Below are positions 1 through 39,692 of a DNA stretch of 39,692 nucleotides, piece by piece (the stretch's first letter is position 1; each line of letters opens with the position of its first letter). This DNA comes from Lachnospiraceae bacterium (GTDB lineage Bacteria > Bacillota > Clostridia > Lachnospirales > Lachnospiraceae). The position numbers and the translations under genes are program-made. Under the pieces are notes generated by a model. The model was given only the letters and a program-made list of their open reading frames with translations. It was not told the DNA's origin and made no database searches. Location: contig JAJQHQ010000107.1 in assembly GCA_021199655.1 (NCBI GenBank), forward strand, positions 1-39,692, read 5' to 3'.

Positions 1-11
1 CCGCTCCGGTC

Positions 12-44
12 GGTGCTAAACGAGCGCCACTGGCGCTCAGCACC
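12..44. repeat. Two-part palindromic hairpin repeat, copy 1
   Basis: The outer stem is GGTGCT (12-17) with AGCACC (39-44). An unpaired AAAC follows, then an inner stem GAGCGCC (22-28) with GGCGCTC (32-38) around an ACT loop. Copies 2 (80-114) and 3 (39078-39110) have the same loops (AAAC, ACT) but different stem bases that still pair. All three are preceded by a CGGTCG-like flank. This is seen directly; the function is unknown. Confidence 0.8.
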
Positions 45-79
45 TGAGGCTTGATTGGCGTCTTCGTTCCACTTCGGTC

Positions 80-114
80 GGCGCTAAACGATCGTCCACT
101 GGACGATCAGCGCC
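80..114. repeat. Two-part palindromic hairpin repeat, copy 2
   Basis: The outer stem is GGCGCT (80-85) with AGCGCC (109-114). AAAC is unpaired. The inner stem is GATCGTCC (90-97) with GGACGATC (101-108) around an ACT loop. Stem sequences differ from copy 1 in both arms at once, so pairing is kept. It lies 35 bp downstream of copy 1. Confidence 0.8.
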
Positions 115-123
115 CGCCCATCC

Positions 124-180
124 CGAAATGAAAATACAGCCTTTAGCAGGTAAACCTGCACAGTCTGTCTTTTCATTTCG
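124..180. repeat. Nested inverted repeat upstream of the S66 gene
   Basis: An 11-bp inverted repeat, CGAAATGAAAA (124-134) and TTTTCATTTCG (170-180), encloses a smaller perfect hairpin, GCAGGT-AA-ACCTGC (146-159). No T-run follows on either strand that would make it a clear terminator. It could be a transcript end for a gene left of the window or another palindromic element. The rest of 1-348 holds the two hairpin repeats, a promoter and GAACAGTTAC-type motifs, and no convincing gene. Confidence 0.5.
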
Positions 181-210
181 ATGCTGTTCTGAACTGTTAC
201 AAAATAAAAA

Positions 211-239
211 TTGCATGCTGCGCGGCTGTATGCTATGAT
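211..239 (+). promoter_or_regulatory. Putative sigma-A promoter of the S66 gene
   Basis: TTGCAT (211-216) and TATGAT (234-239) are separated by exactly 17 bp and lie about 110 bp before the S66 start at 349. The motif GTAACTGTTC (249-258) lies at the expected transcription start or just after it. Confidence 0.5.
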
Positions 240-348
240 GCAGGTATCGTAACTGTTCCGTATCTTTTCAGCTGCGAACATTCAATTACAGGAAATGACA
301 AAATATTTTTGTCGTTTGCTATAAAAAGATGATCAGGGGGATTACAGG

Positions 349-1485
349 ATGAAGTATGGAAAGTTTTTGCCGGAAAAGGGGACGATCGGCTTCGTGGCGC
401 CTTCCTTCGGGGTAAATATTGAGCCTTATAAAAGCGCGTTTGCGAACGCGCAGCGGCGCTGGAAGCGCCAGGGTTACCGGTTGGATCCGGGACCGAACTG
501 CTATGCGGGGGAAGGAGTCGGCATCAGCAATACACCGGAAAAATGCGGGAAAGAGCTGACGGAATATTATCTGTCTGAGAAAAATGACTGCCTGATCTCC
601 TGCGGAGGCGGCGAGTTGATGTGCGAGATCCTGGACTATGTGGACTGGGATGCGATCGCCGGGGCAGCACCGAAATGGTATATGGGCTTTTCAGATAATA
701 CGAATATGACGTATCTGCTGGCGACAATCTGTGATACGGCTTCCATCTATGGTCCTAATGCGGCTTCGTTTGGCATGAAACCTCAGCATAGATCACTGAA
801 GGATGCATTCGCGATTCTGACGGGGACAGCTCAGAAGGGAACCCCGGATCTGCAGGTGGGGCAGGATCTGCAGGCGGGTCTGGAAAAGACAGGCAAACCA
901 GGCAATGTTCCGGTTTTCCGGGTACAGGGTTATCCGAAGTGGGAGCGGGAAGGAAAGAAAGATGAGGAGAATCCGCTTGCCGGATATCATCTGACAGAGC
1001 GCAGGGTGCTGAAATTTTATGATGGACGGACACTCGTATCGGGTGCCGGGATTCCTGAGACGGTGTTTGAGGGACGGCTGCTGGGCGGCTGCATGGACTG
1101 TCTGGTGAATCTGCTCGGGACCTGTTATGACCGGACCGGCGATTTTCTGGAAAAATACAAAGAGGATGGGATCATCTGGTTTCTGGAAGCCTGCGATCTG
1201 AATGTGTTTGCGATTCGCCGCGCAATGTGGCAGATGGAACACGCGGGCTGGTTCCGGTATGTGAAAGGATTCCTGATCGGCCGGCCGCTTAGCGGACTGG
1301 AGCCGATAATGAATCTGGACCGCTATCAGGCGGTGCTTGATGTGGCCGGGCGAAAGGGCGTACCCGTCGTCATGGATGTCGATCTGGGGCATCTGCCGCC
1401 GATGATGCCGATGATCACAGGCAGCTATGCTGCCGTGCGCGTGAGCGGAAATGATATCTGTGTGGATATGGAACTGCGGCCGTAA
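349..1485 (+). CDS. S66 family peptidase (LD-carboxypeptidase/MccF-like)
   Basis: The 378-aa protein resembles family S66 serine peptidases, which include murein LD-carboxypeptidases (LdcA) and MccF-type immunity proteases. The expected Ser-Glu-His triad is visible: Ser115 in GFSDNT, Glu280 in WFLEACDLN and His348 in DLGHLPP. A glycine-rich SCGGGE segment (residues 84-89) precedes the nucleophile elbow, as in the family. No signal peptide is present, so it should act in the cytoplasm. The middle of the protein carries a short tandem duplication (DLQVGQ/DLQAGL, encoded near 847-882) within a variable loop. The ATG follows a GGGGG-rich Shine-Dalgarno (SD) sequence. Whether it recycles peptidoglycan tetrapeptides or hydrolyses another amide cannot be told from sequence. 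It is transcribed towards the cys genes and separated from them by a hairpin terminator. Confidence 0.85.
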   Translation: MKYGKFLPEKGTIGFVAPSFGVNIEPYKSAFANAQRRWKRQGYRLDPGPNCYAGEGVGISNTPEKCGKELTEYYLSEKNDCLISCGGGELMCEILDYVDWDAIAGAAPKWYMGFSDNTNMTYLLATICDTASIYGPNAASFGMKPQHRSLKDAFAILTGTAQKGTPDLQVGQDLQAGLEKTGKPGNVPVFRVQGYPKWEREGKKDEENPLAGYHLTERRVLKFYDGRTLVSGAGIPETVFEGRLLGGCMDCLVNLLGTCYDRTGDFLEKYKEDGIIWFLEACDLNVFAIRRAMWQMEHAGWFRYVKGFLIGRPLSGLEPIMNLDRYQAVLDVAGRKGVPVVMDVDLGHLPPMMPMITGSYAAVRVSGNDICVDMELRP

Positions 1486-1489
1486 AAAC

Positions 1490-1524
1490 AAAGAAGCACC
1501 TGTAGCTGTTACAAGGGCTTCTTT
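1490..1524. terminator. Probable bidirectional terminator between the S66 gene and cysN-cysC
   Basis: AAAGAAGC (1490-1497) pairs with GCTTCTTT (1517-1524), with further pairing inside. On the minus strand the stem is followed by TTTGTTTTTA, a good U-tract for ending the cys transcript. On the plus strand the tract (CAATTT) is weaker. Confidence 0.6.
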
Positions 1525-1600
1525 CAATTTATGCGATTCAGAGCAGTTACGATATTTTATATCGGAGAAAAGAATCTGCTGCGTAAGGCCGGGCATCTGA

Positions 1601-3424
1601 TTACAGCCGCGGCTTTAAATATTCCATCAGAAGATCCACGCATTCCTCCACGGTATGGTTTGTTGTGTCAATACGGACATCCGGGTGCTCCGGCTTCTCG
1701 TAGGGGCTGGTGATGCCGGTAAAGTTTTCAATCTTTCCCTCACGGGCAGCCGCATACAGACCCTTCACATCGCGCCGCTCACATTCTTCAATCGGGGTAT
1801 CGATATAGACCTCGATAAAGCTGTCCCCGATGATCTCCTTCGCCTTTCTCCGGTCATGGACAAAGGGGGAGATGAAAGAGGTCAGGACGATCAGTCCGGC
1901 ATCGTTCATCAGTCTGGAAACCTCGGCGATCCGACGGATATTTTCAATGCGGTCCGCTTCCGTGAAACCAAGGTTCTTATTCAGACCAAGACGTACGTTG
2001 TCCCCGTCCAGCAGCATGGTGTGCTTGCCCAGAGAGACCAGACGTTTCTCAAGAGCGTTGGCCAGAGTGGACTTACCTGAGCCGGAAAGACCGGTGAACC
2101 AGATGGTGCAGGCTTTCTGGTCGAGCTGATGCTCACGGAATTCTCTGGTGATATCCATGGTATGCCAGGTAAGATCGCGGCTGCGGCTGATGGACTGAGT
2201 GATGACACCGCAGGCCGAGGTCGCATGGCTGATGCGGTCGATCAGGATCAGGGAACCGAGCGCTTTGTTGTTTTCAAAAAGATCAAACACAAGGTTGGAC
2301 GATACGGAGATGTCGCACTGCGTGATCTCGTTTTTGTAGATTTCCTTTGCGGGAACCTCGCGGCCGGTGTTGACATCAATCTTATGGCGGATGCGAAGAA
2401 CCGTCGCCGGTATTTTCTGGGTTCCGGATTTGAGCAGATAATTCTTCCCTTCCACGAGCTTGGTGTCATCCATCCACAGCAGGGTGGCGGAGAACATGGT
2501 ATTTACATGCAGATCCGGGTCTTTTGTGAGGACGCAGCCGCGGGAAACATCAATCTCCGTGTCAAGCTGGATCGTGACCGGATGTCCGATTCCGGACGTT
2601 TCGACGTATCGGTCGCCTTCCAAAATGGCCTTTACTGCGGACGTTTCGCGGCTGGGAAGCACAGTAACGGCATCTCCTACCGAGATGCTGCCGCTCTCAA
2701 TTTCTCCCTGAAATCCGCGGAAACTGCGGTTCGGCCGGCAGACGCGCTGCACCGGCATGGAGAATTCTGCGTCGGTCGGCTTTTCACTGACATCGACGGT
2801 CTCCAGATAGTGCAGAAGGGTCGGCCCTTTGTACCAGGGCATTTTCCGGGATTTTTTCGTAATGTTATCGCCGTTGGTGGCGGAGACCGGAATGATCTGT
2901 ACGCTGTGGTAGTCAAATTCGGCCAGAAGGATCCGGATTTCTTTCTTGATTTTCTTAAAGCGCTCCTGACTGTAATTGATCAGATCCATTTTGTTGATGG
3001 CGAATACGACATGACGGATGCCCATCAGAGAACAGATCCGGGTGTGGCGCCGGGTCTGCGTCAGGACGCCCTGGCTGGCGTCCACCAGGATTACGGCAAG
3101 ATCGGCAAAAGATGCGCCTACCGCCATATTTCGGGTATACTCTTCGTGCCCCGGCGTGTCCGCGACGATGAAGGAGCGATGTTCAGTGGTAAAATAGCGG
3201 TACGCGACGTCAATGGTGATGCCCTGCTCGCGTTCCGCCATCAGCCCGTCCAGAAGGAGACTGTAGTCGATATTGCCGTCATTGGAACCTACTTTTGATT
3301 CCAGCTCGAGCGCGTCTTTCTGATCGGCAAACAGAAGCTTGGCGTCATAAAGCATATGCCCGATCAGGGTGGATTTTCCGTCGTCCACGCTTCCGCATGT
3401 GATAAATTTTAACAAGGAATCCAT
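1601..3424 (-). CDS. cysN/cysC: Bifunctional sulfate adenylyltransferase large subunit / APS kinase (CysN-CysC fusion)
   Basis: This 607-aa protein joins an EF-Tu-like GTPase and an APS kinase, as in NodQ/CysNC. The GTPase part shows GSVDDGKST (11-19), DTPGHEEY (89-96) and NKMD (144-147), followed by beta-barrel domains. The kinase part has a second P-loop GLSGSGKST (445-453) and the GDNVR and RDVKGLY motifs typical of CysC. With CysD it drives ATP + sulfate to APS using GTP hydrolysis; the kinase domain then makes PAPS. The start codon overlaps the cysD stop (TAATG), which indicates translational coupling. No APS/PAPS reductase or sulfite reductase is in the window, so the PAPS could feed reduction encoded elsewhere or sulfotransfer. 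Confidence 0.95.
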   Translation of the reverse strand: MDSLLKFITCGSVDDGKSTLIGHMLYDAKLLFADQKDALELESKVGSNDGNIDYSLLLDGLMAEREQGITIDVAYRYFTTEHRSFIVADTPGHEEYTRNMAVGASFADLAVILVDASQGVLTQTRRHTRICSLMGIRHVVFAINKMDLINYSQERFKKIKKEIRILLAEFDYHSVQIIPVSATNGDNITKKSRKMPWYKGPTLLHYLETVDVSEKPTDAEFSMPVQRVCRPNRSFRGFQGEIESGSISVGDAVTVLPSRETSAVKAILEGDRYVETSGIGHPVTIQLDTEIDVSRGCVLTKDPDLHVNTMFSATLLWMDDTKLVEGKNYLLKSGTQKIPATVLRIRHKIDVNTGREVPAKEIYKNEITQCDISVSSNLVFDLFENNKALGSLILIDRISHATSACGVITQSISRSRDLTWHTMDITREFREHQLDQKACTIWFTGLSGSGKSTLANALEKRLVSLGKHTMLLDGDNVRLGLNKNLGFTEADRIENIRRIAEVSRLMNDAGLIVLTSFISPFVHDRRKAKEIIGDSFIEVYIDTPIEECERRDVKGLYAAAREGKIENFTGITSPYEKPEHPDVRIDTTNHTVEECVDLLMEYLKPRL

Positions 3425-4317
3425 TAAAAATATCCCTCCCGTTTCCGTTTTTCCATGCTGGCCGCGCCGCCGTCTTTGTCGATCACCCGGCTTGTCCGCT
3501 CAGAGGACACGGCACTTAAGGTCTCTTCAATGATCCCGTCGATCGTATCGGCTTCAGACTCCACACCGCCGGAGAGCGGATAACAGCCCAGAGTGCGGAA
3601 GCGAACCTTCTTCATCATGGGCTTTTCACCGGGACGCAGCCGCATGCGGTCGTCATCGACCATGATCAGATTTCCGTCGCGTTCAACGACCGGGCGTACC
3701 GCAGCATAGTAGAGCGGCACGATCTCGATATTTTCACGCTTGATATACTGCCAGATGTCCTTTTCTGTCCAGTTCGAGATCGGGAAGACTCGAATGCTCT
3801 CGCCTTTGTTGATCTCTGTATTGAACAGCTTCCACATCTCCGGCCGCTGATTTTTCGGGTCCCAGACATGATCCGCGTTGCGGAAGGAAAAAATACGCTC
3901 TTTCGCGCGGCTCTTTTCCTCGTCGCGCCGCCCGCCGCCAAAGGCAGCGGTAAAGCCATACTTGTTGAGCGCCTGTTTGAGCGCCTGCGTCTTCATGATG
4001 TCCGTGTAGGCGGCGCCATGGTCGAACGGATTGATCCCCTGCGCCACGCCCTCCTGATTGATGTATTCCAGCATTTCAATGCCGTATTTTTCTGCCACCC
4101 TGTCGCGGAATTCGATCATTTCCCGAAACTTCCAGGTAGTATTTACATGCAGAAACGGAAAAGGCGGTTTTTCCGGATAAAAGGCTTTGAGTGCGAGATG
4201 CAGCATCACGGAGGAGTCTTTGCCGATAGAATATAACATGACCGGCTTTTCACACTCCGCAACGACCTCGCGCATGATGTAGATAGATTCCGCCTCAAGC
4301 TTGTCTAGATGATTCAT
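3424..4317 (-). CDS. cysD: Sulfate adenylyltransferase subunit 2 (CysD)
   Basis: This 297-aa protein of the PP-loop ATP pyrophosphatase family carries SIGKDS (30-35), the nucleotide-binding signature of CysD. It also has the [17 protein letters not shown] segment, the [10 protein letters not shown] motif and the C-terminal [11 protein letters not shown] stretch characteristic of CysD. It is the catalytic subunit that forms adenosine 5'-phosphosulfate from sulfate and ATP with CysN. It is first in a two-gene minus-strand operon; the stop overlaps the cysN start by 1 nt. The ATG at 4317 follows CGGAGA about 10 nt upstream. A good promoter lies about 90 bp upstream. Confidence 0.95.
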
Positions 4318-4405
4318 AATTCATGGTCTCCGAGTAAATTATTTCTTTTGATTTGATGCTGTTTAAAACTGGTTTAATATGTTACATGTACTTCACATTT
4401 TTGTA

Positions 4406-4434
4406 ATCATATCACTTTTTTGACTGTCTGCCAA
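4406..4434 (-). promoter_or_regulatory. Putative promoter of cysD-cysNC
   Basis: Read on the minus strand, TTGGCA (4434-4429) and TATGAT (4411-4406) are separated by 17 bp. The leader to the cysD ATG at 4317 would be about 80 nt. No obvious S-box or other riboswitch was recognised in this leader. Confidence 0.5.
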
Positions 4435-4485
4435 GGTGTTTCATGAGAGAATTATTGAAGATTTTGCGATTATTCAGGACAGTAA

Positions 4486-4599
4486 CTCGCACTTGCTGCG
4501 AGGTACGTATGAAAACATATATTTGACAGGAAAAAGGCCCATCGCGCAGCGATTTTAAATGGACTTTTTCCTGTAACTGTGAAGGTACTGAACAGTTAC
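4486..4599. repeat. Block of three consecutive stem-loops in the cysD/GH3 intergenic region
   Basis: Three hairpins follow one another: CTCGCA/TGCGAG (4486-4502), ACAGGAAAAAG/CTTTTTCCTGT (4526-4574, with an inner TCGC/GCGA hairpin), and GTAACTGT/ACAGTTAC (4573-4599). The last includes the recurring motif GAACAGTTAC. A partial relative of the segment ACGTATGAAAA-N2-TATATT occurs near 24870-24890. The 360-bp gap 4318-4677 otherwise holds the cysD promoter and the GH3 terminator, and no credible gene. It could be a mobile palindromic element or a structured RNA. Confidence 0.5.
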
Positions 4600-4639
4600 A
4601 AGATTTTGTGTGATTCATTTGGTATAGTGTATTAAAAAA

Positions 4640-4661
4640 GGCAGCGCACGAGAGCACTGCC
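4640..4661 (-). terminator. Rho-independent terminator of the GH3 gene
   Basis: On the minus strand GGCAGTGC-TCTCGT-GCGCTGCC forms an 8-bp stem directly followed by TTTTTT. It lies 17 nt after the GH3 stop codon. The arrangement is textbook for an intrinsic terminator. Confidence 0.85.
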
Positions 4662-4677
4662 TTCATGGATTATTTGT

Positions 4678-6954
4678 TTACAGGCGGTTCAGTTCCTCAA
4701 CCAGCTTCTCCAGCTCCGCCGTAGAGCAGGTGCCGAAGGTCACCAGATTCCGCAGCGGCATGGAGATCATCATGGCGTCGTTCATCTCTTCGGAGATCGC
4801 TTCTTCTGACGCGGATGCTTCCTCCTTTGGAGTATCCTCCGGGGCGGCGAATACGGAGAGCATCTTTGCCTGCCATTCTTTGAGGAAAGGCGCTGTGCGC
4901 GGATCCCTTAAAAGCTCGCCCATGGTGGTGTTCTTCGTTACGTTAAGCGGCAGCAGCGTGCTGTTTTTCAGAGTGAGTGTCTCCGTCAGGCGAAGATCGC
5001 GGGAGGAAGCCCCGATGAGGATCTCATACTCGCCGGAAGCCGCGTACCAGTCGTGAAGCTCTGTGCTGTACCAGGCCAGAGAACGGTAGTCGATGGTCAT
5101 CGTGACCGTCTTTGTCTCTCCTGGTTCAAGGGCAACTTTCTCATATCCCTTTAACTCGCGAAGTGGACGGCGTGCCGCGTTCGTCTTGTCGGAAACATAG
5201 AGCTGAACGACTTCTTTTCCGAAACGGTCGCCGGTATTTGTGACGTCCACGGAAACCTTGACGGTATCCTTTTCTGTCATTTTCTGCCTGTCAAGACGCA
5301 GATTGCTGTATGCAAACGTCGTGTAGGAAAGCCCGTATCCGAACGGATAAGCGACGTCCATGTGTTTTGCGTCGTAATAGCGATAGCCGACGTAGATGCC
5401 CTCTGTGTAATCAACGTCGACCGGGTCGCCGAACGCGAGGTAGGACGGGTTGTCCTCCAGCCGGTACGGGAAGGTCTCCGCCAGCTTGCCGGAGGGATTA
5501 ACCTTTCCGAAGAGAATGTCGGCAACTGCGCCGCCGACCGCCTGGCCGCCCAGATAGGCTTCCAGGATTCCCTTTACATCATCAGCCCAGGGCAGCTCGA
5601 CCGGAGAGCCGTTGTGGAGCACGACGATCACGTTTTTCTGTACCTTTAAGATTTCCTCCATCAGCCGGTTCTGACAGTCGGGGAGACGCATATGGCTGCG
5701 GTCATAGCCCTCGGACTCAAAGCTGTCCGGGAGACCAAGAAACAGAACGGCCTTGTCCGCGGCTTTTGCGGCTTCGATGGCTTCCGCGGCCAGTGCTTCT
5801 TCGTAGACATCGGTGTCCGCGGCAAAGCCCTTCGCGTAGGTGATCATCGGGTTGCCCTTTACTTCATCAAGGATGTTGTCGATGCGGAAGCAGTTGATAT
5901 GGGAGCTTCCGCCTCCCTGGAAGCGCGGTTTTTCAGCAAAGCCGCCGATGAACGCGATCTTTTCTGATTCCTTTAAGGGAAGGATATTGTCTTCATTTTT
6001 CAAAAGCACCATAGATTCCGCCGCAATGTGGCGCGCGAGCCCATGATCCTGCTCCATGGTGAATTCCTGCTCCTCACGGTTATCCGCATAGGTAAACAGG
6101 ATCTTCAGAATCCGTTCCACTGCCTGATCAAGAATGGCTTCATCCAGTGTGCCGTCCTGAACGGCTTTCACGATTTCTTTATCTGACATGCCGTCGGAAG
6201 CAGGCATCTCCAGGTCCAGACCGGCTTTGAGACCCGGTACCCGGTCGTTAACAGCGCCCCAGTCGGACATCACATAGCCCTCAAAGCCCCATTCTTTGCG
6301 CAGTACATCGGTAAGCAGCCACGGGTGCTCGGAAGCGTAGGTGCCGTTTAAGCGGTTGTACGAGCACATCACCGTGTAGGGCTGCGCCTTTTTCACGGCT
6401 GTCTCGAAAGCCGGGAAATAAATCTCGCGCAGGGTGCGCTCATCGACATTGGAGGAAGCGCTCATGCGGTTGAATTCCTGACTGTTCGCAGCGAAATGCT
6501 TAATCGAGGTCCCGACATGATGCTCCTGCACGCCGTTGATAAACGCGGCCGCGGTCTCACCGGCCAGATACGGATCCTCTGAATAATATTCAAAATTGCG
6601 TCCGCAGAGCGGGGAACGCTTGATGTTGACTGCCGGCCCCAGCACAACAGAGAGATCGTTGGCCTGCGCTTCCTTGCCGATCGCGTCGCCGAAGGTGTGC
6701 AGAAGCTCGCGGTCAAACGAGCAGGCGCTCAGCACCCCTGCCGGAAAGCAGACAGCCTTGATGCTTTCATTGATGCCGAGGTGATCCGCGTTCTCATCCT
6801 GCTTGCGCAGGCCGTGAGGGCCGTCGCTCACCATCACGCTGGGAACGCCGAGGCGATCAACGCTTTTCAGATGCCAGAAGTCCGCGCCGGAGCACATGCC
6901 GGCTTTCTCCTCAAGGGTCATCTGGCTGACAATGGATTTCACGTCACGATTCAT
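4678..6954 (-). CDS. Glycoside hydrolase family 3 beta-glycosidase
   Basis: This 758-aa protein has the standard GH3 order: N-terminal TIM barrel, C-terminal alpha/beta sandwich, a fibronectin-III-like domain (near 580-650) and a short extra C-terminal segment. The nucleophile Asp231 lies in VMSDWG. KHFAANSQE and NFEYYSEDP, which shape the active site, are present. VTNTGDRFGKEVVQLYVSD marks the Fn3-like domain. There is no signal peptide, so it probably acts on imported beta-glucosides or beta-xylosides. The last ~80 residues are acidic and end in a helical segment resembling the tails of Lachnospiraceae GH3 proteins. The ATG follows GGGAGG at 9-nt spacing. It is transcribed away from the esterase operon and has its own terminator. 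Confidence 0.9.
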   Translation of the reverse strand: MNRDVKSIVSQMTLEEKAGMCSGADFWHLKSVDRLGVPSVMVSDGPHGLRKQDENADHLGINESIKAVCFPAGVLSACSFDRELLHTFGDAIGKEAQANDLSVVLGPAVNIKRSPLCGRNFEYYSEDPYLAGETAAAFINGVQEHHVGTSIKHFAANSQEFNRMSASSNVDERTLREIYFPAFETAVKKAQPYTVMCSYNRLNGTYASEHPWLLTDVLRKEWGFEGYVMSDWGAVNDRVPGLKAGLDLEMPASDGMSDKEIVKAVQDGTLDEAILDQAVERILKILFTYADNREEQEFTMEQDHGLARHIAAESMVLLKNEDNILPLKESEKIAFIGGFAEKPRFQGGGSSHINCFRIDNILDEVKGNPMITYAKGFAADTDVYEEALAAEAIEAAKAADKAVLFLGLPDSFESEGYDRSHMRLPDCQNRLMEEILKVQKNVIVVLHNGSPVELPWADDVKGILEAYLGGQAVGGAVADILFGKVNPSGKLAETFPYRLEDNPSYLAFGDPVDVDYTEGIYVGYRYYDAKHMDVAYPFGYGLSYTTFAYSNLRLDRQKMTEKDTVKVSVDVTNTGDRFGKEVVQLYVSDKTNAARRPLRELKGYEKVALEPGETKTVTMTIDYRSLAWYSTELHDWYAASGEYEILIGASSRDLRLTETLTLKNSTLLPLNVTKNTTMGELLRDPRTAPFLKEWQAKMLSVFAAPEDTPKEEASASEEAISEEMNDAMMISMPLRNLVTFGTCSTAELEKLVEELNRL

Positions 6955-7237
6955 ACGAGTAGTCCTCCCATTATTAAAGAATGAAATCCTGCCGGGAAGT
7001 CGGGTTCGAAATGCAGATCCGGCTTCCTGACAGACATCGCTTTCGCTGAAGATAAAGTATCATATTTTCTGGTGAGATGGTAGTAAAAATTTATAAATCA
7101 TGCTAAAATGTAAAAAAATGAGGGCTGGATGAGACATAAAAGGAATGTAACGGTTTCATGTGATGAACGGCCTGTCATTGAGAGCGTATGGAAATGCGGT
7201 CACAGCGTGGGTGAAAGGGGAAAGGAGCGGGAATTTT

Positions 7238-8200
7238 ATGTCACAGACAAGTGATACGGTAAGAAGAGAGTTTAAAAAGGGCGATGATATCCGGGACGCA
7301 GGACTGACCACACCGGAGGATGTGCAGCGCTTTGACGACATCTGCTATGGAGATGATGCCGGCTGGCAGGTGCTGGATGTCTATCGGCCGAAAGAAAAAG
7401 CAGGAGAAATTCTGCCGGTGATCATCAGCGTTCACGGCGGCGGCTGGGTATATGGAGACAAAGAGAGATATCAGTATTACTGCATGAGTCTGGCCCAGAG
7501 AGGATTTGCGGTGGTGAATTTTACGTACCGCCTCGCGCCGGAGTTCAAGTTCCCGGCAAGCCTGGAAGACACCAATCTGGTGGTGAGCTGGGTGCTTTCT
7601 CATGCGGAAGAATATGGGATGGATACGGAGCATGTATTTATGGTAGGAGACTCTGCGGGAGCACATGGGACCGGCCTTTACGCCGCCATTTGCACGAACC
7701 CGGAGTATGCGGCACAGTTTCCGTTTACGGTGCCGGAAGGATTCCGTCCCACAGCGATCGCTTTGAACTGCGGTACATACTCGATAGCTGACAGGTCGGC
7801 TTCTGATGGAAATGCCCCCTCACATACGTTCGGCGGCAGGACGAAGCCGCCGAAGAAATCGCTTCGCGATGAGTCGGCTTCTGATGGCCTGACCATGGCT
7901 TTGATGGAGGATCTGTTTGAGGACGGAGCCACAGTGGAAAATATGGAGAAGATCTGTGTCCTGAATTACATCACGGAGAATTATGTGCCGACTTATTTCA
8001 TGACCTGCACCGGAGATTTCCTTAAGCCGCAGGCGCCGCTTCTTTTCAATAAGCTTATGGAATGCAATGTACCCTGCGAGTTTCAGTTTTACGGGGACAA
8101 GGACCATGAACTGGGGCATGTCTTCCATTGCAATATGAAGCTGGAGATCGCCGCGAAATGCAATGAAGCGCAGTGTGAGTTTTTCCGGAAGTTTCTTTGA
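7238..8200 (+). CDS. Alpha/beta hydrolase (HSL-type esterase) carrying an in-frame palindromic insertion
   Basis: The protein is a hormone-sensitive-lipase family hydrolase. HGGGW forms the oxyanion hole, GDSAGAH holds the nucleophile Ser, and TCTGDFLKP and DKDHELGH supply the likely Asp and His. It probably removes acyl groups from small esters or acetylated sugars. The start at 7238 is preferred because AAAGGAG lies about 10 nt upstream; an in-frame ATG at 7160 lacks this. The body contains a segment bounded by a 15-bp direct repeat (7795-7809 and 7873-7887) whose hairpins add about 26 residues rich in Ser, Lys, Pro and Asp. The next gene starts 21 nt after the stop, so esterase and permuted GH3 are probably one operon. 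Confidence 0.85.
   Translation: MSQTSDTVRREFKKGDDIRDAGLTTPEDVQRFDDICYGDDAGWQVLDVYRPKEKAGEILPVIISVHGGGWVYGDKERYQYYCMSLAQRGFAVVNFTYRLAPEFKFPASLEDTNLVVSWVLSHAEEYGMDTEHVFMVGDSAGAHGTGLYAAICTNPEYAAQFPFTVPEGFRPTAIALNCGTYSIADRSASDGNAPSHTFGGRTKPPKKSLRDESASDGLTMALMEDLFEDGATVENMEKICVLNYITENYVPTYFMTCTGDFLKPQAPLLFNKLMECNVPCEFQFYGDKDHELGHVFHCNMKLEIAAKCNEAQCEFFRKFL
7795..7887. repeat. Palindromic element inserted in frame in the esterase gene
   Basis: GTCGGCTTCTGATGG occurs at 7795-7809 and 7873-7887, exactly 78 bp (26 codons) apart. Between them lie a perfect 9-bp stem, TTCGGCGGC (7829-7837) with GCCGCCGAA (7846-7854), and a smaller hairpin, ATCGC-TTC-GCGAT (7858-7870). The repeat pair and the period divisible by three indicate an insertion or duplication that keeps the reading frame. 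Confidence 0.7.
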
Positions 8201-8221
8201 AACACAGAAATGGAGATCTAT

Positions 8222-10750
8222 ATGAAAACAAGAACTTTTACCGGCACAACGAATCCGGAAATACAGCCTTACGAGGTGGCGCACCGCGAGGTAGCACGCC
8301 GTGCTGCTGCAGAATCCATCGTGCTTTTGAAAAATGAAGGAAACGTGCTTCCGGTACCGGTGGATACGCCAATCGCGCTCTATGGCGCGGGAGCCGGGCA
8401 TACGATCAAGGGAGGTACCGGCTCGGGCGATGTCAATGAACGCTACAGCGTGACGATCGCAGAAGGACTGAAAAATGCCGGTTACCGGATTACGACGGAG
8501 GACTGGCTGGACGATTACGAGCGCCGCTTTACAGAAGCCAGAGAGCAGTGGAGAGATGAAATCTGGGCGGAGATGGATCGGCGCGGGAACGGAGCCTACG
8601 ATCTGGTCAATGTTTATTTTGGGACAACCTTCTATTATCCGGCAGGAAATACTTCCGTTGAAAAGACCGATGCAGATATCGCTGTTTATGTGTTAAGCCG
8701 CATAGCAGGAGAAGGTCTGGATCGCTTTGACAGAGAAGGAGACTATTACCTTTCCAAAGAGGAGGAGCAGCTGATCGGAGGCATCTGCGCTGTTTATCCG
8801 AAGGTAGTGCTGGTGATCAATACGGGAGGTCAGGTAGATCTGTCCTTCACGGATGCATATGAAAATATTGCGGCGATCCTGCAGATCTCTCAACTGGGGT
8901 GTGAGGGTGGAAATGGATTTGCGGATGTTTTTTCCGGAAAGGGTTCGCCGTCCGGCAAGCTTGCCGCCACATGGGCAGCCCGCTATGAGGACTATCCGAA
9001 CAGCGCGACCTTTTCCCACAACAACGGAAATGTGGAGCAGGAGCTCTACAACGAGGGCATCTATGTCGGCTACCGCTACTTTGACACTTTCGGAGTGCCG
9101 GTGCGCTACGGCTTCGGATTCGGGCTGGGATATTCGGAATTTCAAATTGAGACGACCGATATCGCTGTGATCGGAAAAGAGGCTCAGGATACAACGGATA
9201 TGTGGCCGTCCGTCCGCGTCCGGGCACGGGTGACGAATACCGGTGCATATGCGGGCCGTGAGACGGTGCAGGTGTATGCGTCCTGTCCGCAGGAGCGCAT
9301 GGCAAAGGAGTACCGCAGACTGGTCGGGTTCGCCAGGACAAAAGAACTCATGCCTGGGGAGAGCGAAGAAGTGGAGATCTGCTTTAGTGCGTATAATCTG
9401 GCGTCTTATTGCGAGAAAACACCGGGCTGGGTACTGGAAAAAGGCCTGTATGAAGTCTTTGTGGGAAACAGCCTTGACAGCGCGGCGCTGAAAGGAACGA
9501 TTGCCCTTGACGCGGATGCTGTGCTGGTGAAAACGGAAAATATCTGTCCGCTGCAGGAGGAGGCTCTTTGCGAGCTTCAGGGGCCAAAGGACAAGATACA
9601 GACCCGCCGTGAAGCTGCGCTGACAGAGGCGGAAAATGCGGGGGTTCCGATATTCCGTCTTACGCTGGAGAGTGCGGATCTCGATACAGAGACCGTCGTA
9701 TATGGGAAGAGTGACGAGCGGATTCCGGATGAGGTGAAAGCATTTGTGGATGGTCTGACGGAAGATCAGCTGGCCTGCCTTGCGACCGGCGATACGGGAG
9801 GCGGCTCGATTGCCACGGTTGGTTCCGCAGGCATTTCGGTGCCCGGCTCCGCGGCACAGAGCAGCAGCTGCGCGAAGGAACAGGGGCTTTCGGATATCGT
9901 TTTTGCTGACGGTCCGGCAGGCCTCCGCCTGAACAAAAGCTATTTTGTAAAAGACGGTCGGATTGTACCGGAACCGTTTGAAAAAGGCCTGGAGGGCGGT
10001 TTCCTTTGCCGGAATCAGGAAAAGACAGAAGGAGAAGAGTATTTCCAGTACTGCACCGCGTTTCCGGTGGGAACGGCGCTGGCGCAGACCTGGGATCCGG
10101 CTCTTGTCGCAGTGGTCGGGAAAGCAGCCGGTGAAGAGATGCAGAGGATGCTTGTCACCTCGTGGCTGGCACCCGGCATGAACATTCAGAGAAACCCTTT
10201 GTGCGGAAGAAATTTCGAGTATTACTCGGAAGATCCGCTGCTGACCGGAAAAATTGCGGCGGCGATGACGGATGGTGTACAGTCGCAGAAGGGCTGCGGC
10301 ACGACCGTCAAGCATTTTGCCTGCAACAATCAGGAGGACAACCGGAAAGGCTCCAATTCCATCCTCACCGAGCGCACCCTGCGCGAGATCTATCTGAAGG
10401 GCTTTGAGATTGCCATCCGGGAATCCCAGCCGATGATGATCATGACAAGCTACAATAAGATCAACGGCGTGCACTCCGCGAACAATTACGACCTCTGCAC
10501 GAAAGCCGCCAGGGATGAATGGGGTTTTCAGGGCATGATCATGACAGACTGGACGACGACCCATGACGGCCCGGAATGCACCGCAGCCGGCTGTATGCGC
10601 GCCGGAAACGACATGGTGATGCCGGGACGCGTTACGGATCAGGAGAACATTCTCCAGGAACTGCATGAAGGTACGCTTGACATCAAAGACTTGAAAGCGT
10701 GCATCTGCCATGCGGTGAATATCATCTGGCAGTCGAATATGTATGAATAA
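8222..10750 (+). CDS. Circularly permuted GH3 beta-glucosidase
   Basis: This 842-aa GH3 enzyme has its domains in reverse order. Its N-terminal third has the alpha/beta sandwich that is C-terminal in ordinary GH3 (ESIVLLKNEGNVLP, GSGDVN). The Fn3-like domain (VTNTGAYAGRETVQVY) follows, and the TIM barrel comes last, with NFEYYSEDP, KHFACNNQ and the nucleophile Asp776 in MTDW, only 66 residues from the end. This permuted layout is known from rumen Clostridia beta-glucosidases such as those of Ruminococcus albus and Butyrivibrio. There is no signal peptide. The start at 8222 has GGAG 6 nt upstream; an in-frame ATG at 8210 overlaps that SD. It probably hydrolyses cello- or other beta-oligosaccharides in the cytoplasm beside the esterase and GH43 enzymes. 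Confidence 0.9.
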   Translation: MKTRTFTGTTNPEIQPYEVAHREVARRAAAESIVLLKNEGNVLPVPVDTPIALYGAGAGHTIKGGTGSGDVNERYSVTIAEGLKNAGYRITTEDWLDDYERRFTEAREQWRDEIWAEMDRRGNGAYDLVNVYFGTTFYYPAGNTSVEKTDADIAVYVLSRIAGEGLDRFDREGDYYLSKEEEQLIGGICAVYPKVVLVINTGGQVDLSFTDAYENIAAILQISQLGCEGGNGFADVFSGKGSPSGKLAATWAARYEDYPNSATFSHNNGNVEQELYNEGIYVGYRYFDTFGVPVRYGFGFGLGYSEFQIETTDIAVIGKEAQDTTDMWPSVRVRARVTNTGAYAGRETVQVYASCPQERMAKEYRRLVGFARTKELMPGESEEVEICFSAYNLASYCEKTPGWVLEKGLYEVFVGNSLDSAALKGTIALDADAVLVKTENICPLQEEALCELQGPKDKIQTRREAALTEAENAGVPIFRLTLESADLDTETVVYGKSDERIPDEVKAFVDGLTEDQLACLATGDTGGGSIATVGSAGISVPGSAAQSSSCAKEQGLSDIVFADGPAGLRLNKSYFVKDGRIVPEPFEKGLEGGFLCRNQEKTEGEEYFQYCTAFPVGTALAQTWDPALVAVVGKAAGEEMQRMLVTSWLAPGMNIQRNPLCGRNFEYYSEDPLLTGKIAAAMTDGVQSQKGCGTTVKHFACNNQEDNRKGSNSILTERTLREIYLKGFEIAIRESQPMMIMTSYNKINGVHSANNYDLCTKAARDEWGFQGMIMTDWTTTHDGPECTAAGCMRAGNDMVMPGRVTDQENILQELHEGTLDIKDLKACICHAVNIIWQSNMYE

Positions 10751-10762
10751 AATATTCGTGCG

Positions 10763-10790
10763 GAGCACGCAGCAATCCGTAGTATCATAT
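10763..10790. repeat. Intergenic repeat sharing AATCCGTAGTATCATAT, copy 1
   Basis: GAGCACGCAG (10763-10772) is followed by AATCCGTAGTATCATAT (10774-10790). The same 17-mer preceded by GAGCACGAAG occurs at 27006-27040. A small hairpin, GTGC-GGA-GCAC, precedes it. It lies 13 bp after the permuted GH3 stop. Confidence 0.6.
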
Positions 10791-10810
10791 ATATAGAAGA
10801 TATATTATAG

Positions 10811-10844
10811 AAGCCGCCGCATTCTGAACGGGAATACGGCGGTT
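10811..10844 (+). terminator. Terminator-like hairpin before the GH43 gene
   Basis: CCGCCG pairs with CGGCGG, and an inner ATTC pairs with GAAT across 10811-10844. The following TTACTTTG is only a weak U-tract, so it may attenuate rather than end transcription between the GH3 and GH43 genes. Confidence 0.4.
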
Positions 10845-10897
10845 ACTTTGTGTGGATTTTCATTCATGAATATGGTATAGTGGATGAAAAATGATCG

Positions 10898-10930
10898 ATA
10901 TCCCATATCCGTCTGGCGGGTATGGGATAT
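10898..10930 (+). promoter_or_regulatory. 13-bp inverted repeat just upstream of the GH43 ribosome binding site
   Basis: ATATCCCATATCC (10898-10910) pairs with GGGTATGGGATAT (10918-10930) through 13 bp including one G-U, with a 7-nt loop. The GGAGG of the GH43 gene begins 6 nt after it. It could be a repressor operator or a leader hairpin affecting translation. Confidence 0.5.
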
Positions 10931-10946
10931 ACAATGGAGGAAGGGT

Positions 10947-12629
10947 ATGAAAAAAACAATCCGGGGCGCGAATCCCTATATGCCCCTTTGGGAGCATGTG
11001 CCGGACGGGGAGCCGCGTGTGTTTGAATACAATGGAGAGACGAGAGTTTATGTCTACGGATCGCATGATACGATGCGGACGGAATACTGCGGAAAGGACT
11101 ATGTCGTCTGGAGTGCACCGGCGGATGACCTGACCGACTGGCGGTGCGACGGTGTCTGCTATGAGTCAAGCAACGGCAGTGTCCTCTACGCGCCGGATGT
11201 GGTGAAAAAAGGCGATACGTATTATCTGTACTCCGCAGAGAATAAGGGTTCGAAGATCTTTGTCTCCAGATCGAAAAGTCCGATTGGCCCGTTTACCGAT
11301 CCGGTCCTGACAGACCTCGGCTTTGATCCCGGCATCCTCGTGGATGATGACGGGAGAGTCTATGCCTACTGGGGATTCTGTGCCTGCTACTGCGCGGAGC
11401 TGAATGAGGATATGGCGACGATCCGGCCGGGGACGCTGCATCCGCATCCGATGAAACACGCGTTCGCACCGTGGATTACAGAAGATGACGGACAGTTCGG
11501 CGCGGAGGATGCCTTTTTTGAAGCCTCTTCTCCCCGTAAGCTGTTTGGAAAATACGTATACATCTATTCAAAGCGTTATTCCACGCCCGTGCCGGAACTT
11601 GGTGTGTACGGCGAGAACAACGGCTTTTTGTCCTATAAATACAGCGACAGGCCGCTGGACGGTTTTCTGCCGGGCGGCGATATCAGCTTCAACGGCGGTG
11701 AGATTCTGAAAAATCCGGATGGAACCGGCATAATGAGCTACCGCTGGGGAAATAACCATGGCAGCATCATGGAGATCAACGGGAAGTGGTATGTATTTTA
11801 TCACCGCCAGACGGGTACGGACGAATTTTCCAGACAGGCAATGCTGGAGCCCATCGACGTTGCGATGGATAAAAACGGAAAGATTTTCATCGGAGAGATT
11901 ACCTATGAGGATGGCGAGCCGGTCGCGTCAAAACCGGTCGAGATGACCTCGCAGGGAGCACAGGTGAATGGTCTGGATGCTTACAGCCTGATTTCCGCCG
12001 GATATGCGTGCCATCTGTCGGAACGATTGACAGGTTCGAAACAGTGTGCTGACGCAAAAAATGATAAGATGGAAATCAAACCTGAGGCAGCAAACACCAG
12101 ACCGGAAGCGGAACACATCAGACCGGCAGCAGCATACATCAAACCGGTTTACAGCAAAGATCCGGACATCTCTGCGCCGATCGTCGGCATTACTAACGGC
12201 GTTACCGCGGGCTACCGCTATCTGCAGTTCGGACAGAATTCGCCGAAGAGTGTGACGGCGTGGATTCGGGTATTGGATAGTAAAAAACCTGTGGACTGTG
12301 CCAGAGATGCGGTGGAGACTTGCGATACTGATTCGACTTCGGTGGAGAATCAGGCAGCGTGTGCAGAGAGCAAAGAAGGCCTGGCGAAGTTCACCGTGAA
12401 CGTCCGGCTGGATGATTACAGGGGAAAGATCTGCGCCGTGCTTTCCACGTCGGAATCGGTGCATGCGGCTTGCATAGTACCAGACGCGGCAGAAAATGTC
12501 GATACATTTGCTCCTGTGACCGCGCCTCTCACCTGCGGTGTGTTCGGCCGGCACGCGGTTTATTTTGAATTCCTGTCGGAAAACGAAGACATCGTAGCCG
12601 AATTTGACAGGTTTACGTTTGATTGTTGA
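10947..12629 (+). CDS. Glycoside hydrolase family 43 protein
   Basis: This 560-aa protein has a five-bladed beta-propeller GH43 domain in about its first 330 residues. The likely catalytic set is visible: base Asp20 in VPDGEPRVF, pKa-modulating Asp127 in GFDPGILVDDDG, and acid Glu192 in FFEASSPRK. Such enzymes release arabinose or xylose from hemicellulose-derived oligomers. Between about residues 370 and 410 lies a low-complexity linker of roughly 7-residue repeats (IKPEAAN, TRPEAEH, IRPAAAY), followed by a beta-rich C-terminal domain resembling a carbohydrate-binding module. No signal peptide is seen. The start at 10947 has a strong GGAGG; an in-frame ATG at 10884 would run through the inverted repeat and is less likely. 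It is third in the esterase-GH3-GH43 cluster. Confidence 0.85.
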   Translation: MKKTIRGANPYMPLWEHVPDGEPRVFEYNGETRVYVYGSHDTMRTEYCGKDYVVWSAPADDLTDWRCDGVCYESSNGSVLYAPDVVKKGDTYYLYSAENKGSKIFVSRSKSPIGPFTDPVLTDLGFDPGILVDDDGRVYAYWGFCACYCAELNEDMATIRPGTLHPHPMKHAFAPWITEDDGQFGAEDAFFEASSPRKLFGKYVYIYSKRYSTPVPELGVYGENNGFLSYKYSDRPLDGFLPGGDISFNGGEILKNPDGTGIMSYRWGNNHGSIMEINGKWYVFYHRQTGTDEFSRQAMLEPIDVAMDKNGKIFIGEITYEDGEPVASKPVEMTSQGAQVNGLDAYSLISAGYACHLSERLTGSKQCADAKNDKMEIKPEAANTRPEAEHIRPAAAYIKPVYSKDPDISAPIVGITNGVTAGYRYLQFGQNSPKSVTAWIRVLDSKKPVDCARDAVETCDTDSTSVENQAACAESKEGLAKFTVNVRLDDYRGKICAVLSTSESVHAACIVPDAAENVDTFAPVTAPLTCGVFGRHAVYFEFLSENEDIVAEFDRFTFDC

Positions 12630-12661
12630 CGGATTCGCATTTTACTAAGGAGAAGAGTTTT

Positions 12662-12850
12662 ATGGACACATTACTGCGGTCAGAATGTATCCAATGTCTG
12701 GCGGAGAAACAGATGCGAGCACTCCCGGAAAACGCGAAAGAAGAGCAGAAGCTTGCTTTTTTGCAGAGCATGTTTGAAACCCTGGCCAAGGCTTCGCCGG
12801 AAATCTGTGCGCCTTTGCAATCGGAATATTTATTTTCTGTTTCTCTGTAA
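12662..12850 (+). pseudogene. Truncated DUF89 (ARMT1-like phosphatase) N-terminal fragment
   Basis: The 62-codon ORF has a good SD (AAGGAG) and begins MDTLLRSECIQCLAEKQM. Its CxxC, conserved Gln, Pro-x-x-Ala and long helices resemble the N-terminus of DUF89 damage-control phosphatases, which are usually near 280 residues. It stops after SEYLFSVSL, and no continuation was found in any frame up to the AAA+ gene. The loss probably reflects a deletion or insertion on the downstream side. It starts 32 nt after the GH43 stop, so it was probably the last gene of that operon. The assignment is from pattern memory of the family; a free-standing small protein remains possible. Confidence 0.45.
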
Positions 12851-12978
12851 ATGCAAAATGTTCTGCGAAAGCTTTCACGTTTCCCCTTACACGGGTGTGC
12901 TGGTGCATAAGGTCGTGGAGTAAGATCATGGATTGCTTTTCTCCTCTCCTGCGGCAGTTCCGTACAGGTAGAAAAATT

Positions 12979-13143
12979 TTGAAGAAATGACATATTTTCA
13001 CATTTAAAATCTTGAAATAATCATACATATAAGCGCAATATGTGTTGAAATAATTATATATTTCTGAAAAGTGCGTATTGAAATAATCATGCTTTTTTGC
13101 AAAATACATATTGAAATAATCACCCCTTTCAACTAAAATATAT
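12979..13143. repeat. Five 33-bp phased repeats upstream of the AAA+ ATPase gene
   Basis: TTGAAATAATCAT-type cores begin at 13012, 13045, 13078 and 13111, and a degenerate one (TTGAAGAAATGACAT) at 12979. The period is exactly 33 bp; the 20 bp between cores is not conserved. 33 bp is about three helical turns and also 11 codons. On the minus strand the units read DYFNMYFAKKH, DYFNTHFSEIY, NYFNTYCAYMY and so on. The gap 12851-13191 contains nothing else recognisable. Confidence 0.8.
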
Positions 13144-13191
13144 GAGGATTGTTAAGGCATAGAAGATGTACTATAAAAAGGACGAGATTTT

Positions 13192-14526
13192 ATGTTTAAA
13201 AGAAAAGTATATGATCAGCTTTTAGAATGGAAGAAAGAATGGGACGGAAGATATGCCTGTCTGCTCGAAGGAGCCAGACGAGTGGGCAAAACGACAATAG
13301 CAGAAGAATTTGCGCGTAATGAATATGAATCTTATATTTTAATTGATTTTTCAAATTGCAGTGAGGAAATAACAGCTGTTTTTGATGATATATCAAAATT
13401 GGATCGTTTTTTTTTAAGACTGCAGATGGAATCAGGAGTGCAGCTTTACGAAAGAAAATCCGTAATCATTTTTGATGAAATCCAGTTGTTTCCAAAGGCA
13501 CGACAGGCAATTAAGCACCTTGTCAGGGACGGCCGATATGACTATATAGAAACCGGATCTTTGATATCCATAAAGAAAAATGTGAAGAATATTCTGATTC
13601 CTTCAGAAGAACATAAAATCCATGTATATCCGATGGATTATGAAGAATTTTTATGGGCAACCGGCGGAAATCCGGATATTTTAGACATGGCATACAAAAG
13701 TGATATGGAGCTTGGCAATGCGGCTAATCGCAATGCGATGAAAGAGTTTCGGATCTATATGGCTGTAGGTGGTATGCCGCAGGCGGTAGAAAGATATATA
13801 GCAACAAATAATTTTGAAGCGGTTGATAAAGTAAAACGTGAAATTCTGGAGTTATACTATGATGATTTAAAGAAGATAGATGATTCGGGCAGAATTACAG
13901 ATATGTATAAATCCGTTCCATGTCAGCTTGCAGCAAAGAAAAAACATTATGTCATTGCAGCGGCAACCGGAAAACAGAAAACGAGAAAAGATGAGGAACG
14001 CCTGTTTGAATTGATTGAATCCGGACTTGTGCTGCCTTGCTATAATGTTTTAAATCCAACAGTGTCTTTGCTGCAGACCAGAGACATAGATTGCTTTAAA
14101 TTATATCTGTCGGATACAGGACTGTTCACAACAATGCTTTTTAATGACTCTCAAAATGGAATAGAGGATATTTATAAAAAGCTTTTGAGCGATGCTTTAC
14201 CGGCAGATTTGGGATATTTATATGAAAATGCCGTGGCACAGGCAATTAGGGCAAGTGGAAGAGATTTGTATTACCATACATGGAAAAAGGAAGGAAGCAC
14301 ACATTCGTATGAAATAGATTTCCTGCTCACATCGAAAAACAAGATCGTTCCAATAGAGGTGAAATCATCAGCGGTAAAAAATCATAAATCGATTGATCAT
14401 TTTGCGGTAAAGTATTCGAAATATGTTGGGGACAGATATCTCCTCTCGCAAAAAGATGTTGGCAAAATCAATGATTTAAGATTGAAACCTGTATATATGA
14501 TTTTGTTCTTGCTGAAGGAACTGTGA
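13192..14526 (+). CDS. AAA+ ATPase with DUF4143 C-terminal domain
   Basis: This 444-aa protein has an N-terminal AAA_14-type ATPase with Walker A GARRVGKTT (27-35) and Walker B VIIFDEIQ (91-98). The C-terminal DUF4143 domain resembles PD-(D/E)xK nucleases: Asp376 in YEIDFLL and Glu389-x-Lys391 in PIEVKSS. Members are widespread, often patchily distributed, and their role is not established; defence or mobile functions are suspected. The gene is visibly richer in A/T and in codons such as TTA and ATA than its neighbours, which suggests transfer. It stands alone in its direction after a truncated gene and a phased repeat array. The ATG at 13192 follows only a weak AAGGACGAG-like SD. Confidence 0.85.
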   Translation: MFKRKVYDQLLEWKKEWDGRYACLLEGARRVGKTTIAEEFARNEYESYILIDFSNCSEEITAVFDDISKLDRFFLRLQMESGVQLYERKSVIIFDEIQLFPKARQAIKHLVRDGRYDYIETGSLISIKKNVKNILIPSEEHKIHVYPMDYEEFLWATGGNPDILDMAYKSDMELGNAANRNAMKEFRIYMAVGGMPQAVERYIATNNFEAVDKVKREILELYYDDLKKIDDSGRITDMYKSVPCQLAAKKKHYVIAAATGKQKTRKDEERLFELIESGLVLPCYNVLNPTVSLLQTRDIDCFKLYLSDTGLFTTMLFNDSQNGIEDIYKKLLSDALPADLGYLYENAVAQAIRASGRDLYYHTWKKEGSTHSYEIDFLLTSKNKIVPIEVKSSAVKNHKSIDHFAVKYSKYVGDRYLLSQKDVGKINDLRLKPVYMILFLLKEL

Positions 14527-14659
14527 CAGCAGAAGCATTTTTTCCCTTAAGCTTAAAACACATCTGTGCTTTTATGACCGAATGAAAAGAGGCGGTTGAG
14601 CCGGCAAAAACGGGAAAGGGAAAAACAAACCAGATAAAATATTCACAGGAGGAAATCCG

Positions 14660-15979
14660 ATGTACAGAGAGATTGCACAGGAACTCGTTTCTTTTATAAA
14701 AAATTCACCGACTCCTTTCCATGCTGTTGAAAGTATCAGCGGTATACTGGAAGGAGAAGGATTCCAGAGGCTGAAAGAAGGTGCTGCGTGGGACATAAAG
14801 CCGGGTGGAAGGTACTATGTCACTAGAAACGCTTCCAGTATTCTGGCATTTAAAACGGGCACGCAGCTGGAAAATTACAGTTTTCATATCGCGGCGTCGC
14901 ACAGCGATTCGCCGGCGTTTAAAGTAAAAGAGAATGCTCAGATCGATGTCAAAGGGAAATATACTGTCCTGAATACGGAAGGCTATGGGGGAATGATCTG
15001 TTCTACATGGTTCGACAGACCTTTATCCCTGGCCGGGCGGGTGATCGTAAAAGAAGGGAACAGCCTTGTAACCAGACTTCTGAATATTGACCGGGATCTT
15101 CTGATGATTCCGAGTCTCGCGATCCATATGAACCGGGAAGTGAATGAAAAACAGTCTTTGAATAAACAGAAGGATATGCTGCCGGTCTTCAGCGGAAGAA
15201 AAATGGATGCGGATGCGCTGAAAACCTTGGTGGCAGATGAACTTAAAGTGGAAGCGGAGCGGATATACGGCGCAGATCTGTATCTGTATAACAGAGCAGA
15301 GCCGTCCGTCTGGGGCGCGGAGGGCGAATTTATCTCCAGCCCGAGGCTGGATGATCTGGAGTGCGCGTATGCTTCTTTGCAGGGATTTTTGCGGGGAGAA
15401 AACCGCGGATCTGTCAGTGTGTATGCGTGCTTTGACAATGAAGAGGTAGGCTCGCAGACAAAACAGGGAGCCGCGTCTACTTTTCTTTGTGATGCACTGA
15501 CCCGCATCAATACCGCTCTGGGAAAGACTTCGGAAGACCTTTCAAGAGCGCTTGCTTCCAGCTTTATGCTGAGCTGCGACAATGCGCATGCCGTTCATCC
15601 GAATTATCCGGAAAAGACAGATGTGAACAATTGCGTGTATATGAATGAAGGAATTGTGATCAAGTCTCATGCCGGACAAAAATACACGTCGGATGCGTTG
15701 AGTATTGCCCTGTTTAAAATCATCTGTGAAAAGGCTGGCGTGCCTGTGCAGTTCTTTGCAAATCGTTCGGATATGAACGGCGGAAGCACACTTGGGAATA
15801 TAGCCATGTCGCAGGTATCTGTGAATACCGTGGACATCGGACTTGCGCAGCTGGCGATGCACTCTTCCTACGAGACAGCGGGAATCAAAGATGCGGCTTA
15901 TCTGATCCGGGCGGCCGAAGCTTTTTATAACAGCCATATCTGTGAGACGGATGCGGGCGTTTATGAGATCGAAAAATAA
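14660..15979 (+). CDS. M18 family aminopeptidase
   Basis: This 439-aa dinuclear zinc aminopeptidase resembles ApeB/aspartyl aminopeptidase. Metal-site signatures are His81 and Asp83 in ASHSDSP, Asp259 with Glu261/Glu262 in DNEEVGS, and the downstream CDNAHAVHPNYP motif. Length fits the family. It should trim N-terminal residues from cytoplasmic peptides. SD AGGAGG lies 7 nt before the ATG. Its stop codon (15977-15979) coincides with the edge of the duplicated rluA sequence, and the convergent rluA copy A runs 19 bp into its 3' end. The upstream 130 bp (14527-14659) shows no recognisable element other than this SD. Confidence 0.92.
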   Translation: MYREIAQELVSFIKNSPTPFHAVESISGILEGEGFQRLKEGAAWDIKPGGRYYVTRNASSILAFKTGTQLENYSFHIAASHSDSPAFKVKENAQIDVKGKYTVLNTEGYGGMICSTWFDRPLSLAGRVIVKEGNSLVTRLLNIDRDLLMIPSLAIHMNREVNEKQSLNKQKDMLPVFSGRKMDADALKTLVADELKVEAERIYGADLYLYNRAEPSVWGAEGEFISSPRLDDLECAYASLQGFLRGENRGSVSVYACFDNEEVGSQTKQGAASTFLCDALTRINTALGKTSEDLSRALASSFMLSCDNAHAVHPNYPEKTDVNNCVYMNEGIVIKSHAGQKYTSDALSIALFKIICEKAGVPVQFFANRSDMNGGSTLGNIAMSQVSVNTVDIGLAQLAMHSSYETAGIKDAAYLIRAAEAFYNSHICETDAGVYEIEK

Positions 15980-17088
15980 AATCTGCGCATATCCTCCGGC
16001 AGCGGAGAACGGAATTCCATGATTTCTCCGGTAATCGGATGGGGAAATTTTAAGCGGCACGCATGAAGCGCCTGACGTGAAATCCCGTGGATATCCTCCG
16101 GTACGCGGACGCCGGGGACCAGGACCGCTTTTTGCGTGCCCTGAAATCCCAAAATCAGCGAGGCAGGCAGTTCCATATTTGCCTGCACGGCAGCATGGCG
16201 GCATTTCGGATGATACAGGTAGTCGCCGGCAAGCGGATGTCCAAGATAAGCCATATGCACACGAATCTGATGGGTACGGCCGGTTTCCAGAAGGATGGAG
16301 ACCAGGCTGTAGCCATTTTTTGCTTCCAACACATGGTAATGCGTGACGGCGCGTTCGCCATGCTCAAAATCAACACAACGTTCAATAGAACGCTCAGACA
16401 ATGGGCAAACGGCTTCTGTTTCCGGAGTCTGCTGGAAGTGAAAACAGTCTGTTTTTCGCGGCTGCTTACGCGAGATCGGGGCATCGACCGTGCCGGATTC
16501 CGGAGAGGACATGCCGCAGACGACAGCGAGGTATTCCCGTTCCATGAAATTCATATAAGACCCGGTTTTACTTTGAAAAGTCTCACATTTTCTGAAATCA
16601 CTGTCATCTCTCTTTGTCATGGCGCCCAGAATACTGGCGCTGACTGAATGCTTTGCGATGACAGTCAGCCCGGAGGTGTCGCGGTCGAGACGGTTGGTGC
16701 AACGGAAGACGAATCCGCCGCAGTCTTTGTAGTGGTACATGACTGCGTTCGCCAGCGAATAATAATAATTGTCTCTTGAGGGATGCATGGGAAGACCGGC
16801 GGGTTTATCGACCACCAGAATATCCTCATCCTCGTACAGGATGGTAATAGGGAGCGCAGTCGCCGGAATCCGTTCAGAAGAGGCGTTTTCCAAAATACGG
16901 ATCTGAAGCATATCCCCGGTCAGGAGTCGTTGATTCAGGCGGCAGGCTTTTCCGTTGATCTGTGTGCTGCCATTTCTGCTTTTCAGCTCTGCAAGATTCT
17001 GCCGGGAATAAGACCTGCGCCGGAGAAACTGCTCAACGCGGACATCGGCATCTTCTGCCTGAATTTGGTAAGTGATCATACGCTCCAT
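15961..17088 (-). CDS. RluA-family pseudouridine synthase, copy A
   Basis: The protein is a 375-aa RluA/RluD-type rRNA or tRNA pseudouridine synthase. An S4 RNA-binding domain (about 15-65) precedes the catalytic domain with catalytic Asp135 in NRLDRDTSG and the late motif GRTHQIRVHMAYLGHPLAGD. Roughly 45 residues (160-205) form a variable insert. The nucleotide sequence from 15979 to 17088 matches 34302-35411 at a constant offset of 18323 bp with five mismatches, all near the ends. The last residues (YFSIS) are read from within the 3' end of the aminopeptidase gene. The nearest purine-rich SD (GGAAAGGAA) is about 15 nt before the ATG. Which U residue it modifies cannot be predicted. Confidence 0.93.
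   Translation of the reverse strand: MERMITYQIQAEDADVRVEQFLRRRSYSRQNLAELKSRNGSTQINGKACRLNQRLLTGDMLQIRILENASSERIPATALPITILYEDEDILVVDKPAGLPMHPSRDNYYYSLANAVMYHYKDCGGFVFRCTNRLDRDTSGLTVIAKHSVSASILGAMTKRDDSDFRKCETFQSKTGSYMNFMEREYLAVVCGMSSPESGTVDAPISRKQPRKTDCFHFQQTPETEAVCPLSERSIERCVDFEHGERAVTHYHVLEAKNGYSLVSILLETGRTHQIRVHMAYLGHPLAGDYLYHPKCRHAAVQANMELPASLILGFQGTQKAVLVPGVRVPEDIHGISRQALHACRLKFPHPITGEIMEFRSPLPEDMRRFYFSIS
15979..17088. repeat. 1.1-kb direct repeat, left copy (rluA A)
   Basis: It is identical to 34302-35411 except at 15997, 16000, 16009, 17043 and 17078. No mismatch was seen in 16010-17042. Homology ends at the start codon on one side and at the aminopeptidase stop on the other. It lies in direct orientation with the right copy, 18.3 kb away. 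Confidence 0.9.
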
Positions 17089-17221
17089 TCTTGTACAGTC
17101 CGTTCCTTTCCCAGATATGGTATCTTACTGAGTCAAAATGTGTATAACATAATTTTTATAGTAATAAAAAGAAGAAACTTTGTACGATGCATTGTGCAGG
17201 CTGGCGGATAGATGGATGATT

Positions 17222-18196
17222 TTACAAAGTAGCTGTATGGGAATGGGACATTCGGTATTCCCGTGGCGTCATGCCATATTTTTCCTTAAAGATGCGGTAA
17301 AAATAACTGAAATTATTATATCCCACATTCATACAGATATCAGAGATCGAAAGCCTGGTCGTGTCAAGGAGAAAAGCTGCTTCCTGCAGTCTTTTTTCCT
17401 GAAGCAGCTCCGTATAGGTAGAGCCGGTGACATCTTTTATGAGACGGCTCAGCTGATACAGGTCATAATGCAGCCCGGATGCAAGGAAAGATAATTCTCC
17501 GTCCCTGTAATGGTCTTCGATATAGCGGAATACTTTCAGAATTATTTCTTCTTCCATGTGATCTTTCCCGATTTCCAGCTGATCAAGATAGTTCATCAAA
17601 TACAGAAACAGAAGCGCCATCGTTGTCTGATTTACCCGCTGGCTATACCGTCCGTCAAGCAAAGAACTGATCAGGTTTTCCATAAGATTCTGGATTGGTA
17701 AAAAGTCTGCCACCTTAAAATGCAGAAAGCTGACATCATGGCGCGTATTTCTGAGGCAATCCACCAGAAACTCGCGGATCAGGGAGGGCTCTGCGCCGAT
17801 CAGGTCCAGCACCAGACTGAAAAATTCCGGCAGGATGATCAGGTTCACTGCCACATCGTTTTCTCCGGCCGGGAAAATTTCCTGTGTCGCATCCTGGCTC
17901 ATGAAAAGCAGTTCCCCTGTATTTAGCAGGATTTCCGAACCATTTACAATATGACGTGTCTGCCCGGAGCACATATATACGACTTCGATATAATTATGGG
18001 TATGCTTTGGAAAATGGATAAAACGGGTATGAGGGCGCATCTGGATCAGCTGTCCGGCTGCAAGCAGTTTTTTGCAGTCGACCACCTGGGAATGATCCAG
18101 ATTATAGAGGGATTCATCCACCCGGGTACGCCCATCCAGTATTTCCTGTTCTTCTGAAGTTATGACGCTCAGCCTTTGTAAAAGTTCTGCATACAT
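17222..18196 (-). CDS. AraC-family transcriptional regulator (probable rhamnose regulator)
   Basis: The protein has about 324 residues when started at 18196, where GAGGG lies 9 nt upstream; an in-frame ATG at 18241 has no SD. An N-terminal cupin-like sensor (HTHNYIEVVYMCSG) precedes a C-terminal double helix-turn-helix of AraC type with the signature ISDICMNVGYNNFSYFYRIF and GMTPREYR. It is divergent from rhaB and shares a 220-bp intergenic region that holds a pair of 16-bp direct repeats abutting a promoter. By position it probably activates rhaB-isomerase-rhaD in response to L-rhamnose or a derivative, like RhaS/RhaR. Ligand identity is inferred from context only. Confidence 0.88.
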   Translation of the reverse strand: MYAELLQRLSVITSEEQEILDGRTRVDESLYNLDHSQVVDCKKLLAAGQLIQMRPHTRFIHFPKHTHNYIEVVYMCSGQTRHIVNGSEILLNTGELLFMSQDATQEIFPAGENDVAVNLIILPEFFSLVLDLIGAEPSLIREFLVDCLRNTRHDVSFLHFKVADFLPIQNLMENLISSLLDGRYSQRVNQTTMALLFLYLMNYLDQLEIGKDHMEEEIILKVFRYIEDHYRDGELSFLASGLHYDLYQLSRLIKDVTGSTYTELLQEKRLQEAAFLLDTTRLSISDICMNVGYNNFSYFYRIFKEKYGMTPREYRMSHSHTATL

Positions 18197-18301
18197 CTGC
18201 TTTTTCCCTCTGTCAAACTTTCTGTGCCGGTTCTCTGTCATCTTAAATCATAAACAGTTTACCGCTTCCCGTTCTGTTTTACAATCCCTGTTTCTCATTT
18301 C

Positions 18302-18367
18302 TTGCAAATCAGGTCATATTTTTTTGCGAATCATGTCATTGAAGTCATGCTGGATGGAAGTTATAGT
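18302..18367 (+). promoter_or_regulatory. rhaB promoter with AraC-type direct-repeat operator
   Basis: TTGCAAATCAGGTCAT (18302-18317) and TTGCGAATCATGTCAT (18324-18339) are direct repeats with two differences, 22 bp apart. The second abuts a promoter: TTGAAG (18339-18344), 17 bp, TATAGT (18362-18367). This matches the layout of AraC-family activators that contact RNA polymerase at the -35 element. A weaker related stretch (CTTGCAAG) lies at about 18383-18390. Confidence 0.65.
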
Positions 18368-18413
18368 TTTTATATCAAACTTCTTGCAAGACTTAAGAAA
18401 TGGAGGAAAAGCC

Positions 18414-19838
18414 ATGGTTCGATACTATCTTGCCGTTGATATCGGCGCTTCCAGCGGACGTCATATCCTCGCTGCAATTCGGGACGGTAAAATCGTGACC
18501 GAGGAGATTCACCGCTTCCCGAATGGGATGACGCAGCGCGGCGGCCATCTGTGCTGGGATGTCGGGCAGCTCTTTGAAGAAATCAAAGCAGGGATGAAAA
18601 AGTGCAAAGAGCTGGGAAAAATTCCCGTCAGCATGGGCATTGACACCTGGGCGGTGGATTTTGTACTGCTGGATGAAAAAAATCAGATGATCGGGGACGC
18701 GGTCGGCTATCGGGACAGCCGCACGGAAAATATGGACCAGGAAGTCTACAAAACGATTCCTGAGAAGGAACTCTACGCCAGAACCGGTATTCAGAAGCAG
18801 ATCTTTAATACGATTTATCAGCTGATGGCGGTTAAAAAACAACAGCCGGAAGATCTGGAAAGGGCAGCTTCCATGCTGATGGTCCCGGACTATCTGCATT
18901 TTCTGCTCACCGGGGAAAAATGCACGGAGTACACCAACGCAACGACCACGCAGCTTGTAGATCCTGTCACGAAGGACTGGGATTTTGAACTGATCGATCG
19001 CCTTGGGTATCCGCGAAAGATTTTTCGGAAAATTCTGCCTGCAGGCAGCGTTCTGGGGCATCTTACCTCTCAGATACAGGAAGAAGTCGGGTTTGACTGC
19101 CAGGTGGTGCTTCCCGGCACGCACGATACGGCTTCTGCGGTTCTCGCTGTCCCGTCAAACGATCTGTCATCCGTCTATATCAGCTCCGGGACATGGTCGC
19201 TGATGGGAATTGAGCGGATGGAAGCGGATTGTTCCGAAAAAAGCCGCGAATGTAACTTTACCAACGAGGGCGGTTATCATTACCGTTACCGCTACCTCAA
19301 GAATATCATGGGGCTGTGGATGATCCAGTCCCTGAAAAAAGAACTTTCAGATCAGTATTCCTTTGCCGAACTTTGCTCTCTTGCGGAAGCAAGCGAGATC
19401 AATTCCATTGTAAACTGCAATGACAGCCGTTTCCTCGCTCCGGCATCCATGATGGATGCGATCACGGAAGCCTTAAGGGATTCCGGGCAGGAGGAACCGA
19501 AATCCGCCGGAGACTTTGCAAGAGTCATTTACCGCAGCCTGGCCGTCTGCTACAGGGATACGGTAAACGAAATCGAAGCCCTGGCGGGAACTCCCTGTGA
19601 GAAGATCCATGTAGTTGGCGGCGGCGCCAATGCGGACTATCTGAACCGGCTCATAACAGAAACTACGGGAAAAACGGTTTTGGCCGGACCGACAGAGGCT
19701 ACCGCTATCGGGAACCTGACAGCGCAGATGCTTACTGCGGGAGAATGGCAGACGCTTCACGAGGCGAGAGCGTGCATTTATGATTCTTTCGAGGTAAAGA
19801 AATATACGAAAAACGGAGGTAAGGAACATGTTAGTTGA
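18414..19838 (+). CDS. rhaB: L-rhamnulokinase (RhaB)
   Basis: This 474-aa FGGY-family sugar kinase has the RhaB hallmarks. AVDIGASSGRH near the N-terminus is the first phosphate-binding motif, MGIDTWAVDFVLLD follows, then PGTHDTASAV, SSGTWSLMGIE, and VGGGANADYLNRL in the ATP domain. It phosphorylates L-rhamnulose to L-rhamnulose-1-phosphate. The start at 18414 has GGAGG 7 nt upstream; the open frame extends further 5' across the promoter but is not credible there. The 3' end overlaps the next start by 11 bp, so rhaB and the isomerase-like gene are translationally coupled. Confidence 0.95.
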   Translation: MVRYYLAVDIGASSGRHILAAIRDGKIVTEEIHRFPNGMTQRGGHLCWDVGQLFEEIKAGMKKCKELGKIPVSMGIDTWAVDFVLLDEKNQMIGDAVGYRDSRTENMDQEVYKTIPEKELYARTGIQKQIFNTIYQLMAVKKQQPEDLERAASMLMVPDYLHFLLTGEKCTEYTNATTTQLVDPVTKDWDFELIDRLGYPRKIFRKILPAGSVLGHLTSQIQEEVGFDCQVVLPGTHDTASAVLAVPSNDLSSVYISSGTWSLMGIERMEADCSEKSRECNFTNEGGYHYRYRYLKNIMGLWMIQSLKKELSDQYSFAELCSLAEASEINSIVNCNDSRFLAPASMMDAITEALRDSGQEEPKSAGDFARVIYRSLAVCYRDTVNEIEALAGTPCEKIHVVGGGANADYLNRLITETTGKTVLAGPTEATAIGNLTAQMLTAGEWQTLHEARACIYDSFEVKKYTKNGGKEHVS

Positions 19839-21267
19839 CACAAAAGCAAGGATTGGCGTTTTTTCGATTGCTTTGGGAGCCTATCTGCCCCAGTTTCCAT
19901 CGCTTGTGCCGGAGTTTCAGGCACAGTACGAGGCGTTTAAGCAGACAATCCCTGACACGGTAGAAATCGTGGACGGCGGTATGGTGACGACCAAGGAACA
20001 GTCTCAGGCGGCGGGAGATAAATTCCGGGCGGCGGATGTGGACCTCGTCTTTTTGCAGCTACTTACCTACGCCACTTCTTACAATATGCTGCCGGCGGTA
20101 AAGGATCTGGATGTCCCCGTGGTACTGGTAAACATCCAGAAACTGAAAGCACTGGACTATGACCACACAGACATCGCAGCCTGGCTCGGCGAGGGCTATG
20201 CCTGCGGCGCGGTCGGCGAGATGGTGGCTGACCTGGAACGATTCGGAAAGCGGCATGCGGTCATCACTGGCGTGGTGGAAGGCGGCGATGCTACCGTTCA
20301 GGCGGAGATCGAGGACTGGTGCCGGGCAGCGCAGACCAGGCGCAGATTCCGCGACACCAATATCGCACAGATCGGCCGCCCCTATCCGGGCATGATGGAT
20401 CTGTACATAGACGAGTCCAACCTTTACCGGCGGATGCATCTGTATACCAAGCAGTTTGACTGGGAGCGGATGTGGATCATCGCGGATGACATCACGGACG
20501 AGGAGGCAATCCGCGCCAAAGCGCAGGACATCCTTGATACCTTTGATATCGAGGGAACTGGAAACGCCCCCTCTTCTGATAGCCCTATTGAAAAGGTATG
20601 GGATATGGCGAGATACGTCGTAGCGTTCGAGCAGTGGGTAAAGGAAGAACAGATCGGCCTGATCGCCTCCCATTATGACGGACTGGCGACAGGAAAGGCA
20701 GGTGTGCTGGACAGTATGCTGATCCCGGCCTTCTCCATGCTCATCAAACAGGGGGTTGCCTGCGCCGTCGAGGGCGACATAAAAGTGGCCATGGCCATGA
20801 GCATTCTGAAGACGATTTCCGGTACCGGCCAGCTGGCGGAGATGTATTCCATTGATTTTAATGAAGATATCGCCATTATCGGACACAGCGGCTCCGGAGA
20901 TGCGGATATCTCTGACAGAAAGCCAACCATGAAGATCGTGAACGTGTTCCATGGCAAGACTGGCGGCGGCTACCTGACCCAGTTTTATCCTTACACCGGT
21001 CCGGTGACCTACCTGGCTATCACGCAGGATGGTGACGGCCATTTCAAATTCGTTGTGGCAGAAGGAATCAATGAGGAGGGCAAAATCCTCTCCTTTGGGG
21101 ATACCAACATGCGGACTCGCTTTACCTGCGGCGCAAGGGAATTTGTGACCCGCTGGAGCGAGTGCGGGCCGACCCATCACTTTGCGGCAGCGACCGGACG
21201 CCATATTGATACCATTTTGAAGGTGGCAAAAATCTTCAACGTGCCGGTGGATGTGGTTACACGGTGA
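19828..21267 (+). CDS. L-fucose/L-arabinose isomerase-family protein, probable rhamnose isomerase substitute
   Basis: This 479-aa protein has the fold pattern of the fucose/arabinose isomerase family, not of TIM-barrel RhaA. Likely metal ligands are Glu315 (AVEGD), a cluster at Asp343/Glu346/Asp347/His353 (SIDFNEDIAIIGHSG), and His450/His451 (GPTHHF). It sits between rhaB and rhaD, and no rhaA is in the window, so it may convert L-rhamnose to L-rhamnulose. The family also includes fucose isomerases and proteins of unknown specificity, so the substrate is an inference from context. Its ATG lies within the end of rhaB, with GGAGG in the rhaB coding sequence. Confidence 0.8.
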   Translation: MLVDTKARIGVFSIALGAYLPQFPSLVPEFQAQYEAFKQTIPDTVEIVDGGMVTTKEQSQAAGDKFRAADVDLVFLQLLTYATSYNMLPAVKDLDVPVVLVNIQKLKALDYDHTDIAAWLGEGYACGAVGEMVADLERFGKRHAVITGVVEGGDATVQAEIEDWCRAAQTRRRFRDTNIAQIGRPYPGMMDLYIDESNLYRRMHLYTKQFDWERMWIIADDITDEEAIRAKAQDILDTFDIEGTGNAPSSDSPIEKVWDMARYVVAFEQWVKEEQIGLIASHYDGLATGKAGVLDSMLIPAFSMLIKQGVACAVEGDIKVAMAMSILKTISGTGQLAEMYSIDFNEDIAIIGHSGSGDADISDRKPTMKIVNVFHGKTGGGYLTQFYPYTGPVTYLAITQDGDGHFKFVVAEGINEEGKILSFGDTNMRTRFTCGAREFVTRWSECGPTHHFAAATGRHIDTILKVAKIFNVPVDVVTR

Positions 21268-21269
21268 CT

Positions 21270-21279
21270 GAACAGTTAC
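21270..21279 (+). repeat. GAACAGTTAC motif, exact copy
   Basis: This exact 10-mer starts 2 nt after the isomerase stop, in the gap before rhaD. Other exact copies are at 4590-4599 (+), 249-258 (-) and 28191-28200 (-), all outside genes. Near-copies are at 191-200 and 1541-1550. Confidence 0.5.
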
Positions 21280-21393
21280 GAGAAGCAAAGCGCGGAGGAA
21301 TCAGCCGGGTTGATCAGATGCGTGTAGTTTGATATTTCTGCACATAATTCAGGCAATGAAAGAACACGATACACAGAAAGGACGGAAAATAAG

Positions 21394-22218
21394 ATGAAAG
21401 TTTTAGATTCAGCATTTATGAAGGGTTTTATGCGCATGGCGGATGATGGCTGGCAGCAGGGCTGGCACGAGCGCAACGGTGGCAACCTGACCTACCGCAT
21501 GAAGCCGGAGGAGGCAGAGGCGGTTCGGGACGATCTGTCTTTTGACGGCGAGTGGAAAGAAATCGGTACCAGTGTACCGGGACTGGCCGGTGAATTCTTT
21601 GTGGCTACCGGATCCGGGAAATATTTTCGCAATGTGATGAGCGCTCCGGAGGACTCCTGCGCCATCTGCGAGATTGACGGCAAAGGCGAACAGTACCGGG
21701 TGGTCTGGGGGCTGATAAACGGCGGACGCCCCACCAGCGAATTTCCGTCCCATCTGATGAATCATGAGGTCAAGAAAGCGGCCACCAATGGCGCACACCG
21801 GGTCATTTATCATGCGCATCCGGCAAATGTGATCGCACTGACCTTTGTACTTCCGCTGACCGACGAGGCGTTTACCCGTGAACTGTGGGAGATGGCGACC
21901 GAATGCCCGGTCGTGTTTCCGGACGGCATCGGTGTGGTGCCGTGGATGGTGCCGGGCGGACGGGATATCGCCGTAGCGACATCAGAGCTGATGAAACAGT
22001 ACGATGTGGCAATCTGGGCGCATCACGGAATGTTCTGCTCCGGGGAGGATTTTGACCTGACCTTCGGTCTGATGCATACCGTGGAGAAGTCTGCTGAAAT
22101 TCTGGTAAAGGTCTATTCCATGACCGGCGGGAAAAAGCGCCAGACCATCCAGCCGGATGAGTTCCGGGCGCTTGCGAAGGATTTCAAAGTGACGCTGCCG
22201 GAGAAGTTTCTTTATTGA
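21394..22218 (+). CDS. rhaD: L-rhamnulose-1-phosphate aldolase (RhaD)
   Basis: This 274-aa class II aldolase matches RhaD closely. Zinc ligands His140 and His142 (YHAHP) and His211 (WAHHG), and catalytic Glu116 (PTSEFPSH), fall one residue from the known E. coli positions (141, 143, 212, 117). It splits rhamnulose-1-phosphate to dihydroxyacetone phosphate and L-lactaldehyde. SD AAGGACGG precedes the ATG. A 126-bp gap with the GAACAGTTAC motif separates it from the isomerase gene. Its 3' end overlaps the convergent AraC-GH39 gene by 7 bp, with no terminator between them. Confidence 0.96.
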   Translation: MKVLDSAFMKGFMRMADDGWQQGWHERNGGNLTYRMKPEEAEAVRDDLSFDGEWKEIGTSVPGLAGEFFVATGSGKYFRNVMSAPEDSCAICEIDGKGEQYRVVWGLINGGRPTSEFPSHLMNHEVKKAATNGAHRVIYHAHPANVIALTFVLPLTDEAFTRELWEMATECPVVFPDGIGVVPWMVPGGRDIAVATSELMKQYDVAIWAHHGMFCSGEDFDLTFGLMHTVEKSAEILVKVYSMTGGKKRQTIQPDEFRALAKDFKVTLPEKFLY

Positions 22219-24782
22219 CGATCCTTTACCCGCCGGAGCATGATTAGCTTTACTTCGAGCATTTCCAGCATAACATCAAGTTTTAAAACACCATTCTTTG
22301 TTTCTGCCGTGTATTTGGTGATGGAGGGGCGTGAATGTCCCTCCAGATTATCAAGTTCATCCGCTTCCAGTTCTACCGCCCCCATAGAGACCCAGTGATC
22401 AAACGCACTGCCGGCTTTTCGGCCGATTGAGATTTCACGAATCGCGTAGCTGCCTTCCGGAAGGTCAGTCAGGCTTATGTCTGTGTCCATGGACTGTTCC
22501 GGAGAAAAAGGCGTATAGCGGTCGGTGAAGGTCATGTCAAAGCGCTCACCAAGTGCATACAGATGGGAAAAATGCCGGTAATTATACAATATAATCTGAA
22601 ATTCTTCACAGGAAGCATCTTGAGCTTCATCCCTGGAAGCTTTACCGGCTGCGCCCGGATGCATGATGCCCGAAATCTGACCAATATGCCCCTTCGTAGC
22701 GTACCAGCCGGGTCCCTGACCGATGCAGAGATTGCCCAGATGTCGCAGAAGCGTCAGAGCGTAAAAAGAGGCTTTGGGAATTCCGTTTTTGGTAAAGAGA
22801 CCGAGACCGCCAAAAAATAGCTCAGAAGGGATCGCAGATTCTCCCGTCCAGTCGGAAAGGGACCAGTAGCAGAAGCTATCGAGAGCATCCATATTTTCAA
22901 GAATTCCCTTGACCAGATAACAGGATTTAAAGCAGGTGTCATTCAGCCAGTCCTGATGGCTTGGGGTGTTGTTCCACTCGGTCAGATAGACCGGATATTT
23001 TTTGCTGCGTATTTTCCCGGAACGGCTGCGGCGGGTCAGATCATGACGCACCTGCTGTACAAAATCGGAGAGCCCGTCCGGACTTTCGCCAAGCGTCATG
23101 GAATTTGCAAAGCCAAACAGATCCATGGCTGCGTAGCTGTTTCTTTGCTGTACGGTATCGTAGTAGTGAAAGCTCAGAAAATCCGGCGCGCAGCCGTTTT
23201 TTTCGCACCAGTCCAGAAACGTGGTATACCAGTGATCTTCGCCAACGATATAGTAAGTGGAAGGGGCTCCAAGGCATAAGTGCGGGTCACATTTTTTTAC
23301 GCTGTTCCAGGTCGCACGGTAAAATTCATAAAAAGCTTCAGCCGAAGAAAAGCCAAACATATTGATCGGCGTGTCAGGTAAACTCCAGGGTGTAAAAAGC
23401 CAGGACCGGACGGCAGCAGATCCATAGCGTGCCAGAATATGATTGATGAAAGCCTCTACCAGTTCACACCATTCGCTTAGAGAACGTGGCTCGCTGGTGC
23501 AGTAATTGACAAACTTTTTCTGCGGGGTTTTGGCCATGGTTTCCGGCATGAAGCTGAATTCAATGACAGGCTTTAAACCCGTTTCGCAAAGAAAATCGAG
23601 CAGCTCATCTATAAAGAGAAAGCTGAAAGAAAGCTTTCCGTCTGTTCCGCGGCTGACAAGACGCATATCATCCGAGAGAATCCCGTGAAAACGGATATAT
23701 TCAAAACCAATCTCGCGCTGCATACGGCGTACCATTTCCTGAATATTGGAAAACAGAAGATCCCTGGCACTTCCGCCCGGCATAATTTTCCTCCAGTTGT
23801 GAGTAAGAGGAGTACCATCGGCGGATGCGCTGCACTGGATCGAAACAGAGGAAATCTGTTCCGGCAGATGCGGGGCGGCGGGGGAATCCAGATACTTTTT
23901 CAGCCCGGCTATGTAATCATGCTGCTCCGGCTCAGACATCGTATTTTCCGGTGCTTTGTTGACGCGGGTCTGACGGCGCCAGGCGCTGGGGAGCATCTGG
24001 TAACGTTTCTTAAAGGCCTGCGCGAACGAGTGGCTGTTCGGGAAACCGCTGTTCGCGGAAACCAGCTCAATATTGTGATCAGTCTGCGTTAATTCCGTGA
24101 CGGCATGATTGATACGGATCTCAGTGAGATAGTTGAGGAAGGTCATGCCATAATGCTGTTCAAAAAACCGGGACAGATAGGGCGCGGACAGATGAATTTC
24201 GTCAGCGAGACGTGTCAGCGTGAAATTTTCCATATAGTGCTCATTGATGATCCGGTTGATAGAGGACATCCGATCCGCATAGCGGTGAAGCTTCTGGTTC
24301 TGCGCATTGGTGTCGTCCAGACGAAAGTGATTATACAGCACATCCATCAGATCATAGGTGATCGACCAGTTCCGGAGCTCATATCCGGACTGCATTTCCG
24401 CATTGTTTTTTACGAGACGTGCGATCAGACGGCGGATGGCGTCAAAGGCAGGAAGCTGCCCCTGACGGGAGGAATCGCAGAAAAAGCTCGGCCGGAATGG
24501 GTGCGGCAGCGTATTTTCAAACAGGGTCTGGTCAAACTGTACGCTGATCAGCACACACTCAGAACCACGAAGAGAGTGCGGTGTGTGGCAGTCAAAAGCA
24601 ATCACATCATCTGCCTGCAAATGAGAAATCTGCTGCGCAGCTGTCGCTGTGCAGGAACCGCTTAAGATCAGTATAACCTCGAAGAAATCGTGGATGTGCG
24701 GCTCAATTTCCCCGATCTTCTGCAGGCTGCAGCGCATCGGGGCGTTTGCGGTAAAATTCAGGATTTCATATTTCTGGCGCAT
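22212..24782 (-). CDS. AraC regulator fused to a degenerate GH39-like domain
   Basis: Residue numbers here count from an in-frame ATG at 24854; the start at 24782 (Met25) is preferred because AGGAAGGA lies 8 nt upstream. A cupin-like sensor with IEPHIHDFFEVI is followed by an AraC HTH (about 205-300, ending RYQMLPSAWRR). A GH39/xylosidase-like TIM barrel with C-terminal beta domain then runs from about 335 to 880. The barrel keeps the nucleophile Glu626 in YLTEWN. The acid/base motif WNEPN of GH39 reads WSLPD (490-494), with Leu492 where the Glu should be. The domain therefore probably binds sugar without cleaving it. It is divergent from the ABC transporter operon and its likely regulator. 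Confidence 0.85.
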   Translation of the reverse strand: MRQKYEILNFTANAPMRCSLQKIGEIEPHIHDFFEVILILSGSCTATAAQQISHLQADDVIAFDCHTPHSLRGSECVLISVQFDQTLFENTLPHPFRPSFFCDSSRQGQLPAFDAIRRLIARLVKNNAEMQSGYELRNWSITYDLMDVLYNHFRLDDTNAQNQKLHRYADRMSSINRIINEHYMENFTLTRLADEIHLSAPYLSRFFEQHYGMTFLNYLTEIRINHAVTELTQTDHNIELVSANSGFPNSHSFAQAFKKRYQMLPSAWRRQTRVNKAPENTMSEPEQHDYIAGLKKYLDSPAAPHLPEQISSVSIQCSASADGTPLTHNWRKIMPGGSARDLLFSNIQEMVRRMQREIGFEYIRFHGILSDDMRLVSRGTDGKLSFSFLFIDELLDFLCETGLKPVIEFSFMPETMAKTPQKKFVNYCTSEPRSLSEWCELVEAFINHILARYGSAAVRSWLFTPWSLPDTPINMFGFSSAEAFYEFYRATWNSVKKCDPHLCLGAPSTYYIVGEDHWYTTFLDWCEKNGCAPDFLSFHYYDTVQQRNSYAAMDLFGFANSMTLGESPDGLSDFVQQVRHDLTRRSRSGKIRSKKYPVYLTEWNNTPSHQDWLNDTCFKSCYLVKGILENMDALDSFCYWSLSDWTGESAIPSELFFGGLGLFTKNGIPKASFYALTLLRHLGNLCIGQGPGWYATKGHIGQISGIMHPGAAGKASRDEAQDASCEEFQIILYNYRHFSHLYALGERFDMTFTDRYTPFSPEQSMDTDISLTDLPEGSYAIREISIGRKAGSAFDHWVSMGAVELEADELDNLEGHSRPSITKYTAETKNGVLKLDVMLEMLEVKLIMLRRVKDRQ

Positions 24783-24910
24783 ATGGAGGGTCCTTCCTGC
24801 CGTGTGACAACTGATCTGAAACTGTTTTGGTATCAGTTCAATACAGTGCTTCATACCTGTTGCAAAGCACGTATGAAAATGTATATTACACGGATATACT
24901 TTTTCCTTGA

Positions 24911-24939
24911 ATTATAGTCTAAACAGGATAAAAATACAA
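24911..24939 (-). promoter_or_regulatory. Promoter of the AraC-GH39 gene
   Basis: Read on the minus strand, TTGTAT (24939-24934) and a perfect TATAAT (24916-24911) are 17 bp apart. The start site would be near 24904, giving a leader of about 120 nt to the preferred ATG at 24782. The upstream ATG at 24854 lies in this leader. Confidence 0.65.
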
Positions 24940-24970
24940 GCTTTTCCAAACATGATTCGGGCGAAAAAAG

Positions 24971-25215
24971 ATAAAAATCAAAGGTTAAAAATAAAAGAAA
25001 GAGAAATATTTTATTTTTATTTGACACAGGTTTGAGATTTTCAAAAGACGAAATAAGCCCAAAAAGACAAAAACTTTGGGAAATATGAACAAAAATCAGA
25101 GTGAAAATTCGGGATAAATACACAAAATATCTATTTTTTAATCAAAAAATTCAAAATCAGCTCCATTGAACGGAGTTTTCATGAAAAAATTTTGGATTTT
25201 CATAAAAATCAAAGG
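24971..25215. promoter_or_regulatory. Candidate operator repeats in the divergent AraC-GH39/ABC region
   Basis: The 584-bp AT-rich gap between the divergent genes holds no gene. ATAAAAATCAAAGG occurs twice (24971-24984 and 25202-25215), a related ACAAAAATCAGAG lies at 25089-25101, and the second copy overlaps a palindrome, GATTTT-CATA-AAAATC (25195-25210). Such direct repeats could be half-sites for the AraC-GH39 protein. No convincing -10/-35 pair for the ABC operon was found. Confidence 0.4.
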
Positions 25216-25366
25216 AAAACTGAACAATCTCAGACCTGTGAAGAATCGTACGCTTTTCTTAAAATACAGATATTCAAAGCCGCTGTTCAGGATACAAAGC
25301 CTTCAGCCGGACAGATGGCAGAAAAAAGTGATTTATGAAATGCGTATGATCTTGTGAGGTGAGGAT

Positions 25367-26863
25367 ATGGCAGAGCCGATACTCGAAATGAAACAGATTA
25401 CCAAGTATTTTGGTACAACAGTCGCGCTGAAGAGCGTAGATTTTACCGTATATCCGGGGGAAGTGCGCGGGCTGATCGGTGAGAACGGATCCGGAAAGTC
25501 GACAATCTCGTCTATCGCGGCCGGGATGCAGAAAGCCAGCGGCGGTGAGATGTTTTTCCATGGGAAGTCCTGGGCGCCGGAATCCATGATCGACGCGCTG
25601 GGGCACGGCATTGGCATGATCGTGCAGGAGAGCGGCACGATTCAGGGTATCTCTGTGGCGGAGAACCTGTTTCTGGGTGAGACGAAGCAGTTTCAGAATG
25701 CTTTCGGGCTGGTGAATCGCAAACGTATGAATGAAGCCGCGGACGCTGCGCTCAACGCGATCGGAATTACAGATGTACGGGGTGCGATGCCGATGGCGGC
25801 AATTGATTTCCAGACGCGTAAGCTGGTCGAGATCGCGAAGGTCGTGATGAAGAATCCGGATATTCTGGTCGTTGATGAGACGACCACGGCTCTCTCGCAG
25901 GACGGCAGAAAGATTCTTTACGATGTGGTCAGGCAGTTTAAAGAAAATGGGAAATCCGTCATTTTTATCTCACATGATCTGGACGAGGTCATGGAGGTCT
26001 GCGATGAACTGACAGTATTAAGAGATGGCGTGATGGCCGCGACTCTCTCGAAAAAGGATTTTGACGCGGATGTGGTCAAGCAGTACATGGTCGGACGTGA
26101 GATACAGGGAGACTATTACCGCAGCGATTATGACACGCCGGTTTCGGATGAAGTGGTGCTGGAACTAAAAGATGGCTGTGCGGCCGATCTGAACCATCTG
26201 AACCTGCAGCTGCATAAAGGAGAAATTCTCGGCATCGGCGGCCTGTCGCACTGCGGGATGCATACGCTGGGAAAGGTACTTTTTGGGGCGGATGCACTGA
26301 AACAGGGAACCGTGATGGCGGGAGGCACACAGGTAAAGGATGAAAGCACGGCCATGAACCTGAGAATCGGCTACGTGAGCAAAGACCGTGATACGGAATC
26401 GCTGAACCTGAACGCGTCTATCGGTGACAATATCGCAATCGCCGGTCTGGACCAGTTTGCGGTAAACAGGCACCTGATCTTACGAAGCAAAGAGAAAGAA
26501 TATGTGAACCGGCAGATTGAGAACCTTTCCATAAAATGCTTTGACGGGGAGCAGGAGGTCAGCCAGCTTTCCGGCGGCAACAAACAGAAAGTCGTGTTCG
26601 GCAAATGGGTAGGACGCAACAGCGACATCCTGATCCTGGACTGTCCGACCAGAGGCGTGGATATCGGCGTTAAGCAGTTCATGTACCAGATGATGTACCG
26701 GATGCGGATGGAAGGAAAATCGATTCTGCTGATTTCTGAGGAACTGTCCGAACTGATCGGTATGAGTGACCGCCTGATCATCATGAAAGACGGTGCGATA
26801 TCCGGGGAATTCGCCCGGAGCCGTGACCTGACCGACAGCAAAGTCATCGATTACATGATATGA
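25367..26863 (+). CDS. Sugar ABC transporter ATP-binding protein (CUT2, RbsA/MglA type)
   Basis: This 498-aa protein has two tandem ABC domains. The first has Walker A GENGSGKST (38-46) and Walker B ILVVDETTTALS, but a weak signature (DFQTRKLVEIAK). The second has a degenerate P-loop (GIGGLSHCGMHTLG) but a proper LSGGNKQKV signature and DCPTRGVD. That complementary pattern is normal for RbsA/MglA/RhaT-type ATPases. It energises uptake of a pentose, hexose or deoxysugar with the two permeases and binding protein downstream. SD GGTGAGG lies 3 nt before the ATG. It is the first gene of the operon divergent from AraC-GH39. Rhamnose import is a guess from the neighbouring rha genes. Confidence 0.93.
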   Translation: MAEPILEMKQITKYFGTTVALKSVDFTVYPGEVRGLIGENGSGKSTISSIAAGMQKASGGEMFFHGKSWAPESMIDALGHGIGMIVQESGTIQGISVAENLFLGETKQFQNAFGLVNRKRMNEAADAALNAIGITDVRGAMPMAAIDFQTRKLVEIAKVVMKNPDILVVDETTTALSQDGRKILYDVVRQFKENGKSVIFISHDLDEVMEVCDELTVLRDGVMAATLSKKDFDADVVKQYMVGREIQGDYYRSDYDTPVSDEVVLELKDGCAADLNHLNLQLHKGEILGIGGLSHCGMHTLGKVLFGADALKQGTVMAGGTQVKDESTAMNLRIGYVSKDRDTESLNLNASIGDNIAIAGLDQFAVNRHLILRSKEKEYVNRQIENLSIKCFDGEQEVSQLSGGNKQKVVFGKWVGRNSDILILDCPTRGVDIGVKQFMYQMMYRMRMEGKSILLISEELSELIGMSDRLIIMKDGAISGEFARSRDLTDSKVIDYMI

Positions 26864-26878
26864 TGATACAAGGGACAA

Positions 26879-26919
26879 AAGGTCAGGAATGGAACGCTTG
26901 CGTTCCTATTCATGACCTT
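26879..26919 (+). other. Long imperfect hairpin between ABC ATPase and permease genes
   Basis: AAGGTCA pairs with TGACCTT, GAAT with ATTC and GGAACGC with GCGTTCC around a TT loop: about 18 bp with one mismatch and one bulge. No U-tract follows. Further pairings lie at 26929-26995 (AACAACAT with ATGTTGTT). The 221-bp gap 26864-27084 thus looks like a structured processing or stabilising region inside the operon. Confidence 0.6.
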
Positions 26920-27005
26920 GGGGACCGCAACAACATGAGGAAGTAGCCATTTGGGACAATATATTGGCCAAAATGAGCGGATTCCGAATGTTGTTAGGAT
27001 TTCGA

Positions 27006-27040
27006 GAGCACGAAGTGCGGAGAAATCCGTAGTATCATAT
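27006..27040. repeat. Intergenic repeat sharing AATCCGTAGTATCATAT, copy 2
   Basis: GAGCACGAAG (27006-27015) is followed by AATCCGTAGTATCATAT at 27024-27040. The 17-mer is identical to 10774-10790. It lies 45 bp before the permease start. Confidence 0.6.
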
Positions 27041-27084
27041 CTGTTTAGTGCTTGAATTATGATTCAAGTGAGGAGGAGATAGAA

Positions 27085-28077
27085 ATGAAACAGGAAAAAG
27101 CTTTGAAGGCACCTTCTCAGGCAAAGGTTCTGATGAAACGCAGGATTTTAAATCTGGTTCCGATCATCGGTCTGCTGGTATTGATCGCGGTGTATGTATT
27201 TGTCGGGTACTGGGAGGACATCCGCTTTGATAAAGGCATTCAGGCAATTATTAATTCCAGCGTGGTGTGCGCGGTCGTAGCGACCGGAGCAATTTTCATT
27301 TACACACTGGGTTCGTTTGATATCAGCCTGGGAGCTGCGACGCTGGTGAGCGCAATGATCGGTGCGATGGCTTACAACGCTACGGGATCCATTGTGGTAA
27401 TGATGCTGGTATGTATCCTGGTGGCGGTCGGCATCGAACTGATCAGCTCATTGCTGGCTGCGTTTCTGGATCTGCCGGTCTTTATCACGACCGTCGCCAT
27501 GATGTCCATCCTGAACGCATTTGCGCTGGTGCTCATACAGATCAACGGGACGGGCGATTCCATCAGCATCCCGTCAGAAGCGGTGGATCCGTTTGACAAC
27601 ATGGCGTTTAAGCTGGCGGTACTGATCCTGTATCTGATCTTCGCGGTGTTTATGTTCAACTATACGAAGATTGGCCGCTCACAGAAGTTCCTTGGCGGGA
27701 ATTCCCTGTGCGCAAAGCTGACCGGTATTTCAATGAAAAAAATGGCGATCGTCGCGTTTGTCCTCTGCGGTGTGGGGATCGGGCTCGGGGCAATCCTGAC
27801 GGTAACGTATGCGCCGACCGTTTCCAGAAATACGGCTTCCGGCGTCGGAATGAATGTGATTCTGGCCATTGTGTTTGGCGGAATGCCGGTGTCCGGCGGC
27901 GCGAAATCCAAAATCAGTGCGGCGGTCATCGGGGCCATCTCGATTTCCGTGTTGGATCAGATCATGTCCATCCTGCAGCTGGGTTCCGGAGTCGGGCAGA
28001 TGGTAAAAGCAGTGATTTTCCTGGCGGTGGTTGTACTGACATCACTTGGGTACCGTCAGAAAATGCTGGCAAGGTAA
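27085..28077 (+). CDS. Sugar ABC transporter permease (first)
   Basis: This 330-aa integral membrane protein of the BPD_transp_2 family (RbsC/XylH type) has roughly eight to ten hydrophobic segments. FIYTLGSFDISLGAATLVSAM is the family's conserved membrane signature, and VFGGMPVSGGAKSK corresponds to the ATPase-coupling loop region. The start at 27085 has AGGAGG 8 nt upstream; the frame stays open upstream to a TTG at 27052. It forms the channel, probably as a heterodimer with the second permease at 29539. It is separated from the ATPase gene by a structured gap. Confidence 0.9.
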   Translation: MKQEKALKAPSQAKVLMKRRILNLVPIIGLLVLIAVYVFVGYWEDIRFDKGIQAIINSSVVCAVVATGAIFIYTLGSFDISLGAATLVSAMIGAMAYNATGSIVVMMLVCILVAVGIELISSLLAAFLDLPVFITTVAMMSILNAFALVLIQINGTGDSISIPSEAVDPFDNMAFKLAVLILYLIFAVFMFNYTKIGRSQKFLGGNSLCAKLTGISMKKMAIVAFVLCGVGIGLGAILTVTYAPTVSRNTASGVGMNVILAIVFGGMPVSGGAKSKISAAVIGAISISVLDQIMSILQLGSGVGQMVKAVIFLAVVVLTSLGYRQKMLAR

Positions 28078-28268
28078 ATATAAACATTTGCTTCTGCAAA
28101 AAAGTATCCGGTCTGCCATTGGGATTGCCGGGGAAGGCTGTAAATGAATCCGGTTTCTGCGGCCTGACAGCCGTAAAACATACATATCCAGTAACTGTTC
28201 ATCTTCAGAACAAAGGCATGTGCGGCCGGTTGTCCTGAATCAGGTATTAACGAAAAGGAGAAAGAACC
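28078..28268. other. Leader of the substrate-binding protein gene
   Basis: This 191-bp gap holds a hairpin, GGCTGT (28136-28141) with ACAGCC (28167-28172), and the motif GTAACTGTTC (28191-28200), the reverse of GAACAGTTAC. An AAAAGGAGAAAG SD precedes the next ATG. No gene was recognised. Confidence 0.4.
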
Positions 28269-29447
28269 ATGAAAAATTTTAAGAAAGTTGCAGCAGTGGC
28301 TCTGTCGCTCAGCATGGCGTTTTCATTTGCACCTTCAGCAAGTGCGGCAAAGTCGACAAAGATTGGCGTACTGGTGTCGGATACGACTTCCGGCGAGGCG
28401 CTTGGATTCCGCTCGTATTATGAAGACTATATTGAAGAACAGTACGATGTCACCTTTATTTATTCGGATCAGCTGGAAGACGCGGCTGGTGAGAAGGACG
28501 CCATCGACTCTATGATCGCACAGAACTGCAAGGCTATCATTTCATTTTCATCCTTTGACCGCCCTGCCCAGATTGAGCAGTGCGAGGAGGAAGGCGTGTA
28601 CTACGCAGTCGCGACCGGTACTCTGACGGATGAGCAGTATGAGACTTACAAGGAATACGAATACTATGTCGGCGCTATCGGACCGGACAACGATACCGAG
28701 TTCCAGACCGGCTATGATATGGCAAAATATTATCTGGATCAGGGTATGACGAACTTTGGCATCTTCACCGGTGCGGTTCCGTATTACACGGAAATGCACA
28801 TTTACCGCGTGGCCGGAATGCTGACCGCGATGGTTGAGGCAGGCGGAGACGACGCGAATTACAATGGCGCAACCGACAAGGACTCCATTGTGGCTCAGAT
28901 CTACGCGGATGGCTGCGCAATCTCGACCGGTTCTATCGGCACCGTCAATCTGCTGAGCGTTGTGGAGGGCTACACCATGGATGACGCGTGGTATGCATCC
29001 TGTGAGGCGGCAGTAAACGCGGAAGGACTGGAGGCATTTCTCGCAGTCGGCAACGGCGCGGATTTCTTTGCGGCATCCAAGCCGGACAGCGTGAAGATCG
29101 CTACCGTGGATTCTTATGTGGATTCTCTGGGTGAGGCCATGAGTGCGGGCTCTGTTGATTATCTGGCAGGAAAATTCAATTCCAGCATTGGACCGATCTT
29201 TATCGCGGTGATGCGTGCAATCGACGGCAATCCGCTCCGCACGGACGAAGGATACGCGCTTGCGCTTGGCCAGGGATACTGGGTAGCGACCAGCTACGAA
29301 GACTTCCAGACCTATCAGAGCGGCGACAGTGTAGAGTCTCCGGCTTACACGAAAGACATCCTTGACCAGTATCTGGAAGCAGATTATGCGGCATTTGCGG
29401 AATTCGTAGGCGCCTACACTTACGATGATATTACAAATGTAGGGTAA
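28269..29447 (+). CDS. Sugar ABC transporter substrate-binding protein
   Basis: This 392-aa protein starts with a clear signal peptide: basic MKNFKK, a hydrophobic core, and ASA-A near residues 24-27. The mature part looks like a type 1 periplasmic binding protein (IGVLVSDTTSGEALGF; repeated alternation of strands and helices). There is no lipobox Cys, which is unusual for a Gram-positive binding protein, since these are normally lipid-anchored. It is rich in Tyr and acidic residues. It sits between the two permease genes, so it belongs to the same importer. The ligand is unknown; a rhamnose-like or small glycoside ligand fits the neighbourhood. A strong AAGGAG SD suggests high expression. 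Confidence 0.85.
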   Translation: MKNFKKVAAVALSLSMAFSFAPSASAAKSTKIGVLVSDTTSGEALGFRSYYEDYIEEQYDVTFIYSDQLEDAAGEKDAIDSMIAQNCKAIISFSSFDRPAQIEQCEEEGVYYAVATGTLTDEQYETYKEYEYYVGAIGPDNDTEFQTGYDMAKYYLDQGMTNFGIFTGAVPYYTEMHIYRVAGMLTAMVEAGGDDANYNGATDKDSIVAQIYADGCAISTGSIGTVNLLSVVEGYTMDDAWYASCEAAVNAEGLEAFLAVGNGADFFAASKPDSVKIATVDSYVDSLGEAMSAGSVDYLAGKFNSSIGPIFIAVMRAIDGNPLRTDEGYALALGQGYWVATSYEDFQTYQSGDSVESPAYTKDILDQYLEADYAAFAEFVGAYTYDDITNVG

Positions 29448-29538
29448 TACGATTCCATGTTTATGTTCCTCTTTATTATTTCCTTCTGCCGGTAATCCAT
29501 CCGGCAGAAGGTTTCACAGAAACAGCAGGTGGTTGGAT

Positions 29539-30519
29539 ATGAAGAATAATTTGAAACGAATCATGGGAACGATTGCCATTCCGCTCATCGCTTTTGTGGT
29601 GTGTCAGATCCTCTGCACCGCAGGAGGCGTGAAGTATTTTGCCAATGCGTTCAGCTGGAAAGTGTTTGTGCGGGCATCTGCGACCGTGATGCTTACAACA
29701 TTTGCCCTGCATATCAATCTGAATTCCGGAAGGTTTGATTTTTCCCTCGGGGCAATCAGTCTGTTATCCTCAGTCATCAGCGCGCAGATCTGTATTGCGG
29801 CAGGGTTGCCTGTCTGGATCATGCTGCTGGTTTCCATACTGGCGGGATTTGTCCTTGGTGTGATTTCAGGCATCGTGTATGTGGTGCTTCGGCTGCCTGC
29901 GATTATCGTCTCTCTGGGAGTTACGCTGTTTTATGAAGGCTTTGCCTATGTCATCACAGACGGCTACGGCGTGTCGTTTGTGACGAATGCCGGATATACC
30001 TCGGTTGGAACCATACCGTTTTACTTTGCAGTGATCGTCATCGGACTGGCATTTATGATCGTTGTTTTTGACTTCAGCCGTTTCGGGTATGACCATAAGG
30101 CACTGATGTACGGTCAGAAGATATCCGTAAATACGGGTATCAAAGAGATTCCGAATGCCATCCTCACCTATGGGATTGCCGGAATGTTCATGGGAGTGGT
30201 CGGATTTATTTCCGCGACTAACAATGGGACGATCCAGATGTCTTTGAATTTCGGCTCGATCAGCGTAATGTTTACCGCATTCTTTCCAATGTTTGCGGGC
30301 GGATTTATCGGACGTTTTTCGAATGACAAACTGGGATACCTGCTCGGCGCGGTGACTTCCGCATTCGTCAGCCTGATGTACAGCCGGCTGAATGTGGATT
30401 CCTCCATTCAGCAGATTGTTACGGCGCTGATCCTGGTTGGCTTTGTCATTTTCCTGAGCAACGAGTACAAAATTACAACATTTTTTACCGGACAAAGGGC
30501 GGAGCGCAGAACTGCGTAG
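29539..30519 (+). CDS. Sugar ABC transporter permease (second)
   Basis: This 326-aa BPD_transp_2 family membrane protein is a diverged paralogue of the first permease. It keeps LHINLNSGRFDFSLGAISLL in place of the first permease's signature. The motif GGFIGRFSNDKLG lies in the late cytoplasmic loop region. Two unlike permeases recall RhaP/RhaQ and LsrC/LsrD systems. The ATG at 29539 has AGGTGG 5 nt upstream; a TTG at 29533 is an alternative. The next gene begins 11 bp after the stop. Confidence 0.88.
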   Translation: MKNNLKRIMGTIAIPLIAFVVCQILCTAGGVKYFANAFSWKVFVRASATVMLTTFALHINLNSGRFDFSLGAISLLSSVISAQICIAAGLPVWIMLLVSILAGFVLGVISGIVYVVLRLPAIIVSLGVTLFYEGFAYVITDGYGVSFVTNAGYTSVGTIPFYFAVIVIGLAFMIVVFDFSRFGYDHKALMYGQKISVNTGIKEIPNAILTYGIAGMFMGVVGFISATNNGTIQMSLNFGSISVMFTAFFPMFAGGFIGRFSNDKLGYLLGAVTSAFVSLMYSRLNVDSSIQQIVTALILVGFVIFLSNEYKITTFFTGQRAERRTA

Positions 30520-30530
30520 AGGAGGCATAA

Positions 30531-32279
30531 ATGGTAGATTTAAGGAAAGCCCCATTTTTTCTGGACAATTCGGATGTGATGTGGATAGAAGAGACGCTTT
30601 CTTCTATGACACTGGAGGAAAAGGCGGGGCAGGTGTTCTGCCCGATGGGATTTACCAGCGATGAAAATGTCCTGCGCCATCTGGTGTGTGACGTTGGCAT
30701 TGGCGGCCTGATGTACCGGGCTGATTCCGCTGCAAATATCCGGAAGACGCATGAGACGATCCAGAAGCTTGCGAGAATCCCGCTTCTGCTTGCTGCGAAT
30801 ACAGAGGCCGGGGGCGACGGTCTGGCCTTCGAAGGAACTTCATTCGGACAGCCGATGGCGGTGGCAGCGACGGATGATCCGGAAAATGCGTATCACATGG
30901 GCTATGTGGCGGCAAAAGAGGGCGCTGCGCTGGGACTGAACTGGAGCTTCGCGCCGATTGTCGATATTGACATGGAATTCCACAACCCGATCACGAATGT
31001 GCGCACCTTTGGCAGTGATCCGGACCGCGTCATTGCAAATGCTTCCCGGTATATGGATGGAGCGAAGGAGAATGGTGTGGCGGTTGCCATCAAGCATTTT
31101 CCGGGAGACGGCGTGGATGAGCGGGATCAACATATCCTGACCAGTGTGAATTCCCTGTCTGTGGAAGACTGGGATAAAAACTATGGAAAAGTTTATGCAG
31201 AACTGATCGCAAAAGGCGCACAGACCGTCATGGCGGGGCACATCGCGCAGCCCGCATACGTGGCAGCGCTCAAACCGGATGCCACTTATGAAGAAAAAAT
31301 GCTTCCGGCGAGCCTGAACCCGGTGCTTCTGACCGGATTGCTTCGGGGGAAGTTAGGCTTTAATGGCCTGATCTGTACGGATTCGACGCCAATGGTCGGC
31401 TTTACGACCGCGATGCCCAGAGAAAAGGCGATCCCATCAGCGATAGCAGCGGGCGCGGATATGATCTTGTTTAACAAGGATCTGGAAGAGGATTTTGGCT
31501 TCCTGATGGCCGGCCTGAAAAATGGCATCCTGACCGAGGCAAGGCTGGACGAGGCAGTCACACGCATTCTCGGAACAAAAGCCGCGCTGGGTCTGCATAA
31601 AAAGAAATCAGATGGTACTTTGGTGCCCGGCGAAGCGCGGCTGAGTGAGGTTGGCTGCGCGGAGCACAGAGCCTGGGCAAAGGAAGTGGCAGAGAAATCC
31701 ATCACACTCGTGCGGGATAAGCAGGACCTCCTGCCGATATCTCCGGCAAAATACAGGCGTGTGTATCTGAATGTGATTCAGAAAGACATGAGCCCGGAAA
31801 ATCCGGTCGTGGTGCGCTGGAGGGAACTGTTTGAAAAGGAAGGTTTTGAGGTTACCGTGCGTGACCGCCGGGTCGGCATTACGGTGCAGGATTTCATGAC
31901 CGATCAGCTATCCCCGGAAAAAGCTGCCCTGATGCATGAGATGTATCGGAGCGTAGGCGAGGCCAGGGAAGCCTACGATCTTTACGTATACATCTGCAAT
32001 ATGGAAAACGCGTCGAACAATACGACCCTGAGGCTGAACTGGAACGTTGCCTTTGGTCTGGGCGACGACGCGCCCTGGCTGGTGCAGGAGGTGCCGGTGA
32101 TGATGATCAGTACCGCGTATCCCTATCATCTGTTCGACGCGCCGATGGTGAAAACCTACATCAACGCCTACAGCACACGGCCGGATTTCTGCGAAGCTGT
32201 GATGGAGCGGATCATGGGGCGGGCCGAATTTACCGGGAAAAGTCCGGTGGATCCGTTTTGTGGGAAGGACTATATATAG
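30531..32279 (+). CDS. GH3 NagZ-like beta-N-acetylhexosaminidase/glycosidase
   Basis: This 582-aa protein has a single GH3 TIM barrel resembling NagZ plus a C-terminal alpha/beta domain. The NagZ-type loop KHFPGDG continues to RDQH, giving the Asp199-His201 acid/base dyad. The nucleophile is probably Asp284 in ICTDSTPM. There is no signal peptide, so its substrates are cytoplasmic, most likely imported by the ABC system encoded just before it. The Asp-His dyad favours N-acetylglucosaminides, but related enzymes also act on beta-glucosides, so specificity is open. AGAGGAGG precedes the ATG. It is the fifth gene of the operon. Confidence 0.88.
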   Translation: MVDLRKAPFFLDNSDVMWIEETLSSMTLEEKAGQVFCPMGFTSDENVLRHLVCDVGIGGLMYRADSAANIRKTHETIQKLARIPLLLAANTEAGGDGLAFEGTSFGQPMAVAATDDPENAYHMGYVAAKEGAALGLNWSFAPIVDIDMEFHNPITNVRTFGSDPDRVIANASRYMDGAKENGVAVAIKHFPGDGVDERDQHILTSVNSLSVEDWDKNYGKVYAELIAKGAQTVMAGHIAQPAYVAALKPDATYEEKMLPASLNPVLLTGLLRGKLGFNGLICTDSTPMVGFTTAMPREKAIPSAIAAGADMILFNKDLEEDFGFLMAGLKNGILTEARLDEAVTRILGTKAALGLHKKKSDGTLVPGEARLSEVGCAEHRAWAKEVAEKSITLVRDKQDLLPISPAKYRRVYLNVIQKDMSPENPVVVRWRELFEKEGFEVTVRDRRVGITVQDFMTDQLSPEKAALMHEMYRSVGEAREAYDLYVYICNMENASNNTTLRLNWNVAFGLGDDAPWLVQEVPVMMISTAYPYHLFDAPMVKTYINAYSTRPDFCEAVMERIMGRAEFTGKSPVDPFCGKDYI

Positions 32280-32368
32280 GAACCGATTAATGTCGTTTCC
32301 TGGAAAAAAACATGCTGTGTCAGAGAACATTTTTAAGGACTGAAACTGCAGCATCTGAAGCTGCGGAA

Positions 32369-33970
32369 ATGAGGTATATTTTGGATAATAAAAGCTGTGT
32401 ACGGAATAATGATGTCTTCTTAGAGAAAGCGAAAGCCCTGTTTCCAAAGCTTCGGAAGACGGAGGTGTTTCCGGTCGGGAATTCCAGTGAAAGCCTGAAA
32501 ACAGAAATCTTTTCCAAAACAGACGTTACCAGGCCGCTTGGAACAGGGGAAAGTCTTTTGCTTGATTTCGGTGCCCACCAGGTCGGCTATCTTACTTTGA
32601 AGCTGGGATATACGGGCAGCCACCCGGATGCGCCGGTTTGGCTGCGGGTGCGTTACGCTGAGCGGCTGCAGGAACTGAAAGAAGATGTGAATGCCTATCA
32701 CGGATGGATTTCCAAAGGATGGATTCAATCGGAAGAACTGCATGTTGATATCCTGCCGGCAGTCATAAAAATGCCGAGACGCTATGCGTTTCGGTACGTC
32801 CTGATAGAAGTGCTGGATGTCAGCAGCAAGTTCCAGCTGACGGTTGATGAGGTGTCCTGTACAGCGGTAAGCAGTGCGGAAGATGACCGGCTGCAGCCGT
32901 TTGACAACGGGTCGCCAGAGGACGCAGCACTGGACCGGATTGCCTGCCGCACCCTGCACGAGTGCATGCAGACAGTCTTTGAAGACGGCCCGAAGCGTGA
33001 CAGGCGTCTGTGGATCGGCGACCTTCGTCTGCAGGCTTTGGCCAATTATGAAACTTACCGGCAGAATGATATGGTAAAATCCTGCCTATACCTGTTTGCC
33101 GGATCCACGCTTGCTGACGGACGCGTGAGCGCATGTATCTTTTTAGAACCGCAGATCGAGGCGGACGATACGGCGATGTTTGATTATTCGCTGTTTTTCA
33201 TCGCGACGCTTCGGGATTATTATGCGGCGACGGGCGATCAGGAGACCGTGCGTGAACTGTATCCGACTGCACTGAAGCAGTGGCAGCTGGCACAGACGAA
33301 TTTTGACGAAGCCGGTGTGATTCGCGATTCGGATGTGATGGGCTGGTGTTTTGTTGACTGGGATCTGCATCTGAATAAACAGGCATCCGCGCAGGGAATT
33401 TATCTTTACTGTTCGCGGGCGCTTCTTGAACTGACCAGGGCACTTGAGGAAAATATCGGGCAGGAAAGCGAACAATGTGATCAGTCTGGTTGCCTGAAAT
33501 TAACATTGGAGAATTTGCAGCGACTTATAGATAATCTGGAAGCAGACCTGGAGAAAAAAACGAAAGCGGCACAGGCGTATTTTTACGATCGTACATCCGG
33601 CGTCATGGTAAGCGGAGTTTCGCGCCAGATTTCCTACGCAAGTCAGGCGTGGATGGTGCTTGGAGGCGCAGCGGATGCTGCGGTACTGGAAAATATAGAG
33701 CAGATTCCCGAGGCTCATAAAATGGTCACGCCGTATATGTATCACCATTATATTGAAGCACTTATATGTGCGGGAAAGAAGACGAAAGCGCTTGATCTGC
33801 TCCGAAACTACTGGGGCGGTATGGTGAATGAAGGCGCAGATACGTTCTGGGAGCTTTATAATCCGGAAAATCCGCAGGAATCCCCCTATGGCGGCAGCAT
33901 TGTAAACAGCTACTGCCACGCATGGAGCTGTGGCCCGGCATATTTCCTGAGGAAATATGCGCATGACTGA
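32369..33970 (+). CDS. GH78-like alpha-L-rhamnosidase family protein
   Basis: The protein resembles the alpha/alpha-six-barrel part of GH78 rhamnosidases with a preceding beta domain (LLDFGAHQVGYLTLKLGY). The signature DGPKRDRRLWIGD matches the GH78 acidic motif, with Asp where characterised enzymes usually have the Glu general acid. At about 533 residues it is much shorter than the typical 900 or more, so it may be a divergent subfamily. With rhaB, the isomerase gene and rhaD nearby, release of rhamnose from imported glycosides is an attractive role. Neither the ATG at 32369 nor the in-frame ATG at 32312 has a good SD. It ends the ABC transporter operon. Confidence 0.75.
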   Translation: MRYILDNKSCVRNNDVFLEKAKALFPKLRKTEVFPVGNSSESLKTEIFSKTDVTRPLGTGESLLLDFGAHQVGYLTLKLGYTGSHPDAPVWLRVRYAERLQELKEDVNAYHGWISKGWIQSEELHVDILPAVIKMPRRYAFRYVLIEVLDVSSKFQLTVDEVSCTAVSSAEDDRLQPFDNGSPEDAALDRIACRTLHECMQTVFEDGPKRDRRLWIGDLRLQALANYETYRQNDMVKSCLYLFAGSTLADGRVSACIFLEPQIEADDTAMFDYSLFFIATLRDYYAATGDQETVRELYPTALKQWQLAQTNFDEAGVIRDSDVMGWCFVDWDLHLNKQASAQGIYLYCSRALLELTRALEENIGQESEQCDQSGCLKLTLENLQRLIDNLEADLEKKTKAAQAYFYDRTSGVMVSGVSRQISYASQAWMVLGGAADAAVLENIEQIPEAHKMVTPYMYHHYIEALICAGKKTKALDLLRNYWGGMVNEGADTFWELYNPENPQESPYGGSIVNSYCHAWSCGPAYFLRKYAHD

Positions 33971-34289
33971 TCCTGCGGCTAAATGGAGAATACCTGAAGC
34001 AAGCAGGGATCACTTTATCGACTACCACATGGTCGGCAGAGAGATTGACATGTTTACGAATGTGAGAAGCCTCACTTTCCGCCTTTTTACGGGAAAAGAA
34101 GAGGCAGAAAACCACTGCAATCCACAATTCTGATCAGCATGAAGAGCATGACGGATTTGTTGGAAACATGAATATATTTCTGCGGTACGTAGCTTCCCCA
34201 GAAGCTCGATATTTGAGGTGATGATGGAACTGCTGCCGCCTGCTGAAAGTGTTTGGAATATCAGGAGCAGAAGATAAGATATCGCAAGA
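33971..34289. other. Gap with no convincing gene, possible IS remnant
   Basis: These 319 bp separate the GH78-like gene from rluA copy B. An ORF of 56 codons (33963-34133, MTDPAAKWRIPEAS...) overlaps the GH78-like stop but is not recognised. In another frame, near 33990-34040, EYLKQAGITLSTTTW faintly recalls an IS66-type transposase. No promoter or terminator with clear features is seen. Confidence 0.25.
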
Positions 34290-35411
34290 TTAAGAAAACC
34301 CAAATCTGCGCATATCCTCTGGAAGCGGAGAGCGGAATTCCATGATTTCTCCGGTAATCGGATGGGGAAATTTTAAGCGGCACGCATGAAGCGCCTGACG
34401 TGAAATCCCGTGGATATCCTCCGGTACGCGGACGCCGGGGACCAGGACCGCTTTTTGCGTGCCCTGAAATCCCAAAATCAGCGAGGCAGGCAGTTCCATA
34501 TTTGCCTGCACGGCAGCATGGCGGCATTTCGGATGATACAGGTAGTCGCCGGCAAGCGGATGTCCAAGATAAGCCATATGCACACGAATCTGATGGGTAC
34601 GGCCGGTTTCCAGAAGGATGGAGACCAGGCTGTAGCCATTTTTTGCTTCCAACACATGGTAATGCGTGACGGCGCGTTCGCCATGCTCAAAATCAACACA
34701 ACGTTCAATAGAACGCTCAGACAATGGGCAAACGGCTTCTGTTTCCGGAGTCTGCTGGAAGTGAAAACAGTCTGTTTTTCGCGGCTGCTTACGCGAGATC
34801 GGGGCATCGACCGTGCCGGATTCCGGAGAGGACATGCCGCAGACGACAGCGAGGTATTCCCGTTCCATGAAATTCATATAAGACCCGGTTTTACTTTGAA
34901 AAGTCTCACATTTTCTGAAATCACTGTCATCTCTCTTTGTCATGGCGCCCAGAATACTGGCGCTGACTGAATGCTTTGCGATGACAGTCAGCCCGGAGGT
35001 GTCGCGGTCGAGACGGTTGGTGCAACGGAAGACGAATCCGCCGCAGTCTTTGTAGTGGTACATGACTGCGTTCGCCAGCGAATAATAATAATTGTCTCTT
35101 GAGGGATGCATGGGAAGACCGGCGGGTTTATCGACCACCAGAATATCCTCATCCTCGTACAGGATGGTAATAGGGAGCGCAGTCGCCGGAATCCGTTCAG
35201 AAGAGGCGTTTTCCAAAATACGGATCTGAAGCATATCCCCGGTCAGGAGTCGTTGATTCAGGCGGCAGGCTTTTCCGTTGATCTGTGTGCTGCCATTTCT
35301 GCTTTTCAGCTCTGCAAGATTCTGCCGGGAATAAGACCTGCGCCGGAGAAACTGCTCAACGCGGATATCGGCATCTTCTGCCTGAATTTGGTAAGTGATC
35401 GTACGCTCCAT
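34290..35411 (-). CDS. RluA-family pseudouridine synthase, copy B
   Basis: This is the second copy of the S4-plus-RluA pseudouridine synthase (373 aa; catalytic Asp in NRLDRDTSG). It differs from copy A only at residues 4 (Thr for Met) and 16 (Ile for Val) and in the last few residues (GFS instead of YFSIS). Flanking DNA is unrelated on both sides. The start at 35411 matches copy A; a GTG 19 codons upstream (35468) is possible but lacks an SD. A GAAAGGG lies about 17 nt upstream of the ATG. Confidence 0.93.
   Translation of the reverse strand: MERTITYQIQAEDADIRVEQFLRRRSYSRQNLAELKSRNGSTQINGKACRLNQRLLTGDMLQIRILENASSERIPATALPITILYEDEDILVVDKPAGLPMHPSRDNYYYSLANAVMYHYKDCGGFVFRCTNRLDRDTSGLTVIAKHSVSASILGAMTKRDDSDFRKCETFQSKTGSYMNFMEREYLAVVCGMSSPESGTVDAPISRKQPRKTDCFHFQQTPETEAVCPLSERSIERCVDFEHGERAVTHYHVLEAKNGYSLVSILLETGRTHQIRVHMAYLGHPLAGDYLYHPKCRHAAVQANMELPASLILGFQGTQKAVLVPGVRVPEDIHGISRQALHACRLKFPHPITGEIMEFRSPLPEDMRRFGFS
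34302..35411. repeat. 1.1-kb direct repeat, right copy (rluA B)
   Basis: It matches 15979-17088 at a constant 18323-bp offset with no gaps. The five mismatches lie within 31 bp of the left edge and 46 bp of the right edge. The 18-kb interval between copies carries the AraC/rha genes, the AraC-GH39 gene and the ABC transporter operon. Confidence 0.9.
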
Positions 35412-35516
35412 GTTTGTATTTGTTATCCCTTTCTTTACTATCTGGTATTGCCTTATTAAATCTTCCACCAGTCTCGCAGCCAGCTGGATGAATTTTTGGA
35501 TTGCAATGGTGCAAGT

Positions 35517-35936
35517 TCAGGGTTGATAAAATTCTGTGATCGCCTCCAATTGCTGTTTCACAAGAAAATTATCAATTGCCCATTCTGTGAAATCTTTAAG
35601 AAACAGGGTGCCGTCTTTACATACAGGGCAGACACGCAGCTCCTGTATTTTTTCATTATAACGGAATGCAACATAGTACACGCGGTTCCGGGCGTAGGTG
35701 CGGGCTTCCACGGAGCCGTGATCCGTCTGGATCAGTGTCGTCTGCTCACAGATGGAGAGAAATTCTTCCATACTGATCTGCAGGGCAGACGCAAGCTTTG
35801 CGATGATGGAGGCTTTACAGTTTCCGGCGGATGTCTTGCCGTTTACAAGGTCACTTACTGTGCTGTATGGGACGCCGGACTCTTTTGAAAGCTGATAAAT
35901 GGTCAGATTGCGGTTCTGCAGATATTCCTTCAGCAT
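35517..35936 (-). CDS. XRE-family transcriptional regulator
   Basis: This 139-aa protein has an N-terminal Cro/C1-type helix-turn-helix (residues 1-60; LTIYQLSKESGVPYSTVSDLVNG). A C-terminal domain of about 80 residues follows, with a CPVC motif near residue 105 and a helical end. The two cysteines four residues apart could bind metal or act in redox sensing, but a lone pair is weak evidence. No toxin-like partner is adjacent. SD AAGGAG lies 10 nt before the ATG. Confidence 0.75.
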   Translation of the reverse strand: MLKEYLQNRNLTIYQLSKESGVPYSTVSDLVNGKTSAGNCKASIIAKLASALQISMEEFLSICEQTTLIQTDHGSVEARTYARNRVYYVAFRYNEKIQELRVCPVCKDGTLFLKDFTEWAIDNFLVKQQLEAITEFYQP

Positions 35937-35960
35937 TTTTGAAACACTCCTTTTTTCTGA

Positions 35961-36752
35961 TTATAACGGCTCACCGCAATGTTCACCGTGGCCGCCGCAG
36001 TTTTCCCCATGATGTCCGCCCTCATGGTGACTGCAATGAACATTCGGATTGTAAGCGAGTGTTCCGGCAAGCAGTGCTTCCACCGCGGCATCCGCATCAC
36101 CGGTCACACCGCCGTACAGCTGGATACCGGCTGATGCGAGCGCATTCTGCGCGCCGCCACCGATGCCGCCGCAGATCAGAACGTCTGTCTGGATCGCATT
36201 CAGGACTTCCGCCAGTGCGCCATGTCCCTGACCGTTTGTGCTGACGACTTCCGAAGATACGATCTTTCCGTCTTCGGTGTCGTATACCTTGAACTGTTCC
36301 GTATGTCCAAAGTGCTGAAAAATCTGTCCGTTTTCGTAAGTAACTGCAATTCTCATAATCGTTGCTCCTTTCGATTTCTGATACATCTGATTAAGCTTAA
36401 GTTTATAGCATTCGTCTATACCGCAGGAGCGGTTCTGACCGTTGCAGAGACGGTACTCGCCGCCTTCGATTTTCAGAGGGCGGCCGTCTACCAGCACATC
36501 CGCCAGCTTTTTGCGGGCGGAATCATATATCTTCTGTACTGTAGTCCGCGCGACCTGCATCCGTCGGCAGCATTGCTCCTGCGACAGGCCTTCCTTGTCG
36601 ATCAGGCGGATGGTTTCGTACTCATCCACAGTCAGGATGATCGCTTCGCTGTCTGGCCTGTCATTTTCTATATTTTCTATATTTCCCGCCGGGATAAATT
36701 CCAGCGTCTGTGGGAACTGGCAGATCATTCGGCATTTGACTGGTCTTGACAT
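35961..36752 (-). CDS. DUF134 DNA-binding domain fused to a NifX/FeMo-co-type domain
   Basis: The first ~100 residues match DUF134: MSRPVKCRMI, an invariant EYETIRLIDKEGLSQEQ, and a sigma-region-4-like HTH (MQVARTTVQKIYDSARKKL). Residues 133-263 are a dinitrogenase iron-molybdenum cofactor (NifX/NifB C-terminal-like) domain starting MRIAVTYENGQIFQHFGH and with CGGIGGGAQ. The protein ends in a His/Cys-rich tail (CSHHEGGHHGENC) likely to bind metal. The linker codons include AAAGGAG 8 nt before an in-frame ATG at 36356. A separate 131-aa NifX-like protein could therefore be made from the same frame. Such proteins are common in anaerobes without nitrogenase and are thought to handle Fe-S or metal clusters. 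Confidence 0.85.
   Translation of the reverse strand: MSRPVKCRMICQFPQTLEFIPAGNIENIENDRPDSEAIILTVDEYETIRLIDKEGLSQEQCCRRMQVARTTVQKIYDSARKKLADVLVDGRPLKIEGGEYRLCNGQNRSCGIDECYKLKLNQMYQKSKGATIMRIAVTYENGQIFQHFGHTEQFKVYDTEDGKIVSSEVVSTNGQGHGALAEVLNAIQTDVLICGGIGGGAQNALASAGIQLYGGVTGDADAAVEALLAGTLAYNPNVHCSHHEGGHHGENCGGHGEHCGEPL
36356..36370 (-). promoter_or_regulatory. Internal ribosome binding site and start within the DUF134-NifX ORF
   Basis: AAGGAG (36370-36365 on the minus strand) lies 8 nt upstream of an in-frame ATG (36356-36354) exactly where the NifX-like domain begins. The linker residues SKGATI are the translation of this SD region. The layout suggests two former genes joined in frame. Confidence 0.6.
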
Positions 36753-36843
36753 TCCGTTACCTCTTTTTCTTGCGGCTGTGTGATTACGGTGCCATAATAC
36801 GCCGGTTTATGTCATATGTCAAGAATAATTATTTCAAAAAAAC

Positions 36844-36874
36844 TGTAACAAAACAGGCGGTTTTGTGGTCTAAT
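36844..36874 (+). promoter_or_regulatory. Candidate ECF-type autoregulated promoter
   Basis: TGTAAC (36844-36849), 17 bp, then GGTCTAAT (36867-36874) resembles promoters of the SigX/SigM/SigV class (TGWAAC-N16/17-CGTC). It lies about 140 bp before the ECF sigma gene and between divergent genes. Gap 36753-37012 holds nothing else recognised. Confidence 0.45.
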
Positions 36875-37012
36875 AAGTGTAACTGATGAGATGATAATTG
36901 ACCGGTAATTATCCCTGAAAAATCAAATACCCGCTGTAAGCACGGCTGCCTGGCTCGTTGCTCGTGGGAATAACAGACTTTGCAAGTAAACGGAAGAGGG
37001 GAATGAAAACGA

Positions 37013-37582
37013 ATGAATTTGCTGGTAAGGAAGGCTAAAAAGGGCGATAAGGCCGCGTTTACACAGCTGATGGAAGAGCAGGGGCCGTCTCTTTACAAGA
37101 TTGCCAAAGCAATTCTGAAGAACGACGACGATGTGGCAGACGCCATGCAGGAGACGGCTCTTAGCTGCTGGGAAAAGCTGGGAACGCTGAAAAATGACAA
37201 CCTCTTTAAGACCTGGCTGACAAGGATCCTGATCAATCACTGCAACTCCATTTATCGCGCCCGCGGGCAGCTGTTGAGCGAGGAACAATGGCAGGAAGCT
37301 GATTCTCTGGAGAATGGTTATGAACGCGCGGAATGGGCTGATTTTTTAAATGTCCTGGACGAAAAGTACCGGATCGTGGTGATGCTCTTTTATGTGGAAG
37401 GATTTAAGACAAAAGAAATTGCTCAGATTCTGGAACTCAGTGAAGGCACGGTGCGCGTCCGGCTCACAAGAGCGCGGGAGATGATGCGGCAGCATTATGA
37501 GACTGACGGTATTGATAAAGAGCCGCAGAGTGTCTCATCCGGGCGGATTAACAGGAAAGGAGAAATTTATGGACAGATTTGA
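37013..37582 (+). CDS. ECF sigma-70 factor
   Basis: The protein has 189 aa. Region 2 (AFTQLMEEQGPSLYKIAKAIL ... VADAMQETALSCWEK) and region 4 (VVMLFYVEGFKTKEIAQILELSEGTVRVRLTRARE) are intact, which identifies an extracytoplasmic-function sigma factor. It overlaps the downstream membrane protein gene by 14 bp, as expected for a sigma/anti-sigma pair. The C-terminal tail beyond region 4 (about 25 residues) is translated across the downstream SD. The signal sensed is unknown; cell-envelope stress is typical. SD AGAGGGG is 11 nt upstream. Confidence 0.93.
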   Translation: MNLLVRKAKKGDKAAFTQLMEEQGPSLYKIAKAILKNDDDVADAMQETALSCWEKLGTLKNDNLFKTWLTRILINHCNSIYRARGQLLSEEQWQEADSLENGYERAEWADFLNVLDEKYRIVVMLFYVEGFKTKEIAQILELSEGTVRVRLTRAREMMRQHYETDGIDKEPQSVSSGRINRKGEIYGQI

Positions 37583-38756
37583 GAATATGATGCAGACAAT
37601 TGCAAACGATAATACAGTGCCGGAACGGGTATGGGCAAAGTATACCGACACTCTGCGAAATCTTCCGGAGAAAAAAATGACGGATACGGCATCCGTTTAT
37701 GCAGGAACCGCTCGAAAGACAAAGCCGCTGCGTCATCTGAAATATGCAGCTGTATTGGCGGCATCCCTCTGCCTGGTTGCCGGAACCGCATATGCGGCAA
37801 CCAGAAGCGGTCTTTCCGACTATCTGTCCGGTTTCATAGGACAGTCAGATGTAGAGGAAGGGCTCCTGGGCGAACCGGACGAAGTAACCGTACAGCAGGA
37901 AGAAACAGGTTCTTATGGAGATCTGTGGAAGATTACAGATACCTGGTATGATGGGGCAAAGGTTTATTTTTACGCGGAAACGCCGGAATCCATCCTGGAA
38001 GATGGAAAATTGAAGGTCACATACAAGGATCATATGACTGTGAATGGAGTTGATCATCTGCTGAACTGCGAGGAACAGTCGGACGGAACGTATCTCTGCT
38101 GGGTGGATGTCAGTGACTTGGAAGATACGGAAACGCTGGAGCTTTCTGTCCGGCTGAAATTACTGCAAAATCAATACGACTGGGCCGGATATGATCTTAC
38201 TACAGACAACGAGAGCGGATATGATTATGCGGCAGACGTAACGGTTCTGGAGGAACAGACACTGACCTTTACGATAGAAGGGGAATCCGTTGTAAGAAAA
38301 GGTACGCTGGAAACAGTTGATCTCGAACAGGCAGAAGGGATAGAGGCTGAAGGAGATGTGAAAATTACGGAGGCTACACTTTCGCCATCCACACTCACAC
38401 TTCATTTTACCTACCGCTTAAGCGGGGAGGATGCCGAAGAACTATTGAACCTTCCTACAATGCGGGGCGCATTGTTCTACATCGAGGATGAATCCGGCAA
38501 TCAGATCAGCACCTCCAGCGGAAGTCTGGCCACTCTGATCTCCGAAGCCTACACAGATGAGGATGGAAAGCTGTGCCTGGATTTTGAATTAAGCGGCTCG
38601 CCGGGTACCTGGGTCGAGGGGCAGCCATCTCTGGATACCGAGACCTCTTCTTTGACGATCATTCCTTATGAAGCGGACTGGGATGAAGAAGGAAAGCTCA
38701 TGCCGGATACGGACCGGGAACTTGGATGGGGAAGCTTTACGGTGTCATTTGAATAA
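37569..38756 (+). CDS. Single-pass membrane protein, probable anti-sigma factor (DUF4179-like)
   Basis: This 395-aa protein has a short cytoplasmic N-terminal region (1-55), one transmembrane helix at about 57-77 (YAAVLAASLCLVAGTAYA) and a large acidic, beta-rich extracellular region. The layout and its overlap with the ECF sigma gene fit a DUF4179-type anti-sigma factor that holds the sigma factor until an external signal. There is no zinc-binding HxxxCxxC motif in the N-terminal part, so it is not a ZAS-type anti-sigma. The start at 37569 has GGAAAGGAG 6 nt upstream; the frame is open further upstream inside the sigma gene. Function is inferred from context. Confidence 0.8.
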   Translation: MDRFENMMQTIANDNTVPERVWAKYTDTLRNLPEKKMTDTASVYAGTARKTKPLRHLKYAAVLAASLCLVAGTAYAATRSGLSDYLSGFIGQSDVEEGLLGEPDEVTVQQEETGSYGDLWKITDTWYDGAKVYFYAETPESILEDGKLKVTYKDHMTVNGVDHLLNCEEQSDGTYLCWVDVSDLEDTETLELSVRLKLLQNQYDWAGYDLTTDNESGYDYAADVTVLEEQTLTFTIEGESVVRKGTLETVDLEQAEGIEAEGDVKITEATLSPSTLTLHFTYRLSGEDAEELLNLPTMRGALFYIEDESGNQISTSSGSLATLISEAYTDEDGKLCLDFELSGSPGTWVEGQPSLDTETSSLTIIPYEADWDEEGKLMPDTDRELGWGSFTVSFE

Positions 38757-38852
38757 AGCGGGATTGCGTAAAGAGTTTTCCGGCTTATAAATAAAAGCCG
38801 CCATCAGAGCCGCAATCAGCGCGACCACTATCATGATAGAATTTGCTATCAT
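38745..38852 (-). CDS. Possible 35-aa membrane peptide
   Basis: The minus strand encodes a 35-residue peptide whose first 22 residues are hydrophobic (MIANSIMIVVALIAALMAAF) followed by a charged tail. It overlaps the 3' end of the anti-sigma-like gene by 12 bp. No SD is visible, and an inverted repeat ATGATAG/CTATCAT covers the start. It may be a small toxin-like or regulatory peptide or a chance ORF. Confidence 0.2.
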   Translation of the reverse strand: MIANSIMIVVALIAALMAAFIYKPENSLRNPALFK

Positions 38853-38972
38853 AACCGCACTTAGAGCGGAATGAGTGGCTGGAGGCTGTAACAGATGATG
38901 TATATGGGAAATTAAAGTAACATTGTTGAATGCGATAAAGCATGCTGAAATGATTATGAGAGCAGAAATAAG

Positions 38973-39012
38973 GCGGTCTGTAAGTGTAAAATTTGCAGGC
39001 CGCTTTTATTTT
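38973..39012 (+). terminator. Rho-independent terminator
   Basis: GCGGTCTGT (38973-38981) pairs with GCAGGCCGC (38995-39003) including G-U pairs, followed by TTTTATTTTA. It lies about 220 bp after the sigma/anti-sigma operon and would end its transcript. The intervening DNA (38757-38972) has no clear gene. Confidence 0.7.
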
Positions 39013-39037
39013 ATGCGCAGGGCCGGGCAAGGTGTAT

Positions 39038-39053
39038 TGCGGCTAAAGCCGCA
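39038..39053. repeat. Short perfect palindrome
   Basis: TGCGGCT-AA-AGCCGCA is a 7-bp stem with a 2-nt loop, 24 bp before hairpin repeat copy 3. It may belong to the same compound repeat. Confidence 0.4.
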
Positions 39054-39077
39054 CCCGTCTCCGCTGCTGCTCCGGTC

Positions 39078-39110
39078 GTTGCTAAACGCGTGCCACTGGC
39101 ACGCAGCAAC
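39078..39110. repeat. Two-part palindromic hairpin repeat, copy 3
   Basis: The outer stem is GTTGCT (39078-39083) with AGCAAC (39105-39110). AAAC is unpaired, and the inner stem is GCGTGCC (39088-39094) with GGCACGC (39098-39104) around ACT. The layout is the same as copies 1 and 2, with compensating changes in both stems. Confidence 0.8.
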
Positions 39111-39118
39111 CGCGCAGG

Positions 39119-39150
39119 CGAGTAGGAGTCAACAAGCCGCCTCCTACTCG
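39119..39150. repeat. 10-bp inverted repeat
   Basis: CGAGTAGGAG (39119-39128) and CTCCTACTCG (39141-39150) form a perfect 10-bp stem with a 12-nt loop, 8 bp after hairpin repeat copy 3. No U-tract follows. Confidence 0.6.
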
Positions 39151-39242
39151 ATCGCAGAATAACATTTTACAAGCTTGGATATACGGCAGGGTGATGATTT
39201 GTGTCTTTTGTGTGAAAAGGTATAAAGATTTCATAAAACGCC

Positions 39243-39292
39243 TTGACAAATTTTGAAATGGGAAGTAACATACGACAAAACCGACCGTCGGT
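39243..39292 (+). promoter_or_regulatory. TetR gene promoter with palindromic operator
   Basis: TTGACA (39243-39248), 17 bp, TAACAT (39266-39271) forms the promoter. ACCGAC-C-GTCGGT (39280-39292) is a perfect palindrome at the expected start site and resembles TetR-family operators. It indicates autorepression. Confidence 0.7.
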
Positions 39293-39308
39293 CTAAATGG
39301 AGGATGAA

Positions 39309-39599
39309 ATGAGAGTCGTTAAGGATGCGGCAGAACGCAAGAATGAGATTCTGGATATTGCGGAGCGGTTATTCAATGAAAAAGGGTATTCTCAAACGAC
39401 TGTTGAGGACATTATGAAGGAATGCAGCATCGCGAAAGGGACGCTTTACTATCATTTCAAGGGAAAAGAAGAAATCCTGTCCGCGATGATCGAGCGGCAG
39501 ATTGACCGTCAGGAAGAAACCATGCAGAGGATTGCGGAGGCCAAACAACCTTTATATCAGCTTGCAGGAATGTCAGATGAGGTATTGGAAAAAGTATGA
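39309..39599 (+). CDS. TetR-family regulator, C-terminally truncated
   Basis: The 96-aa protein has an intact TetR DNA-binding domain (ILDIAERLFNEKGYSQTTVEDIMKE, then IAKGTLYYHFKGKEEIL). It stops after about 96 residues, whereas TetR proteins are normally near 190. The ligand-binding core helices are missing; after RIAEAKQPLYQLAG the frame ends in TGA. The ATG at 39309 has GGAGG 5 nt upstream. The stop overlaps the next start (ATGA). A deletion that fused the N-terminal part to the last codons of the original gene would explain the well-formed ATGA junction. It may act as a ligand-blind repressor. Confidence 0.75.
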   Translation: MRVVKDAAERKNEILDIAERLFNEKGYSQTTVEDIMKECSIAKGTLYYHFKGKEEILSAMIERQIDRQEETMQRIAEAKQPLYQLAGMSDEVLEKV

Positions 39600-39692
39600 G
39601 TAAGGCTAAGGAAAAAAGTTCACTGATTTCGGGGGCTATTTATGCTCCCATGATGAAATTTATGCTGCCGGTGATGGCTGCAACGTTTTTAC
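39596..39692 (+). CDS. Start of a MATE-like efflux transporter (cut by the window end)
   Basis: The visible 32 codons (MSKAKEKSSLISGAIYAPMM then KFMLPVMAATFL) have the basic N-terminus and first hydrophobic helix typical of MATE-family multidrug exporters. The start overlaps the truncated TetR gene by 4 nt, so they are co-transcribed and the TetR protein probably controls its expression. Only the beginning is visible, so the family call is tentative. Confidence 0.5.
   Translation, partial: MSKAKEKSSLISGAIYAPMMKFMLPVMAATFL

Follow-up and report, generated by a model that had tools for sequence, protein, structure and literature searches.

The locus described here raises the question of what an AraC-family regulator does with a glycoside hydrolase domain at its C-terminus. 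The window is a stretch of 39,692 nucleotides from a Lachnospiraceae bacterium (assembly GCA_021199655.1, contig JAJQHQ010000107.1). The original prediction was that the GH39-like domain of this regulator has lost its acid/base glutamate and has been repurposed as a ligand sensor. Judging from sequence comparisons, we consider it rather likely that the domain is a pseudo-glycosidase sensor on the regulator of a rhamnoside-uptake operon. The regulator and its domains are as follows (residues are numbered in an 880-aa frame).

22212..24782, minus strand: AraC regulator with cupin, HTH and GH39 parts, 856 aa from the conserved start (open reading frame and relatives' starts)
24414..24704, minus strand: AraC-type cupin (PF02311), second candidate sensor, residues 51-147
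23970..24209, minus strand: AraC HTH (PF12833, HTH_18), residues 216-295
22731..23840, minus strand: GH39 domain according to the PF01229 match, residues 339-708

An upstream ATG at 24854 extends the open reading frame to 22212-24854 (880 aa). Since 17 of 18 aligned relatives begin at residue 25 (the MRQ.YEI region), with the upstream extension found in P0030, the real start is probably at 24782, the end coordinate originally given. In the 856-aa form, the motifs numbered below as residues 490-494 and Glu626 shift, WSLPD starting at 466 and LTEWN at 600. The predicted fusion was borne out by Pfam, with 216.5 bits for GH39 (cut-off 26), 81.5 bits for PF12833, 51.6 bits for PF00165 and 26.9 bits for the cupin PF02311 (cut-off 21.1). 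The cupin did not figure in the original prediction. An N-terminal cupin or arm is not universal among AraC/XylS regulators. The GH39 fold match continues past the PF01229 span to the C-terminus of the regulator, and the predicted fold is complete, with both the TIM barrel and the C-terminal part present. The two catalytic motifs are at these positions.

23373..23387, minus strand: acid/base motif, WSLPD for WNEPN, residues 490-494 (Leu492 at 23379-23381)
22971..22985, minus strand: nucleophile motif LTEWN, residues 624-628 (Glu626 at 22977-22979)

In the HMMER alignment, WSLPD lies opposite WNEPN and LTEWN opposite ITEYN of Geobacillus XynB1 (2bs9). Leu492 is thus aligned to the acid/base Glu, as predicted, and the Asn that precedes this Glu is also gone (Ser491), while the nucleophile Glu626 is intact within the TE[WYF]N pattern of GH39 enzymes. 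The GH39 beta-xylosidases (Geobacillus XynB1, 2bs9/2bfg; Thermoanaerobacterium XynB, 1px8) differ from the window protein in that they have no AraC fusion and in that the acid/base Glu and the preceding Asn are replaced in the window protein. A sequencing error was ruled out because WSLPD recurs in other assemblies (P0002-P0005; L003/L033, L032, L034 and L035, where P and L entries are partly the same contigs and L003 and L033 are apparently one locus). A second GH39 protein in the genome as stand-in catalyst was also rejected, as one PF01229 search matched this gene alone.

The loss of the acid/base residue is not a private mutation of the window protein. In an alignment of the best 120 of 398 protein-search matches plus the window protein (n=121), this residue is Gln in 109, Leu in nine, and Thr, Ala and Glu in one each; 119 of the proteins have Glu as the nucleophile and two have Ala. 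The nine Leu proteins are five with WSLPD, including the window protein, and four with WHLPD, and the usual replacement is Gln, not Leu, a point absent from the original prediction. A wider set held 166 distinct ORFs with GH39 profile matches from 187 loci, the window gene included and two of 168 ORFs omitted as identical. There was an HTH in the same ORF in 108 of them, with Glu at the acid/base position in 48, Gln in 29, Leu in six and another residue in 17 (eight unreadable), and with Glu at the nucleophile position in 98 and another residue in five (five unreadable). Both Glu residues were present in all 45 full-length GH39 ORFs of 470-560 aa without an HTH. Among the 99 fusions readable at both columns, the window protein being one, 46 kept both residues, 49 lost the acid/base alone, one the nucleophile alone and three both. 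The survey of both positions that had been proposed with the original prediction was also run with one protein per 55% cluster and a stricter motif (n=42): 17 clusters kept both, 21 had lost the acid/base alone, one the nucleophile alone and three both. The imbalance of 21 to 1 gives p = 1.1e-5 in a sign test; some dependence between the clusters remains, the proteins were selected for their similarity to the window protein and to PF01229, and in a deep group of fusions with scrambled motifs the placing of the acid/base column is uncertain.

This imbalance bears on another explanation, which we regard as fairly unlikely, that the cupin is the ligand sensor and the GH39 domain a structural or dimerisation appendage that drifts without catalysis. 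RhaS and AraC sense their ligands through the cupin domain, and the window protein has a PF02311 domain. The mean identity to the window protein was compared between cupin and GH39 barrel. Within the L clade (two proteins) the cupin is the better conserved, at 0.94 versus 0.85. Outside it the barrel equals or exceeds the cupin in all three sets: 0.56 versus 0.54 for the representatives P0006-P0111 (16-17 rows), 0.49 versus 0.48 for 20 loci (15 Q-type, three WREPD, two WNEPD) and 0.36 versus 0.22 for 13 distant rows (Cohnella, Natronobacillus, L067 and ten Paenibacillus-type). The scrambled acid/base motifs of the deep fusion group would fit an appendage, as would the oligomerisation aided by the GH39 C-terminal extension in some enzymes, according to the accessible text of PMC7242879. 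Against drift stand the asymmetric loss (21 clusters versus one) and the conservation of Glu626, Tyr565, Trp664 and Glu672, which are retained in 24 of 24 Q-type and four of four L-type rows.

The order of events was examined on a 112-row tree that excludes the motif columns, was built by a quick method and contains long branches; rows with fewer than 430 filled columns, L001 (a duplicate of the window), L014 and two thirds of the ORFs lacking an HTH were omitted. Glu versus not-Glu requires 10 changes on this tree, at least seven of them forced by well supported branches; in some of the rows scored as Glu, the rest of the motif is scrambled. Together with three further WSLPD rows, the window protein makes up a clade (support 100) within a 31-row Q/L clade (SH-aLRT 98), which also holds 24 Gln types and three WREPD types and is nested in WNEPD (97) and then WNEPV (94) fusions. 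Inside the clade, Glu at the acid/base position is found in three WREPD proteins and one WNEPD protein. Beyond WNEPV the branching is not resolved among WNEPS and WNEPG fusions, a WNEAE row and a WNLPD row. Because the Q/L clade is nested within fusions with intact motifs, Glu is most likely ancestral, followed by Gln and later by Leu. In the WREPD trio, Glu seems to have been regained, and the WNLPD row (L067) is a separate occurrence of Leu.

The conserved GH39 pocket, as given in the accessible text of PMC7242879 in its own numbering, consists of His61, Phe118, Asn161, Glu162, Phe168, His228, Tyr230, Glu279, Tyr284, Trp317, Phe323, Glu325 and Phe337. After small shifts in numbering to match 2bs9 and alignment to the window protein, these correspond in order to His390, Val449, Ser491, Leu492, Phe500, His563, Tyr565, Glu626, Pro631, Trp664, Thr670, Glu672 and Leu684 (Pro631 was taken from the motif and has no column in the alignment table). 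Seven of these 13 listed positions are kept (His390, Phe500, His563, Tyr565, Glu626, Trp664 and Glu672) and six are changed. The domain had been predicted to keep both fold and sugar pocket; the fold is complete, but the pocket is kept in part. In the Q-type relatives the pocket is remodelled, since none of the 24 retains His390 and seven retain His563, which is changed in the other 17. Therefore, different subclades may bind different sugars. One further residue is of interest.

23490..23492, minus strand: Glu455, possible relocated acid/base or new ligand contact (from the alignment column)

Column 455 is Glu in all 28 Q/L-type fusions, the window protein included, and in all three WREPD proteins, while 43 of 45 GH39 enzymes and six of the seven nearest E-type fusions have Pro there, indicating that Glu455 was gained close to the acid/base loss. 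Glu455 is the main candidate for a relocated acid. The domain would then still be an enzyme, its acid/base moved to Glu455 or Asp494 or dispensable, and the regulator would act as a trigger enzyme on its own inducer, by cleavage or transfer. Asp is found at position 494 in 22 of 28 Q/L rows, the nucleophile is retained, and plant myrosinases have Gln at the acid/base position. However, the Leu of WSLPD (five) and WHLPD (four) does not suit a myrosinase-like role, the preceding Asn is gone too, and in the E-type fusion L172 Glu455 coexists with the acid/base Glu. We therefore judge continued catalysis unlikely.

The nucleophile may also have a role of its own. As in BlaR1, which is locked by beta-lactam, Glu626 might attack a glycoside so that an unhydrolysed glycosyl-enzyme locks the regulator in its active state. 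A covalently bound xyloside is present in the GH39 fold of 2bfg according to its PDB entry title, and this structure is an E160A mutant (PMC7242879, accessible text). If true, such a covalent latch would account for the retention of the nucleophile in fusions that have lost the acid/base (21 versus one cluster). Nevertheless, without help from an acid the reaction of a natural sugar leaving group is expected to be very slow, and a few fusions lack the nucleophile Glu (two of the 121 proteins in the alignment of nearest listed relatives; four of the 99 readable fusions), and we find the latch quite improbable.

The sensor reading links the domain to the neighbouring genes, which are listed here.

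25367..26863, plus strand: ABC sugar transporter ATPase, divergent from the regulator
27052..30519, plus strand: permease (27052-28077), putative solute-binding protein (28269-29447), permease (29533-30519)
30531..32279, plus strand: GH3 enzyme
32312..33970, plus strand: GH78-type alpha-L-rhamnosidase-like enzyme (PF21104, PF17389)
18162..22218, plus strand: rhamnulokinase, isomerase-like protein and rhamnulose-1-phosphate aldolase (rhamnose catabolism), convergent with the regulator

The divergent ABC/GH operon named in the original prediction is present. The sole Pfam match of the putative solute-binding protein is below the cut-off. Homologues of the rhamnulokinase and rhamnulose-1-phosphate aldolase are also found at L041, L059 and L062, the last of which additionally encodes L-rhamnose isomerase. 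As rhamnose catabolism genes adjoin the regulator here and their homologues occur at those loci, we infer that a rhamnose-containing oligosaccharide is the likeliest ligand. An Rfam scan of positions 17000-35000 of the window gave a lone match, a Clostridiales-1 RNA inside the ABC operon, for which seven related loci gave no match at the gathering threshold.

Among related loci with at least 1.5 kb of upstream sequence, a homologue of the ABC ATPase is divergent and at most 1 kb away in five of five L-type loci (L003 and L033, probably one locus, both counted), 21 of 26 Q-type, three of three WREPD and six of six non-Paenibacillus E-type loci; it is missing from this distance in five of the 26 Q-type loci. 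The figures are one of 20 (a weak match) for Paenibacillus-type loci and three of 16 for the remaining loci. The partnership of regulator and ABC transporter therefore exists with and without the catalytic residue. Intact-WNEP AraC-GH39 fusions (Paenibacillus, Cohnella, Natronobacillus and others) share the architecture but keep both Glu residues. The divergent ABC-GH3 operon also lies beside intact fusions in Cohnella, Natronobacillus and two Lachnospiraceae MAGs, while the Paenibacillus intact fusions have another neighbourhood (in L075, an MFS transporter and then GH3). In the gene-by-gene comparison that showed this operon beside intact fusions, the motif labels of L033, L061, L064 and L099 were assigned by hand.

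Instead of an imported oligosaccharide, the domain might bind a cell-wall glycan, a nucleotide or another protein. AryK of S. aureus, a distant relative of similar architecture, affects virulence and central metabolism genes (PMC3922988, accessible text). It appears to have an AraC HTH and a GH39-derived C-terminus like the window protein, but the latter sits in a sugar operon. Given that 35 of the 40 loci of the L, Q, WREPD and non-Paenibacillus E types have a divergent ATPase gene of a sugar importer, binding of this kind is very improbable. The AryK model NF047455 gives 146.7 bits on residues 52-434 of the window protein, short of its curated cut-off of 850. Since the PF01229-positive fusions L129 and L134 match this model nearly end to end (503 and 315 bits), AryK and the window protein seem to have the same layout, in which a GH39 domain has decayed or been repurposed. 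The string 'glycosyl' does not occur in the main text of two AryK/Rsp papers.

Candidate DNA sites were found in the divergent intergenic region.

24971..24984, minus strand: candidate operator copy 1, CCTTTGATTTTTAT, a 14-nt box
25202..25215, minus strand: candidate operator copy 2, 231 bp from copy 1
24911..24939, minus strand: candidate regulator promoter TTGTAT-17-TATAAT, with TATAAT identical in five of five aligned loci

The 3.98 Mb assembly contains two exact copies of CCTTTGATTTTTAT, both in this region. The same boxes before rhaB were ruled out for the exact 14-mer, which is not present there. CCTTTGATTTTT occurs twice in the window intergenic region and twice in that of L033; L034 has two copies of the box within one mismatch, and L032 and L035 have one each. 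The spacing is 231 bp in the window and 230 in L033 and, from the site positions, in L034. With up to one mismatch, CCTTTGATTTTT is found in nine of 25 non-L intergenic regions and absent from 16 (the set excludes eight non-L regions judged near-duplicates, several of which also carry the box), compared with a mean of 0.65 and a maximum of three regions in 200 shuffles. It ties as the most widespread 12-mer of the window intergenic region across these 25 regions, and all 19 sites in that comparison are on the regulator's strand. With up to two mismatches, six of 39 regions exceed 99 or all 100 of the shuffles. A scan for promoter and terminator consensus matches gave no excess over shuffles, and TTGTAT-17-TATAAT was not among its matches. 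E. coli AraC acts through the opening of a DNA loop. As 231 bp is about 22 turns at 10.5 bp per turn, looping of this kind is possible, and the two boxes are candidate sites for an operator pair. The window's distant paired sites recall AraC, and with E. coli RhaS/RhaR and AraC the window protein shares cupin and HTH, with rhamnose genes nearby; these E. coli regulators are not known to have a GH domain. The RhaS model NF010028 gives 53.1 bits, below its curated cut-off of 288.

We infer ligand binding, the identity of the ligand and the direction of regulation as follows. An AraC-family regulator would have acquired the GH39 fold and kept it as its effector domain. The ancestral domain probably had both catalytic Glu residues, and the acid/base would have changed to Gln and then to Leu in this lineage. 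A rhamnose- or glucose-containing oligosaccharide would enter through the divergent ABC importer and occupy the old GH39 pocket at its seven retained positions; since the acid/base is replaced, it would be held uncleaved. Domain movement would pass through the linker to the HTH, and the regulator on the two boxes, probably an activator, would switch the ABC-GH3-GH78 operon, possibly by opening a DNA loop. The predicted repurposing of a glycosidase as a sensor is thus supported in part: the clade-wide loss, the kept nucleophile and the conserved divergent operon speak in favour; the remodelled pocket and the rival sensor in the cupin weaken it.

AraC-GH39 fusions have been mentioned in print, with AryK as a distant relative, and the window protein is a variant of these. 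An AraC-like domain at the N-terminus of some GH39 xylosidases was described in PMC8543862, in which XylP81 and its AraC-annotated relatives are handled as enzymes; the accessible text on these relatives contains no mention of acid/base loss or a sensor role. In a fosmid study, an AraC-annotated GH39 gene was guessed to explain weak xylosidase activity (PMC4730625, accessible text). We found no account of AraC-GH39 fusions as regulators with a lost acid/base in the accessible literature, mostly outside subscription journals.

This family thus offers a traceable case of an enzyme apparently made into a sensor, whose intermediate stages are represented by intact, Gln-type and Leu-type fusions that share one operon context. 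Many AraC fusions annotated as GH39 are probably not active xylosidases. Furthermore, a glycosidase origin is suggested for the C-terminal half of AryK-type regulators.

Variant forms were found among the AraC-GH39 fusion genes of the related loci. The L035 regulator, which has Leu at the acid/base position, carries an in-frame stop codon (11813-11815) immediately 3' of the nucleophile Glu codon, and it was taken as two pieces split by this stop. At L087, L097, L102, and L176, at least two fusion ORFs per locus are arranged in tandem; their acid/base motifs are scrambled and their TEWN-like nucleophile motifs are mostly retained.

Three further features lie in the window:

8210-10750, + strand, GH3 protein with its C-terminal domain ahead of its N-terminal domain
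19828-21267, + strand, isomerase of the rhamnose cluster
26864-27037, + strand, Clostridiales-1 RNA (RF01699, 123.3 bits against a gathering threshold of 48)

The inverted domain order is known in some GH3 enzymes. The isomerase matched no L-rhamnose isomerase model; its two matches, L-arabinose isomerase and sulfoquinovose isomerase, were both below cut-off, and it shares 84% identity with a stretch of the related locus L063. The RNA is located between the ABC ATPase and first permease genes of the divergent operon, and no match at the gathering threshold was found in the seven related loci searched.

At L062, which encodes an intact AraC-GH39 fusion, the ABC-GH3 genes are adjoined by two other genes:

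574-2520 and 2471-3112 (coordinates given jointly), beta-phosphoglucomutase-like gene and GGDEF diguanylate cyclase with a fused LacI-type sugar-binding domain

The AraC fusions of L129 and L134 matched PF01229 and also covered the model of the Staphylococcus aureus regulator AryK (NF047455) almost end to end. These two fusions link AryK-type regulators to GH39.
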